Origin: Thermospira aquatica
GTDB lineage: Bacteria > Spirochaetota > Brevinematia > Brevinematales > Thermospiraceae
NCBI RefSeq assembly: GCF_023525255.1
Contig: NZ_CP073355.1
Location: forward strand, 682,001-746,000
Length of the DNA: 64,000 bases
Direction: 5' to 3'
Shown: positions 1 to 64,000 of the stretch, piece after piece
Numbering within the stretch: the stretch's first letter is position 1
Layout: each line of letters begins with the position of its first letter
Translations under genes and position numbers: made by a program
The notes under the pieces: generated by a model
What the model saw: the letters and a program-made list of their open reading frames with translations, nothing else
Told to the model about the DNA's origin: nothing
Database searches by the model: none

Positions 1-102
1 CCCTAAAACTTTTTCCCAACTTCACAAAGGCTATCTTTTTTGATATGGAAATAAACAATAAGAATTATGAAGATTGTTGGGTAATGAGAGGTGGTTTATT
101 GT

Positions 103-131
103 TTGATTTTTTAATCTTTTTTCTTTATACT
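103..131 (+). promoter_or_regulatory. Putative sigma70-type promoter
   Basis: TTGATT at 103-108 and TATACT at 126-131 are separated by 17 bp. They lie just upstream of the first coding remnant and so could drive the polysaccharide cluster. The surrounding sequence is AT-rich, so chance matches are possible. The rest of 1-165 shows nothing else I can identify. Confidence 0.4.
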
Positions 132-165
132 ATGATAGATTTATAAGGAAAATTGGAGGTTTTTT

Positions 166-330
166 GTGGCTTATGCCCCTATAGTTCTTTTTGTGTATAA
201 GCGACTCTGGCATACGCAGCAGGTGGTGGAGGCGCTTCTTCGAAATCCTGAGGCTAAAGAGAGTGATTTACTGATTTACAGTAAAGGGCCAAAAGTTGCA
301 GCAAAAAAATACCAAAAAAAGAGAATCTAG
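166..330 (+). pseudogene. Truncated duplicate of a glycosyltransferase (5' fragment)
   Basis: A GTG start at 166 behind GGAGGT (155-160) opens a 54-codon frame ending in TAG at 328-330. Its first 43 or so residues nearly match the N-terminus of the intact glycosyltransferase at 2754-3680: both share APIVLFVYKRLWHTQQVVEA and the following RNPEAKE. The fragment then degenerates into a lysine-rich tail. It lacks the acidic catalytic motif and cannot be an active transferase. The likely origin is segmental duplication or recombination inside the cluster. It keeps a good ribosome binding site and may still be translated as a short peptide. Confidence 0.75.
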
Positions 331-353
331 TCTTATTTGGAAAAGTTTTGTAT

Positions 354-1586
354 ATGAAAATCTTACATATAGTAGCAGGGAACTTAAACGGTGGGGCAGC
401 TCGTGGTGCTTATTGGCTTCATTGTGGTTTAAGAAAAATAGGTGTGGAGAGTAAGATTTTAACAAATGGTATTAACACCTTTGAAGATAATTCAGTAACC
501 ACCATCCTAAAGTCCAAAATAGATAAAGCTTTTAACTTAATGCGCGGGGAGTTTGATAATCTGATTGTGCTTTTGTATCCGAAACGAAAGAAAGTCATTT
601 TTAGTACGGGGCTCTTCGGGATTGATTTTACTAAGACAAGAGAATATAGAGAAGCTGATATTATCCATTTGCATTGGATAAATGCTGGTTTTGTGAATAT
701 AAAGCATCTTTCAAAAATCAATAAACCAATAGTATGGACCATGAGAGATATGTGGCCGTTTACAGGAGGGTGCCACTACTCTATGGAATGTGAAAACTAC
801 AAGAGAGGTTGTGGTTTTTGTGTGCAATTACAAAGTAATAAAAAGTATGATTTATCAAGATTGGTACTCTATCGTAAGAAAAAGTATCTTCCTAAAGATA
901 TGAAGGTGGTTGGTATCAGCAGTTGGCTCAGTGAAAAAGCAAAAGAGAGTGATGTATTTCGTAACTTTGAGATACACACCATACCTAATGCTATTGATAC
1001 AAAAGAATTTTTCCCCATAGAAAAAAAGGTTGCAAGAGAGATTTTAGGAATCAAAACAAGAAAAAAAATTATACTCGTTGGTGCGACGAATGTGAATGAT
1101 TTTTATAAGGGATTTGGAAGATATTTTGATGCCCTCAAGATGTTAGAAAAAAACAAATATTTTTTGTGTTTTTTTGGTATTTTAGAGGAAAAGTTAATCA
1201 CCGACTTAGGATTTGAGTACAAGAGTTTCGGGTATCTTCATGATAACATCTCTTTAAGGCTTGTTTATAGTAGCGCTGATGTTTTCGTGGCACCAAGTAT
1301 GATGGAGGCTTTTGGAAAAACATTGACGGAAGCGATGTCCTGCGGAACGCCTGTGGTTTGTTTTGATGCTACGGGTCCAAAAGATATTGTAACCCACCAG
1401 CTAGATGGGTATAGAGCAATTCCTTTTGATCCTTCTGACCTGGCAAAAGGCATAGCATGGGTGATACACCACCCTGAGTATGAGAAACTCTGCCAGAACG
1501 CACGAGAAAAGGTGGTACGGGAGTTTGACAGTGAGGTAGTAGCACAGAAATATGTAGAATTGTATAAAAGGATTTTACATGGGTAG
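354..1586 (+). CDS. Glycosyltransferase family 4 (WcaC-like)
   Basis: Predicted cytoplasmic glycosyltransferase of about 410 residues with a GT-B fold, adding a sugar to a lipid-linked surface-polysaccharide intermediate. The N-terminus MKILHIVAGNLNGGAARG is the donor/acceptor loop typical of the WcaC-like subgroup, as are DIIHLHWINAGF and the Cys-rich TGGCHYSMECENYKRGC segment. The C-terminal nucleotide-sugar half has APSMMEAFGKTLTEAMSCGTPVV, the EX7E-type region. I chose ATG 354 over TTG 348 because the family starts at MKIL. It is noticeably more AT-rich than its neighbours, suggesting a different origin. The exact sugar is unknown. Confidence 0.85.
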   Translation: MKILHIVAGNLNGGAARGAYWLHCGLRKIGVESKILTNGINTFEDNSVTTILKSKIDKAFNLMRGEFDNLIVLLYPKRKKVIFSTGLFGIDFTKTREYREADIIHLHWINAGFVNIKHLSKINKPIVWTMRDMWPFTGGCHYSMECENYKRGCGFCVQLQSNKKYDLSRLVLYRKKKYLPKDMKVVGISSWLSEKAKESDVFRNFEIHTIPNAIDTKEFFPIEKKVAREILGIKTRKKIILVGATNVNDFYKGFGRYFDALKMLEKNKYFLCFFGILEEKLITDLGFEYKSFGYLHDNISLRLVYSSADVFVAPSMMEAFGKTLTEAMSCGTPVVCFDATGPKDIVTHQLDGYRAIPFDPSDLAKGIAWVIHHPEYEKLCQNAREKVVREFDSEVVAQKYVELYKRILHG

Positions 1587-1624
1587 TATGTTGCTGATGT
1601 TCTTGTTCCTGGTAGGTGGCAGAA

Positions 1625-2731
1625 ATGACAGTACTTTTTGATCATCAGGTATTTTCGCTTCAGAGGTTTGGTGGAATATCGAGGTATTTTTATGAGCTCA
1701 TGAGGCATTTTTCTCACATGTCTGATATGGATTTTGAGCTACCTCTTGCCGTGACCTCGAATGTGTATATGCGTTCTCTTTTTCCAGAAAAATACAGGGA
1801 ATATCCGGCAAGGGGGAAAAAATTTGTCGGGATATTTCAGTTTGCTATCAATAGCTTGTATACTCTTCGAGAGAGAAAAAAACATACGTATGATGTATTT
1901 CATCCCACCTACTATTTTCCTTATTTTCATGATTGGGGGAAGCCTCTTGTTGTAACCATTCACGACATGATCCCGGAGAGATTTCCAGGGGATTTTAGGG
2001 GGTTGGTAGTCACCAGAGAGTGGAAGAGGATCTTTGCTCACAGGGCTGACAAAATTATAGCCGTTTCAGAAAATACCAAGAAAGATATTGTGGAACTCTA
2101 CGGGATAAAAGAAGAAAAAATAGTTGTCATCCATCATGGGATTTCTTTTTCTCCGGAAATAATGGAAAGAGCTCATTTTACCAAGCCAGTTTTTCAAAGA
2201 TACGTTCTATTCGTGGGAGTGAGAAGGGGATACAAAAACTTTGAACGGATGGTCAAGGCTTTAGCTCCCCTGATAAAAAAAGATCTCATTGATGGGTTGG
2301 TGTGTGTTGGTGGTGGCAGTTTTGAAAAAGATGAAGAGCAACTTTTTAGTGAATTGGGGCTTGAAAAAGCCGTGGTAAGGTATGATGTTTCAGATGAGGA
2401 ATTGGCTTTTTTATACAAAAATGCTGCGGTTTTTGTTTTTCCTTCCCTCTATGAAGGGTTTGGGTTTCCTCTTCTAGAGGCTTTTGCCAGTGAATGTCCT
2501 GTGTGCTGCAGTTTATGTAGCTCTTTTCCAGAGGTAGCAGGAGAGGCAGCATATTACTTTGACCCGTATAGTGAGGAGTCCATGAGAGAGAGTGTGGAAA
2601 AGGTTCTTGGTTCACCTGCCCTTCGGCAACAACTTATCAATAAGGGCAAAGAACGACTCAAACTCTTTTCGTGGGAAAAAACAGCACAATACACCAAAAA
2701 AGTTTATGAAGAGATTCTCGGGAAGGTTTAA
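1625..2731 (+). CDS. Glycosyltransferase family 4 (mannosyltransferase-like)
   Basis: GT-B glycosyltransferase of about 368 residues. The N-terminal motif FGGISRYFYELM is typical of family-4 enzymes such as WbdB-like mannosyltransferases. The C-terminal half has FPSLYEGFGFPLLEAFASEC, the conserved EX7E donor-binding motif. A possible GTG start lies at 1616; ATG 1625 is preferred because AGGTGG sits five bases upstream. It follows the previous gene by about 40 bp and precedes the next by 22 bp, so it is in the same operon. The mannose assignment is only by family resemblance and by the GDP-mannose/fucose genes downstream. Confidence 0.85.
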   Translation: MTVLFDHQVFSLQRFGGISRYFYELMRHFSHMSDMDFELPLAVTSNVYMRSLFPEKYREYPARGKKFVGIFQFAINSLYTLRERKKHTYDVFHPTYYFPYFHDWGKPLVVTIHDMIPERFPGDFRGLVVTREWKRIFAHRADKIIAVSENTKKDIVELYGIKEEKIVVIHHGISFSPEIMERAHFTKPVFQRYVLFVGVRRGYKNFERMVKALAPLIKKDLIDGLVCVGGGSFEKDEEQLFSELGLEKAVVRYDVSDEELAFLYKNAAVFVFPSLYEGFGFPLLEAFASECPVCCSLCSSFPEVAGEAAYYFDPYSEESMRESVEKVLGSPALRQQLINKGKERLKLFSWEKTAQYTKKVYEEILGKV

Positions 2732-2753
2732 GGAAATAAAGAGGGAGGTCACA

Positions 2754-3680
2754 ATGGCATTAGCACCTATCGTTCTCTTTGTGTACAAGCGACTCTGGCA
2801 CACCCAACAGGTAGTGGAGGCACTTCTTCGAAATCCTGAAGCTAAGGAGACGGATTTATTTATTTACAGTGATGGGCCTAAGGCTGGAGCAGAGGAAGAG
2901 GTGCAAAAACTCCGGGAATACCTGCGAAGTATTCGTGGGTTTAAAAGCATCAACATTGTGGAGAGAGAAACAAATTGGGGACTTGCAAAAAATATCATTG
3001 ATGGGGTTACTAATGTAGTTAATAAATATAGTAAAGTTATCGTGATAGAGGATGATATAGTAGTATCGCCCGGGTTTCTTCGTTATATGAATGAAGCGCT
3101 CCAGCTCTATGAGAATAGTGAAAAGGTTGCTGGTATAGCTGGGTATATGTATCCCATCAAGAAGTGGCAGGATCTCCCTAAAACCTTTTTTTTAAGAAAG
3201 ATGGACTGTTGGGGATGGGGAACATGGAAAAGGGCGTGGGAGCTTTACCATCCTGATGCAGGCTCTCTGTATGCCGAGTTAATGAAAAGAAAAGATAAAA
3301 AAAGGTTTGATTGGGGGTCGTTTTTCCCCTATTATTCGCGGATGTTAGTTCATCAAAAAGAAGGTAAAATATCCACATGGGATATCCAGTGGTATGCAAC
3401 CGTTTTTTTGCATGATATGTTTTTCCTCTATCCGAGGCAATCTCTGGTGCAAAATATTGGGTTTGATGAAAGTGGCACGCATACTTTTGGTGTAGGAAAG
3501 GTTTTTCATCATAGAGAATTACCGCTTTCTCTTGAGGTGGTAAAACACGAGGTGATAGAGGAGCATCCCCTGGCAAGAAAAAGGGTGACGCAGTTTCTTC
3601 GCTGGATTTATCTGAGATTGCTATTGAATATGCCTCTCTCTCTCATCGTGAAGAGATTATGGTGGAGGTTTTTTAAATGA
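2754..3680 (+). CDS. GT-A type glycosyltransferase (GNT-I-like fold)
   Basis: Predicted glycosyltransferase of about 308 residues. It opens with APIVLFVYKRLWHTQQVVEA, the first Rossmann strand of a GT2/GT13-like GT-A fold, and carries an acidic metal/nucleotide motif, VIVIEDDIVVSPGFL, near residue 100. The EDD form resembles N-acetylglucosaminyltransferase I-like proteins. ATG 2754 is chosen because GAGGGAGGT (2741-2749) precedes it; the frame is open further upstream but overlaps the previous gene. A truncated copy of its 5' end lies at 166-330. Substrate unknown. Confidence 0.75.
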   Translation: MALAPIVLFVYKRLWHTQQVVEALLRNPEAKETDLFIYSDGPKAGAEEEVQKLREYLRSIRGFKSINIVERETNWGLAKNIIDGVTNVVNKYSKVIVIEDDIVVSPGFLRYMNEALQLYENSEKVAGIAGYMYPIKKWQDLPKTFFLRKMDCWGWGTWKRAWELYHPDAGSLYAELMKRKDKKRFDWGSFFPYYSRMLVHQKEGKISTWDIQWYATVFLHDMFFLYPRQSLVQNIGFDESGTHTFGVGKVFHHRELPLSLEVVKHEVIEEHPLARKRVTQFLRWIYLRLLLNMPLSLIVKRLWWRFFK

Positions 3681-4534
3681 TGGAGAAGTCTTTAGAAGGG
3701 AAAAACGTCTGGAAAGAGAGAAAGGTATATATTCTTCTCCCTGTCCATAATCGAAAAAAGATAACAGAAGAATTTATTAAAAATCTTCTTCATCAAACCT
3801 TTAAGAATTTTGTTTTGCTTCTTATTGATGATGGTTCAACGGATGGTACAAGTGAGATGGTGCTTTCGTATCTTCCAGACGCGGTTATCATTCGAGGAAA
3901 GGGAAATTGGTGGTGGGGTGGAGCCCTTCATCAGGGGTATAAGTGGATAAAACGAAATGTTCACAATGGTGATGATTTTGTATTGATGGTGAATGATGAT
4001 GTTTCTTTTAATAATGATTTTCTTGAGAGAGCTCTTTTATATTTGGATCATCATCCGGATACCTTGCTCCTTGCGCAGGGGAAAAGTATGCAAACAGGGG
4101 AGTTCATCGATACAGGGACCAAAGTGGATTGGAAAAATTTCTCTTTTAGAAATGCAGGAGAAGATGAGGAGATTGATTGTCTGGCCACGAGAGGATTGTT
4201 TTTTAGGGTAAAGGATTTTATAAAAATAGGAGGGTTTCACCCGATATTGCTTCCTCATTACCTTTCTGATTATGAGTTTACGATCAGGGCAAAGAGAAAA
4301 GGATTGTCACTTAAAACGACGTCAGATGTTTTTTTGTGGGTCAATGAAGCTACTACAGGTTATCATGAAGTTAAGGATATGAAAAAGGTTTTTTCTAAAA
4401 AATCTTCCATCAATCCTTTTTATTTGACCATGTTTATCATACTCTCCTGTCCGTGGAAGTATAAACTCTCTGCTTTCTGGAATGGAGTGGTCAAGAAGAG
4501 CTGGTATTATCTTTTTGGTAGGTCTATAAAATAG
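3677..4534 (+). CDS. Glycosyltransferase family 2
   Basis: GT-A glycosyltransferase of 285 residues. It has an N-terminal VYILLPVHNR strand, the LLIDDGSTDGT nucleotide-binding motif, and VNDDVSF as the DxD-type metal site around residue 110. The WWWGGALHQG segment is typical of rhamnosyltransferase-like GT2 enzymes. Its ATG overlaps the TGA of the upstream gene (ATGA), implying translational coupling. It probably extends the repeat-unit glycan on the inner face of the membrane. Sugar specificity cannot be read from sequence. Confidence 0.8.
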   Translation: MMEKSLEGKNVWKERKVYILLPVHNRKKITEEFIKNLLHQTFKNFVLLLIDDGSTDGTSEMVLSYLPDAVIIRGKGNWWWGGALHQGYKWIKRNVHNGDDFVLMVNDDVSFNNDFLERALLYLDHHPDTLLLAQGKSMQTGEFIDTGTKVDWKNFSFRNAGEDEEIDCLATRGLFFRVKDFIKIGGFHPILLPHYLSDYEFTIRAKRKGLSLKTTSDVFLWVNEATTGYHEVKDMKKVFSKKSSINPFYLTMFIILSCPWKYKLSAFWNGVVKKSWYYLFGRSIK

Positions 4535-4557
4535 ATTGAAATATAAGGAGAAAAGCT

Positions 4558-5907
4558 ATGAGTCTTTTTTCTAAACCTTTGAGAGGTGTTTTTTCTTTTT
4601 TAAAAAATTCTTTTCAGCCATTCTTGCATGAATCCCTTGTGCCATGGAAGGGCTTGAGCAGGGCTTCTCTGGTTTTTTTTCTCCTTGTAGGTTTTTATTT
4701 TGTGTCGGTGAGACTTTTTTTGATCATTCTTCCTCAAAGACCACTTCTCAACTCTCTTATTATCGAAAGCGAGGAAGCGCTTCCTTCTCTTCAGATCATC
4801 TATCAGGTGAGGGAAGGAGAAACTCTCGAACTCCCACCAGCTGTTCATAAAACAAAAAAAGGCTATAGGTATGAAGCCCTTTTTAACTGGTTTTCCGGGG
4901 AAAAGGGGGAGGGATTTTTTATTGGTGGATTTGCTGAAAATCAGCACGTGAGGCTCTTTTTCGGGAAAAAATACGGGCTGTTTCCACAAGCCTTCAAACT
5001 CATGCCAGTATCTTTTGAATCTTTCGGGGAAAAGATATTTGTGCCTGCAGAAGGGAGAGAAAAGTTTCTCAAGCAGATGGTGAATCTTTTTCGTGTTTTG
5101 CTTGATATAGTACTTGTTATTCTGTTTTTTCTTCTTGCCAGAAGGGATGGGGATAAAATTTTTGTGCTTATAGTGGGAGTTTTCCTCTTTTGTAGTGATG
5201 CCTTATTCAGGATATTTTTTGCTTCTCCGAGGATGTGGTGGGCGATGGGACTCATGTACGCTGCATCTCTTCTGGATGGGGGAATAGCCCTTGTGATTCT
5301 TGGATGGCTCTACCAGAAGATGAAACATGGTGGGTTTTCAGTTTTCCAGAGGATATTTGCCGGGATAGCTCTTTCTCTCTTTCTTCTGGGGAGTAATGCA
5401 TTTTCTTTTCGCTATGGGGTACGATATCTTGTTTTTGATGGAGATTGGGCATGGAGAGGTCTTGGGCTTTCGCAGCGAGCACGATGGGAATTGGCATACA
5501 GCTACTATGGGACACTTTATCCCTATATGGAATTTGTGCGTGCCGTGGTTGCTGAAAATGAAGGGTTTGGATTTATCGGTCTAACGGCAATGTACGGGAA
5601 CAAAAGTCTCTGGAGGCGATTTGTTTATCCAAGAACGGCTCATATTTTGCCAAAGGATATTTCGGATGAAGCAGCATTTCTCTCCTATTGTAAAAAAACT
5701 GGTATTCGCTATGTGGGGGTTTTGAAAAAAGGTATGGACTACTATGACCCCTCCAAGGTATGGCCACTTTTCTCTGTAAAAGCCAGGGGGGTATGGCTCT
5801 ACGATAGGGAGACAAAAAAAATTTCTTTTCAGGGAGGAAATTATTATCCAGAAAGGGTGATGAATACCAATGTCTGGGCTATTATTGAACTGGAGGAAAA
5901 GTTATGA
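4558..5907 (+). CDS. Membrane protein of unknown function in polysaccharide cluster
   Basis: Not recognised. The 449-residue protein has one hydrophobic segment near residues 38-57, then a polar, probably extracytoplasmic region of about 110 residues, then about four closely spaced membrane segments between residues 175 and 280, and a soluble C-terminal domain of about 165 residues. AAGGAGAAA precedes the ATG. It overlaps the next gene by ATGA, so the two membrane proteins are coupled and may act together in lipid-linked sugar handling. The layout is like GT-C-cluster accessory proteins, but no catalytic motif is evident. Confidence 0.6.
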   Translation: MSLFSKPLRGVFSFLKNSFQPFLHESLVPWKGLSRASLVFFLLVGFYFVSVRLFLIILPQRPLLNSLIIESEEALPSLQIIYQVREGETLELPPAVHKTKKGYRYEALFNWFSGEKGEGFFIGGFAENQHVRLFFGKKYGLFPQAFKLMPVSFESFGEKIFVPAEGREKFLKQMVNLFRVLLDIVLVILFFLLARRDGDKIFVLIVGVFLFCSDALFRIFFASPRMWWAMGLMYAASLLDGGIALVILGWLYQKMKHGGFSVFQRIFAGIALSLFLLGSNAFSFRYGVRYLVFDGDWAWRGLGLSQRARWELAYSYYGTLYPYMEFVRAVVAENEGFGFIGLTAMYGNKSLWRRFVYPRTAHILPKDISDEAAFLSYCKKTGIRYVGVLKKGMDYYDPSKVWPLFSVKARGVWLYDRETKKISFQGGNYYPERVMNTNVWAIIELEEKL

Positions 5908-7397
5908 AGATGTTTGTCATGATAGGGGGAATTTTGATTTTCTTTATTAATGGTTTTTTGTTACTTTCCTTGCTTAAGAAGAGCATGGGTATTCTGGAAA
6001 GGGTGTTTTTTGGGTTTTTACTTTACAGTTCTTTGTTTACGTTTTCTTTCTTCGCCTTAAACCTCTACGGAAAGATCCCCTACACCTTACTTTCTGGCTG
6101 GATACTGCATGGGACTTTTTTTCTTTTTTTAAGCGTGGTTTTTTTGTGGAAAATTCTGGTGAAAAAAGAAAACATTGTCTCCATCCTCCAGCCTAGTGGT
6201 GGAGAGTTTATGTTCACCTGGTGGGAAGTAGTTGCGGGAATTCTTGTTCTTTTCTTTCTTTTTATTCCGATTTTGAAAGGTTTTCTCTACCCTATTAATG
6301 CCTGGGATTCGGTTGTTTTGTATGATTTTTATGGATATGCTTTTGCTCAGGAAGGGAACATGAAAAGCACCCTCGTCTACGGATATTTTGCAATGTACCC
6401 GTTTTATGTTCATCTTATGCATACATGGGCCTATCTTTTGGGTTTTTCTACGCCACTGTTTATGCATGGTTTTATGTATATGGCTTTTGTGATCGGGCTT
6501 TTTGGCTATTTTGCTCAAAGGGATCCCCGATGGTTAAAGTGGGTTGTGGTTTCCTCTGTTTTAGCTGGCTCTCTGTATAGTCACGCGGCCATGGGTTACA
6601 ACAATCTTGCTCCAACCGTTTTTCTTACCCTGGCGTTTCTCATGGCGTATCGCTGGTGGGAGGAAAAAGATTATGGATTTTTGTGGCTTTCTGCCTTCTT
6701 CGGGGCGGCAAATTTGTGGTGCAGGCATGCTGAACCCTGGTATCTCTCTCTTGTTGTTGCCTATTTTGCAGGGATTTTCATTGTAAAGACGAAATCTCTC
6801 TGGCATAGGATGGTGGTATTTGTTCTGATTTGTGGGGCGCTTCTTTTTCCAAAAGTGATATGGGAGACATCTCTTTCTCGATGGAAAGCTCTTGTTGGAG
6901 AGGAAAAGGTGGTTTTGACTGGAGATGTTTCTTTGCAGCCGGGGGAAAAATCCTCTTTTTCTACTCGTGATGTCGTGTTCTCTCGTGTGGTTTCTGCTAT
7001 TGGTGGAATTTTTTCTTATCTTCAGTATGTAACCCCTTCGCGTATCAAACGCTATTTGCCGGTGGCTGTTTCTTTTGTGTGGGGAACGGTGGTGATGAGT
7101 AGATGGGTGTATATGCTTTTGTGGGTGATGATGTTTGGATTTATGGTTAATCATCAGAGACTTCGACAAAAGGTGGCGTTGTGGCTTGTGGGAGGACTGT
7201 TTTTGTGGAATCTTGGGGTTATCTTTGCGGGGACCTACGTGTTTATTCAGACTTTTAGGGATTGGAACATTGGAGATTCTGCGTACAGGATGAGTCTTTT
7301 TCTGGAAACGCTCTCTGTGCTTTTTGGTGCCCTGGTTCTGCAGGGTTTTTTGAAAGATGAGAAGATTCGTCCTTTATCTGAAGACAGTTTTTCCTGA
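5904..7397 (+). CDS. Polytopic membrane protein, GT-C glycosyltransferase-like
   Basis: 497 residues with about twelve predicted membrane helices. An acidic first periplasmic loop, YPINAWDSVVLYDFYGYAF near residue 130, resembles the catalytic loop of GT-C (GT39/RgtA-like) transferases, which use polyprenyl-phosphate sugars at the outer face of the membrane. A second conserved-looking loop, LWCRHAEPWYL, lies near residue 272. The start ATG overlaps the stop of the upstream gene. GT-C is inferred from topology and loop composition only; a Wzy-like role is an alternative. Confidence 0.5.
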   Translation: MKMFVMIGGILIFFINGFLLLSLLKKSMGILERVFFGFLLYSSLFTFSFFALNLYGKIPYTLLSGWILHGTFFLFLSVVFLWKILVKKENIVSILQPSGGEFMFTWWEVVAGILVLFFLFIPILKGFLYPINAWDSVVLYDFYGYAFAQEGNMKSTLVYGYFAMYPFYVHLMHTWAYLLGFSTPLFMHGFMYMAFVIGLFGYFAQRDPRWLKWVVVSSVLAGSLYSHAAMGYNNLAPTVFLTLAFLMAYRWWEEKDYGFLWLSAFFGAANLWCRHAEPWYLSLVVAYFAGIFIVKTKSLWHRMVVFVLICGALLFPKVIWETSLSRWKALVGEEKVVLTGDVSLQPGEKSSFSTRDVVFSRVVSAIGGIFSYLQYVTPSRIKRYLPVAVSFVWGTVVMSRWVYMLLWVMMFGFMVNHQRLRQKVALWLVGGLFLWNLGVIFAGTYVFIQTFRDWNIGDSAYRMSLFLETLSVLFGALVLQGFLKDEKIRPLSEDSFS

Positions 7398-7413
7398 AAA
7401 AAGTTGAATTTCT

Positions 7414-7441
7414 TTGAAAAAAACCTTAAACTACTTATAGT
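7414..7441 (+). promoter_or_regulatory. Putative promoter for gmd-fcl genes
   Basis: TTGAAA at 7414-7419 and TATAGT at 7436-7441 are separated by 16 bp in the 64-bp gap after the membrane-protein gene. This would allow independent transcription of the GDP-sugar genes. Confidence 0.45.
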
Positions 7442-7461
7442 TATAAGAAGGGGTTATAGAG

Positions 7462-8547
7462 ATGAAACGAGCACTTATTACCGGTATCACCGGACAGGAT
7501 GGGGCATATCTGGCAGAGTTTCTCCTCAGCAAGGGGTATGAAGTCCATGGTATCAAAAGGCGAAGCTCTCTGTTTAATACACACCGTATTGATCATCTTT
7601 ATCAGGATCCGCATGAAGAGAAGAGAAACTTTATCCTGCATTATGGGGATATGACGGATTCAACCAATTTGATTCGTATTATTCAGGATGTTCAACCTGA
7701 TGAGATCTACAATCTGGCAGCTCAGTCGCATGTTCAGGTTTCCTTTGAGACGCCGGAGTATACCGCCAATGCGGATGCTTTGGGGACTCTTCGGATCCTT
7801 GAGGCTATCCGTATCCTCAAGCTGGAGAAAAAAAACCGTTTCTATCAGGCATCAACCTCTGAGTTGTATGGAAAGGTTCAGGCTGTTCCTCAGAATGAGA
7901 AAACACCTTTTTATCCCCGGAGCCCCTATGCGGTGGCCAAGCTTTATGGCTACTGGATTACCGTGAACTATCGAGAGGCGTATGGGATCTATGGGTGTAA
8001 CGGGATCCTCTTTAATCATGAGAGCCCCTTGCGGGGGGAAACCTTTGTGACCCGTAAGATTACCCGGGCAGTGTGTCGTATCAAGCTGGGACTGCAGAAA
8101 AAACTTTACCTCGGGAATCTCAATGCAAAAAGAGACTGGGGACATGCCAGGGATTATGTGGAGGGGATGTGGCTTATCCTTCAGCAGGATCAGCCCGATG
8201 ATTATGTCCTGGCAACAGGGGAAACCCATGAGATTCGAGAGTTCGTCACCATGGCTTTTGCCGAGGTAGGTATCCCCATTCGCTGGAAGGGCGAGGGGGT
8301 GGATGAAAAGGGGTATCATGCCGAGACAGGCGAGGTGTTGGTTGAGGTAGACCCACGATATTTTCGGCCTACTGAGGTGGATCTCCTGCTTGGGGATGCC
8401 ACCAAAGCCAGAGAAAAACTTGGATGGAAGCCCAAACACACCCTTCAGGATCTTGTCAAAGAGATGATTGCTTCTGATATGGAGGAGGCAAAAAGAGACC
8501 ATCTCCTGAAAACCGAAGGGTACAAGACCTATCGTTTCCAGGAGTAA
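7462..8547 (+). CDS. gmd: GDP-mannose 4,6-dehydratase
   Basis: Converts GDP-D-mannose to GDP-4-keto-6-deoxy-D-mannose in the cytoplasm, the first step towards GDP-L-fucose and related deoxyhexoses. At 361 residues it has normal family length. The N-terminus [20 protein letters not shown] is the Rossmann NADP(H)-binding motif TGxxGxxG. The catalytic triad is visible as STSELYG followed by SPYAVAK (YxxxK) near residue 155. [16 protein letters not shown] and [14 protein letters not shown] are family hallmarks. It lies 2 bp from fcl, and the pair makes the activated fucose used by the glycosyltransferases around it. Confidence 0.96.
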
Positions 8548-8549
8548 CT

Positions 8550-9503
8550 ATGGAAAAAAACGCGAAAATCTATGTTGCCGGACATCGTGGGCTGGTGGGA
8601 GGGGCTCTTCTCAGGGCTTTGCAACAGCAGGGATATACCAATATCATTACGCGAACGCATCAGGAGCTGGATCTCACGAGACAGTCGGAGGTGGAAGCTT
8701 TTTTCCAGAGTGAGAAGCCTGAGTACGTTTTTTTATCGGCGGCAAAGGTGGGAGGGATTCTCGCCAATGCGACCTATCCCGCTGACTTTATCTATCAGAA
8801 TCTCGCGATAGCGATGAATGTGATTCATGCCGCGTATCTCCATGGGGTAAAAAAGCTTCTCTTTTTAGGGAGTTCCTGTATCTATCCAAAACTCTGTCCT
8901 CAACCTATCAAGGAGGAATATCTTCTGACCTCTTCTCTTGAGCCTACGAATGAGGCGTATGCGATTGCAAAAATTGCTGGTCTGGAGATGGCTCGTTTTT
9001 ATCGTAAACAGTATGGTGTTGATTTTATCTCCGCTATGCCAACCAACCTCTATGGACCGGGGGATAATTTCCACCTTGCGCACTCCCATGTGATTCCCGC
9101 TCTTTTGCGGAAATTCTATGAAGCAGTGCGGGAACAGAAAGCTGAGGTGGTGGTATGGGGAACAGGGAAACCCCGTCGGGAGTTTCTCTATATTGACGAT
9201 CTGGCTGATGCCCTCATTTTTTTGATGAATCATTACAGTGATGAGAGTCATATCAATGTGGGCGTTGGCGAAGATGTGGAAATCCGTGAGCTTGTGGAGA
9301 TGATACGGGAGATAAGTGGTTTTTCTGGAAAAGTGGTGTATGATACGTCGAAACCGGACGGAACCCCGCGAAAACTCCTCGATGTGAGTCGGCTTACTTC
9401 CCTTGGATGGAAGCCCAAAACCTCTCTTCGCGAGGGGCTAGAAAAAACGTATGCGTGGCTTGTGGAGCATTATGATGCCATTGTTGCGCGGGAGGAACGA
9501 TGA
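8550..9503 (+). CDS. fcl: GDP-L-fucose synthase (epimerase/reductase)
   Basis: Bifunctional 3,5-epimerase/4-reductase turning the product of gmd into GDP-L-fucose with NADPH. It has 317 residues, the usual length. [14 protein letters not shown] is the nucleotide-binding loop. GSSCIYPK and [14 protein letters not shown] give the Ser/Tyr/Lys catalytic residues. [12 protein letters not shown] and [12 protein letters not shown] are family signatures. Its end overlaps the ATG of the following glycosyltransferase by 4 bp. Fucose, or another 6-deoxyhexose, is therefore probably a component of the surface glycan. Confidence 0.96.
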
Positions 9504-10213
9504 GAAAAAAGATCCTGGTGATTATCCCTGCCTATAATGAAGAAAAGGCGATTGGCAAGGTGATAGAGGATCTTTTGAAGTATTTTCCGGAAGGGGATAT
9601 TCTGGTTGTGAACGATGGTTCCCGGGATAATACCTCGGCTGTAGCTTCTCAGTATGAGGGGGTGACCGTGGTGAATCTGCCGGTGAATCTCGGGATTGGA
9701 GGGGCTGTTCAAACAGGCTTCAAATACGCTGCCCGGTATGGATATGATATAGCGATCCAGTTTGATGGGGATGGGCAGCATCTTGCAGAAGAGATCCCTT
9801 TGCTTTTGAAACGTATGGAAGAACTCCAGGCCGATATGGTTATTGGGTCCCGTTTTCTCAGTCCCGATGTGGATACTTTTCGTTCGACCATGGGGCGCAG
9901 GATAGGAATAAAAATCTTTGAATGGATAAATTCTCTTTTGATCAGACAACGGGTCACCGATAATACCTCGGGTTTTCGTGCCTTTAACCGTGAGGCTATC
10001 CTCTTTTTGGCGGAGAACTATCCCGTCGACTACCCTGAACCTGAAGCGGTGATTCTTCTTGGAAGGAATCGTTTTAAGATTGGAGAGGTGCAGGTAAAGA
10101 TGCGAGAAAGGCAGGGGGGACACTCTTCTATCTTTGGCTGGAGATCCGCGTATTATATGATAAAGGTACTTGTTTCTATCTTTCTTGTAGCGCTTCGGTA
10201 TCGGGTGAGGTGA
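9500..10213 (+). CDS. Glycosyltransferase family 2, polyprenyl-phosphate mannosyltransferase-like
   Basis: A 237-residue GT-A transferase of the dolichyl-phosphate-mannose synthase type. The N-terminus [20 protein letters not shown], the [12 protein letters not shown] loop and [10 protein letters not shown] (DxD metal site) are clear, and [11 protein letters not shown] is the conserved C-terminal acceptor region. Enzymes of this type charge undecaprenyl phosphate with a sugar that GT-C membrane transferases then use. It pairs with the downstream DUF2304 gene, a common arrangement. The donor sugar is not determined. Confidence 0.85.
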
Positions 10214-10217
10214 GGGT

Positions 10218-10586
10218 ATGACAAGGGTTCAATTGGTAGCCATTGCGGGAAGTTTACTGTATTTGTTTGTTATTTTTCCGTTAGTTTTTAAAAAGAAGAT
10301 TCGCGAAGAGTATGCTCTGTTGTGGCTTTTTTTTGGGTTTGTGCTTTTGATTCTTTCTTTGTGGCGTGAGGCATTGCACTTTCTCTCCTCACTTGTAGGG
10401 ATTTATTATCCTCCGACATTTCTTCTTCTTGTGCTCATCGGGGCTATTGTTCTTATTCTTGTTCAGTATTCTGTGGTGATTTCCAAACTTACGTCACGAA
10501 TAATTGAGCTTACGCAGGAGCTTGGTCTCACAAAGATGGAGCTGGAGAAACTCAGAAAAGAGCATAAGCAGGAGACAAAAAAATGA
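10218..10586 (+). CDS. DUF2304 membrane protein
   Basis: A 122-residue protein with three predicted membrane helices (about residues 3-20, 33-52 and 67-90) and a charged coiled-coil-like C-terminus rich in Leu, Glu and Lys. It matches the layout of DUF2304 proteins, which are usually encoded directly next to a polyprenyl-phosphate glycosyltransferase, as here (4-bp gap). A role as a membrane partner or flippase-like subunit for that enzyme is inference from context. Its stop overlaps the next ATG. Confidence 0.75.
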   Translation: MTRVQLVAIAGSLLYLFVIFPLVFKKKIREEYALLWLFFGFVLLILSLWREALHFLSSLVGIYYPPTFLLLVLIGAIVLILVQYSVVISKLTSRIIELTQELGLTKMELEKLRKEHKQETKK

Positions 10587-11341
10587 AGATTTCTGTGGTT
10601 ATTCCTTCATACAATCAGGGACGATTCATTCGTCAGACGATAGACAGCATTCTTGCTCAGGAGGGGGATATTGAGGTTTTTGTGGCTGATGGGGGGTCTA
10701 CCGATGAGACGGTCGAGATCTTAAAAAGTTATGGGCAAAAAATTCAGTGGGTTTCTGAAAAGGATAAAGGACAGACCGATGCCATTAACAAAGGGCTCTC
10801 TCGTGTCACGGGAGATATTGTTGCCTATATCAACTCGGATGATTTTTATATGCCTGGTGTTTTTAACAAAGTGCGGGAGGTTTTTGCAACTCATCCTGGG
10901 GTAATGTGGGTCACGGGAGACGCTTTGATAGTTGACGAAGAGGGAAAAGAAATTCAACGCGGGGTAAGGTTCTACAAAAGGGTTTTGCGAAGGTTGCCTT
11001 TTCCGTGGATCTTGTATATTACCAATCCTATAGTCCAGCCAAGTACTTTCTGGAGGCGCAGTCTTGTTGAAGAAATCGGGCTTTTTCGCCAGGATAAGCA
11101 CTATACCATGGACTATGATTACTGGTTACGAATTATTCGTTATTACAAGCCGTATATTTTGGTGGAACCTCTCTCGGCTTTTCGGATTCATGGTCTTTCC
11201 AAGGGTGGAAGACAGTATGAAAAACAGTTTCAAGAGGACTGGGAGACAGTCCGGGAACATTGTACCAATCCCTTTTTCTTGTTCCTTCACGCTATCCACA
11301 ATAGCCTGATTGTGGGGATGTATCGGATGATGAAAGGATGA
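10583..11341 (+). CDS. Glycosyltransferase family 2 (WcaA-like)
   Basis: A 252-residue GT-A enzyme. MKISVVIPSYNQGRFIRQTI, VADGGSTDET and AYINSDDFYMPG (metal site) mark a classic processive-type GT2. QPSTFWRRSLVEEIG and MDYDYWLRI are conserved acceptor-side motifs. It overlaps the DUF2304 gene by 4 bp. It probably adds one sugar to the growing repeat unit in the cytoplasm. Specificity unknown. Confidence 0.85.
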   Translation: MKISVVIPSYNQGRFIRQTIDSILAQEGDIEVFVADGGSTDETVEILKSYGQKIQWVSEKDKGQTDAINKGLSRVTGDIVAYINSDDFYMPGVFNKVREVFATHPGVMWVTGDALIVDEEGKEIQRGVRFYKRVLRRLPFPWILYITNPIVQPSTFWRRSLVEEIGLFRQDKHYTMDYDYWLRIIRYYKPYILVEPLSAFRIHGLSKGGRQYEKQFQEDWETVREHCTNPFFLFLHAIHNSLIVGMYRMMKG

Positions 11342-11357
11342 AGGGAAGATAAGAACG

Positions 11358-11858
11358 ATGAAACAATTTCCCTGTTCTTTCAAAGAGTTGACAAAGGTGG
11401 TTTTACCTTTTTTTGTCTTTTTTGTGGGGGGATATTTCTTCTTTGCTCTTTTTTTTGAGATAGCGGAGATCAGGTACGCTCTCTATGAGATAAAGGTTTC
11501 TTTTCGTGGAGATTTTGAAAGAGATGACTTTGCACAAGAATTTCCCCAAAAACTTCGAGAAATTTCTCCTGATTTTGATACTCGACTGGATTTCTTGTGG
11601 TGGCCAGGCCAGAGTAAACCTTTCTATGAGTTTGTGTTACGTTTTGCTGAACCGCTTCCCACAGTTTCTCAGGAGGAACGTATCCTCACTTCTCTCAAAG
11701 GCTATTTAACCAACACACGCTGGTATGAGATTTCTTTTTCTCGTTTTCCGCCTTTCTCTTCCAAAAACATACGGTTCTTGTCATTTCTTCTTGGGCTTTT
11801 TCTTGCCCTGGGAGTGAGTGTTTCTTTGTGGATAGGAGGGGTCGCATGCAAAAAATGA
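11358..11858 (+). CDS. Small two-helix membrane protein, unknown
   Basis: A 166-residue protein, not recognised. It has one hydrophobic helix near residues 14-32, an extracytoplasmic-looking domain of about 95 residues, and a second helix near residues 138-158. This topology resembles small Wzz-like chain-length regulators, but the diagnostic proline-rich second helix is not evident. Its 3' end overlaps the O-antigen polymerase-like gene by 13 bp, so the two are translationally coupled and may work together. Confidence 0.55.
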   Translation: MKQFPCSFKELTKVVLPFFVFFVGGYFFFALFFEIAEIRYALYEIKVSFRGDFERDDFAQEFPQKLREISPDFDTRLDFLWWPGQSKPFYEFVLRFAEPLPTVSQEERILTSLKGYLTNTRWYEISFSRFPPFSSKNIRFLSFLLGLFLALGVSVSLWIGGVACKK

Positions 11859-14116
11859 TGTCTTCTCTTCGCTGGGTGCTTCTCTGGCTTATCTTTGCGA
11901 TGGGTTCGATGGATATTTTTGGGGTTTTTCATGTGAAAGGGTTTACCGTACGGTGGGTTTTGTTTTTGATGGCGGCGTTTGTTCTTTTGGAGGGGACGAG
12001 GCTTTTTCGGGAGAAAAAATGGCACTTCTCATGGTGGTGGGGCTGGCTCGTTGCGATCGCTTTTTTTCATACGCTTTTTTCTTTTATGAGTCCCGCAATC
12101 TTTCGTGGTCTGGGGTATGCTGTATGGCTCTGGCTTTTTGTCTTGTGGGTTGTTGTTCTTTCCCATATATCCAGGGAAGAAGGTATCTTTGCAAAACTGG
12201 TGGTGGTATATGTGACGTCGTTTCTCCCTGCGATGATAGTGGGATGGCTCCAGTGGGTTATCCCCTCCCTTGCCTGGAGTGACAGCTTTCTCTGGAAATC
12301 CCAGGGGGCTCTCGGGATAACGGCTTACCATGCTCTTCACCGAGTGAACGGCTGGAACTATGAGCCTTCGTATTTTGCGACGTATCTGCTTCCGATTTTT
12401 CCGCTTCTTGTTTCCCTTATCGTTCATCAGAGGGGAAAAGAGCGTATTTTTACAGCTGTTTTTTTTCTTTTTGCGGCTTTGATGCTTTTCTTGACAACTT
12501 CTCGGATGGGGTGGCTTGCGGGAAGCATATTTCTTGTGGGAAGTCTGGGAATATGGGGGGCAAGGAAACTTTTTCAGACGAAAAACAAGCGTCTTCTCCC
12601 TTATCTCTGGATAGGAGTGGGAATGGCCGTAGTGATGGTGGTTCTTTTGGGGGTAGGATTTTCGTCTTTTCGAAATCTTTTTGTGAAGGTGTTAAAATGG
12701 TCGTTTGTTGAACGGCTTGAGGGGATGCAACATACGCTCAAGGTGTTTTTTACGCATCCGTGGAGGGGTGTGGGACTCGGTGGGGTTGCCGGGGCTATCG
12801 CTCAGCTTCAGCAGGGGATAGTGCCCCAGGGGGGAGAAGTCAAGGCGTTTGAAGGGATGAACGTGCTTTTTGAGTATATGGCTGCGTTTGGAGTGTGGGG
12901 GATGTTTCTTCTCGGAGGTTTTTTGGGAAGCGTGCTTGTTCTTTTGAGACGATGGTGGGACAAGCTTTCTTCATGGGAGAAAGGGATAGGGATAGGGCTT
13001 TTTGCTGGTCTTGGGCTCCAGGTGTTTCTTTTGCTTTTCAATCAGAATATTCTCCGGGTGTATGTGTGGAATCATGTGGCGATGGTTGGGGCTTTTCTTG
13101 CTACCATGGAAGCCCCGGGGAAAGAAGAGATAGAGGAAAAAGAATCTCAACTTTTCTCTTTGCCTGTGTGGTTCTCCTCGTTTCTTTTAGCCGTAGTGGT
13201 AGCGTCTCTTTTTGTCACGGGGTATGTCTTTCAACCGATACGGGTAAAGGTCTATGGGGGGGACTTCCAGTGGAGATTTGCGAAAGGGATAGAACCCATA
13301 CAGGCGAAAATTTTTTATGTAGTACATGAGGTAATCATTAAGGATATTATTCCTTCGGGTGTTCCTGTTGTAAGTAATACAACCACATTTTCTTTCAAAG
13401 ATTCGTATTCTCTTTCAAAGACTTTTTTCACAAAAGAGGAGATTTCACAGGTTTATTCCGGGTGGAAAGATAGTTTTCATCTTCAAGAAAAATACTTCCG
13501 TGAAAGAGTTGAAGAAGGGGATACATATCTTCGAGAAATCGATCCTCACTATCTCGATAGTCCCGAAAACTTTTACCGGGCGATGAATGCTTTACTCGAG
13601 AAGGATGAGATTTTTGCCACGTGGGCTCAGAAGTATCCTCTCTCGGATCTTACGCATTTTTATCTGAACAAGAAAAGAAAAACTCCCGGTGAAAAAGTGC
13701 GCTTTCACCGATTGGTACTGGAGGATGTTTTTCCTTTTCTTCCTTCTAATCTTGAAGAGCATAGAATACGCTACTATCTTGTTGAACTGTCGTGCACTTT
13801 TGTTGATCTTCCGGCAAACCAGAGTGAGCAGACCAATATGCTTTTTTCCAGTGCTATAACGAATATTCGGTGGGATACCAGCCTAGGAGTGATAGAGACG
13901 CCTGTGGAGATTTTTCCCGTACGCTTTTTAAGGAAGGATGAGAGAGTTTTTCGTGTTTTTTGGGAATTTTCTCCGATGTATTGGAAACTTCAGGCCATTC
14001 ATTACCGAAACCTTTTTACGGTTTTGGTGGTGGGCGTTTTCGTTCTTACGTGGGGATTAAGCTACCTCTGGTTTAAGAAGCTTGCAAAAAGGGAGCAAAG
14101 ATGGGAAAAGCGTTAA
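11846..14116 (+). CDS. O-antigen polymerase/ligase-family membrane protein (Wzy/WaaL-like)
   Basis: A large polytopic protein of about 756 residues. Roughly twelve hydrophobic segments occupy residues 1-460. A Wzy_C-type region includes LTTSRMGWLAGSIFLVGSLG and THPWRGVGLGG, features of the O-antigen ligase family. It probably polymerises or ligates the glycan at the outer face of the inner membrane. A C-terminal region of about 270 residues is mostly soluble, with a final helix near residues 725-745; this tail is longer than in simple Wzy proteins. ATG 11846 is chosen because AGGAGG lies six bases upstream. Confidence 0.75.
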   Translation: MQKMMSSLRWVLLWLIFAMGSMDIFGVFHVKGFTVRWVLFLMAAFVLLEGTRLFREKKWHFSWWWGWLVAIAFFHTLFSFMSPAIFRGLGYAVWLWLFVLWVVVLSHISREEGIFAKLVVVYVTSFLPAMIVGWLQWVIPSLAWSDSFLWKSQGALGITAYHALHRVNGWNYEPSYFATYLLPIFPLLVSLIVHQRGKERIFTAVFFLFAALMLFLTTSRMGWLAGSIFLVGSLGIWGARKLFQTKNKRLLPYLWIGVGMAVVMVVLLGVGFSSFRNLFVKVLKWSFVERLEGMQHTLKVFFTHPWRGVGLGGVAGAIAQLQQGIVPQGGEVKAFEGMNVLFEYMAAFGVWGMFLLGGFLGSVLVLLRRWWDKLSSWEKGIGIGLFAGLGLQVFLLLFNQNILRVYVWNHVAMVGAFLATMEAPGKEEIEEKESQLFSLPVWFSSFLLAVVVASLFVTGYVFQPIRVKVYGGDFQWRFAKGIEPIQAKIFYVVHEVIIKDIIPSGVPVVSNTTTFSFKDSYSLSKTFFTKEEISQVYSGWKDSFHLQEKYFRERVEEGDTYLREIDPHYLDSPENFYRAMNALLEKDEIFATWAQKYPLSDLTHFYLNKKRKTPGEKVRFHRLVLEDVFPFLPSNLEEHRIRYYLVELSCTFVDLPANQSEQTNMLFSSAITNIRWDTSLGVIETPVEIFPVRFLRKDERVFRVFWEFSPMYWKLQAIHYRNLFTVLVVGVFVLTWGLSYLWFKKLAKREQRWEKR

Positions 14117-15204
14117 GGATCGGGGTCGATGCCCGCCCTCTCCGGGAAAAAAAGGCAGGGATAGGACGGTATGTTGAGGAGATGGTGAATGCACTTTCTC
14201 AGCGGGGAGAGGTGGAATTGGTGCTTTTTTCAAACAGAAATGTCGTCCTTGACGAACAGGTCAGAGGGAAGGTGACCATCGTTGAAGATAAAAAATGGAA
14301 GTATCTGCCTGGAACCCTGTGGTATCTTTTGCGTATACCAGGGCTTATCCAGCGGTATGGAATCGAGATTTTCTGGGGAACGCAACATGCCCTGCCTTTC
14401 ACAAAGCCCCGGGGGTGCTTTTATGTGGTGACGTGGCATGATCTTGTGTATGCGTTCTACCCGGAAACCATGTCATGGTACAACCGTCTTGTTTCTTTGC
14501 TTGTTGTAAAAAGGACCCTGGCTGTAGCAGACAGTATTGTTGCCGTTTCAGAAACAACAAAACGCGATCTGCTTGAGCATCATCCGTTTGTTCCCTCGTC
14601 AAAGGTGTCGGTAATCTATGAGGGGAAGTCTCTGCCCGATGAAACCAGTGTCACTTTTTCCCAGCAGTATACTCCTTATCTTTTTTTGCTGGGTTCTTTA
14701 GAACCAAGGAAAAACATCCTCTCTGTTCTTGAGGCTTTTCGCTTTATCAAAGAAAAACGTCCTGATCTGAAGCTTGTGATCACCGGGGGAAGAGGATGGA
14801 AAAAAACGGCGCTCCAGAACGCGGTAGATCGTCATCCGTACCGGCAGGATATTGTGTTTACGGGGTATGTGTCCGATGAGACGATCGTGGACTTATTCAA
14901 ATCGTGTGAAGCGTTTCTCTTTCCTTCCCTGTATGAGGGATTTGGGCTTCCTCTTCTTGAAGCCGAGGAGAAATGCCCTGTGATTGTGAATGATATCCCT
15001 GTTTTTCGGGAGCTTGGGAGGTTTTTTGAAAACCTTTTCTTTTGTGATTTCTCAGAAGATTCAGAGAGAGTTGCTGATGACATTTTCTTTATTCTTTCGG
15101 GGAATCCAGCAAGACTTCTCCTTCGTGGGGAATATCGGGAGATATTTACCTGGGAGTATGCTGCTCAAAAGATGGTACAAGTATTGGGTATGAAAGGACA
15201 GTAG
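14101..15204 (+). CDS. Glycosyltransferase family 4 (mannosyltransferase-like)
   Basis: A 367-residue GT-B enzyme. LRIGVDARPLREKKAGIGRY is the N-terminal glycine-rich acceptor loop of family-4 enzymes. LGSLEPRKNILSVLEAF and FPSLYEGFGLPLLEAEE form the donor site, including the EX7E-type motif. It overlaps the preceding gene by 16 bp. It is the same subgroup as the 1625-2731 gene but not a close duplicate, so the two probably make different linkages. Confidence 0.88.
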   Translation: MGKALRIGVDARPLREKKAGIGRYVEEMVNALSQRGEVELVLFSNRNVVLDEQVRGKVTIVEDKKWKYLPGTLWYLLRIPGLIQRYGIEIFWGTQHALPFTKPRGCFYVVTWHDLVYAFYPETMSWYNRLVSLLVVKRTLAVADSIVAVSETTKRDLLEHHPFVPSSKVSVIYEGKSLPDETSVTFSQQYTPYLFLLGSLEPRKNILSVLEAFRFIKEKRPDLKLVITGGRGWKKTALQNAVDRHPYRQDIVFTGYVSDETIVDLFKSCEAFLFPSLYEGFGLPLLEAEEKCPVIVNDIPVFRELGRFFENLFFCDFSEDSERVADDIFFILSGNPARLLLRGEYREIFTWEYAAQKMVQVLGMKGQ

Positions 15205-15208
15205 CTTT

Positions 15209-16210
15209 ATGGAGATAAGTAAACCTTTGTATATCAGTGTCATTATAGTAAACTACAATACACGTGAACTTACATTGGCCTGTCTAGCCTCCTTATATTC
15301 TTATACTGAAGGGGTATCTTTTGAAGTGATAGTGGTAGACAATGCTTCAAATGATGGAAGTGGAGAGGCTATTCGTAAGCACTTTCCACAAACAAAGCTT
15401 ATTATAAATTCTGAAAACCTTGGGTTTGGTGTGGCTAATAACATTGGTATTCAACATTCAAGGGGTAAATATATTTTCATGCTTAATTCTGATACCCTAC
15501 TTAAGAACAACGCCCTCAAGATATTTTATGATTTTATGGAAGCACACCCTGAAATCGGAGCTTGTGGTGGGTGGTTAAAGGATACACAGGGTAAAACCAT
15601 ACATTCGTATGGCCGTTTTCCATATCTTGGTTGGCAAGTGCCAGAAATTCTTAGAGATGGGTTTTTACTTACTCTTGAGTTGCCATTTTTACGATGGTTA
15701 AAAAAGCTTAGAAAACAGAAAAAAAATAGCATAAATGTAAATACAACAGAAGAAACAACCGAAATCTATCCTGTAGATTATATTGTCGGGGCAGATTTTT
15801 TTGTTCGTAAGAGTGTTCTTGATCAAGTTGGTCTGTTTGATCCGTATTTTTTCCTCTATTTTGAAGAAACCGATTTACAATATCGTATGGCCCAGAAAAA
15901 CATCCCTCGAGTTCTTATAAAAGAACCTTTCGTTGTGCACCTTGAAGGGCAAAGTAGTTCTCCAAAAAGTATGCGAAGTTATACGTTATCGAAGGTGAGT
16001 GCTTTGCGTTTTTATCGAAAGCATTATGGTTTTTTGCGGAGCGCGGTTTTGTGGGTAGTGTATATCCTGGTAGCAGGATGGATATTTTTTATAAACCTTT
16101 TTGTCAAAAGGTATAGCATAAAAGAGACATGGCTTCATGGGTTGTCCATGCTCACGGTGGATTATGCATGGGTTTTGCCTTTTTTGAAGAAAAAAAGGGG
16201 AGAAAAATGA
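15209..16210 (+). CDS. Glycosyltransferase family 2 (rhamnosyltransferase-like)
   Basis: A 333-residue GT2 protein. YISVIIVNYNTRELTLACL, VVDNASNDGSGEAI and MLNSDTLL (metal site) form the catalytic GT-A core. YPVDYIVGADFFVRKSVLDQ and FFLYFEETDLQYRMAQK are typical of rhamnosyltransferases. A hydrophobic segment near residues 275-300 may anchor it to the membrane. It is more AT-rich than the flanking genes. Its TGA overlaps the ATG of the next gene. Rhamnose is a guess from family resemblance. Confidence 0.85.
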   Translation: MEISKPLYISVIIVNYNTRELTLACLASLYSYTEGVSFEVIVVDNASNDGSGEAIRKHFPQTKLIINSENLGFGVANNIGIQHSRGKYIFMLNSDTLLKNNALKIFYDFMEAHPEIGACGGWLKDTQGKTIHSYGRFPYLGWQVPEILRDGFLLTLELPFLRWLKKLRKQKKNSINVNTTEETTEIYPVDYIVGADFFVRKSVLDQVGLFDPYFFLYFEETDLQYRMAQKNIPRVLIKEPFVVHLEGQSSSPKSMRSYTLSKVSALRFYRKHYGFLRSAVLWVVYILVAGWIFFINLFVKRYSIKETWLHGLSMLTVDYAWVLPFLKKKRGEK

Positions 16211-17463
16211 CAAGAGAGAAAAAACGCGTGCTTTCCTGTCCTTCGGACTTTAGTTTTATGGTACATCCTGAGAGGATAGAATGGTTCTGTCGGGATACAC
16301 TTTTGAAGCAGAAGGGGTATTCTCTTCTCCTGGTTGCTCCTTATAATGAAACACTTCGCGAAAAAAATCCCGAGCAGTTTGAGCTTTTTTTGTCACGATG
16401 TCGTGAGATCTATGATGATGTTTTTCTTTTTCCTATGAGACGGGGGATGAAAGATATTTTTTCTCCCATTCCCCTTCAAGCAAAGAAAAGAAGCCCGAGG
16501 GGGAAAGACATGACTTCTCTCCAAAAGTGGCTGGCGGGGTATCTTGGCCAGATAGTGGGCGTACTTATTGAGATTAGCTTCACTTTTGAGGTGGTAAAGC
16601 CTTTGCTAAAGAGTTTTAAAGAGAAGCATATACCTGTCCTTCTTCGTATGGAAAATATAGAAAGGGATTTTTTCTGGTATCATTACAAGAGAGTTTCTCT
16701 TCAACAGAAGCTTTTTGATCCTCATAGCTGGATTCAGCTGATGGATGTGCTCAAGCTTAGCTGGTACGAACCATCCGTGATAAAAAAAGTAGACGGGGTT
16801 TTTTGTCTTTCTACGAAAGATACAGAGTGGTGTCTGAAAAAACGAAAAGATGGGGTGTTTTTTATCCCTTATTGGTACCAACTCCCCCAAACCAGGGAAC
16901 AACCGCTGTCAGTGGAGGAAGAGCAGATCCTGCAAGAACTTGAGAAAAAATACCACAAAAATAAGATCCTTTTTCTTGTGAATAACTTTCGTGATGGATA
17001 TAATACAAAAGAGGTCAGATGGTTTATTGAAAAGGTTTTTCCTGCTATCAAACAAAAGGTGCCTGAGAGTGTCTTTTTGTTTGGGGGATATGAGGTGACA
17101 AAGTACTTTTGCGGTAAGGATCTCCCCGAGGGAGTTGAGATGCTTGTGGACATCCCCTCGGTAAAACCGTACATGAAACGGGCAGATCTCATTCCTCTTC
17201 TCACCAAAGCTCCCGTAGGGGTTAAGATCAAGCTGGTAGAGGCGCTTTTTTACCATAAGAATGTGGTAAGTTTTCCTGAGGGGGTGAGTTGTTCTGGTGT
17301 TGAGTCTTTGCTCCCTGTGGCAAGAACGAAAGAAGAGTGGATTTCCTCGTGTCTGACTATCCTGAGAGGGGAAAAAGATTGCGCGCAGGCATGGGAGAAA
17401 TTTGATGAGCTTTACGATCATAAAAAGAATATTGATTTTCTCGAGAGATTTTTTAAGGAGTAA
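16207..17463 (+). CDS. Putative glycosyltransferase (divergent GT-B)
   Basis: About 418 residues and only weakly recognisable. LLRMENIERDFFWYHYKR and GVFCLSTKDTEW resemble the middle region of GT-B sugar transferases such as PslH-like proteins. The C-terminal segment VGVKIKLVEALFYHKNVVSF matches the G-hKhhEahahgkPhV pattern of the donor site. ATG 16207 overlaps the upstream stop codon; the frame is open further upstream but that would run into the previous gene. Its place between a GT2 and the flippase supports a role in repeat-unit assembly. Confidence 0.6.
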   Translation: MTREKKRVLSCPSDFSFMVHPERIEWFCRDTLLKQKGYSLLLVAPYNETLREKNPEQFELFLSRCREIYDDVFLFPMRRGMKDIFSPIPLQAKKRSPRGKDMTSLQKWLAGYLGQIVGVLIEISFTFEVVKPLLKSFKEKHIPVLLRMENIERDFFWYHYKRVSLQQKLFDPHSWIQLMDVLKLSWYEPSVIKKVDGVFCLSTKDTEWCLKKRKDGVFFIPYWYQLPQTREQPLSVEEEQILQELEKKYHKNKILFLVNNFRDGYNTKEVRWFIEKVFPAIKQKVPESVFLFGGYEVTKYFCGKDLPEGVEMLVDIPSVKPYMKRADLIPLLTKAPVGVKIKLVEALFYHKNVVSFPEGVSCSGVESLLPVARTKEEWISSCLTILRGEKDCAQAWEKFDELYDHKKNIDFLERFFKE

Positions 17464-17465
17464 CG

Positions 17466-18932
17466 ATGAATCAACCATCGCTTAAACGAAATTTCTTCTA
17501 CAATGCTTTAATGACTTTTGCCAATTTCTTTTTGCCTATGGTTGCCGTGATGTATACCTATCGAATCCTGGGACCTGTGAATATCGGTAAGATTAATTAT
17601 GTTCAGGCATGGGTCAATAACTTTCTTTTGTTTGCTAATTTGAATATCGGGGTATATGGGCTACGGGAGATCGCCACGGTGAGAGATGATAAAGCAAAGC
17701 TTGCGCAAACTTTTAGTGAGATTCTTTTGATTTTGTTTGTGACGCATGGGGTGGCTTTGCTTGTTTTTGGGGTTTCTTTTTTGGTTTTTCCGGATTTTCA
17801 AAGGGAAAAGATGCTTTTTCTTTTGTTTGGAGCCCTTCTTCTTTTTAATCCTTTATCGTTAGATTGGTTTTTTGGTGGTATTGAGAATTATCGGTTTATA
17901 AGTCTGCGAAATATTACGGTGAAACTTCTCATGTTGCCGGCGATCTTTCTCTTTGTTCGGCGGGAATCGGATTATGTGGTGTATGCGTTGATTTTAGTGC
18001 TTGCCACGGTGATTCCTTTTTTGTATAACTTTTTGCATAGTAGACACTATGTAAAATGGGAGATCTCTTCCGTGAAACATCCTCTCCGCCATTTGAAGCC
18101 CATGTGGTTTTTCTGGATGAGTAGTCTCGTGGGATCGCTGTATGTGAATGTTCCGGTTATTCTCCTGGGGAACATAGCAGGAGATCGGGCGGTAGGTCTT
18201 GCCACGGTCGTGAGTAAGATTGTAGGGTATACGTACGCCCTGGTAAGCATGCTCAATGCCGTGGTTACCCCGCGGGCGAGTTACTACTATGGGAATGAAC
18301 GAACAGAAGAGTACGAAAAGCTGCTGGCGACAAGCTTGAACTATATCCTTCTCCTTGCTCTGCCGGCGATAACCCTTTTTATGGTTATTGGTAAGGAAGT
18401 TATCTGGATTATTGGGGGGAAAGAGTATGAAGAAGCTTTTTGGGCTCTGCGTGTTGCCGGGATTATGCTTTTACTAGATGGAGTCAATTTGTGGGCAGAA
18501 AGCCAGCTTTTGCTTCCACGAGGGATGGCGAAGGAGCTTTTCTTTTCTACTCTTGTGGCATCGACTATAAATATTTTATGTAATATCTTTTTTATTTCTC
18601 GCTTTAGTTATCTGGGAATTTTTATCTCTTCCATTATATCGCAGACAATAAATATGGCGATCAAGATGTTTTTTGCAAAACATTTTACTCCCTTCTTAAA
18701 GATTAAAAAAGATGTTTTTTTCTATTTTCTTGGTTGTACAGGTATCTTTTTATGGGGGTGGTTTGTGAAATCTTTTTCTCTTTCACGTCTTTTGTCTTTT
18801 TTTATTGTTTTGTTGGGGGGAGGTTTTATCTATCTTGTTACTCTTGTTGTGTCTGGAAACGAGTTTTATAGAAAAGTAAGTGAAAAAATTTTGAGTTATC
18901 TCCCTCGTTTCTTAAAAGTGAAAAAAGGATAA
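17466..18932 (+). CDS. Oligosaccharide flippase (Wzx-like, MOP superfamily)
   Basis: A 488-residue membrane protein with about 12-14 predicted helices. The N-terminus has NFFLPMVAVMYTYRILGPVN and GKINYVQAWVNNF, the conserved first helices of polysaccharide-biosynthesis MOP proteins. It would move undecaprenyl-linked repeat units across the inner membrane for the Wzy-like protein encoded upstream. It is the last plus-strand gene of the cluster. Downstream, AAGGATAAAATCCTT followed by T residues at about 18925-18940 could be a weak terminator shared with the converging gene. Confidence 0.88.
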   Translation: MNQPSLKRNFFYNALMTFANFFLPMVAVMYTYRILGPVNIGKINYVQAWVNNFLLFANLNIGVYGLREIATVRDDKAKLAQTFSEILLILFVTHGVALLVFGVSFLVFPDFQREKMLFLLFGALLLFNPLSLDWFFGGIENYRFISLRNITVKLLMLPAIFLFVRRESDYVVYALILVLATVIPFLYNFLHSRHYVKWEISSVKHPLRHLKPMWFFWMSSLVGSLYVNVPVILLGNIAGDRAVGLATVVSKIVGYTYALVSMLNAVVTPRASYYYGNERTEEYEKLLATSLNYILLLALPAITLFMVIGKEVIWIIGGKEYEEAFWALRVAGIMLLLDGVNLWAESQLLLPRGMAKELFFSTLVASTINILCNIFFISRFSYLGIFISSIISQTINMAIKMFFAKHFTPFLKIKKDVFFYFLGCTGIFLWGWFVKSFSLSRLLSFFIVLLGGGFIYLVTLVVSGNEFYRKVSEKILSYLPRFLKVKKG

Positions 18933-18943
18933 AATCCTTTGCC

Positions 18944-20107
18944 CTACAAGGATGTATACCTTCTTTTCCATTTTTCAAGGTCTAGAGTTTTTCCCAGGCG
19001 ATTGGTGAGGGCATCAAAAAACGCTCTCCATAGGAGAGAGAGGCGCGCGATTTTGTGGTCCTGAAAAAGAAGGATAAGGAGACTCCATCGAAACAACCAG
19101 GCAAGAAAGTAAGAAACAAAACGTCTGGAAAATTCTTTGGCAAGGTTCCTTTTTATAGTAACGATCTTGTTTCTTGGGGCGTAGTAATAGTCCATAAGGG
19201 AATCGGCAATATCTGGCCAGGAAATGGTTTTGCTAAAAATCTTTATCTGTCGTCGGGAGGGGGTGGATGCCTCGTGAAGGATGCCCTTTTTGTGCCAGAT
19301 GATGCTTTTTGAAGCATAGAGCAGAGGGATCTGAGCATTTTTTGCCCGAAGGGCCCAATCCACATCTTCATAATACATGAAGTATCCATCAGGAAGAAGA
19401 CCTATTCTCTTTAGTGTTTTTAAGGAGAGGAAACAAGAACTTCCTGTGATAAAATCAGGTTTGACGTTCTCTTCGCTGGTAGCTTCTTCTTGTGATTTGC
19501 CAAAATCAATCCAATGGGTAGAGTACCTGGAGTCGATGGTCCCTCCTGCCAGGGTATAAACGAGATCGGGTTTTTCGTATAGGAGGGTTTTTGAGCCAAT
19601 CATACATCCCTGGGGGTACTCTCGAGCTTTCTGGACGAATTCTGAGAGGGAGAGAGGGTGAACAACGGTATCGTTATTGAGAAGCCAGAGAAAAGTGCTT
19701 GTGCCCTGCGAGAGGACGTATCTCATCATGAGATTGTTTCCCTCTGAAAAACCCTCGTTTCTGTCGTTCTGGATGAGAATAAGTCGCGGCAGGGTGGGAG
19801 AAAAGGTGGTGTTTTCCTTTTCTTTGTCGCCTCCTTGGAGGGCTTTTTCGCGGGTGTAGAAGACATAGGGGATGGGTTTGGGGGTAAGGGGGAGAAGGTA
19901 GTCCTCGAGTTGAGGGGAGAGATGGGGAGGGGTTTCTTTGCCTTCTGCCCATGCTTTTATGTGCTCCATGGAATTGTTCGAGGAGAGATTATCGCATACA
20001 ATGATTTCATACGAGGGGTAGTGGAGCCTGGTGACGCTTTCAAGACATTCGAGGGTATCCTCCCAGGAGTTGTAGTTTAAGATGAGGATAGATACTTTGT
20101 TTTCCAT
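18944..20107 (-). CDS. Glycosyltransferase family 2
   Basis: A 387-residue GT2 protein. VSILILNYNSWEDTLECLES opens the GT-A fold, IVCDNLSSNN is the nucleotide loop, and WLLNNDTVVH gives the metal site. The C-terminal YEDVDWALRAK motif is typical of rhamnosyl-type transferases. An insert of about 50 residues (around 55-105) between the first strands is longer than usual. It converges with the flippase gene and is the last gene of a three-gene minus-strand operon of transferases. Confidence 0.82.
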   Translation of the reverse strand: MENKVSILILNYNSWEDTLECLESVTRLHYPSYEIIVCDNLSSNNSMEHIKAWAEGKETPPHLSPQLEDYLLPLTPKPIPYVFYTREKALQGGDKEKENTTFSPTLPRLILIQNDRNEGFSEGNNLMMRYVLSQGTSTFLWLLNNDTVVHPLSLSEFVQKAREYPQGCMIGSKTLLYEKPDLVYTLAGGTIDSRYSTHWIDFGKSQEEATSEENVKPDFITGSSCFLSLKTLKRIGLLPDGYFMYYEDVDWALRAKNAQIPLLYASKSIIWHKKGILHEASTPSRRQIKIFSKTISWPDIADSLMDYYYAPRNKIVTIKRNLAKEFSRRFVSYFLAWLFRWSLLILLFQDHKIARLSLLWRAFFDALTNRLGKTLDLEKWKRRYTSL

Positions 20108-20116
20108 ACCAACCTC

Positions 20117-21148
20117 TTACTTTATCCCTTGAAAAGTTTCGATAAGATTTTTTGCATACGTTGTCCAGTTGTGTTTTTCGTAGAATTCTTCCTGTGATCT
20201 TTTTGCGGGAAGGGGGAATCTTCCCTCGTAGAGGAAGTGGAGGGTTTCTTTCCATTGGCGAGGATGAAAAGGGAGGTAAATGGCTGCGTCTCCAAGATAC
20301 TCGCGAAATACGGGTATGTCGGAGACCACGGTAGGGGCTCCACAGTAGACTGCTTCCATAGCCACGATGCCGGCGGTTTCAAATCGGGAAGGCTGGACCA
20401 CTGCCGTGGCCCCTTTGTAGGCTGAGATGAGCATGTTTCTCTCGAGGCGTCCGTAACAGAAGGTGTTTTTTCGTGTGGCGATAAGGCGATCAAAATCTTT
20501 TTTGAGAGATGGTTGTATGTTTTCTGTTCCGGTTAAGACAAGGGGAAAAGAGGTATCTTTGAGGGCGCAAAGGAGGAAGAGCTGGTTTTTGCGCTCTGTC
20601 ACGTTTGCTGCGGGGAAAAAAATGTAGTTTGTGAGTCCTGAAAACTGCTGGAAAAGTGCTGGCTGGATTTCTCTATAAAGATCAGGAAGATCCAGGGGCA
20701 GACCAAGGTGATTGACAATAATCTTCTCTTTAGGAATGCCAAAGATATGCATGAAATCATGTTTTTCGAGGGTATTGTTTACCATGATTTTATCGGCTAT
20801 AGTAAGGAGTTCTTTTCTTCTTTTTGCTACATTGTCTAAGGGGAAAAGAAGTCCCATGGTGTGAGAAATTTTCATAGTAAGCCTGCTCTGGGGGCGGTCA
20901 AAGATAGGAATAACGACAATTTTGCTGTTATATCTTCTTTTTAATTGTCGAAAGATCTCAGGGGTATGGAGGGAAAATCCAAAGACAAGAATATGAGAGA
21001 AATCTTCGCCGTTTTCTTGGGTCCAGTCAAAGGGTTTGGTATCAACACCGAGGTTTTGAAGGGCGTGGATGGTTTGTTTGGCGTGGGTCTTGCCACCGCC
21101 ATCATCCACTGACCAGGGGTACGAAAGAAAGAAAAGGCATGATTTCAT
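20117..21148 (-). CDS. Glycosyltransferase family 4
   Basis: A 343-residue GT-B enzyme. The N-terminus CLFFLSYPWSVDDGGGKTHA has the glycine-rich acceptor loop. NYIFFPAANVTERKNQLFLL and QPSRFETAGIVAMEAVYCG form the donor-binding half, the latter being the EX7E-like motif. It lies 9 bp upstream of the GT2 gene and 2 bp downstream of the next transferase, forming a compact operon. The sugar is unknown. Confidence 0.82.
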   Translation of the reverse strand: MKSCLFFLSYPWSVDDGGGKTHAKQTIHALQNLGVDTKPFDWTQENGEDFSHILVFGFSLHTPEIFRQLKRRYNSKIVVIPIFDRPQSRLTMKISHTMGLLFPLDNVAKRRKELLTIADKIMVNNTLEKHDFMHIFGIPKEKIIVNHLGLPLDLPDLYREIQPALFQQFSGLTNYIFFPAANVTERKNQLFLLCALKDTSFPLVLTGTENIQPSLKKDFDRLIATRKNTFCYGRLERNMLISAYKGATAVVQPSRFETAGIVAMEAVYCGAPTVVSDIPVFREYLGDAAIYLPFHPRQWKETLHFLYEGRFPLPAKRSQEEFYEKHNWTTYAKNLIETFQGIK

Positions 21149-21150
21149 GT

Positions 21151-22332
21151 TTACCTTCCTTTTTCTCTCGATGCTGGTGGGGAAGTAAGGATATCCTTCA
21201 TCATCGCAAGCTTTTGCCTGGCAACACTGGAAAGGGAGAAACGAGAGAGCGCGAGTGTTCTTAGCTTCTGGGAGATTTGCGGTTTGGAAATCTCTTGAGA
21301 AACGATTTTTTTCATGATCTCTGCGAGGGCTGTGGCATTGTTTTCTTCGAAAACGAAGGAGGGATCTCCAACAACATGGGGGATTTCACCTGAGGATGAG
21401 CCAATGACAGGGGTGCCGCAAGCCTGACTCTCGACAATGACACGGCCGAACTGCTCTTTCCACCAGGAGGTGGTTTTGGAGGGGAGAACAATGGCGTCCA
21501 TGAGGTTGTAAAAATACACTAAATGTTCCATTGGGCGTGCTTTGAGAAGATGGACAGTATTTTCCAGGAGGGGATCAGAAAGGAGAGTCGCGAGGGTGGG
21601 CTGGAAGGAGAGGTTCACTGAACCGAGAAGGTAGAGATGAAAACGGTACCCGGCAGAGAGCAGAGATTTGGCGGCTTCGAGGAGGGTATCAATGCCCTTT
21701 TCTTCGGTGATTCTCCCGACGTATCCTATGGCAGGAAGGGAGGTGTCAACCTCAGGGAAATAGGAAGAGGCTTCTTTTTTTTCCAGGGGGAGGAAAAGGG
21801 TTTCATTGACAAAATAAGAGGTTTTGTAGATTTTTTTTTGAAAGCCTTTTGCTTTGTAGAGTTCTATACCATCGGTGGGGACACAGGCTATGCCGTCGAT
21901 AGCATGAAGCACAAAGCGTTCTATCCAGTGATAAGGGAGAGGTTGTCGGAGAACGAGATTTTCATCGCTTTCAATAAGGATGCGGCTTTTTCTTGAAAAG
22001 ATACGGGCAAAAAGCACCCACTGGAAGGCTGCAAGGGAGTAGGGCTCTTCTTTGATGTAAATGATATCAGGCTTTGTCTTGAGAAGAATACGCATGATGG
22101 AAAATTTATTCACGAAGAAAAAGCTTCGTATATGGTTACGAAAGGCAACAAGAAGTCCGTAGGCAGGGTAGGATGATGGGGTGTGGTTGTCCCAGTGTTG
22201 GTCTCGACCGCTTTCTGTCCAGCGGTGAGCGGTGACCAGGGTGAGAGAAACGTCTGCCTCTTTGCTCATGGTATCGAGGAGTCTACGAAAACCTGGTTCT
22301 ACCGCGGCATGCCAGATATACAGAATTCTCAT
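21151..22332 (-). CDS. Glycosyltransferase family 4
   Basis: About 393 residues. MRILYIWHAAVEPGFRRLLD begins the GT-B fold. PDIIYIKEEPYSLAAFQ is a middle motif, IGYVGRITEEKGIDTLLEA is the donor-domain start, and VIVESQACGTPVIGS is the EX7E region. I place the start at ATG 22332 because GGAGG lies just upstream. The frame stays open for another 62 codons, but those residues are translations of the R1 repeats and are not part of the protein. It is the first gene of the minus-strand transferase operon. Confidence 0.85.
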   Translation of the reverse strand: MRILYIWHAAVEPGFRRLLDTMSKEADVSLTLVTAHRWTESGRDQHWDNHTPSSYPAYGLLVAFRNHIRSFFFVNKFSIMRILLKTKPDIIYIKEEPYSLAAFQWVLFARIFSRKSRILIESDENLVLRQPLPYHWIERFVLHAIDGIACVPTDGIELYKAKGFQKKIYKTSYFVNETLFLPLEKKEASSYFPEVDTSLPAIGYVGRITEEKGIDTLLEAAKSLLSAGYRFHLYLLGSVNLSFQPTLATLLSDPLLENTVHLLKARPMEHLVYFYNLMDAIVLPSKTTSWWKEQFGRVIVESQACGTPVIGSSSGEIPHVVGDPSFVFEENNATALAEIMKKIVSQEISKPQISQKLRTLALSRFSLSSVARQKLAMMKDILTSPPASREKGR

Positions 22333-22425
22333 AAAGCCTCCAGGGGATGGGATAGAGTTTTTTGGAGTTATTTTATTGTAAAGAAGAGGAATTTTTTTTG
22401 CTATTATTGAGGAGGGGTGTGTATT

Positions 22426-22907
22426 GCTCTTTCCTTGTTGCAGTGTGTCTGTCATGCGGGCTATTACCTTGTTGCAGTTGGAAGAGGGAGCTATAGCTAT
22501 TACCTTGTTGCAGTACAAAAAACGCTAGCTATTACCATTTTGCAGTAAATGTGTGGGACCTGAAGGCTGTTTCCTTGTTGCAGTCTAGAAACTGGGCTAG
22601 CTCTTACCATATCGCAGTAAGGATCCTAAGCTATTCCCTTGTTGCAGGAAAAAACTCTTGCTGTTACCTTGTCACAGTGGGAAAAATTCCAGCTATTACT
22701 TTTTCACAGTGGTAAACATCGCGATAACACTGCAAAAAGGTAAGAGCTTACGTCGAAAATTCCAGGTTAAACGTTTAGCCTTTATATCTCCTCTCACACT
22801 CTCACGTGCTTTGAGATTTGCTCTTACCATGTTGCAGTAAAGAAAAAACTTTCTCTTACCCGACCTTAGGAAATCTCTTGTCCCACACACTGCAACAAGG
22901 GAAGAGC
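22426..22907. repeat. R1 repeat array: nine direct 19-bp repeats plus three flanking copies
   Basis: Consensus GCTMTTACCWTGTTGCAGT. Plus-orientation copies start at 22426, 22460, 22496, 22528, 22566, 22600, 22630, 22660 and 22692, a period of 30-38 bp with unrelated 11-19 bp between them. A minus-orientation copy is at 22729-22747, a plus copy at 22820-22838 and a minus copy at 22889-22907. The 3' half (TTGCAGT) and ACC are the best conserved parts. This accounts for almost the whole 700-bp gap between the transferase operon and the IS1595-like gene. It looks like an iteron or protein-binding array and not like coding DNA. Confidence 0.9.
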
Positions 22908-23035
22908 ATTTTTCTCAACCCCCAAAATCTCCCCATCGATCTTACTTTTAAAATATATAAAACATCTTTTTTAACAACTATAACAAAAAATTTTCGATAT
23001 ATATAGTATGAAAAAATTTCTCTAAGGAGAAAGCT

Positions 23036-23836
23036 ATGGAAAAGGATTTTTTCACACTCTCAGAAAACGAATCTTACCAGATTCTCGAAAAAGCCCTCTG
23101 GCCAGAGGGACCTATTTACCCAAGGTGTAAGGCAAAGGCTCACCTTCTCTCGTGCCGGCTCGTGTATCAGTGCCCCAAGTGTGGCAGACAATTTTCCTTA
23201 AAAAGCCAGTCCATCATGCGAAAAAGTCACCTCTCGCCAAAAATCTGGCTTTCTGCCATGTTTCTTGTCTGCCAGGATTGTGGCATAAACGCCGTCAAAC
23301 TCTCGAAACTTCTTCATATCAGCTACAAGGCAAGCTGGCTTCTTCTTCAAAAACTGCGAAGCCTTATGCGGCTTACCACTCGCCATCACACGAAATCCCT
23401 CCAAAAGCTTGTCAAAACCTTTTTCTTTCTCTCCGGCATCAAACGCCGCCAAAGAAAAAACTTTTCCCCCATGCAGGTTGTCGAACTTGATGCGGATGAT
23501 ACCCCTTCTAAACTTCACATTCACCTTGTGGATGATGTGAGTAGCGATTGGCTTTCAGACTTTTTTGGCAAGCTTTTCCGCCACACCTCGGTGGAAAAAA
23601 GAACGCCTTGGCTTTCCCACCTTAACGATGGGTTGAAAAACCTTCTTGAAGACGTCTATCACTATGGTTGTCGAAAGCACATGCAGCGCTATCTTGATGA
23701 GTTTTGTTTTCGGTTTAATATCGAGGGGGCTTCTCAAAGGTTTGAAGAGCTTTTAAGAAGGCTTGGCAAACGTCGCCAGCTTCTCCCGTGGAAAAAGCTG
23801 GTGACTGAGCCGCTTATTCTTCCCATCTGGGCGTAG
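23036..23836 (+). CDS. IS1595/ISXO2-like transposase-derived protein, catalytic core apparently degenerate
   Basis: A 266-residue protein with AAGGAGAAAGCT before its ATG. The N-terminus carries a zinc-ribbon remnant (YPRC, then CPKCGRQFSLKSQSIM), and KLSKLLHISYKASWLLLQKL is the helix-turn-helix seen in IS1595-family transposases. The C-terminal HTSVEKRTPW and GCRKHMQRYLDEFCFRFN align with the family's HTNTIEGFW and KHLQRYLDEFAFR regions. The usual VDET (first Asp) block and a clear second Asp motif are not visible, and the middle is shortened. No terminal inverted repeats of an IS are evident; the gene is flanked by R1 arrays instead. It may be a domesticated or decayed DNA-binding transposase. 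Confidence 0.7.
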   Translation: MEKDFFTLSENESYQILEKALWPEGPIYPRCKAKAHLLSCRLVYQCPKCGRQFSLKSQSIMRKSHLSPKIWLSAMFLVCQDCGINAVKLSKLLHISYKASWLLLQKLRSLMRLTTRHHTKSLQKLVKTFFFLSGIKRRQRKNFSPMQVVELDADDTPSKLHIHLVDDVSSDWLSDFFGKLFRHTSVEKRTPWLSHLNDGLKNLLEDVYHYGCRKHMQRYLDEFCFRFNIEGASQRFEELLRRLGKRRQLLPWKKLVTEPLILPIWA

Positions 23837-24014
23837 GTTTTCGTTTTTTCTTTCTCAACACATTTCCTGCGTCTGTCAAATAGAAAACTAAAAGTTTTTG
23901 TTTCATTTTGTTTTTTTGAATTTTTTTCATCCTTTTGAAAGAAAAGGACAGGAAAAACTCGAAAATTCATGGTGAAAACGTTTTTTTCGTGAGGTAAAAG
24001 ATGAAAAAACTTTT

Positions 24015-24154
24015 GCTCTTCCCTTGTTGCAGTAAAAAAGCTCTCCACAAGCACCATAAAAACTGAAACAGGCTAAGAGCAGCTCTCTTCTCCTGCGACA
24101 AAGTAATAGCTAAACCCCAAACCCCCTTTTTCCACACTGCAACAAGGTAACAGC
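24015..24154. repeat. R1 repeat array downstream of the IS1595-like gene
   Basis: Four copies of the 19-bp R1 repeat: plus at 24015-24033, minus at 24062-24080, 24092-24110 and 24136-24154. The orientation is mostly opposite to that of the upstream array, so the two arrays face each other across the gene. The last copy ends 7 bp from the stop codon of the carotenoid operon. The rest of the gap (23837-24014) is AT-rich with no gene I can support. Confidence 0.85.
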
Positions 24155-24161
24155 CGCTCAC

Positions 24162-24821
24162 CTACACCCCCAATCCTCCCAGCCGCAAGGCAACAAAAAA
24201 CAGCATCTGGATGAGAAGATACCCCGTCAGAATACGATTCTTCACCTGAACCCCTAAGAGATAATACAGCATGGCAGAACCACCCGCAATCACTCCCCAG
24301 GCAATATAATTTTGAAGAGGAATCACATTTCCCGCCCAATACCAGTATCCCAATCCCATAGCCAGAGGTTCCATAATCCAATCAAACACCACCGCTCCCA
24401 GGGCTGTAAAGACAATCCCAAGAAAAGGTCGTAATCTTTGCCAAGGAAGTACTTCTATAGCCTGAAGAAAACCAAGCACCACCAAAGTCCATGTGAATCC
24501 TATCACCAAAGGCACTCCAAAAAAACCAAATCCCAAAACCTCTCCATAATGATAACTTCCAAAAATCTTTCCCGTAGCCACCCCAATAGCCTCCAGAGCA
24601 AACGTCCCAACAAATGAAATACCAAACCACAACAAAAAGCGACCCTTCCCTTCAATAACAGAAGGCAAAACAACCCATACCCCTGTAATCCCAAGAAACC
24701 ACGGCGTCAAAACCATCATCAAGGGAAATGTGGGCTTCCAGAGATGGCCAACTATCCCAACAGCATACAAAAGAGCAGGTATTCCCAGCAAAAACCAGGG
24801 ATTTTTCATAATTTTATTCAT
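24162..24821 (-). CDS. Carotenoid biosynthesis protein, CruF/DUF422 family
   Basis: A 219-residue membrane protein with about seven hydrophobic helices. SFVGTFALEAIGVATGKIFG, followed by YHYGEVLGFGFFGVPL and VFDWIMEPLAMGLGYW, are the conserved acidic helices of the DUF422/CruF family (C-1',2'- or C-3-type carotenoid hydratases). It would hydrate an end group of an acyclic or monocyclic carotenoid. It is the last gene of the carotenoid operon, 4 bp behind a CrtI-type gene. The exact regiochemistry is not deducible. Confidence 0.8.
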   Translation of the reverse strand: MNKIMKNPWFLLGIPALLYAVGIVGHLWKPTFPLMMVLTPWFLGITGVWVVLPSVIEGKGRFLLWFGISFVGTFALEAIGVATGKIFGSYHYGEVLGFGFFGVPLVIGFTWTLVVLGFLQAIEVLPWQRLRPFLGIVFTALGAVVFDWIMEPLAMGLGYWYWAGNVIPLQNYIAWGVIAGGSAMLYYLLGVQVKNRILTGYLLIQMLFFVALRLGGLGV

Positions 24822-24824
24822 ATT

Positions 24825-26303
24825 CTACCCCTTTTCATATTTCTCTATAAGTTCAGAGGCTATCTTAGCCGAAAGCAAAACCAGGGGCATCCCACCCCCC
24901 GGATGGACTGACCCACCAACCAGATACAGTCTTTGGTACTCAGAACTCCGATTTGGATGACGGAGAAAAGCAGCATTCCATGAATTAGAAGAAATCCCAT
25001 AGATACTTCCAAACGTACTCCCTGTTTCTCGTTCAATATCGGCAGGTGTCAGTGTTTTTTCCAGAACAATATGAGAACGAACAGATTTCCCAAGCGATTT
25101 TTCAAGACGAAGAAGAATCCTTTCCCGAAGAGCATCCTTCATTTCTTCCCAATTTTGCCCTCGATGAGGAGGCGTATTAATGAGAATAAACCAGTTTTCA
25201 CAACCAGCAGGCGCATCCTCTGGATTAACCTTACTGGTAATATTAATATACACCGTAGGATCTTCAGGAAGAACCTTTCTTACAAAGATATCCTCAAACT
25301 CTTTGCGGTAATCTGCCGAAAAAAAGATATTATGCACCCCCAGCTCCGGGAAGCTTTGATCCACGCCCCAATAAAAAACAAAACCAGACGAAGATGGCTC
25401 AAGTTTCCTGTAACGTTTTATCCATCGTCCATCAGAACATCCAAGCATCCGATAGGTCTGGTACACATCAGCATTTGACACAACAAGATCGTAAGAAATC
25501 TTCTTTCCCTCTTTGAAGATACCCTTTACCATCTTTCCTTCCGCCCATATCCGCTCTACAGGAGTATTGTAGAAAAACCTCACCCCTAATTCTTTGCCAA
25601 GTCTCTCAAGGGCGGTTGCCAGAGCATGAATACCCTCACGAACAGCCCATCCTCCCCCGGAATACTCCACATAGGGGATAATATCAAGCGTTGCCGGAGC
25701 CTGAAAGGGATTTGAGCCATTATAGGTAGCATACCGATCAAAAAGTTGAACCATTCGCCCATCGTCAAACGAACGAAGATGAGCCTCATGCATCGCACGA
25801 AAAACATCCATCCGCCAGAGTTGCACGAGACTTTTCATCCCTGAAAAAGAGAGATAGGTATCCATCTCCTGGAGACTCTTGTACAAAAAAAGATTTCCCC
25901 CTATCCCGTAGAGTTTTTTAGCTCGGCGAAAGAACCGTTGTATGTTCTCTTTGGGAGCCCACCCAAGATGAAAAAAATGTTCAATAAACTTTTCTACTGA
26001 TCCTGGAGCAAAAGTGCGCGAACCATCATCAAACCAGTAATGACAAATGGGATCCAGTTTCACCGGCGTACAATAATCAGAAAACCGCTTTCCACAAAAA
26101 TGAAAAAGCTCCTCAAAAACCTCAACCATAGTCAGAAGGCTTGGTCCCGCATCCATTCGAAAACCATCCCATGTCTGCTCAAAGTTTTTCCCTCCAGGAC
26201 CACTCCTCTTTTCAAAAACATCCACCTGCCACCCCATTCGAGCGAGGCGAGCCGCAACGGCGAGGCCCCCCATGCCAGCACCAATCACAGCAACCTTTTT
26301 CAT
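24825..26303 (-). CDS. CrtI-type carotenoid desaturase/dehydrogenase
   Basis: About 492 residues, an FAD-dependent phytoene desaturase-family enzyme. MKKVAVIGAGMGGLAVAARL and DVFEKRSGPGGK form the Rossmann FAD site, and the C-terminal LYLVGGSVHPGGGMPLVLLS is the CrtI signature. ATG 26303 overlaps the stop of the upstream lycopene cyclase gene (ATGA). A second family member is encoded two genes upstream, so one probably makes lycopene or neurosporene and the other acts later, like CrtD or CrtN. Which does which cannot be told from sequence alone. Confidence 0.9.
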   Translation of the reverse strand: MKKVAVIGAGMGGLAVAARLARMGWQVDVFEKRSGPGGKNFEQTWDGFRMDAGPSLLTMVEVFEELFHFCGKRFSDYCTPVKLDPICHYWFDDGSRTFAPGSVEKFIEHFFHLGWAPKENIQRFFRRAKKLYGIGGNLFLYKSLQEMDTYLSFSGMKSLVQLWRMDVFRAMHEAHLRSFDDGRMVQLFDRYATYNGSNPFQAPATLDIIPYVEYSGGGWAVREGIHALATALERLGKELGVRFFYNTPVERIWAEGKMVKGIFKEGKKISYDLVVSNADVYQTYRMLGCSDGRWIKRYRKLEPSSSGFVFYWGVDQSFPELGVHNIFFSADYRKEFEDIFVRKVLPEDPTVYINITSKVNPEDAPAGCENWFILINTPPHRGQNWEEMKDALRERILLRLEKSLGKSVRSHIVLEKTLTPADIERETGSTFGSIYGISSNSWNAAFLRHPNRSSEYQRLYLVGGSVHPGGGMPLVLLSAKIASELIEKYEKG

Positions 26304-26983
26304 AAGCCTATCCATGATTTTACTTGAAGATAGACAAGAAGCACCAACCCCAGATGACTGATATTATACACAAAATCCTCAACAGGAATCGTGAACAGAC
26401 GAACATTCGTATTGGCCGTCGTATTATAAAAAATCGTAGGCAGACTGGTATACAAACCATCAACAACCAAAAAACCGACCGTACTCAAAGCCAGAAAAAA
26501 CAAAAAACCCGTGTGCCCCAAAAGACCTGGAAACAACATCCCCTGCAACACAAAAAATACCGCCGCTGAGAAAAGTGCAAAAACTGTATACCCACGTCTT
26601 CGCATAAACCAGGCAAAAACAATACTTACGCCGCCAAGAAGCCACGACCACCATCCCTCCCAAGGCAGGAGCTGATCATTGCCAAAATAAGCTACGCCTA
26701 CCTCATAAAGGAAAAGACACGCATAGGGAATACACACAAAAAAGAGATATTCCCCCAGTGGAAGATGAAAAAGCCTCCACTTTCCCACATACTCATCATT
26801 GAAACGCCAATGTCCCTTCCATACGGCCAGCACATCCCAGACAAGATAAACCACTCCCACAGAGAGAGCAGAAACAACATAAGGTATCCAGTAACGCGCA
26901 AAATGCACCTTCTCATCAAAACTCAACACAAGAGGAACAAAAGCAGCAAAGATAGGAATAATCACATACATCCATTTTTTCAT
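26300..26983 (-). CDS. Lycopene cyclase-domain protein (CrtYcd/CarR-like)
   Basis: A membrane protein of about 227 residues with six or seven helices. HLPLGEYLFFVCIPYACLFLYE is a duplicated-type motif of the heterodimeric/archaeal lycopene cyclase domain, and the second half repeats it as FTIPVEDFVYNISHLGLVL. The two tandem domains, each with a conserved PxE(E/D) helix, would form a complete cyclase making beta-ionone rings on lycopene. The ATG at 26983 overlaps the TGA of the upstream desaturase. Residues before it in the open frame are not family-like. Confidence 0.85.
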   Translation of the reverse strand: MKKWMYVIIPIFAAFVPLVLSFDEKVHFARYWIPYVVSALSVGVVYLVWDVLAVWKGHWRFNDEYVGKWRLFHLPLGEYLFFVCIPYACLFLYEVGVAYFGNDQLLPWEGWWSWLLGGVSIVFAWFMRRRGYTVFALFSAAVFFVLQGMLFPGLLGHTGFLFFLALSTVGFLVVDGLYTSLPTIFYNTTANTNVRLFTIPVEDFVYNISHLGLVLLVYLQVKSWIGL

Positions 26984-28453
26984 AGGCCCTCTCTTTCGAG
27001 TTCCTTCATCACAATCTCCGAAGAGATAAGACACATGGGAACCCCTACGCCTGGATGAGTGTATTGTCCCGTATAGTAAAGGTTTTTCACCTTTTTAGAC
27101 TTATGCGCTGGACGAAATATTGCCGTCTGGAAAAGTGTATGAGCAATTCCAAGAGCCGTTCCCTTATAGGCATGATAATCGTTCTCAAAATCTCGAACCG
27201 TGAAAACCCTCTGAACCTCAATAAATGGTCGAATGGATTCCCCTGTTACCCGTTCCACATGCTCAAGAGCCTTGTTTACGTAGATCTCTCGCTGACTGTC
27301 CGTATCCTCTAAACCAGCAGCAATGGGAATCAAAAGAAAGAGGTTTTCACATCCGTGAGGTGCCATTTCAGGATCAGTAAGACTTATAGCCGAGAGGTAG
27401 AAACAGGGATTCTCCGGCCAACCAGGTTTTTTAAAGATCTGATCAAAATGCTTGTCCCACTCACGGCTAAAATAGAGATTGTGGTGCTCAAGGGAGGGAA
27501 GCTTCTTTTTCACCCCCAAGATACACGATAAACATCGAAGGTGCCATGGTTCGTTTTTCCCAGAAACGGGGCTTGTAGGTCTGATATTCGGGTTCAAGAA
27601 GTTTTGTCTCTCCCCAGGCATAATCCCCGGAGTTGATCACAAGATCAGCGGGAAGTGTGCCTTCATCGGTAAGTACCCCCACAGCCCGACCATTTTCTAC
27701 CAGGATTTTTTTCACTTCAATTCCTGTTCGCACCTTTGCCCCATGCTCTGTCGCAAGTTTTGCAATAGCCTGCGCCACAGCATTCATTCCCCCTTTAGGA
27801 AACCACACACCAAGCTTCAGGTCTACATGACTCATAATAGAGTACAGCGCTGGAGCATTCGCAGGGCTTGCACCGAGAAAAACCATCGCATACTCAAGAA
27901 TCTGTCTGGCACAAATATCCGTAAAATATTTTCTTACAAAACTATCCAGCGTGGCAAAAATATCCAGTTTCAGGCCCTCTGTCAAAATTTTCCAGTTAAA
28001 GAAATCAAAAATCGATTTGTACTCTTTGTACACAAACTCAGACATGGCAGTTTTGTATTTGTACTCGGCTTTTTCCATATAAGACACAAGTTTTTTTGCC
28101 CCATTGGGTTCAAAACTCTCAAAGAGAGCCTTTGTTTTCTCAAAATCTTCGGTAATACGCACCGGTTCATGCCCTTCATAAAACACCTTGTAGTAGGTTT
28201 TAAGTTTATGAATGGTAAGATAATCGTTGATATCTTTGCCAAAAAGCTTAAAAAAACGCTCAAAAACCTCAGGCATAAGGTACCACGATGGCCCCATGTC
28301 AAACTTGTAGCCTTTATCTTCCCAGAGACGAGCCCTCCCGCCAATTTCAGGATTTTTCTCCAGAACTTCAACTTCGTGTCCACGTGAAGCAAGAAATGCG
28401 GCCATAGAAAGCCCCGCATACCCAGCCCCAATCACAATAACCCTTTTCTTCAT
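26980..28453 (-). pseudogene. crtI: CrtI-type phytoene desaturase, split by a frameshift
   Basis: A CrtI-family FAD desaturase of about 490 residues in two frames. The N-terminal part (28453 to about 27518) has VIVIGAGYAGLSMAAFLASR and VLEKNPEIGGRA. The C-terminal part (to 26980) has NLYYTGQYTHPGVGVPMCLI, the family signature. The frames join at a run of five C (plus strand 27513-27517): deleting one base restores YLGVKKKLPSLEHH. The total length then fits an intact enzyme. Either a real inactivating or phase-variable indel, or a homopolymer sequencing error. ATG 28453 is preceded by GGAGG. It is the first gene of the carotenoid operon and, if intact, the best candidate phytoene desaturase. 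Confidence 0.85.
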
Positions 28454-28503
28454 ATATTCCTCCAAAAGATTGTTTCAGTTTTAATAGTACACTCTTAAAA
28501 AAG

Positions 28504-29049
28504 CTACACCTTTAACAGTCCTCGAAAACCTCTCGAACTATAGTAAGATTCAGCACTATTATGATAGATAAACACATGACCATAACGTCTATCCCCAAAG
28601 AGTGCCCCACCCTTTTCCCGTATATCCTTTGGAGTAAGTATCCAGCTCGAGGTTTTCGTATCATACTCTCCCGTCTGCTGGAGACGTCGATACCAAACTT
28701 CATCCAAAAGCTCTATACCCATTTGCTCACACATTCCCAGAACACTTCCCTGAGGTCGAGCTTGCCTGCGTTTCTCAAGGGCGATATCATCATAGCAGAG
28801 ACTTCTTCTTCCAACAGGACTTTCGGGGGCACAGTCACAAAAAACAAAGCTTTCACTCTTTTCATCATAACCAATCACATCAGGTTCTCCCCCTGAAATC
28901 TCCATCTTCAGAAGAGATGAGAGTTTCTCATCAGTGAGTCTCGCCATCACATTTTCCCAGAGGATATTCTCGTGGCGATGGGGATGGCTGATAAATCTCT
29001 TTTCCAGAATTCTCATAAGCTCATCGAACGTGATACTTTCCAACACCAA
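28504..29049 (-). CDS. DUF4256 family protein
   Basis: About 181 residues, soluble, matching the DUF4256 family, which has no known activity. Recognisable segments are ISGGEPDVIGYDEKSESFVF, CDCAPESPVGRRSLCYD, and the C-terminal GGALFGDRRYGHVFIYHNSA. The start is uncertain: the frame opens at GTG 29085, but AGGAGAG sits 7 bases before TTG 29049, which also fits the short family N-terminus. It sits between the carotenoid operon and phosphofructokinase with no evident link to either. Confidence 0.75.
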   Translation of the reverse strand: MVLESITFDELMRILEKRFISHPHRHENILWENVMARLTDEKLSSLLKMEISGGEPDVIGYDEKSESFVFCDCAPESPVGRRSLCYDDIALEKRRQARPQGSVLGMCEQMGIELLDEVWYRRLQQTGEYDTKTSSWILTPKDIREKGGALFGDRRYGHVFIYHNSAESYYSSRGFRGLLKV

Positions 29050-29100
29050 TGTCTCTCTCCTTTTATGGTAGAGTTTTTTCCACACGTCCCTGTATGGTTT

Positions 29101-30453
29101 TCAGCTATTGACCATCGCAACAGGTTGGCCTGTTGTTTCAAGCACCGATGTCCAGAGAGAAGAATTGGTATCAATCTTTTTTCGACGACGGGTAGCTATA
29201 TCTATAGGGATATACGTAAAATTCCCCTGATAATACCCTACCAACACATTCGTACGACCACTCATACCTGCATGAACAGCTGCCTGAGCTAATTGAGAAC
29301 AAAAGATGGAATCATTGGGAGTAGGGGGACGGCTACGAATCGTATAACTTGGATCGATATACTTAATAGAATGGGAAATATGATGCTTTGTAAGATGTTC
29401 GCTTATCTTTTGCTTAAGGTAAAGACCTATATCTTTAAGCTTTTTGTTCCCCGAAGCATCGTACTCTTCTTTATCATTGGTAAAAAATTTCTGACCCGCT
29501 CCCTCTGCCACAACGATCACGGCATGTTTGCGTTTTAAAAGCCTCCTGGTCAGATGGGAAAGAAACCCATTGGACCCATCGAGATCAAAATCCACCTCAG
29601 GGATAAGACAAAAGTTTGGTTCATTTGTAGCGATGGTCGCATGAGCAGCAATAAACCCTGAGTCTCTTCCCATCACCTTGACAATCCCAATACCGTTGTC
29701 ATGAGCTTTCGCTTCCGTATGAGCGGCATAGATCGCATCACACGCCTCGGAAAAGGCTGTTTCAAACCCAAACGAACGGTCAATATACGAGATATCGTTA
29801 TCAATTGTCTTAGGAATACCAACAATAGCGATCTTGAGACCTCGTCTGGCGATCTCTTCGGCAATCTGCTGTGCCCCCCGGAGTGTCCCATCTCCCCCGA
29901 TTGTGTAGAGGATATCAATATTCAGTTCCTGAAGCCTGTCTACCATCTTTACAGGATCCTGATTCCCCCTCGAAGTTCCAAGGATGGTTCCTCCATCGGT
30001 GTGAATAGTTTCAACTATCTCGGGAGTTAAAAGCTGAACATCGTAACCATTTTCTTTCACAAGCCCTGCATACCCATAACGAAAACCATATATTCTTTTG
30101 TTGTTATACCGATAGTAGTTCATCATCACAATCGAACGAATCACCGAGTTAAGCCCCGGACATATTCCTCCACAGGTAACAATCCCAGAAACCGTTTCCC
30201 CTGGCTCAAAAAACACTTTGCGCCGTGGCCCAGCCTTTTCAAAAGAGGGAATAGGGATGTCATGCTGGATAAACTTTTCAATGAGCCCTTTGTCCGTAAT
30301 AGCCACAACCCTCTCGTCATCAGGAATAAACCCCGTCTCCTGAATCATATTCTCAAAAGGAGAGGTATAATGACATGTTCCAAGTCTCTCGATGGTAAGA
30401 TCCTCTTCCATCAGCTCCTGAACCCATGACGGAGCATCAAAGGGGAGTTTCAT
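29101..30453 (-). CDS. 6-phosphofructokinase, plant/trypanosomatid-like ATP-type
   Basis: Phosphorylates fructose 6-phosphate in glycolysis. About 450 residues, longer than the bacterial PfkA type. SGIVTCGGICPGLNSVIRSI, YTIGGDGTLRGAQ and GIPKTIDNDISYIDRSFGF are diagnostic. The Gly in GGDGT points to ATP as phosphoryl donor, whereas PKTIDND is otherwise typical of PPi enzymes; the combination is that of plant and kinetoplastid ATP-PFKs. ATG 30453 is chosen because of GGAGAAAT upstream; 24 further open codons precede it. A strong promoter lies just upstream. Confidence 0.92.
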   Translation of the reverse strand: MKLPFDAPSWVQELMEEDLTIERLGTCHYTSPFENMIQETGFIPDDERVVAITDKGLIEKFIQHDIPIPSFEKAGPRRKVFFEPGETVSGIVTCGGICPGLNSVIRSIVMMNYYRYNNKRIYGFRYGYAGLVKENGYDVQLLTPEIVETIHTDGGTILGTSRGNQDPVKMVDRLQELNIDILYTIGGDGTLRGAQQIAEEIARRGLKIAIVGIPKTIDNDISYIDRSFGFETAFSEACDAIYAAHTEAKAHDNGIGIVKVMGRDSGFIAAHATIATNEPNFCLIPEVDFDLDGSNGFLSHLTRRLLKRKHAVIVVAEGAGQKFFTNDKEEYDASGNKKLKDIGLYLKQKISEHLTKHHISHSIKYIDPSYTIRSRPPTPNDSIFCSQLAQAAVHAGMSGRTNVLVGYYQGNFTYIPIDIATRRRKKIDTNSSLWTSVLETTGQPVAMVNS

Positions 30454-30486
30454 GGATTTCTCCTTCTTTTCTATTTTTCTTTGGTT

Positions 30487-30515
30487 ATTGTAAACCATCT
30501 TTGGTCTCCTGTCAA
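30487..30515 (-). promoter_or_regulatory. Sigma70-type promoter for phosphofructokinase
   Basis: On the minus strand, TTGACA (30515-30510) and TACAAT (30492-30487) are spaced by 17 bp, 34 bp before the chosen ATG. Confidence 0.7.
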
Positions 30516-30657
30516 TTTTATACAAAAAGAAATTTTTTCTTCTTTCTTATAAAGATAGGAAATTGAGTATAACCAAAAATATGAGCAAGCTATTTCTCTT
30601 TTTCAGTCTAATTTTATTTCAAAGAAACACTCAAAACAACGCACTCAAATCTTTTTA

Positions 30658-30739
30658 GATATTACCATGTTTCAGTATGTTCCTTTTTTGGGCATTTTTC
30701 CTTTCTCCCTCTTTTTCCGTACTGCAATATGGTAAGAGC
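30658..30739. repeat. R1 inverted pair
   Basis: Plus copy GATATTACCATGTTTCAGT at 30658-30676 and minus copy ACTGCAATATGGTAAGAGC at 30721-30739. They face each other across 44 bp in the intergenic gap between two divergent genes. The remainder of 30516-30930 is AT-rich and shows no supported gene. Confidence 0.75.
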
Positions 30740-30931
30740 ATATCAAAAAAGAGAATATCCACACAAATTCATAATTAAAAAAATCTTTACTTGCTTCTGT
30801 GCTAAAAATAAAAAAACATAACGTTTCGAGGAAAACAAAAAACCAGACATATACCTGCCAGATATCCTCTGATCTTAAAAACACCTCCAGCAAAAAATCC
30901 TACAAAAAACACAATGTTTTTCTTGATAAAA

Positions 30932-30964
30932 AGTTTATATTAACTTATAATATTAGTGTAAACT
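30932..30964 (+). promoter_or_regulatory. Palindromic operator overlapping the promoter of the iron-regulator operon
   Basis: A 33-bp imperfect palindrome runs from AGTTTATATTAA to TTAGTGTAAACT with two mismatches in the outer arms. It covers TATAAT (30946-30951) and lies about 17 bp before the ATG; TTGATA at 30923-30928 would be the -35 box with 17 bp spacing. The position suits repression by the DtxR-type protein encoded immediately downstream. Confidence 0.6.
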
Positions 30965-30980
30965 AACTTTTGGAGAACGT

Positions 30981-31361
30981 ATGACGCAAAGCCTCGAAGA
31001 CTACATCGAAGCCATTTATATTCTTTCGAGAGAAACAGGTTATACCCGCGTGAAAGGTATAGCCGAAAAGCTCCATGTTTCCAGACCCTCCGTCATCCAA
31101 GCGCTCAAACACTTAAGCGAAAACGGTTTTATCACTCAGGAACGCTATGGCTACATTCACCTCACGGAAACCGGGAAACAAACGGCAACTCAAGTACTCA
31201 AACGACACCAAACCCTCACCCAATTTCTCATCACGCTTGGGGTCTCTCCTGAAGTAGCCGAAAAAGATGCCTGTCGTATCGAACATGTGGTGAGCCAGGA
31301 AACCATGAACACCATCGAAAAATTTCTTCATTCACAGACAAAACCAAAGAAAAGAAAGTAA
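30981..31361 (+). CDS. DtxR/MntR-family metal-dependent transcriptional regulator
   Basis: A 126-residue short-form regulator. MTQSLEDYIEAIYILSRETG and VKGIAEKLHVSRPSVIQALK form the winged helix-turn-helix. The dimerisation/metal region follows, with the DACRIEHVVSQETMNTIEKF segment carrying the His/Glu ligands. The SH3-like C-terminal domain of DtxR is absent, as in MntR. It probably binds Fe(II) or Mn(II) and represses the operon. It is 18 bp upstream of the FeoAB gene, which favours iron. Good GGAG ribosome site. Confidence 0.88.
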   Translation: MTQSLEDYIEAIYILSRETGYTRVKGIAEKLHVSRPSVIQALKHLSENGFITQERYGYIHLTETGKQTATQVLKRHQTLTQFLITLGVSPEVAEKDACRIEHVVSQETMNTIEKFLHSQTKPKKRK

Positions 31362-31379
31362 ACTGCCAGAGGAGGCACC

Positions 31380-33575
31380 ATGACACAGACCCTCGATAAA
31401 CTCGAAGCCGGCAAACGCTTCAGGGTAAAACAGATTCTGGGAGAAGGCAAAGGTCTTCACAGGATCAGAGAGTTGGGATTTTCCACCATTCAGGAAGGAG
31501 TGGTGGTAAGAAACGCCCGAGGCCCTATCCTTGTTTCCATCCAGGATCGCCAAATCGCTATAGGACGCGGAATAGCTGCAAGAATAGAGGTAGAGGTTCT
31601 TCGTGATATTCTCTACAATGAACTTGCCCTCATCGGCCAACCAAATTGTGGAAAAACCCTTCTTTTTAACCGCCTCACAGGATCCTCACAACATGTTGGA
31701 AACTGGCCAGGCGTCACCGTCGAAAAAAAAGAAGGAAAAACCATCATTGGTGGACTTCCTCTATCGGTCATAGATCTGCCGGGAATCTATAGCTTTTCAA
31801 GTCTCAGCGAAGAAGAAGAAGTAGCCAAATCGTTTGTTCTCAGTGCCAAGCAGACACTTTTTCTCAATATCCTGGATGCTACTCACCTTGAGGCCAATCT
31901 CTATCTTACCGTTCAGTTAGCCCTGATGCGCGTCCCGATGATTGTTGTTGTGAACATGATGGATGAAGCAGAAAAAGAAGGGCTTTCTCTTGACCTTTCA
32001 AGGCTTTCAGAGCTTCTAGGTGTCCCCGTGATAGGAATTTCAGCCTTGAAGGGTGAGGATATTGCGAGGTTAAAACAACTTATTGCCGAAGTACTCGACC
32101 AAAAAATAGAAATATCTCTCCGCCTTTCCCAAAATGAAGTAACCAAAACTCTTGAAAAGATAGCCGAGATATTTGCTGCCAATGGGATAGAACCCTCTTT
32201 TTGGGCAGCGTATGCATACCTCGAGACCAACAATCTCCCCAAAGAAATCGAAGATCTTTCCGGGTTACCACCTCTGAGAGAATCTTTTGTCCAGAAAGTA
32301 AAAAAAGATATGCCCACCGTGATGACAGAATGGATCCTTTCCCTCTGTATGGGCATAGCCCGCGAAGTGGTAAAACACAGGATTCTCTCCCTGCAAACCA
32401 AAAAACGCATAACCAACGCCCTTGATGCAATTTTTTTAAATCCCATCGTGGGCCCCATTCTCTTTTTCCTTTTTATGGGAAGTATTTTCTGGATTACCTT
32501 TCAACTCGGGGATATCCTCTCAGGGTATCTCGAATCTTTCTTCGGTTTTCTGGCAGAAAAGGCTCAAACCATCCCCATTCCCTGGCTTGCCTCTTTTATT
32601 TCAGATGGTCTTATCGGCGGTGTGGGAAATGTGGTAGCCCTTTTCCCTTATATTGTCATCATCTTTCTCTTGCTCTCGTTTCTTGAAGACTCAGGCTATA
32701 TGGCCCGAGGAACCTTTCTTGTAGACCGTTTCATGCACAAAATTGGCCTTCACGGAAAATCTTTTGTTCCCCTTGTTCTTGGTTTTGGATGTTCGGTTCC
32801 AGCGATAATGTCCACACGTATGCTTGACAACCGCTCAGACAAAATCAAAACCATGCTGATGGTGCCTTTTTTCAGTTGCTCTGCCCGAATGCCTGTGTTC
32901 ACCCTTTTTGCGGCAGCCTTTTTTGGTAAAAACGGATGGATGATGCTTTTAGCGTTGTACGTTCTGGGAGTTTTCGTGGCAATTTTTACAGCCTGGTGGC
33001 TTAGTAAAAGCCTTATCAAAGAGCATTCTGAAGGGCTTATCATGGAACTTCCTGTGTATCGTATGCCTTCTCCTCTCAACCTCTGGAATAATACCTGGAA
33101 TAGAAGTAAAGAGTACCTCATCCGGGCAGGAAGCATCCTCTTGTTTTTCTCGATTGTTTTGTGGCTTCTCTCCATTCTCCCCTGGGGGGTAGAACCCGGC
33201 AGTAGTGACTCATTGATTGGAAGAATAGGACACGGAATTTCGTGGATTTTTTCTCCCCTCGGGTTTGATTGGCAGATGACGGTAGCCCTTGTAAACGGTT
33301 TTTTTGCCAAGGAGATTGTGATTTCAACCCTGGGAGTCCTTTATGGGAGTGGAGAATCTCTGGCCGCAGTTCTCCCTCAACATATGAGCCTCCCCACCAT
33401 GCTTGCCTACATGGTGTTTATCCTTCTCTATATCCCGTGTGCTGCAACAGTCGCAACCCTGAGAGTAGAAAGTCGATCATGGAAATGGACGCTTTTTGCT
33501 ATTGTATATGGACTCTTGGTAGCATGGGGACTTGCCTTTGTTATAAAAATAGTGAGCACGCTAATTCTGGGATAA
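31380..33575 (+). CDS. feoB: Ferrous iron transporter, FeoA-FeoB fusion
   Basis: A 731-residue inner-membrane Fe(II) transporter. Residues 1-73 are a FeoA-like SH3 domain (MRELGF-type RIRELGFSTIQEG motif). The G-protein domain follows with G1 GQPNCGKT near residue 86, G3 DLPGIYS near 130 and G4 NMMD near 192. From about 345 onward come the membrane helices with the conserved GFGCSVPAIMSTR motif and the second Gate segment with PCAATVATLR. Fusion of FeoA to FeoB occurs in several anaerobic lineages. It follows the metal regulator in one operon; an R1 repeat begins 13 bp after its stop. Confidence 0.95.
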   Translation: MTQTLDKLEAGKRFRVKQILGEGKGLHRIRELGFSTIQEGVVVRNARGPILVSIQDRQIAIGRGIAARIEVEVLRDILYNELALIGQPNCGKTLLFNRLTGSSQHVGNWPGVTVEKKEGKTIIGGLPLSVIDLPGIYSFSSLSEEEEVAKSFVLSAKQTLFLNILDATHLEANLYLTVQLALMRVPMIVVVNMMDEAEKEGLSLDLSRLSELLGVPVIGISALKGEDIARLKQLIAEVLDQKIEISLRLSQNEVTKTLEKIAEIFAANGIEPSFWAAYAYLETNNLPKEIEDLSGLPPLRESFVQKVKKDMPTVMTEWILSLCMGIAREVVKHRILSLQTKKRITNALDAIFLNPIVGPILFFLFMGSIFWITFQLGDILSGYLESFFGFLAEKAQTIPIPWLASFISDGLIGGVGNVVALFPYIVIIFLLLSFLEDSGYMARGTFLVDRFMHKIGLHGKSFVPLVLGFGCSVPAIMSTRMLDNRSDKIKTMLMVPFFSCSARMPVFTLFAAAFFGKNGWMMLLALYVLGVFVAIFTAWWLSKSLIKEHSEGLIMELPVYRMPSPLNLWNNTWNRSKEYLIRAGSILLFFSIVLWLLSILPWGVEPGSSDSLIGRIGHGISWIFSPLGFDWQMTVALVNGFFAKEIVISTLGVLYGSGESLAAVLPQHMSLPTMLAYMVFILLYIPCAATVATLRVESRSWKWTLFAIVYGLLVAWGLAFVIKIVSTLILG

Positions 33576-33588
33576 GGGAAACAAGAAA

Positions 33589-33649
33589 ACTGCAACAAGG
33601 TAATAGCATAATTTTTTTATCCAAAAATACCCTGTTACCCTTTTTCAGT
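33589..33649. repeat. R1 inverted pair after feoB
   Basis: Minus copy ACTGCAACAAGGTAATAGC at 33589-33607 and plus copy CCTGTTACCCTTTTTCAGT at 33631-33649, back to back with 23 bp between them. The pair lies 13 bp downstream of the feoB stop. It could double as a transcript end, although the paired arms are imperfect. Confidence 0.7.
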
Positions 33650-33755
33650 TTTTTTATCACCCAGGTGTTCTTTTTTTAGCCATATGAAAAAAACACTTTC
33701 TTTTTCTTTCAGGAGAAAAAATCAATCATGGCAAAAAAATTTCCCGAGCAGCTTC

Positions 33756-34691
33756 TTATTTGGTTTGTTTCTTTTCCAGATGAACAAGCACCTTATAGGT
33801 AACCCATCCGATAACAATCATCGCAATACAAAAAAGACCGTAAGAAATATAGAGAGGAATACCCTGGGTAAGTGCCGTATACTCTGACATCCCCCCTATA
33901 CTTGCAATAAGATTCAAAGGAAGAAAAATAATATTAATAATCGTCAAGTTTTTAATAAGAACATTCATATTGTTATTGACAATACTGGCGCGGGCATCCA
34001 TGAGGCTGGCAAAGACCTCAGAGTATATTTCAGCCTGTTTGGCTGCCTGCTCGGTTTCTACCAAAAGGTCGGAAAGAAAATCCTCATCACATGGCACTGC
34101 TCTTACAAAGAGATAGTTTTGAAACTTTGTGAGGGCGCTTTTGTTTCCATTGAGTGCCTCAAGGTAAAAGATAAGTACCTCACTCAAATGAAACATCTGA
34201 AGAAGGTACTCGTTTTTCAGAGAGGTGTTGATCTTTTCCTGGATCTCTCTGGCCATAAGCTTAATGATCTTCAGATGTTCGGTAAAACTTTTTATAATAT
34301 GGTACTGGAAATAAAAAATCGCATCATGATTGGTCTGAAGAAAAAGATGAAGTTTCCCCTGGATATTGGGAATCTTCTTTTGTGAAATGATGATAAGATT
34401 CTCACCCCTCACAAAAAAACCAAGAGACATAATGTTAAGAGAAAACACATCTCCCAGCATGAGAGGTGCAGGAGATTTCCAGATGAGGGTATAATTTTCT
34501 TTTTGATCCGTATCAAACTCAAAACGAGCGACCTCATCGGCATCCAGAGCTGACGCCAGGGAGTGCTCATCAATATCAAAAGTCTTCTTGATGTATTCTT
34601 TTTCTTCGCTATCAACATTGTAATAGTAAAAAATATGCCCTTCAGCGGAGGGAGAGAGTTGACTATTGAGAAGAGTGTAACGCTCCACCAT
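33756..34691 (-). CDS. CorA-family divalent cation channel, GMS variant
   Basis: A 311-residue protein with the CorA architecture: a large soluble N-terminal domain, a long helix, and two C-terminal membrane helices (about residues 245-270 and 280-303). The pore signature between them reads IASIGGMSEYTA, so the usual GMN is GMS. It would pass Mg(II) or another divalent ion, but the altered selectivity motif makes the ion uncertain. GGAGG precedes the ATG and a near-perfect promoter lies upstream. Confidence 0.82.
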   Translation of the reverse strand: MVERYTLLNSQLSPSAEGHIFYYYNVDSEEKEYIKKTFDIDEHSLASALDADEVARFEFDTDQKENYTLIWKSPAPLMLGDVFSLNIMSLGFFVRGENLIIISQKKIPNIQGKLHLFLQTNHDAIFYFQYHIIKSFTEHLKIIKLMAREIQEKINTSLKNEYLLQMFHLSEVLIFYLEALNGNKSALTKFQNYLFVRAVPCDEDFLSDLLVETEQAAKQAEIYSEVFASLMDARASIVNNNMNVLIKNLTIINIIFLPLNLIASIGGMSEYTALTQGIPLYISYGLFCIAMIVIGWVTYKVLVHLEKKQTK

Positions 34692-34741
34692 AGAGATCCT
34701 CCTCTATATGATTGGAAGCTTCAAAAAACCTCCGCAACTGT

Positions 34742-34770
34742 ATTATAATGAACGAGAAAGTTCCTGTCAA
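34742..34770 (-). promoter_or_regulatory. Consensus sigma70-type promoter for the CorA-like gene
   Basis: On the minus strand TTGACA (34770-34765) and TATAAT (34747-34742) are both perfect and spaced by 17 bp, about 50 bp before the start codon. Confidence 0.8.
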
Positions 34771-34785
34771 GGGAAAAATAAAAAA

Positions 34786-35658
34786 TTAATCCCCCGGATA
34801 AGTCTTCGACTTTTGTTCAGCGTCTTTGCGTTCGCCTTTTGCCATATCGAGGTCTTCAGGAGAAAAGAGATTCCTCTCAAAATTATTGGTAATAAACTCT
34901 GTGAGAGTATGAACAACCCTGTCAACCTGATCCTTTTGTGAGGCAGGAACCTGTTCGGGTTTATTCTTGAGGGTATCTTTTAAAGAGAGGATAAAGTAGG
35001 GATACGCGGGATTGGGGAAGGGAATACTCTCCAGTGATTCCCACGCTGCCTCGATAGTTTGAGGAAGATGATTTTGAATATGGACAATCTGGAGAAGAAT
35101 AGGAACCGCTTTAGGAGATCCCCCCTTTCCGAGACTTTTGACAATTTCCATCACAATCTCATCGGTCTTTTGCATTTTGGGATCTGTATAGGAAAAAGTA
35201 TCAAAATAATAATCATAATTAAGAAGATAGGATATACCCCTAATAAAACCATCATCCTTGATAAATCGAACCATTCTCGCCGCCCAGCGACGTACCTCGT
35301 AGCTTTTGTCAAACTTGAGAAGATACCAGATCATGTACCCATCCCGATCAGTGTACTGGATATTCGTCAAAGCATGGATCCTGGTTTCCACCGAAAACAA
35401 ACGGGAATTCCCATAGATATCAGCACTTCGCACATCGTACATCACAATATCCTTGAGCACTTCGTTTTTCAGAGGATCGTTACTCTGAATGATAAAATCT
35501 ACCAGAAAAATCTGATTATTGCGGTTCCTCGGCTGTTCCAATTCCGTAACAATATATTGAAGCTTTGGAGAGAGCTTATTATAGGAAACTCTTGTGAGAA
35601 ATCCCCAATGCGTCGCAATACACACCATCCACAAAAGAAAAAAAACTTTTCCTCTCAT
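34786..35658 (-). CDS. Exported protein with HEAT-like helical repeats, unknown
   Basis: A 290-residue protein with an N-terminal signal peptide or anchor (KVFFLLWMVCIATHWGF). The rest is helical and reads like HEAT/armadillo repeats, for example EVRRWAARMVRFI and SPKAVPILLQIVHIQ, the pattern seen in PBS-lyase-type scaffolds. The C-terminal 40 residues are charged. No enzyme motif is visible. It is 15 bp upstream of nothing in its own direction but follows the small 35674-35979 gene on the same strand, so the two may be co-transcribed with the ABC operon. Confidence 0.6.
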   Translation of the reverse strand: MRGKVFFLLWMVCIATHWGFLTRVSYNKLSPKLQYIVTELEQPRNRNNQIFLVDFIIQSNDPLKNEVLKDIVMYDVRSADIYGNSRLFSVETRIHALTNIQYTDRDGYMIWYLLKFDKSYEVRRWAARMVRFIKDDGFIRGISYLLNYDYYFDTFSYTDPKMQKTDEIVMEIVKSLGKGGSPKAVPILLQIVHIQNHLPQTIEAAWESLESIPFPNPAYPYFILSLKDTLKNKPEQVPASQKDQVDRVVHTLTEFITNNFERNLFSPEDLDMAKGERKDAEQKSKTYPGD

Positions 35659-35673
35659 ACTTCCCCCCTGTGG

Positions 35674-35979
35674 TTATTTTCGCTCCTTCATCACCGTTTG
35701 AATAGCCTGGAAAAGAATCTCTTCGATATTTGAGTGGGTAAATTTGCCTTCAGAAAAGAGCTGTTCAAGATTCATAAAAACCCTTTCATTGGTCTGGTAG
35801 AGAAGTTCTCCGATAATCTCCTCAAGATCTTGAGGGGTCGCCTCATGCTGGTATCCCATCTTTGCAAGGAGCTTATTAAGAGCTGGCAGAAGCACATCGT
35901 ACGGGATATGTCCCTCCCGAATATCATAGGCAAACACCAGCCTTCCCTGGGTTTGGCCACTAATCTTCATTTTTGGCAT
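35674..35979 (-). CDS. Small conserved-looking protein of unknown function
   Basis: A 101-residue protein with GGGAGG before its ATG. It has an N-terminal beta-rich segment and a helical, acidic C-terminus; no cysteine pair, signal peptide or known motif is seen. It lies 10 bp downstream of the ABC ATP-binding gene and 15 bp upstream of the exported helical-repeat gene, so it is in the same transcript. Confidence 0.55.
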   Translation of the reverse strand: MPKMKISGQTQGRLVFAYDIREGHIPYDVLLPALNKLLAKMGYQHEATPQDLEEIIGELLYQTNERVFMNLEQLFSEGKFTHSNIEEILFQAIQTVMKERK

Positions 35980-35989
35980 ACCGTCCTCC

Positions 35990-36721
35990 CTAAAGTACCT
36001 TGCTTAAGAAGTCCTGGGTGCGTTTCTGCTGGGGATGATCAAAGAGAAGATCCGGAACATTTTCTTCGATAATTCGTCCCTCGTCCATAAAGATAACTCT
36101 ATCCCCAACCTCTCGAGCAAACCCCATCTCATGGGTAACAATCATCATGGTCATCCCATCCTCTGCAAGATCCCGAATCACGAGAAGCACCTCTCCCACC
36201 ATTTCAGGATCCAGTGCCGAGGTAGGTTCATCAAAAAGCATCACTTTTGGTTTCATGGCGAGCGCTCTGGCTATAGCAACACGTTGTTGCTGCCCCCCCG
36301 AAAGTTGTGCAGGATAACTATGCGCCTTATCTTTTAGCCCTACACGTTCTAAAAGTTCATAAGCCCGTTTCTCTGCCGATGCTTTTTTTTCTCTGAGGAC
36401 ATGGATAGGGGCAAGGGTAATATTCTGAAGAGCTGTCAGGTGAGGAAAGAGATTAAACGACTGAAAAACCATCCCCGATTCTTCACGAATCTTTCGAATA
36501 TCTACACGTGGATCGGTTACCTCATCCTGATCAATCCAGATCCTTCCTTCATCAACGGTTTCCAGTCGGTTCACACATCGAAGAAGTGTTGACTTTCCAC
36601 TCCCTGATGGACCAATCACCATCACTACCTCGCCCTCTTTCACCGAGAGGCTCACATTTTTCAGGGCCTGAAAATCTCCAAACCACTTGGAAACATTTTC
36701 GATACGAATTCTATCTGCCAT
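35990..36721 (-). CDS. Polar amino-acid ABC transporter ATP-binding protein (GlnQ-like)
   Basis: About 243 residues. [19 protein letters not shown] is Walker [16 protein letters not shown] the signature, [14 protein letters not shown] Walker B, and TLLFVTHEM is replaced by [17 protein letters not shown]. All are standard for GlnQ/HisP. ATG 36721 is chosen because [15 protein letters not shown] begins the family domain; the frame is open further upstream. It overlaps the permease gene by 11 bp. It energises uptake of the ligand captured by the lipoprotein two genes upstream. Confidence 0.93.
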
Positions 36722-37496
36722 GGTGAAGCCTCTTTTCCAGGATAGTAACCAGCCGAGAGAAGAAAAGTGTAAGAACAAGATACACCAGCGCTACCATCGT
36801 ATAACTCTCAAAATAGTAGTATTTCACAGAAGCATATTCTCTCGCTCTTCGAAAGATATCTATCACCGCAATAATAGAAACAAGAGAAGAATCCTTCAAA
36901 AGAGCAATAAACTCATTTCCTACCGGTGGAAGAACCACCTTCATCATCTGGGGGAGAACAACCAACCTTATCGCCTGCCATCGAGAAAGACCAAGCGCTA
37001 TGGCCGCCTCCATCTGTCCCCGGGGAATCGACTGTACCCCGCCACGAAGAATCTCCCCTATATAGGCTCCATAACAGATAGCCATCGCCATAACAGCAGA
37101 GACAATAGGCGGAAGTTGAACAAGTCGCGCTACCACATAATAGATATAAAAAATCTGCACCAGCAGGGGAATACCACGGATAACCTCGGTATAGAGAGAA
37201 GCTATTAAATTAAGCACGGGCAACCTGGACATCCTCGACAAAACCATCAGAATCCCCAGAATCAACGCAAAAAAAATCGAAAGAAGCGTTACCTGAAAGG
37301 TCACCCACAAACCATCAGGAAAAAAAGAGATAATTTCCCTATAGGGAACAGGCTTCACGAGTGGCAAAATAATAAGCGCCGCTAGCGCACCAAAAAAAGA
37401 AACATTCCAGGCAATCCTCTGGAGAGAGGATTCACCTGGAATCAGAATAGCATCCGATACTTTAAAACCAAAATGATGCTTTTTTAGCGAAGCCAT
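36711..37496 (-). CDS. Polar amino-acid ABC transporter permease (HisM/GlnP-like)
   Basis: A 261-residue membrane protein. [20 protein letters not shown] and [18 protein letters not shown] are the conserved start of the HisMQ permease domain, and [20 protein letters not shown] is the EAA loop that docks the ATPase. About five or six helices. Only one permease gene is present, so it probably works as a homodimer. It overlaps both neighbours. Confidence 0.92.
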
Positions 37497-38221
37497 TTCT
37501 TCTCAAGCTCCTTGTCAATACCTGCTTTCTTGACCTCTGCCAAGCCCTTGTTGATCAGATCAAGAACACGCTTATTGCCCTTTCGTACTGCGATACCGTA
37601 ATACTCTTCCGTGAACGGCTCGCTGGCTATCATAAGAGCATCCTTGTACTTTGGATTCTGCAACACAAAGCTGGCGGCTGTGGGGGCATCCACCACAACA
37701 CCATCAATACGTCCAAGATAGAGATCTTCGATAGCAAGCCCAATTTCATCGTAGGTTTTTAGCGTGATCTTGGGGTTTTTCTGGATTTCCATCACCCCGG
37801 TGGTACCGATCTGACCACCCATCTTTTTCCCTTCAAAATCAGCCAGTGTTGTGCCTTTTGTACCCTTCTTCACCACAATCACCTGTCCAGCATTGATGTA
37901 AGGTTCAGAGAAGTCCATCTGGTTTTTGCGTTCTTCGGTAATCGTGACAGAAGAAATCACCGCATCATATGAACCATTCGCCAATCCTGCAAAGATTCCA
38001 TCCCAGGCAGTATTGCGGATCTCGACTTCAAAACCACCTTTTTCAGCAATGGCTTTGATAAGATCGATATCAAAACCTACAATTTCTTTGTTTTCATCCA
38101 CATACTCCATGGGAGGCCAGGTTGCATCCGAAGCTACCACAATTTTGTTTTTTGCACTGGCACCACATCCCACCATCAAAGCCACAACAAAAGCCAAAAC
38201 CAAAAGAGCATATCTGTTCAT
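37484..38221 (-). CDS. Polar amino-acid ABC transporter substrate-binding lipoprotein
   Basis: A 245-residue type-II solute-binding protein. The signal peptide ends in the lipobox VGCG, so it is lipid-anchored at the membrane. VVASDATWPPMEYVDENKEI and VGFDIDLIKAIAEK are the hallmark N-lobe, and YDAVISSVTITEERKNQMDF the hinge region. The R-to-carboxylate pocket residues suggest an amino acid ligand, but the identity is open. It is the first gene of the operon, and its promoter abuts an IS insertion. Confidence 0.92.
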   Translation of the reverse strand: MNRYALLVLAFVVALMVGCGASAKNKIVVASDATWPPMEYVDENKEIVGFDIDLIKAIAEKGGFEVEIRNTAWDGIFAGLANGSYDAVISSVTITEERKNQMDFSEPYINAGQVIVVKKGTKGTTLADFEGKKMGGQIGTTGVMEIQKNPKITLKTYDEIGLAIEDLYLGRIDGVVVDAPTAASFVLQNPKYKDALMIASEPFTEEYYGIAVRKGNKRVLDLINKGLAEVKKAGIDKELEKKWLR

Positions 38222-38279
38222 ATCTTCTCCTTAAAGGATAAATAATAGGATAAATTTTCTTTTGCTTTTTCCAGTTAAC

Positions 38280-38308
38280 ATTATAGTGATAGGAAGATTT
38301 TTTTGCAA
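38280..38308 (-). promoter_or_regulatory. Promoter of the amino-acid ABC operon, abutting an IS
   Basis: On the minus strand TTGCAA (38308-38303) and TATAAT (38285-38280) are 17 bp apart. The 5-bp target duplication of the IS begins at 38309, one base beyond the -35 box, so the promoter core is just preserved. Confidence 0.6.
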
Positions 38309-39720
38309 GAATTCGAATTGCTTCATAATAAAAGTACTCGAAAAGGGAACGTTGCTTCAAAATAAAAAAGTACTTTAAATTTGTGTAAAATAATCCAGTT
38401 CAAAGAACTGGAGGTAAAAGGTGGAGTTAGCGATGTTTGAAAGGAGACCTATTTACAGGGAAACGGCAAAACAATATCAAAAAGCCAGCAAAAAGGAAAA
38501 AATGGAGATACTGGATTATTTTGTGAGGATAACAGGTTTAAAAAACCGAAACTATGCCGCCAGGCTCTTGAGGCAGCACGGAAAAACCATCTATGTAGGG
38601 CAAAAAATTACCTTAAAGCCGATATAGCCAAAAGGGCAAAAGACCTGGCAGAAAGAAAAATTCGGCGAAGAGGAACTAAAACTTCTAAAAAAGGTCTGGG
38701 AAATTGAAAACTACATGTGTGGCAAACGTTTAAAGCCAATTTTAAATGAAGTTTTAGATAATCTCTTAGCAAACGGACATCTCCACGGTTCTCCACAGGC
38801 TATAGAAAACTTGCGCCATATAAGTGCTTCAAGTATTGACCGACTTTTGAAACATGAGCGTAAAAAGCTTGAGATAAAAGGACGAAAAGGTACAAAGCCT
38901 GGAACGCTATTAAAGCAACAAATAGCTATACGCACGTGGGCAGAGTGGGATGAAAATTGCCCTGGTTTTATGGAGATTGATCTGGTTGCCCATGAGGGAG
39001 GAAATAGCCGGGGAGATTTTGCTCAAACATTAAATATGGTGGATGTTTGGAGCGGTTGGACAGAGCTTGTGGCAATCAAAAACAAGGCTTCAAAATGGGT
39101 AAGAGAAGCCATAGAAAAAGTCAAAGGAAGACTTCCTTTTGAGTTACGGGGAATTGATTCTGATACCGGTGCTGAATTTATTAATCATCCTCTGCGTGAT
39201 TGGTGTGAGAAGTACCAGATAAAATTTACAAGGGGAGAAGCTCCGTTCCAATGATAACTGCTACGTTGAGCAGAAAAACTATTCCATAGTCCGCCAGAAT
39301 GTTGGATACTTCCGCTACGATACCGAGGAAGAAGTCTACTACTTGAACCGACTCTATGCGTATCTCAGGCTTTATGCCAACTTTTTTCAACCGGTTATGA
39401 AAATGACAGAGAAAAAGAGAATCGGAAGCAAGGTGCAAAAGAAGCATGATGATATTAAAACTCCCTACCAACGGCTTTTAGAAAGCTCTTATGTAAGTGA
39501 GGCACAAAAGGAACGCCTAACAAGGCTTTATAAGGCTCTCGATTTGTTTCACCTAAGACAAAAAATTACGGCTTGCCAGAGAAAACTTTTCAGCCTTCAA
39601 AAGAAAAAGAATGTAAAAAACAAAAATTTGGAGGAAACTGTATGGAATTTTTGAGTACTTTTTTTTATGAGGCAATGATTCGAATTTCGAGTACTTTTTT
39701 ATTTGACGCAACGGGGAATT
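38309..39720. mobile_element. Insertion sequence IS-A copy 1 (1402 bp) with 5-bp target duplication
   Basis: The element spans 38314-39715, from CGAATTGC to CAACGGG, and is flanked by GAATT at 38309-38313 and 39716-39720. Each end holds two tandem versions of a TTGCNTCA...AAAAGTACT motif, giving four related sites in all. The other full copy is at 43338-44751. It inserted 16 bp beyond the stop codon of the 39732-41597 gene and directly upstream of the ABC operon promoter. Confidence 0.9.
38421..39654 (+). pseudogene. IS-A transposase (DDE, integrase-core type), frameshifted
   Basis: The reading frame is broken into at least three pieces: 38421-38627, 38715-39254 and 39343-39654. The DDE core is recognisable: GFMEIDLVAHEG (first Asp), GIDSDTGAEFINHPL (second Asp) and NDNCYVEQKNYS (Glu). 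The breaks are near 38600 (GGG/poly-A run) and near 39235, where bases in short G and C runs are missing relative to copy 2. Complete family length would be about 410 residues. The IS family is not assigned by me. It is probably inactive unless the indels are sequencing errors. Confidence 0.85.
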
Positions 39721-39731
39721 CTCAAGAACCA

Positions 39732-41597
39732 TCACGGGATAAGCCATTGCCCGTAGACACTCTCATTCCCACTACGATCACGAGCCCGTATCTGGACATA
39801 CCCTCCAGAAAAATTAGAGATTATCAGAGTGAAACGCTCTTCACGGCTATCGTACATACCGTCTGCCGGGAAAATCTCCTGCCAATCAAGGGGAGAAACA
39901 CTGTACCATACCTGAACAATCTCACGATTATCGGAAACGAGCCACTCACATTGGAGTTTTCCCTGGACAAGGGTGGCATTAAAATTTTTGATCTGGGGGG
40001 AGGTGTGATCAATGGTAACAAAACCACTTCGCTGAAAGGCGGAGAGTACATCACGATGAGGATTGGATGGCGCATCATCCACAAGAAACTGAAACTCATA
40101 CTCTCCCTCAGGAAACATCCGTGATGAGAGTTCAAGCTGGTTGTTTGTCAGGGGTGAAGAAAACAGAGGCACCCACTTTTCCCGTCTTCGTACCGAGAGG
40201 GTATAATTCATATCATCCTCATTGGGATCACTTGCCGACCAAAAAAACACAAGCTTCTCCCCTCGCTGCATCACATCAAACTGATCAATCTTCGGTGCCT
40301 GATTCATTTGACGACCGGAGAGCTTTACCTCCTTGAGGGATGCCCTTGAAGTGGGGCTACATGAGAGTCTGACCTGAAGGTAGCGGTTAGGAGGTGAGGC
40401 TATACCCTCCTTCTGATAGGGCGCCCACTCCTCCCAGAGATCGGGAAGTAACGCCAGAGCCGAACGGCTGGAAAGTGTTACCTGTCCCAGACTCTCAAGA
40501 GAGAGGATTTTCCCCCATTGAGCCTTCTGTCCTGCATCAAACACAGGAGTAAGAATACTCCCCTCAGAAGCTGCCCTGACATCCATCTGAAAAACACGAT
40601 ACGGCTTCTCTGAAACCATATGCAAACGATCCCGAGCCGTCGCAAAAAACCTCACTCCCCCTTTCCCATAACCAGAGGCAGAAAGCTGGCCTGAAACAGG
40701 ATCATAAATAAAAAAATTCTGAAAAGCGCCAAGATAGAGTTTTCCCTGCCAGAAAAAAAGACGGTTTACCCTGCTTTGAGAAAGAGAAAAAACAAAAGAC
40801 AGAGATCCATTTTTTTCATAACGAAAAACAACAACCTCGCTTCTCTCCGTCATTTTTCGCTGAGAGCTTTGCTGGGACGTTGTTTTGTTGATAGCCACGT
40901 AGAGATTTTTCCCATCGAAGGTTATATCCTGAATAGGATCAGAAAACTCAGCCACAGCCCGAAATCGTGTTCCTCCAACAGGCAAAAGATACAAAATCGA
41001 AGATTCACCGATACAGTACAGACCATCCTCTGTCCATACCCCCTTGAGAAGATGGCGTTCATGAGAGAGACTGGCAACCCTCTGGAGTTTATTTTTTTCC
41101 AAAAGATAGAGAACGGCAGGATCCCCCGCCAAAACCCAAACCCCCCGGGAAAAGGGAATAATATCCCAGATATACGAAGAAGAAAGTGTGTAACTTGCCA
41201 CACTCTTCTCAAAACCATTGAAAAGCAAAAGACTCGCCGAAGGAGCAACCCCCACATAGACATAACTATCATCCGAGGCAAGGGCAGAAACCATCTGATA
41301 CTCAGGAAAATCCTGCTTGCGGATACTTTTGCCGTCTATCCAGAGAAGAGAAGCCTCTTCTGCCGTCCCAACAAGAAGGAAGTTTTTCCATCCGGTGGCA
41401 CTCCACAGAGGAAGATCACTCTCGTAAAGAAAATTCATGGCAAAAGAGACGGTTGCCTCACCTGTACTTGAGAGGATCACATTGCTCAGTTCATACTCTC
41501 CGATACGATTCCAATCAAACAGTGGAAAAAAAAGCGTCTCAGTGCCAAAAAAAACCTGCGCTATAACAAAAAATACCATGCCACAAAAACGTTTCAT
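39732..41597 (-). CDS. Large exported protein, beta-propeller plus Ig/FN3-like region
   Basis: A 621-residue protein with a signal peptide (MKRFCGMVFFVIAQVFFG). Residues about 60-370 show repeated blades such as SYVYVGVAPSASLLLFNG and GKLYLGAFQNFFIYDP, suggesting a seven-bladed propeller. Residues about 430-621 look like fibronectin/Ig-type strands, including SGRQMNQAPKIDQFDV and SGFVTIDHTSPQIKNFNATL. The organisation resembles envelope or secreted scaffold proteins; no enzymatic motif is visible. The IS-A copy lies just beyond its stop. Confidence 0.65.
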   Translation of the reverse strand: MKRFCGMVFFVIAQVFFGTETLFFPLFDWNRIGEYELSNVILSSTGEATVSFAMNFLYESDLPLWSATGWKNFLLVGTAEEASLLWIDGKSIRKQDFPEYQMVSALASDDSYVYVGVAPSASLLLFNGFEKSVASYTLSSSYIWDIIPFSRGVWVLAGDPAVLYLLEKNKLQRVASLSHERHLLKGVWTEDGLYCIGESSILYLLPVGGTRFRAVAEFSDPIQDITFDGKNLYVAINKTTSQQSSQRKMTERSEVVVFRYEKNGSLSFVFSLSQSRVNRLFFWQGKLYLGAFQNFFIYDPVSGQLSASGYGKGGVRFFATARDRLHMVSEKPYRVFQMDVRAASEGSILTPVFDAGQKAQWGKILSLESLGQVTLSSRSALALLPDLWEEWAPYQKEGIASPPNRYLQVRLSCSPTSRASLKEVKLSGRQMNQAPKIDQFDVMQRGEKLVFFWSASDPNEDDMNYTLSVRRREKWVPLFSSPLTNNQLELSSRMFPEGEYEFQFLVDDAPSNPHRDVLSAFQRSGFVTIDHTSPQIKNFNATLVQGKLQCEWLVSDNREIVQVWYSVSPLDWQEIFPADGMYDSREERFTLIISNFSGGYVQIRARDRSGNESVYGQWLIP

Positions 41598-41657
41598 CGC
41601 GAGCTCCTCTCCTTTTCGCTGTGCCGATTCATGCCTATAGAGCGAATCCGGTACACC

Positions 41658-41687
41658 ATTATACCACTAAGCAGGAGAAAAACGCAA
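41658..41687 (-). promoter_or_regulatory. Putative promoter of the exported propeller protein
   Basis: On the minus strand TTGCGT (41687-41682) and TATAAT (41663-41658) are spaced by 18 bp, about 60 bp before the start codon. The gap also holds the AAAGGAGAGGAG ribosome binding site. Confidence 0.45.
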
Positions 41688-41721
41688 GTTTTCAGGTGTG
41701 CCCTTTTGCCTATTGTGCCAT

Positions 41722-41815
41722 GCTCTTACCTTTTTTCAGTCCCCGGCCTTTCTTTTAAAAAAATGCTAAAAAAAGATTAAAAATTCTCTTCTGCACACTA
41801 CCACAAGGGACAAGC
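41722..41815. repeat. R1 inverted pair (degenerate)
   Basis: Plus copy GCTCTTACCTTTTTTCAGT at 41722-41740 and a weaker minus copy ACTACCACAAGGGACAAGC at 41797-41815, facing each other. The rest of the 340-bp gap between the propeller gene and tRNA-Tyr shows only the tRNA terminator. Confidence 0.6.
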
Positions 41816-41906
41816 AAATCCCACAGACAAGCAGTGTTTAAAACACCCTCATGACTGAGAGAAATTTTTTCGACAGTGACAATGAATGAAAAACTATCCT
41901 TAAAAG

Positions 41907-41940
41907 AAAACAGGCTTAGCCCTGAAAGCTAAGCCTGTTT
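41907..41940 (-). terminator. Intrinsic terminator after tRNA-Tyr
   Basis: A near-perfect hairpin with 12-bp arms (AAACAGGCTTAG and CTAAGCCTGTTT) around a 9-base loop. It begins at the discriminator base of the tRNA on the minus strand and ends in T-rich sequence. Confidence 0.85.
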
Positions 41941-42022
41941 TGGGCAGGGTTGGATTCGAACCAACGAAGGCAAGTGCCAGCAGATTTACAGTCTGCCCCC
42001 TTTGGCCACTCGGGTACCTGCC
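41940..42022 (-). tRNA. tRNA-Tyr (GTA anticodon)
   Basis: An 83-nt class-II tRNA. The acceptor stem pairs GGGCAGG with CCTGCCC, followed by discriminator A. The D arm region ACCCGAGTGGCCAAAGGG, the anticodon loop CTGTAAA in GCAGACTGTAAATCTGC, a long variable arm and GGTTCGAATCC as T arm are all visible. CCA is not encoded. Canonical features make it functional. Confidence 0.96.
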
Positions 42023-42038
42023 CGCCATAAGAGGTGTA

Positions 42039-42068
42039 TAGTATACCATATTTTGAAAAAAATGTCAA
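42039..42068 (-). promoter_or_regulatory. Promoter of tRNA-Tyr
   Basis: On the minus strand TTGACA (42068-42063) and TATACT (42044-42039) are spaced by 18 bp, ending 17 bp before the mature tRNA. A 13-bp IS-A end remnant starts 5 bp upstream of the -35 box. Confidence 0.75.
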
Positions 42069-42073
42069 GAAAA

Positions 42074-42086
42074 CGAATTGCTTCAT
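42074..42086 (+). mobile_element. Relic left end of IS-A (13 bp)
   Basis: CGAATTGCTTCAT exactly matches the first 13 bases of IS-A copies 1 and 2. It is followed at once by the end of another IS (IS-B copy A). The rest of this IS-A copy is missing, so it was interrupted or deleted after the IS-B insertion. Confidence 0.6.
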
Positions 42087-43202
42087 CTGTCAAATAAATT
42101 AAAATGTCACCTTTTTATTGAAATAGAAATGTCACTTTTTTATGCCGAAACTCTACGACCATAATCATCTATTTCAAAAAAGTTCAATTCGATATTTTTC
42201 TTAAAAATATGTATACTTCCATCAAGCCAGGTTTTTAAGATAACATTGTCCCCGGGTTTTATGGCTATAGGTTGTTTCTTTTCAATCTGGTATATTCTTT
42301 TAGAAAATTTTATTGTATAATCTCTATAGACTTTGCACTCGGCCGTATAACAAACATAGTTCCTTAAGTCCTGATCAGGCATTAATGCAATATGAAAATC
42401 TTCATCCGACAGAGGTTTTTTACTAAATTTTCGGTTATTCTTTTCCCAGTAATATTCTTTCAAAAAACGATTGGCACTGTCAATATCCTTTATGTTTTTT
42501 AGTTTCATTTCTGCTATTAACCTGTCCTGATGGATCCCATTCCATCTCTACGCGCCCTTTTGCCTGGGGACTATGGGCATATATCATTTCTATCCCCAGC
42601 CTATGGCAGACCTCTCCAAACTTTGTTAGAGGCAATTTCCTGCAAGCTGTTCTTCTATGGTCGCTTCCCGTTTCGTATAGAACAGGCTTTTATAATCACA
42701 ATAGATCGAATAAGGAATACCGTATTTCATTATCCAGTCAAACAAACATTGCAGCGCTACTTGTGTCGTTTCTCCTGTGTCGAAAAGACCGTAAGATGTG
42801 CCTGTAGCATCATCCACCATATTCATCAGACAGACTTCTTTGCCTGTCCCAAACCAGTCGTGAATGCTGCCGTCCATTTGAATCATTTCTCCAAAATGCT
42901 CTTTTCTCGGCCTTCTGGTACGGTGTTTCGCAGTTTTTCTTATTTTCTTCCACAATCCTGTTTCCATCATCCATAAACGAAGCGTTGATGCTCCTATTTT
43001 TATATGATGTTCCTCATAAAGCTTTTCAGCTATAAATGTCGGCTTAAAACCTTTATAATTATTCCGTACTATCTGCATAATTTTCTCTTTGATATCACTG
43101 CTAATTCTGTGATTCCCCGGTTTGCCTATTAATTTGTGATTGAGGGCTTCATCACCCTTTGATAAATATTCTTTAAAAATTCGAATAAGTTGCCTTCTGC
43201 AA
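42087..43202 (-). mobile_element. Insertion sequence IS-B copy A, truncated (ISNCY/IS1202-like)
   Basis: Starts with CTGTCAAATAAATT and tandem AAATGTCAC motifs, the same end as copy B (44770-46086). It carries a broken transposase reading right to left: 42140-42508 encodes the C-terminal part, and from 42626 leftward continues the catalytic part with MIQMDGSIHDWFGTGKE and MNMVDDATGTSYG. The frame is disrupted near 42540 (2-bp loss) and near 42640 (one C missing relative to copy B). At 43203 the sequence changes abruptly into an IS256-like fragment, removing the N-terminus. Confidence 0.8.
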
Positions 43203-43337
43203 GGCAGTGTATACTTAATTGTGTCTGGTAGGAAAAAGATAACCTCCTGTGATAATATAAATAAAACTATCACAGGAGGCCAGATATGATTGAGACGAAG
43301 AATATTTTAGAGCTATTCAAACCAATTGTCAAGGAAG
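43203..43337 (+). mobile_element. 5' fragment of a third IS (IS256-like), inserted in IS-B
   Basis: Begins GGCAGTGTATACTTAATTGT, which resembles the terminal repeats of IS256-family elements. It includes a hairpin with 12-bp arms, CCTCCTGTGATA (43243-43254) and TATCACAGGAGG (43268-43279), that overlaps the ribosome binding site of ATG 43286. The short frame MIETKNILELFKPIVKE continues, after removal of IS-A copy 2, at 44757-44769 before IS-B copy B cuts it. The family assignment is by end sequence only. Confidence 0.5.
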
Positions 43338-44756
43338 CGAATTGCTTCATAATAAAAGTACTCGAAAAGGGAACGTTGCTTCAAAATAAAAAAGTACTTT
43401 AAATTTGTGTAAAATAATCCAGTTCAAAGAACTGGAGGTAAAAGGTGGAATTAGCGATGTTTGAAAGGAGACCTATTTACAGGGAAACGGCGAAAGAGTA
43501 TCAAAAAGCCAGCAAAAAGGAAAAAATGGAGATACTGGATTATTTTGTGAGGATAACAGGTTTAAAAAACCGAAACTATGCCGCCAGGCTCTTGAGGCAG
43601 CACGGAAAAACCATCTATGTAGGCAAAAAAAATTACCTTAAAGCCGACATAGCCAAGAAGGGCAAAAGACCTGGCAGAAAGAAAAATTCGGCGAAGAGGA
43701 ACTAAACTTCTAAAAAGGTCTGGGAAATTGAAAACTACATGTGTGGCAAACGTTTAAAGCCAATTTTAAATGAAGTTTTAGATAATCTCTTAGCAAACGG
43801 ACATCTCCACGGTTCTCCACAGGCTATAGAAAAACTTGCGACATATGGGGCGTTTTCCTGGGCGATTGACCGACTTTTGAAAACATGAGCGTAAAAAGCT
43901 TGAGATAAAAAGGACGAAAAGGCATGCAAAAGCCTGAACGTTGTTAAAGCAACAAATAGCTATACGCACGTGGGCAGAGTGGGATGAAAATTGCCCTGGT
44001 TTTATGGAGATTGATCTGGTTGCCCATGAGGGAGGAAATAGCCGGGGAGATTTTGCTCAAACATTAAATATGGTGGATGTTTGGAGCGGTTGGACAGAGC
44101 TTGTGGCAATCAAAAACAAGGCTTCAAAATGGGTAAGAGAAGCCATAGAAAAAGTCAAAGGAAGACTTCCTTTTGATTTACGGGGAATTGATTCTGATAC
44201 CGGTGCTGAATTTATTAATCATCCTCTACGCGATTGGTGTGAGAAGCACCAGATAAAATTTACAAGGGGAAGAAGCTCCCGTTCCAATGATAACTGCTAC
44301 GTCGAGCAGAAAAACTATTCCATAGTTCGTCAGAATGTTGGGTACTTTCGCTACGATACCGACGAAGAAGTATACTTCTTGAACCAACTCTATGCGTATC
44401 TCAGGCTTTATGCCAACTTTTTTCAACCGGTTATGAAAATGACAGAGAAAAAGAGAATCGGAAGCAAGGTGCAAAAGAAGCATGATGATATTAAAACTCC
44501 CTACCAACGGCTTTTAGAAAGCTCTTATGTAAGTGAGGCACAAAAGGAACGCCTAACAAGGCTTTATAAGGCTCTCGATTTGTTTCACCTAAGACAAAAA
44601 ATTACGGCTTGCCAGAGAAAACTTTTCAGCCTTCAAAAGAAAAAGAATGTAAAAAACAAAAATTTGGAGGAAACTGTATGGAATTTTTGAGTACTTTTTT
44701 TTATGAGGCAATGATTCGAATTTCGAGTACTTTTTTATTTGACGCAACGGGGGAAG
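43333..44756. mobile_element. Insertion sequence IS-A copy 2 (1414 bp) with 5-bp target duplication
   Basis: Element 43338-44751, flanked by GGAAG at 43333-43337 and 44752-44756. Removing the element and one duplicate restores the IS256-like reading frame, which shows the order of insertion. The ends are the same as in copy 1. Confidence 0.9.
43445..44690 (+). pseudogene. IS-A transposase copy 2, frameshifted in the N-terminal half
   Basis: The N-terminal part is at 43445-43705 and the intact C-terminal part at 43941-44690 (249 residues). The latter contains all three DDE motifs: GFMEIDLVAHEG, GIDSDTGAEFIN and NDNCYVEQKN. Between them (43690-43940) single-base gains and losses in homopolymers and a divergent stretch near 43840-43860 destroy the frame. 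Copies 1 and 2 are broken at different places, so neither encodes a complete enzyme. Confidence 0.85.
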
Positions 44757-44769
44757 TATTAGAGAGTAT

Positions 44770-46086
44770 CTGTCAAATAAATTAAAATGTCACCTTTTTA
44801 TTGAAATAGAAATGTCACTTTTTTATGCCGAAACTCTACGACCACAATCATCTATTTCAAAAAAGTTCAATTCAATATTTTTCTTAAAAATATGTATACT
44901 TCCATCAAGCCAGGTTTTTAAGATAACATTGTCCCCGGGTTTTATGGCTATAGGTTGTTTCTTTTCAATCTGGTATATTCTTTTAGAAAATTTTATTGTA
45001 TAATCTCTATAGACTTTGCACTCGGCCGTATAACAAACATAGTTCCTTAAGTCCTGATCAGGCATTAATGCAATATGAAAATCTTCATCCGACAGAGGTT
45101 TTTTACTAAATTTTCGGTTATTCTTTTCCCAGTAATATTCTTTCAAAAAACGATTGGCACTGTCAATATCCTTTATGTTTTTTAGTTTCATTTCTGCTAT
45201 TAACCTGTCCTGATGGATCCCATTCCATCTCTCTGCGCCCCTTTTGCCTGGGGACTATGGGCATATATCATTTCTATCCCCAGCCTATGGCAGACCTCTC
45301 CAAACTTTGTTAGAGGCAATTTCCCTGCAAGCTGTTCTTCTATGGTCGCTTCCCGTTTCGTATAGAACAGGCTTTTATAATCACAATAGATAGAATAAGG
45401 AATACCGTATTTCATTATCCAGTCAAACAAACATTGCAGCGCTACTTGTGTCGTTTCTCCTGTGTCGAAAAGACCGTAAGATGTGCCTGTAGCATCATCC
45501 ACCATATTCATCAGACAGACTTCTTTGCCTGTCCCAAACCAGTCGTGAATGCTGCCGTCCATTTGAATCATTTCTCCAAAATGCTCTTTTCTCGGCCTTC
45601 TGGTACGGTGTTTCGCAGTTTTTCTTATTTTCTTCCACAATCCTGTTTCCATCATCCATAAACGAAGCGTTGATGCTCCTATTTTTATATGATGTTCCTC
45701 ATAAAGCTTTTCAGCTATAAATGTCGGCTTAAAACCTTTATAATTATTCCGTACTATCTGCATAATTTTCTCTTTGATATCACTGCTAATTCTGTGATTC
45801 CCCGGTTTGCCTATTAATTTGTGATTGAGGGCTTCATCACCCTTTGATAAATATTCTTTAAAAATTCGAATAAGTTGCCTTCTGCAAATCCCCAGTATTA
45901 TTGCAGCATCTTTCTGCTTGATTTTCTTGTTCTTTACCATCTCCAGTATTTTTGCCCTCTTCTGTGCTTTAAATGTCATCGTTATCACCTCTCTCATCTG
46001 CAACCTCTCGTTTTTTTAGTTGCAGTATTTTAAAAGGTGACATTTCTATTTGCACAAAGTGTGACATTTTAAATTGTTTTCGACAG
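44770..46086 (-). mobile_element. Insertion sequence IS-B copy B (1317 bp, ISNCY/IS1202-like)
   Basis: Ends CTGTCAAATAAATT and AATTGTTTTCGACAG form imperfect terminal inverted repeats. Inside each end lie two AAATGTCAC-type motifs in tandem. No target duplication is obvious. It interrupts the reading frame of the IS256-like fragment at its left end, and its right end is 13 bp from an inverted-repeat block at 46100. Confidence 0.85.
44823..45979 (-). pseudogene. IS-B transposase copy B, frameshifted near the catalytic Glu
   Basis: From ATG 45979 (GAGAGGTGATAACG upstream) the frame encodes MTFKAQKRAKILEMVKNKKI, an HTH, MIQMDGSIHDWFGTGKE (first Asp), SIYCDYKSLFYTK (second Asp) and YAHSPQAKG. 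There the frame is lost within GGGGCGC (about 45236-45245), exactly where GRVE with the catalytic Glu is expected. The C-terminal 122 residues continue in another frame at 44823-45191. Copy A is broken at the same spot by a different indel. Confidence 0.88.
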
Positions 46087-46099
46087 GTCACCGCCGCTA

Positions 46100-46210
46100 G
46101 CGACGAAAAGCCATCAGCCGCAAATGCCTTCTTTTTCTCCTACGTCCTATTTCCTCTCTGCCCACCTGCCCCTGTGCCTCCGGCGCTTGGAGCATCGCTT
46201 GCGATGCTCC
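46100..46210. repeat. Left inverted-repeat block of a two-gene module
   Basis: Contains GCGACGAAAAGCCATCAGCC at 46100-46119, CCTCTCTGCCCACCTGCCC at 46153-46171, and a hairpin GGAGCATCGC-TT-GCGATGCTCC at 46189-46210. The first two occur as perfect reverse complements at 49405-49424 and 49353-49371 with the same 33-bp spacing, and the hairpin has a counterpart at 49297-49324. Confidence 0.75.
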
Positions 46211-46219
46211 AAGGCCACC

Positions 46220-46312
46220 TACACTGCGACAAGGTAATAGCTAATCTCCCTGTCAAAAGTCCTGTTACCTTATTACAGTTCTGATGGCTCAACCACTGCG
46301 ACATGGTAAGAG
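46220..46312. repeat. Three R1 repeats
   Basis: Minus copy ACTGCGACAAGGTAATAGC at 46220-46238, plus copy CCTGTTACCTTATTACAGT at 46261-46279 and minus copy ACTGCGACATGGTAAGAGA at 46294-46312, alternating in orientation. From 46313 to 46466 the gap is AT-rich without recognisable features. Confidence 0.75.
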
Positions 46313-46466
46313 ATCTCAATTTCATCACCAAACTTTCTCAGAAATACCCAAAAACTTTATTTTTATTTTAACTTCTTGCAATGTATAGAGTTATGCAATC
46401 CTACAAAAACATTCATATTTTTGTAAGTTCTTTTATGATATATAATTACGATATACGAGGCTAAAC

Positions 46467-46494
46467 TTGACAAATAAAAAAACTGTCGTAAAAT
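46467..46494 (+). promoter_or_regulatory. Putative promoter for the 46651-48908 gene pair
   Basis: TTGACA at 46467-46472 and TAAAAT at 46489-46494 are spaced by 16 bp. This leaves a leader of about 150 bases before the ATG. Confidence 0.5.
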
Positions 46495-46650
46495 CCCTTA
46501 AGAAAGGGAAAAAGGAAGGGAGCCTCTATTTTTTGGTAAATAGAAGTGAATGTTCAATAAACAAAAAGGAGGAGAAATACGACGAGGCAGGGAGGAAAAG
46601 GAAAAAATAGACGTGAAAATAGATTTTAAAGGAAAAAGGGGTAAGCCATA

Positions 46651-47820
46651 ATGAAATGGAAACGAAAGTGGAAGTATTTCACCAAAAAAGTGAAGGGGTA
46701 TTGGAAATGGTATCGGCTCACGGCTATCGTTACGCTGGTGAGTATGATAAACCTCTCTTGTTCGTTCCAATCCCCGGCCGTCTCTGTTGAGAAAGGGGAG
46801 ACTAAACCAGAGGCGGTGGTAATAGAGGTAAAGACGGAGCCATCGAGTATCACGGTCGAGACCAACGATACCTATTACGCTGTCCCGAGGGTAGAGATTG
46901 GTTCTCTTGAGATAAATACCAACCAGGTCCAAGAGACAAACGAAGCGCTGGTTATCCCAGAGAGCCTGCGTTCACGGGCGATGAATACCCTCTCCCAACC
47001 GCGCCTTATCAATGGTGAAGTGGTTGTTTTTGATTTGCCGACGAATACCTCTGAGTTCGATCGTACCTTGAACGAAAGGATTGCCGAACACATTACGGCT
47101 GCGGTAGGAAAGGATACTTAGAAACTCTCAAGGCAGATACTTGAGGGCGTAAATTTAGATGAAACAGTTGCAAAGCTTTCTCGTTACGTGAGTACCTCGA
47201 GTAATATTTCGGGGGAGGAGGTAAGTAACATCGTGAACGAAGTAGTTACAGTTCTCAGGAGTGAGGTGGCGTCCAAGAGCCATGTTGTAGGAGGAGAACT
47301 CCAGAGACATGCAGAGAGCGAAACAGAAGCCTTTCTCAACGAGGGAACAAGCAATATCCAGGTGGTGCAAGATCTTCATGAGGCCCTCGAGAGGGACGTG
47401 AGAGCCTATGACATGAGAGTGACATCTTCGGAGGCAGGGGGATCTCATAATAATCTTCCTATTTCTAAAGCACTTTCTTCAGGGGATACCGTTGTCAACA
47501 AGGAAGAGGCTACCGAATGGGTGATAAGTCACGCCAAGAGTGGGGACATCCTCTGGTGTGCTTATAACGACCCTATAAGCTCTGGGGTTCTATCGGGTCA
47601 TACGGGAACGTATTACTCCCAGGCAGGGGAAACACCCCAAGTTTTCACCACTATGGGACCAGGAGAAGGAAAAGAAGTAAAATTCCACTCTCTGGACAGG
47701 CATACTGAGAATAATGTTAAATCAGGGAAGCTCCTGGTAGTAGGAGGGAAAACTGCGGAAGTGGGGCGAGCTCAAGTTGAGGAGATGTATAGAGGGAGGA
47801 CGGTGGGGGGAGTACTATGA
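46651..47820 (+). pseudogene. Lipoprotein-like gene with in-frame amber codon; C-terminal permuted NlpC/P60-like domain
   Basis: One continuous frame of 390 codons is interrupted only by TAG at 47119-47121. The N-terminal piece (156 residues) has a membrane segment ending in the possible lipobox LSC (near residue 37), then a low-complexity Thr/Glu/Val-rich region. After the TAG the frame continues without further stops (KLSRQILEGVNLDETV onward) to 47820. The C-terminal part has SGDILWCAYNDP and SGHTGTYYSQAG, like the GDI...H-G-Y pattern of YiiX-type peptidases, but this is a weak match. It may be a nonsense mutation, readthrough, or two genes with a restart at GTG 47188. Its end overlaps the next gene by ATGA. 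Confidence 0.6.
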
Positions 47821-48908
47821 CCATCCGTAAGAATAGCGCCAGGGTAGGAATTGCCTTGCTCTTCCTTCTTATCATCGTTATCAACCTCGCGGGCTGTGCT
47901 GGGTGCTCGTTACTCGATGGGGAGGTAGAGCCTCTGGAGATGAAGCCCTTTGAACCCTTTTCTCTCAAGGAGCACATGCTCCTTTTCACAGAGACCGGCG
48001 ACGGCGGAAAAATAAATGTGATTGATACTGATACAGACGAGATTGTTCGGAGGATCGTCTTCAGGGAGAAGGATAGTGAATATGGCTATGCTGACTATGC
48101 CGTGAAGGCTGGCAGTAAGATAGCCGTGCTGGAGAGTGGGAGCCCTATTCGGGAGCCGAATTATATCTATATCGTCTATCCAGAACAGGTGAAGTGTAAG
48201 GTGATTGAGCTGGAAGAAGTCAATCCTTACTACATGGTATATAGTCCCTACAGCAAGAAGCTTCTTGTCCAACATGGGTTGGGGAGCTACCCCTCTTCGG
48301 TGATTGATATGGAGCACGATCGTTTGTACAAGACCTTTTTTCTTGAGAACTTCTTCTACCCTAAGGGTGGGGTGGGGGGTGATGGTCGCTTCTACGGGCA
48401 ATATGCCACAAGTTTTTTTGCTCCCTATCACATAGCGAGCCTGGATATTGAGACCAGAAAGATTACTATACTAGGGTCCAATCTTTCTGCAGGTGGTGGA
48501 AATAGTGGATGGAGTGACCATGAGTACCTTGCACTGGTTTGGGCGAGCAATTTCCTCTATGTCCCCGTACACGATTCCAAACAGATTAGGGTATATGATA
48601 CAACCACAGGGAAACTGAGCTATAGTATTGAGCCTACAAACAGCAAAGGCGAAGAACTTTTTCCACAAGGGGCTGTTTATTATTCACCCTCAAATTGGTT
48701 GATTGTGGGAGGTGATGAGGGAAAAGTGAATAGCTGCATTGCTATCATTGACCTCAATACCACCAATATGGTGGGGTATATCACCAACTACAAATCGAGG
48801 TTTAAGGTCAACAACCACAAGGTGTATGTGCTGGATAGTGGGGCCCATGCCATAGCGGTCTTTAGCCTGACAAATGGCTTTAAGCTCGTGAAAAAGATAT
48901 CGTATTGA
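47817..48908 (+). CDS. Lipoprotein with YncE-like beta-propeller
   Basis: A 363-residue protein. The signal peptide ends in LAGCAGC, a lipobox, so it is likely an envelope lipoprotein. The mature part contains repeated blade-like segments: GGKINVIDTDTDEIVRRIVF, KQIRVYDTTTGKLSYSIEP and SCIAIIDLNTTNMVGYI, as in YncE/PQQ-type seven-bladed propellers. No catalytic residues evident. ATGA overlap with the upstream gene indicates the two are made together, and both sit inside a pair of inverted repeats. Confidence 0.75.
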   Translation: MTIRKNSARVGIALLFLLIIVINLAGCAGCSLLDGEVEPLEMKPFEPFSLKEHMLLFTETGDGGKINVIDTDTDEIVRRIVFREKDSEYGYADYAVKAGSKIAVLESGSPIREPNYIYIVYPEQVKCKVIELEEVNPYYMVYSPYSKKLLVQHGLGSYPSSVIDMEHDRLYKTFFLENFFYPKGGVGGDGRFYGQYATSFFAPYHIASLDIETRKITILGSNLSAGGGNSGWSDHEYLALVWASNFLYVPVHDSKQIRVYDTTTGKLSYSIEPTNSKGEELFPQGAVYYSPSNWLIVGGDEGKVNSCIAIIDLNTTNMVGYITNYKSRFKVNNHKVYVLDSGAHAIAVFSLTNGFKLVKKISY

Positions 48909-49441
48909 GGGGGCTTGTTGCTATGCGCTGCCGCGCGGGCTGCAGGGGGCTTCAAACGCCAGCCCCCTCTCCCCTTTTTCTGTCTCTCCCCCTGGCCGTT
49001 TTCGACCAGTTTTACTACAAACGGAGCTCCCCGAAGAGACGACGGAGGCTTGTACCAGCCGACACGGAGGTCGGCACTTGAGGGGACTTGTTGCTATGCC
49101 CTCAAAGGGACGGCGTAGCGGCGCCCGGGTACCATGCCAAAGGCATAGTCGGGAGAAGCAAGCCGTCTCCCTAGGCTTCCGAAGCATGGAGGCAAGAGGG
49201 CAAAACCTTGCTAGTATGGTGTGCCTCCCAGGGTATGTCTTTCATCGTATACTTCCTACTTCCTGCCGGCGCAAAAGTGGCCGTTCGCACCCGCGGTGTG
49301 AGCATCGCGTAGCGATGCTCACACCGCCCTTTCTTATTTTGTCTCTCCCCCCGGGCAGGTGGGCAGAGAGGGTAATCAAACCACGCTACAAAACAAGCTC
49401 AAGAGGCTGATGGCTTTTCGTCGCGAGAGCAGCCACCCCAC
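48909..49441. other. GC-rich non-coding mosaic with direct and inverted repeats
   Basis: No supported gene. It has an imperfect direct repeat, TGAGGGGGCTTGTTGCTATGC at about 48906 and a version with one base changed at 49079-49099. It contains several hairpins, including GTGTGAGCATCGC-GTA-GCGATGCTCACAC at 49297-49324, and the right inverted-repeat block (49353-49371 and 49405-49424) matching 46100-46171. The base composition is clearly more GC-rich than the surroundings. Confidence 0.7.
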
Positions 49442-49596
49442 GGTCGCCGAGTAGCCCCGAAGGGGCATATCGAGGCGACCAGCAAGCGAAGCGTACCGAG
49501 GCGCGGTCACCGAGTAGCCCTGCAAGGGCGTATCGAGGCGTGGTCGCCGAGTAGTTCCGAAGGAACGTATCGAAGCGACTGCAACAAGGTAATAGC
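49442..49596. repeat. R2 palindromic repeat array abutting one R1 repeat
   Basis: R2 is a palindrome of about 37 bp: GTCGCCGAGTAG, a variable stem-loop such as CCCCGAAGGGGC, then GTATCGAGGCGAC. Full units are at 49442-49480, 49504-49541 and 49542-49579, with a partial one at 49481-49503. The last unit shares its ACT with an R1 copy (minus, 49578-49596). From 49597 to 49701 nothing else is evident. Confidence 0.88.
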
Positions 49597-49701
49597 CCCT
49601 TCCCCCCTCCCCCAAAAACACTCTTTTTCTCATCTGCCCAGGCGTCATTTATAAAACAAGACAAAAACTTTAAGCAATTTTATATAATTGCAGAGATGAT
49701 A

Positions 49702-49736
49702 TTGACAAATTTTTCATACCGGAGTATAATATACTC
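49702..49736 (+). promoter_or_regulatory. Consensus promoter with palindromic -10 region for the defence island
   Basis: TTGACA at 49702-49707 and TATAAT at 49725-49730, spaced by 17 bp. The -10 box lies in a perfect palindrome, GAGTATA-A-TATACTC, at 49722-49736, which could be an operator. The transcript would have an untranslated leader of about 200 bases before ATG 49938, with AGGGAG as ribosome site. Confidence 0.75.
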
Positions 49737-49937
49737 AATTCATAAAAAAGGGGGATAGAAAACGTCTCACAAGAGCAACAAGGAACTTCAGACAAACCCA
49801 CTCTCAAAAGACAAAATCCCCCAATCTCGCCTTGCACCAAACCGACGGAAAGCAGGCAAAGCTCCCCGTGAGCCGTCGAATGCTTTTTACCAATCACCGT
49901 GAAAATAACCATAAAACCATAAAAAGGCAGGGAGAAA

Positions 49938-52900
49938 ATGCACACCGATCTCTCGTTCATCACCAACGAACAAAAACAGAGCCTCAAAGAAAGGTTCAAT
50001 GTTCTCATTAAGGATACCGCTTTTTTCGACTGTCTCGTTGGCTATTTCTATCTCAGCGGATTTCATACTATCTATCCTGCCCTGGAAAAAACCGAAAAAA
50101 TCCGCATCCTCATCGGGATTGGCACCGATTCACGCACATTTCAGGCTCTCCAGGAAAAAGATTCTTTAAATCCTGAGTCTTCATCTTCTCCCCTCTCGCA
50201 TCCCGAGGTCAAAGGAAAAATAGAAACTCTTGTCAAAGAAGAAATGGAAAACTCCGAGGACACACGATCCATGGAAGAGGGGACAAAAAAATTCATCGAA
50301 TGGATAAATAGCGGAAAGCTTGAAATACGAGTCTACCCCTCACAAAAAATCCACGCCAAAATATACATCATGACCTTTCGAGAGGGGGATCGGGACACCG
50401 GGAGAGTGATCACCGGTTCAAGCAACTTTACCCAGAGCGGATTAGTAGACAACCTCGAATTCAATGTAGAACTCAAAAACCGAAGTGACTATGAGTTTTC
50501 CCGCCAGAAATTCGAAGAACTCTGGCAGAAAAGTGTTGACGTGAGTGAACGCTATGTTACCACTCTTAAAAACGAAACCTGGCTAAACCAGAACATCTCC
50601 CCCTATGAGCTGTACCTCAAATTTCTCTATGAATACTTCAAGGATCAGTTAAACCAGACAGGCGAAATTGACATGGACTACCTCCCACAAAACTTTAGAA
50701 AACTTGCCTACCAACAACAGGCCGTGCTCAATGCCAAAAAAATCCTCCTCGAATACGGTGGCGTTTTTATCTCCGATGTGGTTGGTCTGGGGAAAACCTA
50801 CATCGCGGCAATGCTTGCCAAACAATTTGACGACAGAACCCTCGTGATTGCTCCCCCTTTCCTGATAGATAAAGACAATCCCGGTTCCTGGTACAATGTG
50901 TTTGCATATTTCAATGTTTCTGCTGATTATGAATCCATCGGGAAACTGGATGATTTAAAAGATGAAAAAATAGAAAAATATAAAATATATAGAAACATCA
51001 TCATTGATGAAGCCCACCGTTTTCGCACAGAACAAACCATCACCTACGAAAATCTCGCCAAAATCTGCCGGGGGAAAAGGGTGATTCTCGTTACTGCAAC
51101 CCCTTACAACAATTCACCCAGAGATATTTTAAGCCTCATTAAACTCTTCCAAAATGCCAGAAAGAGCACCATCCCCAACGTTCCCGATCTGGAGTCGTTC
51201 TTTTCCAGACTTGAAAACAGATTAAAAAACCTGGACAGAAAAGAAAACTACACCCGGTATATTGCCACAGTAAAAGAAAACGCCAGGGAAATCCGCGACA
51301 GGATACTCAAATACCTGATGGTACGCCGAACCCGTTCGGAGATTGAGAAATACTTTAGCGAAGACCTGAAAGAACAGGGGCTCAAGTTTCCACGCGTGGA
51401 AAAACCCGTCCCCTTTTTCTATGAACTCAACGAAAAAGAAGACAAGATTTTCAACGAAACCATCCAGCTACTTGCCCGTAAGCTTACCTATGCTCGTTAC
51501 ACATCCATGCTGTATCACAAAGAAGAGATGGACGAGTTAACCAAACAGTCCCAGCGGAACATGGGAAGCTTTATGAAAATCCTTCTCGTTAAACGACTCG
51601 AGAGCAGTTTTTTCGCCTTCAAAAAATCCATAGAAAGATTCATCCACTCTTATGAAATGTTTTTGAGAGAATACGAAAAAGGCTCTGTCTATGTAAGCGC
51701 CAAACACATCAACAAAATCTTTGAGTTTCTCGAAGAAGGTGACGATAAGGCTATCGAAAAACTCCTCGAAGAAGGCAAAGCAGAAAAATATGACAGTAAA
51801 GATTTCAAAGAGGAACTCAAAAAAAACCTTGAAAACGACATCGCCATTCTGCGGAAAATCCAGGATCTCTGGCAGAATATCGACCGTGACCCCAAGCTTT
51901 TAAAATTCTTTAGCGAACTGGATAGCAACCCTGTGCTTCAAAACAACCACCTCCTTATTTTCACGGAATCCAAAGAAACCGCTCACTACCTCTACGAAAA
52001 TCTCAACAAAAAATATCCTGGAGCGGTGTTGTTGTTTACCGGGGATTCCAATAAATCCCTGAGAGAAAGGGTGATTGAAAACTTTGATGCCAACGCCATC
52101 CACAAAAAAGACACATACCGTATTTTGATAGCCACGGAAGTCCTTTCAGAAGGTGTCAACCTTCACCGCGCCAACGTTGTCATCAACTACGATATTCCAT
52201 GGAATCCAACCCGCATGATGCAGAGAGTGGGACGTATCAACCGCGTGGATACCCCTTTTGATACCATCTACACCTTTAACTTCTTCCCCACGACCCAGTC
52301 CAATGACCACATTAAACTCAGAGAAGCTGCTGAAACCAAAATCAACGCGTTTCTCACCCTTCTCGGAGGGGATGCAGAACTGTTGACCGAAGGCGAACCC
52401 ATTGGCTCCCATGAGCTTTTTGACCGCTTGACCTCACAAAAAACCCTCGAGGGCGATGAAGACTTGCAGGAAAGCGAACTCAAATACTTGAACATCATCA
52501 AAGACATCCGCCAAAAAGATCCTTACCTTTTTGACAGGATCAAAAAACTCCCCAAAAAAGCCAGAACAGCCAAAAAATACCCCGAGGAAGTACAAAAAGA
52601 TGCTCAGGACACCCCCAACCATAAAGAACTTCTCTTCTCCCCCACACAAAACGCCTGTATCACCTACTTCCGACGCGGGAAGCTCCAGAAGTTTTTCCTT
52701 GTAAAGAGTGGCGAGGAAACAGCTCGGGAGATCGATTTCATCACCGCTGCCCGTATCCTGGAAAGCACCCCCGACGAAAAAAAGATAACCCTTCCCGAGG
52801 AGAGATACGACATGCTGGACAAAAACAAGCAGGCTTTCCTGCAAGAGACCACCGAAGAAACAAGCGAACCCCAAAAGGGAGGCGGCCGAGATAGTGCTTA

Positions 52901-53210
52901 TGAAATCAGGCGAATCCTCAAAGCCTGCCTCCAAAACACCCAACAACTCACCGAAGAGCAAGAAGCTTACCTGAGAAAGGTGCTCGAACGGCTTGAGGAA
53001 GGCGCCATTATAAAATCAACCATCAAAAAAACCCTCCGCGCCCTCAACAACCTTTCCCAAGATGCTGAGAACCCCTTAACCGTGTTAAACGTTCTTCGAT
53101 CAAACATTTCAGACCATATTCTCAAAAACCACTACGCTGAAGAAAACGAAGACAAAGATTTGCCAAAGAAACGTGAAGTGATTCTCTCCCTGTATCTCAC
53201 CCACGAATAG
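49938..53210 (+). CDS. PLD-nuclease/SF2 helicase fusion of a restriction-type system
   Basis: A 1090-residue protein. The N-terminal domain is PLD-like: HAKIYIM near residue 138 and GSSNFTQSG near 158 form a single HxK-type site. The SNF2/DEAH helicase follows: Walker A DVVGLGKTYIAA near residue 281, IIDEAHRF near 355, LVTATPYNNS after it, and the second RecA domain with ILIATEVLSEGVNLHRANVV near 730 and QRVGRINR near 762. The C-terminal 250 residues are charged and helical. With the downstream methyltransferase it resembles helicase-nuclease/methylase defence modules (DISARM- or type I/III-like pairs), in which the translocating nuclease attacks unmodified DNA. The 13-bp gap indicates one operon. 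Confidence 0.88.
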   Translation: MHTDLSFITNEQKQSLKERFNVLIKDTAFFDCLVGYFYLSGFHTIYPALEKTEKIRILIGIGTDSRTFQALQEKDSLNPESSSSPLSHPEVKGKIETLVKEEMENSEDTRSMEEGTKKFIEWINSGKLEIRVYPSQKIHAKIYIMTFREGDRDTGRVITGSSNFTQSGLVDNLEFNVELKNRSDYEFSRQKFEELWQKSVDVSERYVTTLKNETWLNQNISPYELYLKFLYEYFKDQLNQTGEIDMDYLPQNFRKLAYQQQAVLNAKKILLEYGGVFISDVVGLGKTYIAAMLAKQFDDRTLVIAPPFLIDKDNPGSWYNVFAYFNVSADYESIGKLDDLKDEKIEKYKIYRNIIIDEAHRFRTEQTITYENLAKICRGKRVILVTATPYNNSPRDILSLIKLFQNARKSTIPNVPDLESFFSRLENRLKNLDRKENYTRYIATVKENAREIRDRILKYLMVRRTRSEIEKYFSEDLKEQGLKFPRVEKPVPFFYELNEKEDKIFNETIQLLARKLTYARYTSMLYHKEEMDELTKQSQRNMGSFMKILLVKRLESSFFAFKKSIERFIHSYEMFLREYEKGSVYVSAKHINKIFEFLEEGDDKAIEKLLEEGKAEKYDSKDFKEELKKNLENDIAILRKIQDLWQNIDRDPKLLKFFSELDSNPVLQNNHLLIFTESKETAHYLYENLNKKYPGAVLLFTGDSNKSLRERVIENFDANAIHKKDTYRILIATEVLSEGVNLHRANVVINYDIPWNPTRMMQRVGRINRVDTPFDTIYTFNFFPTTQSNDHIKLREAAETKINAFLTLLGGDAELLTEGEPIGSHELFDRLTSQKTLEGDEDLQESELKYLNIIKDIRQKDPYLFDRIKKLPKKARTAKKYPEEVQKDAQDTPNHKELLFSPTQNACITYFRRGKLQKFFLVKSGEETAREIDFITAARILESTPDEKKITLPEERYDMLDKNKQAFLQETTEETSEPQKGGGRDSAYEIRRILKACLQNTQQLTEEQEAYLRKVLERLEEGAIIKSTIKKTLRALNNLSQDAENPLTVLNVLRSNISDHILKNHYAEENEDKDLPKKREVILSLYLTHE

Positions 53211-53223
53211 AGAAGGAGGCTCC

Positions 53224-56200
53224 ATGAATACCGAGCAGGCAAAAAAACTTCTCAAAAAAACATTTGAAAACTCATTTGACAGGAACAATTTCCCCGAGTT
53301 TGTCAGTGAACTTCTCCACACCTTCCAGAAAATCCCTTCGTATCCTGGAGAGCTACCCATCCCCGAAACCTACAAAGACTACATCCATCGTTATGAACGA
53401 GTGGGAGAATACCACACCAAAACACACCAAATAGATATTCTCATCGTGTATTTAAACCGTCCGACCTCCCTGGAACGAGCCCGTACCATGCAGCGAAATT
53501 TTGTCGCGGGATACCTGCAGGGAAAACATGGTGGAAATAAAAACCGGGATGCGGCACTTGTGGCTTTTGTCTCCCCTGAAAGTGATACCTGGCGTTTTTC
53601 CCTGGTAAAGGTAGAATACCACCTAAAAACAAGCCAGAACAAAGGAATAAAAGTCGAAGAAAAATTCACCTCCGCAAAACGATGGTCATTTCTTCTCGGA
53701 AAAAACGAAAAAAGCCACACCGCCCAGAAACAATTTTTACCCCTTCTTGAAAATGAAAGCTCTCCACCAACCCTTCAAGATTTAGAAAAGGCATTCAACA
53801 TCGAAGTGGTCACAAAAGAATTTTACAAAGAGATTGCCAACTGGTACTTCTGGGCATTGAAAGAGTCGAGGTTTCCCGCTGATGCCGAATCAGAAACCAA
53901 TGGCAGAAACATCGCCCTCATCCGATTTATCACCCGTATTATCTTCATCTGGTTCATGAAACAAAAAGGCATTATCAGAAAAGAACTCTTTGACAGAGAA
54001 TCTCTCCAGCAAATTTTAGTAAACCTTTCTGATAATGAAGGTACCTACTACAAGGCTATCCTTCAAAACCTCTTCTTTGCAACCCTCAACACCCCCATCG
54101 AACAGAGGCGCTTCCGGAGAGAGGAGAGAGTCAACGGTTACCTCAACAAAGACTACATGAACCACAATTATTATCGATACCACACTCTCTTCAAAGATCC
54201 CAACCAGATGCAGGAACTCTTTAACGATATCCCCTTCTTAAATGGAGGGCTCTTTGAATGTCTGGACAAAAGAAAGGATGATGAGTCAAACGATGCCGGT
54301 AGAGAAATCCGCATCGACGGTTTTTCAGATGATCCCCAAAAACAACCCTATCTGCCGAATTTTTTATTCTTCTCAGATGAAAAAGAGATAGACTTAAACG
54401 ACGACTATGACACAAAAAACCAAAAATACACCGTCAGAGGGCTCATCAACATCCTCAACGGGTATAATTTTACCGTTGATGAAAACACCCCCGTCGACAT
54501 CGATGTGGCCCTCGATCCCGAACTCCTTGGAAGAGTTTTTGAAAACCTGCTTGCCAGTTACAACCCCGAGACAGCCACCACCGCAAGAAAAGCCACCGGC
54601 AGCTACTATACCCCCCGCGAGATAGTAGATTACATGGTCAAAGAATCCCTCAAAGCGTATTTTAAACAAAAGCTTCCCTCGCTCGACGAAGAAAAACTCG
54701 AACGCCTCTTCGCCTACGAGGATGAAGCCAATCCATTTGACGAAGAAACCACCAACAGGATTATCCAGGCCATTCACTCCCTCAAGATACTCGACCCCGC
54801 CGTTGGCTCGGGGGCATTCCCCATGGGCGTTTTGCATACCCTGGTGCACCTCCTCCACAAGCTTGACCCCCACAACCAAAAATGGAAAGAGATGCAGATA
54901 AAGGAGATCCAGCATATCCTCGACCCCCATATCAAACAAAATGCCCTCAACAAAATAGAGGAAAGCTTCGCCCTCAATGAACTCGACTATGGGAGAAAAC
55001 TCTATCTCATACAAAACTGTATCTACGGTGTGGATATCCAGCCCATCGCCATCCAGATAGCAAAACTGAGATTTTTCATCTCCCTGCTGGTAGACGAAAA
55101 GATCGATAAAACTCAACCTAACTACGGCATTGAAACTCTGCCAAACCTCGAAACAAAATTTGTGACGGCAAATGCTTTGATAGATTTAGAAATACCAACA
55201 ATTGATTTATTTTCTGAAAACAATCCCATTATACTTTTACAAGATAAACTTAAAGCGATACGCCACGAATACTTTATTGCAAAAACAAGAAAAGAAAAAC
55301 TTCAATTGCAACAACAGGATAAAGAAATACGCAATAAAATAGCTGTTCAAATAACTGATACCTTGAAAAAAAGAAACGAAGAAAAAGTTAAAGAATATGA
55401 GAACAAATTAGCCGAAGAAAAAAAGACACTTATTCAAATCGAATCTGGACCCCAACAAAAGAGAACTGTTGAAAGCACTAATATTTTCGGTGAAATAGAA
55501 ACCACAATTATTGACATTAAGGAACAAAGAATAAAAACCCAAAAGAATATTATTTCGAATATTAAAAGAAAGATTAACTCACTAAAATCCATCGACGCGA
55601 AAGATGTTATACAAAAAGTTGCTCAACAAATATCAAGTTTTGACCCCTACGATCCCAACTCTTTTGCCGACTGGTTCGACCCCGAATGGATGTTTGGCAT
55701 CCGGGACTGTTTCGACATCGTTATTGGCAATCCGCCGTATATTCAGCTACAAAAAAATCATGGGCAGCTGGCAGACCTTTATAAGGATAAAGGCTTTGAG
55801 ACTTTCGACCGTATGGGAGATATCTACACCCTCTTCTATGAGAGAGGGATAAACCTCCTCAAAAATAGTGGCATCCTCTGCTTCATCACCTCCAACAAAT
55901 GGATGCGGGCAGGGTATGGAAAGAAACTCCGGGAATTTTTTCTCCAGCACAATCCCCTCCTCCTCATCGATTTAGGCCCGGATGTTTTTGAGAGTGCAAC
56001 GGTAGATACCAATATCCTCCTCATCCAGAAATCCTCAAACAAACACCAGCTCAAAGCCGTCACCTACACAAAAAAAGACACCCCCATCTCAAAAGTAGTA
56101 AACGAGAAAGCCGTCACCCTCGAGAAACTCACCAAAAACGCCTGGTTTATAGGAAGTAACGCCGAGCAACGCCTCAAAGAAAAGATTGAAAAAATAGGAA

Positions 56201-57048
56201 AACCATTAAAAGATTGGGATGTAAAAATTTATTATGGAATAAGAACTGGACTAAACGAAGCCTTTATCATCACCACCGAAAAGCGAAACGAGATACTGGC
56301 TAATTGTAAAGATGCATCCGAGCGGAAACGCACCGAAGCTGTCATTAAACCTCTATTACGTGGCAGAGATATTAAACGTTATTATTATGAGTGGGCAGGG
56401 CTGTGGGTGATTGTAATTCCTGCGGGCTGGACAGATGAGAACAGAGGTAAAATACCACCAGAAAAATTTATTTTAGAACAATTTCCTTCATTAATGAAGC
56501 ATTTAAAACCCTTTGAAGAAAAAGCACAAACACGCGATGACCAGGGAGATTATTGGTGGGAACTTCGACACTGTGCCTACTACCCCGAGTTTGAGAAGGA
56601 GAAGGTGGTGTATTCAGAGATTGTAAGGAAACCACAATTTCATTTTGATACTGAAAATTTTTATGTTGAAGCAACCAGTTTTTTAATGACTGGCAAAAAT
56701 GTAAAATACATTTGTGGATTATTAAACTCAAAACCTATAACATATTTCTTTAAAAAATGGTATGCAGGAGGAGGTTTAGGTGAAGAAGGTTATAGATATA
56801 AAAAGGCATTTTTAGAAAACCTTCCTCTTCCCCCCATCACCCCAGCCAATCAGAGTATTGTAAAGCAAATAGAGGAATTGGTAGATAAGATACTGGTGAC
56901 CAAAAAATCCAACTCGCAGGCAGATACAACCACTTGGGAGAGGGAGATAGACAGGCTGGTGTACAAGCTCTATGACCGGAGTAGCTCACGGACAAGCTTT
57001 TGCGTCCACTCGGAGGGAGATAGACAGGCTGGTGTACAAGCTCTATGA
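53224..57048 (+). CDS. Large Eco57I-type adenine DNA methyltransferase with TaqI-like specificity region
   Basis: A 1274-residue protein. Residues 1-450 form an N-terminal region of unclear function. The methyltransferase core has TGSYYTPREIVDYMV near 457, LDPAVGSGAFPMG (motif I, SAM binding) near 523, YGVDIQPIAIQIAKLR (motif II) near 600, and VIGNPPYIQL (motif IV, N6-adenine) near 835. An AT-rich coiled-coil insert of about 140 residues lies at 665-800. The C-terminal half is TaqI-like target recognition. The last 20 residues are aberrant: a 38-bp sequence is repeated at 56940 and 57013 (73-bp offset), shifting the frame so that the normal end (LTDEEIKIVEGG) is lost. It would modify host DNA and set the specificity of the helicase-nuclease. 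Confidence 0.87.
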   Translation: MNTEQAKKLLKKTFENSFDRNNFPEFVSELLHTFQKIPSYPGELPIPETYKDYIHRYERVGEYHTKTHQIDILIVYLNRPTSLERARTMQRNFVAGYLQGKHGGNKNRDAALVAFVSPESDTWRFSLVKVEYHLKTSQNKGIKVEEKFTSAKRWSFLLGKNEKSHTAQKQFLPLLENESSPPTLQDLEKAFNIEVVTKEFYKEIANWYFWALKESRFPADAESETNGRNIALIRFITRIIFIWFMKQKGIIRKELFDRESLQQILVNLSDNEGTYYKAILQNLFFATLNTPIEQRRFRREERVNGYLNKDYMNHNYYRYHTLFKDPNQMQELFNDIPFLNGGLFECLDKRKDDESNDAGREIRIDGFSDDPQKQPYLPNFLFFSDEKEIDLNDDYDTKNQKYTVRGLINILNGYNFTVDENTPVDIDVALDPELLGRVFENLLASYNPETATTARKATGSYYTPREIVDYMVKESLKAYFKQKLPSLDEEKLERLFAYEDEANPFDEETTNRIIQAIHSLKILDPAVGSGAFPMGVLHTLVHLLHKLDPHNQKWKEMQIKEIQHILDPHIKQNALNKIEESFALNELDYGRKLYLIQNCIYGVDIQPIAIQIAKLRFFISLLVDEKIDKTQPNYGIETLPNLETKFVTANALIDLEIPTIDLFSENNPIILLQDKLKAIRHEYFIAKTRKEKLQLQQQDKEIRNKIAVQITDTLKKRNEEKVKEYENKLAEEKKTLIQIESGPQQKRTVESTNIFGEIETTIIDIKEQRIKTQKNIISNIKRKINSLKSIDAKDVIQKVAQQISSFDPYDPNSFADWFDPEWMFGIRDCFDIVIGNPPYIQLQKNHGQLADLYKDKGFETFDRMGDIYTLFYERGINLLKNSGILCFITSNKWMRAGYGKKLREFFLQHNPLLLIDLGPDVFESATVDTNILLIQKSSNKHQLKAVTYTKKDTPISKVVNEKAVTLEKLTKNAWFIGSNAEQRLKEKIEKIGKPLKDWDVKIYYGIRTGLNEAFIITTEKRNEILANCKDASERKRTEAVIKPLLRGRDIKRYYYEWAGLWVIVIPAGWTDENRGKIPPEKFILEQFPSLMKHLKPFEEKAQTRDDQGDYWWELRHCAYYPEFEKEKVVYSEIVRKPQFHFDTENFYVEATSFLMTGKNVKYICGLLNSKPITYFFKKWYAGGGLGEEGYRYKKAFLENLPLPPITPANQSIVKQIEELVDKILVTKKSNSQADTTTWEREIDRLVYKLYDRSSSRTSFCVHSEGDRQAGVQAL

Positions 57049-57101
57049 CCTCACGGACGAGGAGATAAAGATAGTAGAGGGGGGATAAAAAAGGAGGAGG
57101 C

Positions 57102-58655
57102 ATGAAAGGAGTGAGAATTTTATTAGACACAAACATTGTAATACACAGAGAAACGGAAAAGATAATCAATCCTGATATAGGTAAGTTATTCAACTGGCTT
57201 GATAAACTTGAAGCTAAAAAGTTTATACATCCAATTACCAAGGAAGAAATAAATAAACTTAAAGACAAAGAAAAAAGAAAAACTTTTGATGTAAAACTTG
57301 ATGCTTATACCGAATTAATAACCGCAAAAAATCTAGAAAAGCAAGTTTCCTTAGTTTCTCAACAATTTGATAAAAACGAAAATGATAAAAATGATACCTT
57401 TTTATTAAACGAAGTGTATAAAGGTTCTGTAGACTATCTAATAACTGAGGATAAAAAAATTCACCAAAAGGCAAAAGAATTGGGTATTGAAGATAGGGTT
57501 TATACAATTGAGCAATTCATAGAAAAGGTAAGTCTCGAATACCCAGATTTGGCAGATTATAAAGTTTTAAGTGTTTATAAATCATTCTTTGGCAAAAAAA
57601 ATTTATCAGATGAATTTTTCAATTCCTTTAAAGAAGACTATCAAAATTTTGAGAGTTGGTTCCGTAGAAAATCTAATGAACCAGTGTATATTTCTACTTC
57701 GAATGATGGTAAAATTGTAGCTTTTCTTTATTTAAAAGTTGAAGATAAAGATGAGAATTATACAGATATCAACCCTTCATTTCCACTTAAAAATAAAAGA
57801 TTAAAAATAGGAACCTTTAAGGTTGCATTGAACGGTTATAGATTAGGCGAAAGATTTTTAAAAATTATATTTGATAATGCTATTATACAAAAAGTTGATG
57901 AAATTTATGTGACAGTATATAATAAAAGAGATGAACAAAAAAGGTTAATTAACTTATTAGAAGAATGGGGTTTTATTTGTTGGGGAAAAAAACAATCAAC
58001 AGGCGAACTTGTATATGTTAGAGATTTTACCAAAAAATTTGATAAAAAAAATCCAAAACTTACTTATCCTTTTATTTCACTGAAAGAAAATAATAAAATT
58101 TTTATTGTACCTATTTGGCCAGATTATCATACGGAACTTTTACCTGATTCAATATTACGAACAGAGTCACCTGATGATTTTAAAGAAAATCAACCTCATC
58201 GAAATGCGATATTGAAAACTTATATTTCTCGTTCTTTAAATAGAAATATAAATAAAGGGGATATTATACTTTTTTATAGAACTGCCGAAGAAGGTAAACC
58301 TGCAAAATATTCTGCTCTTATAACAACCATAGGGATAGTTCAGGAAGTGATAGATAATTTTACTAACGAGCTAGATTTCATATTGAAAGCTGGCAAAAGA
58401 AGTATATTTAACAATGAGAAATTAAAGGAATGGTGGAATTATAACCCACAAAATAGACCTTTTTTGATTCATTTTTTACATGTATATTCTTTAACACCAA
58501 AGCAACGTTCAAAATTAATCAGGAAAAGATTGCTTGAATTGGGCATTTTATCCGGTGAAGAGAACGAACTCAGAGGATTAAAAGAAATTACAAAAGAAAA
58601 TTTTAAAACTATCATAAAAGAAGGAGGTATTAATGAAAGTTATTTTATCTATTAA
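57102..58655 (+). CDS. PIN-GNAT-PUA/EVE-like multidomain protein, probable toxin or defence effector
   Basis: A 517-residue AT-rich gene product. Residues 1-145 form a PIN ribonuclease domain with acidic residues in ILLDTNIVIHRE, KNDTFLLNEV and VDYLITEDKKIHQKAKEL. Residues about 190-310 look like GNAT (FKVALNGYRLGERFLKIIFD, then VYNKRDEQKRLINLLEEWGF). The C-terminal part, with KGDIILFYRT and PAKYSALITTIGIVQEV, resembles EVE/ASCH/PUA folds that sense modified nucleotides. It overlaps the next gene by 23 bp. Composition far below the flanking GC suggests recent acquisition. Function is inferred from domains only: RNA cleavage or modification on infection or modification loss. Confidence 0.7.
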   Translation: MKGVRILLDTNIVIHRETEKIINPDIGKLFNWLDKLEAKKFIHPITKEEINKLKDKEKRKTFDVKLDAYTELITAKNLEKQVSLVSQQFDKNENDKNDTFLLNEVYKGSVDYLITEDKKIHQKAKELGIEDRVYTIEQFIEKVSLEYPDLADYKVLSVYKSFFGKKNLSDEFFNSFKEDYQNFESWFRRKSNEPVYISTSNDGKIVAFLYLKVEDKDENYTDINPSFPLKNKRLKIGTFKVALNGYRLGERFLKIIFDNAIIQKVDEIYVTVYNKRDEQKRLINLLEEWGFICWGKKQSTGELVYVRDFTKKFDKKNPKLTYPFISLKENNKIFIVPIWPDYHTELLPDSILRTESPDDFKENQPHRNAILKTYISRSLNRNINKGDIILFYRTAEEGKPAKYSALITTIGIVQEVIDNFTNELDFILKAGKRSIFNNEKLKEWWNYNPQNRPFLIHFLHVYSLTPKQRSKLIRKRLLELGILSGEENELRGLKEITKENFKTIIKEGGINESYFIY

Positions 58656-58998
58656 GCCAGAATTCGTTGAAAAAATCATCAATGGAGAAAAAAAGTTTGA
58701 ATACAGAAGAAAAATTTTTAAAAAAGATGTAGAGAAAGTTATTATTTACGCATCTTCTCCAATAAAATTAGTAGTAGGAGAATTTATAATAGAAGATATA
58801 TTATCACGGAAACTAGATGAATTATGGGAATTAACAAAAGAAGAATCGGGTATTTCAAAACAATACTTTTATGAATATTTTAAGGGTTTAGATAATGGAT
58901 ATGCAATAAAAATTAAGGAATTTAAAAGATATGAAAAGCCATGTAATTTAAGAAATTTAAATATTTTTTATACACCACAATCATTTGTTTATATTTGA
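58633..58998 (+). CDS. ASCH/PUA-like domain protein
   Basis: A 121-residue protein. MKVILSIKPEFVEKIINGEK, then FEYRRKIFKKDVEKVIIYAS and SPIKLVVGEFIIEDI, match the ASCH-domain pattern (I-K-P-x-a-xx-I-x-xG-xK-x-xEhR). ASCH domains bind nucleic acids or modified bases, as in YqfB. It starts inside the PIN-GNAT gene with GGAGG upstream, so the two are coupled. It may be an antitoxin-like or sensing partner of that protein. Confidence 0.75.
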   Translation: MKVILSIKPEFVEKIINGEKKFEYRRKIFKKDVEKVIIYASSPIKLVVGEFIIEDILSRKLDELWELTKEESGISKQYFYEYFKGLDNGYAIKIKEFKRYEKPCNLRNLNIFYTPQSFVYI

Positions 58999-59054
58999 GT
59001 TATACATTAAATATTGGAAGAAATTAAGATTTGAATAAATAATGAGGCATAGAA

Positions 59055-59222
59055 ATGACAAATAATACAAACAACCTCATCCCACCACATGGTGGTTACC
59101 GAAAACTGATGTCGTATCAGATGGCCGAGATTGTTTATGATGCCACAGTAAGGTTTTGTGAGCGATTTATAGACAAGCGTTCAAGAACTTTTGACCAGAT
59201 GGTTCAAGCTGCCAGAAGTTGA
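59055..59222 (+). pseudogene. Truncated four-helix-bundle (23S-intervening/S23 type) protein
   Basis: A 55-residue frame beginning MTNNTNNLIPPHGGYRKLMS, with QMAEIVYDATVRFCERFIDK and QMVQAARS, typical of four-helix-bundle suffix-domain proteins. It ends in TGA at 59220-59222 where family members have Gly (RSGKQN). The frame stays open after the TGA into a fragment of the methyltransferase C-terminus. GAGG precedes the ATG. It is probably non-functional. Confidence 0.7.
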
Positions 59223-59392
59223 AAACAGAAAATAATTATATTGGTAGATAAAATCCGTTCTGCCCATGCCTCGATAAACGCAGCACCCGTCTACCATGCC
59301 AATACAAGCACTTGGGAAAGAGAAATAGACAGACTGGTGTACAAGCTCTATGACCTCACGGACGAGGAGATAAAGATCATAGAGGGGGGATA
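59223..59392 (+). pseudogene. Fragment of a second methyltransferase C-terminus
   Basis: In frame after the TGA, the sequence encodes LVDKIRSAHASINA and TSTWEREIDRLVYKLYD followed by LTDEEIKIIEGG, ending in TAA. This nearly matches the expected C-terminus of the methyltransferase at 53224-57048 and the sequence at 57013-57087. It is a relic left by duplication or exchange of specificity regions, now fused behind the four-helix-bundle fragment. Confidence 0.75.
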
Positions 59393-59400
59393 AAGGAAAC

Positions 59401-59494
59401 GGTCACCCAGTAGCTCCGAAGGAGCGTATTAAAACGGTCGCCGAGTAGCTACCCCCGGTCGCCGAGTAGTTCCGAAGGAACGTATCGAGGCGAC
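59401..59494. repeat. R2 palindromic repeats, left of the GIY-YIG gene
   Basis: Units at 59401-59435 (diverged at the 3' end), a partial one at 59436-59455, and a full one at 59457-59494 with the TTCCGAAGGAA stem. Between 59495 and 59558 lies GGTATA-A-TATACC (59517-59529), a palindrome over a TATAAT box that probably starts the GIY-YIG transcript. Confidence 0.85.
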
Positions 59495-59558
59495 AGCCCA
59501 AAAAACCAAAAAACATGGTATAATATACCCACCATAAAAAACACAAAAGGACCCATCA

Positions 59559-59858
59559 ATGAAAGGATACGTCTACATCCTCCGCTGCTCCGACGGCACC
59601 TACTACACAGGCAGCACAACAAACCTCGAACTCCGCCTCTCCCAACACCAAAACGGCCAGGGAGCCAACTACACAAAAAAAAGACTCCCTGTAGAACTCG
59701 TCTACTACGAAGAATACCAGCGAATCGATGAAGCATTCGCCAGAGAAAAACAAATACAAAGATGGAGCCATAAGAAAAAAGAAGCACTCATCCAGGGACA
59801 CCTCGACGACCTACCCCGCCTGGCAAAAAAAATATGGAAAAAAACACCACCCACCTAA
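59559..59858 (+). CDS. GIY-YIG nuclease-domain protein (UPF0213/YhbQ-like)
   Basis: A 99-residue single-domain GIY-YIG protein. KGYVYILRCSDGTYYTGST contains the Y-V-Y / Y-T-G core, RLSQHQNGQGANYTKKR is the Arg-containing helix, and PVELVYYEEYQRIDEAFARE gives the Glu region; the key Arg and Glu positions appear kept. The reading frame stops at TAA 59856-59858. Single-domain members act on DNA of uncertain type. It is bracketed on both sides by R2 palindromes, which may be its substrate or mobile partner. Confidence 0.88.
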   Translation: MKGYVYILRCSDGTYYTGSTTNLELRLSQHQNGQGANYTKKRLPVELVYYEEYQRIDEAFAREKQIQRWSHKKKEALIQGHLDDLPRLAKKIWKKTPPT

Positions 59859-59869
59859 CCCCACCCGCC

Positions 59870-60038
59870 CGCCGAGTAGCTCCGCAGGAGCGTATCGAGG
59901 CGACCCCGCTCGTCTCGATACGCTCCGTTACTCGACGAGCGACACCACCCGCCCGCCGAGTAGCCACCCCACGGTCGCCGAGTAGCCCCGAAGGGGCGTA
60001 TCGAGGCGACCGAGTAGCCCCGAAGGGGCATATCGAGG
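59870..60038. repeat. R2 palindromic repeats, right of the GIY-YIG gene
   Basis: Units at 59870-59904, an inverted unit at 59906-59942, a partial at 59952-59970, a full one at 59973-60011 and another overlapping it at 60011-60038. The stems vary (CTCCGCAGGAG, CCCCGAAGGGG) while the outer arms GCCGAGTAG and GTATCGAGGC are constant. They can be read through in one frame into the next gene, but this is fortuitous. Confidence 0.88.
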
Positions 60039-60047
60039 CCCGGTCAA

Positions 60048-60076
60048 TTGCTAAAAAATCCACTTCCCCTTATAAT
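60048..60076 (+). promoter_or_regulatory. Promoter of the trpY-trpZ-citrate synthase operon
   Basis: TTGCTA at 60048-60053 and TATAAT at 60071-60076 with 17-bp spacing, directly after the R2 array and 27 bp before the start codon. Confidence 0.65.
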
Positions 60077-60103
60077 ACACTATATCAAAAAAGCGAGGTA
60101 GCC

Positions 60104-61003
60104 ATGGTAGAAGGTATTCTCGTCGAAGGCTTAATCTACGCCCTCATGGTACTGGGTGTTTTTATTACCTTCCGTATTATGAATTTCCCCGATCTAACAG
60201 TAGACGGGACATTCCCCCTTGGGGCAGCCATCATGGCATCCGCCCTTCTTGCCGGCCTGGGAAGTGGATGGGGGCTCTTCTTTGCCTTTGTGGGAGGCTT
60301 CCTCGCCGGTATGACCACCGCCTTCATCCACAACCGTTTAAAAATCCCGGGACTTCTTGCCAGCATCCTTACCATGACCATGCTCTACTCCATCAACATC
60401 CGCGTCCTGGGCAACAAACCAAATGTCCAGCTTCTCAGAGTTCAGCATGTTCTCTCCTGGATTGAAAACACCACCGCCAACCATTTCCCACGAGAATGGG
60501 TATTTTTTGTCTTCTTCCTCGTGGTAGTCATAGTGGTAAAACTGCTTCTTGACCTCTTCTTTCGTACCGACATGGGACTCACCATCGGAGCCATGGGAAA
60601 CAATGAACAGATGGTAATCTCCCAGGGAGTGAATCCCGCCACCCTCAAATACATCGGCATCGGCCTCTCCAACGCCCTCGTAGGACTTTCAGGGGCTTTT
60701 GCAGCAATGTATATGGGATACGCAGATGTGGGACTTGGACAGGGCATCATCATCAGCGGTCTTGCCTCCGTCATGCTTGGCGAACTTTTCTTCCGATCAA
60801 ACCGTATCTTTGTTCTCACACTGGGAGCCGTCATTGGTTCTCTGTTGTACAAAGCCATCATGTTCTACGGCAGGTATTATGGATACTACATAGGCCTCAC
60901 CCCAAACGATCTCAAACTCATTAGCGGACTTTTGATCATCGTTTCCATCATCATCAGCCGCATACAACAACAATCCTCTCAAAAACTCCGGAGGCAACCA
61001 TGA
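60104..61003 (+). CDS. ABC transporter permease, TrpY-like (branched/tryptophan family)
   Basis: About 299 residues with eight or so hydrophobic helices. GLIYALMVLGVFITFRIMNF and FPDLTVDGTFPLGAAIMAS near the N-terminus and GNNEQMVISQGVNPATLKYIG are characteristic of the TrpXYZ/BPD-2-type permeases. ATG 60104 (GAGGTAGCC upstream) is chosen; the open frame extends left only through the R2 repeats. Its end overlaps the ATPase gene by ATGA. The usual substrate-binding partner (TrpX) is not in the window. Substrate by analogy tryptophan or a related compound. Confidence 0.85.
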   Translation: MVEGILVEGLIYALMVLGVFITFRIMNFPDLTVDGTFPLGAAIMASALLAGLGSGWGLFFAFVGGFLAGMTTAFIHNRLKIPGLLASILTMTMLYSINIRVLGNKPNVQLLRVQHVLSWIENTTANHFPREWVFFVFFLVVVIVVKLLLDLFFRTDMGLTIGAMGNNEQMVISQGVNPATLKYIGIGLSNALVGLSGAFAAMYMGYADVGLGQGIIISGLASVMLGELFFRSNRIFVLTLGAVIGSLLYKAIMFYGRYYGYYIGLTPNDLKLISGLLIIVSIIISRIQQQSSQKLRRQP

Positions 61004-61803
61004 TCGAATTACAAAACATCACCCACGTATTTTACCCCGGCACTCCGGATGAACGCATCGCCCTCAAAAACCTCAGCCTCAAGGTAAACAAAGGAGATTT
61101 CATCACCATCATCGGGAGTAACGGAGCAGGAAAAACCACCCTTTTTAACCTCATCGCCGGTACCTATAGACCCTCACAAGGAAGAATCCTCATCAACGAC
61201 ATCGATGTGACCAATACACCGGAGTACAAAAGAGCAAAATACATCGGACGAATCTTTCAAAATCCGCTTCTCGGCACCGCCTCAAACATGAGCCTCGAAG
61301 ACAACATGATGATCTGCTACCGCAAGGGCTTCAAGTGGCCCGTCGTGAGTCTCAACCATGCCATGCGTGAGAAGTTTCGAAAAGAGCTGGAAAAACTCCA
61401 GATGGGACTCGAACACCGCATGAAAGACAACCTTGCCCTCTTTTCAGGTGGACAACGACAGGCTCTCACCCTTTTAATGATGGTACTGTCCAGGCCAGAA
61501 CTCATCCTTCTCGATGAACACACCGCTGCCCTGGATCCAAAAAACGCCTCCAAAATCCTGGCACTCACAAAAGAATTCATCGAAGAGTACCAGCTCACCG
61601 CCATGATGATCACCCACAACATGACGCAGGCCATCGAGTATGGAAACCGACTCCTCATGATGGACGAAGGCGAGATTATCCTCGATATCTCCGGAGAAGA
61701 AAAGAAAAACCTCACCGTCGAGGATCTTGTAGAGCAATTCCATCGCCTGAGACAAAAATCCTACGAGGATGACAGAGCTCTCCTCTCCGAAAAAAAACCT
61801 TAA
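61000..61803 (+). CDS. ABC transporter ATP-binding protein, TrpZ-like
   Basis: A 267-residue ATPase. IGSNGAGKTTLFNLIAGTY is Walker A, ALFSGGQRQALTLLMMVLSR the signature, LILLDEHTAALDPKNA Walker B and MMITHNMTQAIEYGNR the switch region. It lacks the LSGGQ consensus Leu (FSGGQ), as in many TrpZ proteins. It overlaps the permease gene and is followed 10 bp later by citrate synthase. Confidence 0.9.
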   Translation: MIELQNITHVFYPGTPDERIALKNLSLKVNKGDFITIIGSNGAGKTTLFNLIAGTYRPSQGRILINDIDVTNTPEYKRAKYIGRIFQNPLLGTASNMSLEDNMMICYRKGFKWPVVSLNHAMREKFRKELEKLQMGLEHRMKDNLALFSGGQRQALTLLMMVLSRPELILLDEHTAALDPKNASKILALTKEFIEEYQLTAMMITHNMTQAIEYGNRLLMMDEGEIILDISGEEKKNLTVEDLVEQFHRLRQKSYEDDRALLSEKKP

Positions 61804-61813
61804 GGAGTAAGGC

Positions 61814-63172
61814 ATGAGACAAATGCAACCCAAAGATCTTTCCCAGCTTACACCCTTTACCAGTTACCTTGAAACCAACAATGTTATCCCTAACGAGCTC
61901 TATACAGAGTACAATGTAAAACGCGGCTTACGCAACACCGATGGCACAGGTGTTCTGGTTGGTCTTACCCACATTGGCGAGGTGCACGGGTACGTCATGG
62001 ACGAAGGGGTTCCCGTTCCTGTTGAAGGAAGACTTCGCTACAGAGGCATCGATATTTTTGATCTTGTCGAGGGCTTCCAGAAAGAAAACCGCTATGGATT
62101 TGAGGAAACCGTGTTTCTTCTCCTCTTTGGACAGCTTCCCACCAAAAAAGAACTCGAGGAGTTTTCTGCTCTTTTAGCCCGCTACAGGCAACTTCCCGAT
62201 GGCTTCAAGGAAAATATCATCCTTAAATCCCCAAGTCCAAACATTATGAATCTCCTTACCCGTGAGGTCAGTGCCCTCTATGCGTACGATCCTGAGCCCG
62301 ATGACATCTCCGTAGCCAATGTTCTTGATCAGTGTTTGCAACTCATCGCACAGTTTCCCGCTATGGTTGCGTACGGCTATCATGCCAAAAGACACTACTA
62401 CGAAAACGAGAGTCTCTTTCTCCACCATCAAAGCGATCGTCTCGCTCATGTGGAGAACTTCCTCTCCCTTCTTCGACCAAACCGTGAGTTTGATCCCATA
62501 GAGGCCCATATTCTTGATCTTGCCTTTGTGCTCCATGCAGAGCATGGGGGTGGCAACAACTCCACCTTTACCCTCCATGTGGTCTCTTCAACCAACACCG
62601 ATACCTACTCAGCCATTGTAGCAGCACTCTGTTCCCTCAAGGGTCCCCGTCATGGCGGTGCCAACGCTGAGGTGGTCAATATGATGGATGATGTAAAAAA
62701 ACACATCAAAGACTGGTCAAACGAAAACGAGATCAAAGATTACATCCGAAAACTCCTCAACAAGGAGGCGTACGATCGCCGTGGGCTGATTTATGGTATG
62801 GGGCACGCCGTCTACTCCCTCTCCGATCCCCGCGCTATCCTCCTCAAGAAAAAAGCCGAAGAACTCGCCAGATACAAAAAACGCGAAGAAGAATTCCATC
62901 TCTACGATCTCTTTGAACGTTTTTCCAGACAACTCTTCGCCGAAAAAGCAAAAAACAAAATTATCTGTGCCAATGTAGATTTCTACGCAGGTTTTGTCTA
63001 CGACATGCTGGGGATCCCACGGGAGCTTTACACTCCCCTTTTTGCCCTTTCCCGCATGGCAGGATGGTCAGCTCACCGACTCGAAGAGCTCATCGCGGGA
63101 GGGAGAATCATCCGTCCCGCGTACAAGTGTATCAGCGAACCAAAAGAGTATGTCCCGCTTGACAGGCGGTAA
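61814..63172 (+). CDS. gltA: Citrate synthase
   Basis: A 452-residue enzyme condensing oxaloacetate and acetyl-CoA to citrate; 2-methylcitrate synthesis is the alternative. Conserved regions are GRLRYRGIDIFDLVEGF, LHAEHGGGNNSTFTLHVVSS (first catalytic His region), KGPRHGGANAEVVNMMDD, GMGHAVYSLSDPRA and the acidic NVDFYAGFVYDML (catalytic Asp). It is longer than typical type-II enzymes at the N-terminus. It is the last gene of the transporter operon, with AAGGAGTAAGGC before the ATG. Confidence 0.93.
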   Translation: MRQMQPKDLSQLTPFTSYLETNNVIPNELYTEYNVKRGLRNTDGTGVLVGLTHIGEVHGYVMDEGVPVPVEGRLRYRGIDIFDLVEGFQKENRYGFEETVFLLLFGQLPTKKELEEFSALLARYRQLPDGFKENIILKSPSPNIMNLLTREVSALYAYDPEPDDISVANVLDQCLQLIAQFPAMVAYGYHAKRHYYENESLFLHHQSDRLAHVENFLSLLRPNREFDPIEAHILDLAFVLHAEHGGGNNSTFTLHVVSSTNTDTYSAIVAALCSLKGPRHGGANAEVVNMMDDVKKHIKDWSNENEIKDYIRKLLNKEAYDRRGLIYGMGHAVYSLSDPRAILLKKKAEELARYKKREEEFHLYDLFERFSRQLFAEKAKNKIICANVDFYAGFVYDMLGIPRELYTPLFALSRMAGWSAHRLEELIAGGRIIRPAYKCISEPKEYVPLDRR

Positions 63173-63177
63173 AAGAA

Positions 63178-63681
63178 TTAGCGATTGTTTTTGTGCGTTT
63201 TTGGGATACGCTTCCCGGTAATGAGCCATTCTTTCATGGTTTTCCGGGTTTCCGGTGCGTCCTCTTCCGGTGCCCATGGGGCAAATTCCTTGTCCGTCTG
63301 GGGATCGTAAGGGCCTGGTTTCACTTCAAAGAGCAGACTTTTTTTCACAGGTAAAAGGGTATGCCAGCATCCCGGCGAAATATCAACGACACTCACCTCT
63401 TTTCCATCCATCAGTACTGCATCGATTATACTCCCCTGATCATCAAACACAAATACCCACACCCTCCCTCTCAAGAGCACAAAGGTTTCTGTTTTTGGCG
63501 GTAAAACATGCCTGTGTGGTCTCACATACGAAAAAGAAAACATACAGTTAAGAAATCGTTGAACACTATCCGGTAGCCGGTGAAGATTAAAGTTTTTTCG
63601 TTTCCTTTGAGAAGAAGCCGCTTCTTTTTCAAGGGAAACGGCTTCCCGTTTGCCAAAGGTTTTGATAAACCCTGAAAACAT
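63178..63681 (-). CDS. WbuC-family cupin metalloprotein
   Basis: A 167-residue protein. YVRPHRHVLPPKTETFVLLR is the cupin motif 1 (two His, Glu) and ISPGCWHTLLPVKKSLLFEV motif 2 (His), followed by KPGPYDPQTDKEFAPWAPEE, the WbuC signature. WbuC genes are usually in O-antigen clusters near fucosamine genes; here it lies away from the polysaccharide locus, which may still reflect a cell-surface sugar role. It converges with citrate synthase (5-bp gap). Confidence 0.82.
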   Translation of the reverse strand: MFSGFIKTFGKREAVSLEKEAASSQRKRKNFNLHRLPDSVQRFLNCMFSFSYVRPHRHVLPPKTETFVLLRGRVWVFVFDDQGSIIDAVLMDGKEVSVVDISPGCWHTLLPVKKSLLFEVKPGPYDPQTDKEFAPWAPEEDAPETRKTMKEWLITGKRIPKTHKNNR

Positions 63682-63683
63682 AG

Positions 63684-64000
63684 TTACTGTGCCACCGAAA
63701 TATAAATATCCACCCGTCGATTGTACGCTCTTCCCTCAGGGGTAGCATTACTCTCAATAGGATCGTACTCTCCCCGTCCAGAAGCCTTCATGATAGAGGG
63801 TTCTACTCCAAAATCAGACAAAAAACGGACGACCGCACTCGCCCGAGCCGTGGAGAGTTCCCAATTGGTGGGATATATCTTGGCCATTTCTGATGCCCGT
63901 GGAATCTGCGAATTATCCGTGTGACCAATAACGTCAATCTTGTAATTATCCTTGATGTTTTTGAGCATCAGAGCAATTTTTCTTAAGGTCTCTTTTCCTT
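63684..64000 (-). CDS. MotB/OmpA-type peptidoglycan-binding protein, partial
   Basis: The gene runs off the window end; its C-terminal 105 residues are visible and the frame is open to base 64000. YKIDVIGHTDNSQIPRASEM, YPTNWELSTARASAVVRFLS and GEYDPIESNATPEGRAYNRR form the OmpA_C peptidoglycan-binding domain. The WELSTARA and TPEGRAYNRRV pattern is closest to MotB of flagellar motors, but plain OmpA-family proteins share it. The N-terminus with the MotB membrane helix is outside the window. Confidence 0.8.
   Translation of the reverse strand, partial: GKETLRKIALMLKNIKDNYKIDVIGHTDNSQIPRASEMAKIYPTNWELSTARASAVVRFLSDFGVEPSIMKASGRGEYDPIESNATPEGRAYNRRVDIYISVAQ

Follow-up and report, generated by a model that had tools for sequence, protein, structure and literature searches.

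A small GIY-YIG nuclease gene of Thermospira aquatica is paired with flanking hairpin repeats and probably encodes a nuclease of the Ssn kind

Small GIY-YIG nucleases of the Ssn family (reportedly described in Nat Commun 2025) are said to cut specific single-stranded sites and to have repeated cognate sequences with specificities that vary from member to member. The Neisseria meningitidis Ssn, which goes with the NTS repeats, is reportedly a site-specific single-strand nuclease that is tied to the control of DNA uptake and not to transposition. REPINs are inverted REP doublets that are held to be the replicating unit, the enzyme in that case being RAYT (PMC3116915), and REPs tagged with GTAG are also known (PMC3733652). 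Among the UPF0213/YhbQ-type proteins, structures have been solved for BH0048 (1zg2) and EF2693 (1ywl); both records, as seen, state no role or target.

We analyzed a 64,000-nt stretch of the T. aquatica genome (hereafter the window), which contains a 99-codon GIY-YIG gene set among copies of a palindromic repeat that we call R2. The first-pass annotation had placed this gene between two R2 arrays, and this is confirmed by the eight units listed in Table 1, of which three precede the gene on the left (an intact, a degenerate and a truncated copy) and five follow it on the right, including an inverted and a truncated copy. The encoded protein matches Pfam PF01541 with E=6.2e-20 and the UPF0213 proteins in the PDB with E=1e-15 (1zg2) and E=1.9e-13 (1ywl), placing it by sequence in the same family as these solved proteins. 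An alignment of 18 proteins shows no variation at Y6, Y16-T17-G18, R26, H30 or E63, so the catalytic residues are intact, and those of BH0048 are identical over the aligned stretch. The host genome, 2.515 Mb in one contig, has only one UPF0213-like gene; its one other GIY-YIG match falls within a 609-codon frame that is probably UvrC. Homing endonucleases of the I-TevI type also combine a GIY-YIG catalytic domain with site specificity. However, the present protein has 99 residues with neither an intron or intein nor a long DNA-binding arm, and its putative targets are many hairpins and not one allele. We rejected assignment to that group since the gene is free-standing and encodes a single domain with no separate DNA-binding domain.

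Table 1. R2 units, the GIY-YIG gene and the second R2 array, in window coordinates
Feature	Position	Strand	Remark
Second R2 array (three cores)	49446..49575	+	Left edge of defence-gene island, 49.9-59.0 kb
R2 copy, degenerate outer arms, ACCCAGTAGCTCCGAAGGAGCGTATTAAAAC	around 59401..59437	+	
Truncated R2 half, GTCGCCGAGTAGCT	around 59437..59450	+	
Intact R2 copy, inner stem TTCC/GGAA	59457..59496	+	
UPF0213-type single-domain GIY-YIG nuclease gene, putative Ssn-like	59559..59858	+	99 codons; Pfam PF01541
R2 copy, inner stem CTCC/GGAG	59867..59905	+	
Inverted R2 partner, GCTCGTCGAGTAACGGAGCGTATCGAGACGAGC	59908..59941	-	First arm of REPIN-like doublet, 22-nt spacer
Truncated R2 half	around 59951..59963	+	Second arm of the doublet, ends early after CGAGTAG
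R2 copy, inner stem CCCC/GGGG	59973..60011	+	ssDNA fold -12.0 kcal/mol, shuffles -6.05, z -3.5
R2 copy, inner stem CCCC/GGGG, GCAT variant	60005..60042	+	Left arm common with the 59973..60011 copy

R2 is also found well beyond this gene. A relaxed R2 pattern gives 4 sites in the window where shuffles predict 0.00, and a strict pattern gives 20 sites genome-wide with 0 for the reversed pattern. With a looser pattern, applied only around the 20 strict sites and within the window, we counted at least 39 distinct copies in ~12 clusters, all of them apparently extragenic. The still simpler pattern GAGTA N GTATCGA lacks the stringency needed to count sites across whole genomes of low GC content, in many of which its reversed control is equally common. 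At 1398870-1400850 of the host contig (G000:C1) two near-identical R2 arrays lie ~1.9 kb apart with similar ORFs alongside, as after a local duplication.

The R2 consensus is GGTCRC-CGAGTA-[inner hairpin]-GTATCGAG-GYGACC. In an alignment of 19 distinct long copies, 88.8% of the cells are paired even though both stems vary, and 21 cells carry two-sided pair changes compared with 8.7 in shuffles (0 of 500 as high) and 1-5 when the structure is slid out of register. The compensatory inner-stem changes noted earlier (CTCC/GGAG, CCCC/GGGG, TTCC/GGAA) are real, and the selection for hairpin structure that had been proposed from them is well supported by the two-sided changes. The accompanying statement that the outer arms are conserved did not hold, as the outer stem covaries too (GGTCGC/GCGACC, GGTCAC/GTGACC, GGTCAT/ATGACC). 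Bases that never change belong mainly to GAGTAG and TA.CGA, at the internal loop (GAGTA...TA(T/C)CGA). A fixed loop between freely varying stems is what would be expected of a site that is read by a protein. Copies with a short apex give less distinct single-strand folds (z -1.2 to -1.8). Among hairpins of the R2 type in other genomes (class D below), 20 of 55 have two or more pairs against 4.8 expected, by a strict stem-run count that misses bulged stems and those in a shifted register.

If the gene and the hairpins belong together, related genes elsewhere should stand beside similar palindromes. We collected 79 relatives from a scan of GTDB genomes and searched their surroundings for hairpins of the form stem-GAG-X-YCGA-stem'. 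Such hairpins occur within 400 bp of the gene in 44 of the 46 relatives at 60% protein identity or more, and on both sides in 31. Their density near those genes is 4.76/kb and falls ~14-fold to 0.35/kb beyond 1.5 kb, the reverse of what had been named in advance as refuting the pairing, namely repeats no commoner near GIY-YIG genes than elsewhere. Near the same genes we observed 167 hairpin sites compared with a total of 1.1 from shuffles, and four scrambled cores gave 0 sites. The motif was partly defined on tested loci, the flanks of eight having been read beforehand; hairpins are present in 36 of the 38 others. Homologues below 47% identity, mostly from Rhizobiales, are without hairpins in 26 of 27 cases. 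Bacteroidota, Spirochaetota, Verrucomicrobiota and Cloacimonadota are all represented among the relatives, and the gene and the hairpin are paired across phyla. Of the two parts of the original proposal, that of a nuclease-repeat pairing is therefore well supported by cross-genome enrichment, and that of the nuclease as a mobiliser stands as a possibility only.

We distinguish four main classes of the apex X, the part enclosed by GAG and YCGA, namely A (CGNAG), B (GNN(N)C), C (CNTG) and D (TR-hairpin-GTA, the R2 type). A single class is present in 45 of the 47 loci that have two or more classified hairpins, against a shuffled mean of 6.8 and maximum of 14. On a tree of 98 proteins, built from only 90 columns and with many forks open, the apex classes need 24 changes where the shuffled mean is 51.8 (0 of 200 as low), so the loop is specific to nuclease lineage and its classes are clustered along the protein tree. 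By itself, class D is scattered, with 8 changes for 8 rows, and loop class thus does not mark descent in a simple way. Four order-level relatives have paralogues that, within the same genome, are flanked by classes A, C or D in agreement with their protein clade (in G006 the class D hairpin was identified by visual inspection, the strict scan having found none there). Ssn homologues are said each to have a different cognate sequence, and here the apex class differs by lineage.

Repeats of the matching class also extend across whole genomes. Genomes with a class A nuclease gene are rich in class A repeats (39, 86, 382 and 13 sites); four Rhizobiales have 0-1 class A sites, and genomes of other classes have 0-10 except for one class B genome with 23. 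When any GIY-YIG hit was compared with repeat richness in 60 relatives the link was weak (p 0.027, or 0.002 for strong hits). In 5 of 20 repeat-rich relatives there was no GIY-YIG hit. Of the classes tested, R2 alone has a nuclease gene in the host genome, where we also found 35 class C hairpin cores, TGAGCNTGYCGAA, with no class C GIY-YIG gene. Because of these orphan sites and the five repeat-rich relatives lacking a hit, we conclude that repeats can exist without a detectable partner, a point against a cognate pair; the gene may have been lost, the partner may be distant, or the draft genomes may have gaps.

We consider it likely that this GIY-YIG protein belongs with the small, site-specific nucleases of the Ssn type, with R2 as its cognate DNA hairpin. 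As in the Ssn family, the protein is small and single-domain with its catalytic residues intact, and the repeat surrounds its gene on both sides and recurs through the genome. By sequence, the homologues may also differ in specificity, each matching its own repeats, as nearly all loci have a single class and the classes cluster on the protein tree. Membership is probable on these features rather than on a comparison with the Neisseria protein, from which the present system differs in its hairpin (a GAGTA-stem-GTATCGA internal loop) as well as in its bacterium. The frame common to several phyla, the lineage-matched apex and the doublets described below are results of the present analysis.

In the mechanism that we propose, the fold taken up by R2 in single-stranded DNA would have three parts, namely an outer stem, the invariant internal loop GAG...TCGA (with GTA/GTAT), and an inner hairpin unconstrained in both length and sequence. 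Most likely the internal loop and the overall shape would be read by the protein, which would cut there. Its substrate may be the single strands that arise in DNA uptake, replication or repair; binding, cutting and the preference for single strands are all predicted here from sequence. The gene and its hairpins would be inherited and transferred as a pair, each nuclease lineage having its own version of the loop, and for the cell the outcome might be that recombination or uptake is controlled at R2 sites, or else that R2 spreads.

The comparison across phyla tests independently whether small GIY-YIG nucleases each have hairpin targets of their own, and it reveals what appears to be a readable code, in which a constant GAG...YCGA frame holds a variable apex matched to nuclease lineage, and the specificity is directly testable by swapping apices between the four classes. 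A concrete question can now be asked of widespread palindromic repeats such as TTCGACTCCGCTCA, for which the literature searched names no enzyme; our searches returned no paper joining GIY-YIG with 'repetitive extragenic palindromic', and none of relevance to the letters of the repeat.

R2 shares several properties with the REP/REPIN-RAYT systems (PMC3116915, PMC3733652), as both comprise short extragenic palindromes, inverted doublets of fixed spacing and a nuclease gene that lies amid its own repeats. In the host genome an inverted R2 doublet with a constant 22-nt spacer occurs at five loci (the second arm of the window copy is truncated). In another genome (G072) there are 23 +/- pairs exactly 34 nt apart among the 72 class A sites listed, so that inverted doublets occur here as a dispersed unit, as in REPINs. 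The constant spacing of the doublets, seen at several loci, makes it probable that the repeats were spread in the form of units. The differences from REP/RAYT are that the nuclease is GIY-YIG and not HUH/Y1, that the complete host genome has no match to Y1_Tnp/RAYT (PF01797), and that classes A-C are without the GTAG tag of REPs.

These properties lead to the alternative that survives best, namely a REPIN-like mobile family in which nicking of single-stranded R2 doublets by the GIY-YIG protein would help them to copy or move, as RAYTs presumably do for REPs. It is compatible with an Ssn-type pairing, to which it adds mobilization, and we regard it as possible though rather unlikely. The location of the gene inside its own repeats, the doublets of both genomes and the lack of a Y1_Tnp/RAYT in the host all favor such a role, as does the absence of R2 from both congeners, which implies gain here or loss there. 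However, cleavage by GIY-YIG nucleases is hydrolytic and the strands are not rejoined, so that any insertion would depend on repair by the host. We saw no event of excision or insertion, and R2 may instead have arrived with islands and then been copied by recombination, many of its copies being in tandem. We advance only tentatively the broader proposal that an Ssn-type nuclease is what spreads its hairpins, in the form of REPIN-like inverted doublets, with a common stem-GAG-X-YCGA-stem' code whose X co-evolves with the nuclease across phyla. If true, bacteria would have a second, HUH-independent way to maintain populations of REP-type repeats.

Another explanation is that the hairpins are transcription terminators or mRNA stabilizers that are merely common in intergenic regions. 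This would agree with their extragenic location and with the good folding of the long copies, but such elements would not account for invariant bases that lie mostly in an internal loop while the stems vary with pairing kept, for a class that matches nuclease lineage, or for the steep drop in density away from hairpin-flanked GIY-YIG genes, and we judge it very improbable. We give next to no credence to R2 being an ordinary REP moved by a RAYT/Y1 transposase with the GIY-YIG gene as a bystander, a reading that is rejected for the host genome and largely refuted since, despite a GTAG beside the R2 inner stem as in GTAG-tagged REPs (PMC3733652) and inverted doublets like those of REPINs (PMC3116915), the complete genome has no Y1_Tnp and, in other phyla, GIY-YIG genes are flanked at strong enrichment by hairpins that share this architecture but lack GTAG.

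The protein nearest to that of T. aquatica (86% identity) is encoded in a Bacteroidetes MAG (L058), where the hairpins have the R2-type loop as well. The congener G002 encodes a protein of 76% identity; its gene is accompanied by class A hairpins, and R2 is absent. In the congener G001 both the GIY-YIG gene and R2 are lacking. This distribution suggests that gene and hairpins moved as a pair, by horizontal transfer or by exchange, and the absence of R2 from both congeners means either gain in T. aquatica or loss in the congeners.

To the right of the array, homology with the congeners starts at 60046 (G002) and 60104 (G001), directly past the last R2. The corresponding site has no island in G001 and different large ORFs in G002, so this chromosomal spot is a hotspot whatever R2 does. 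The G002 ORFs, of 957, 1113 and 1105 codons, lie at about 1-12.9 kb of the reversed sequence of locus L155. The gene that precedes the homology start in the congeners is ~191 kb away in T. aquatica, which indicates more than one rearrangement. The second R2 array lies at the left edge of a defence-like island and the GIY-YIG gene lies to the right of it; the R2 arrays may mark the edge of one movable island.

The island itself (49938-58998) encodes a PLD-SNF2 helicase, an Eco57I/type IIG-like enzyme and two proteins that match candidate defence models, the PIN-like PDC-M11A and the ASCH-domain PDC-M11B. There are three copies of the 3' end of the type IIG-like gene (56941-57089 and 59319-59394 among them), which suggests that a duplication or insertion put the PDC-M11A/B pair between copies of that gene's tail. 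Elsewhere in the window, near-identical repeats with spacings of 2.7 and 5.0 kb surround transposase-like ORFs at 38277-45620. A second repeat type, R1 (ACTGCAACAAGGTAATAGC), has 19 sites in the window that are concentrated around 22.4-24.2 kb (22426-24154), and an R1-type repeat at 49578-49596 adjoins the left R2 array.
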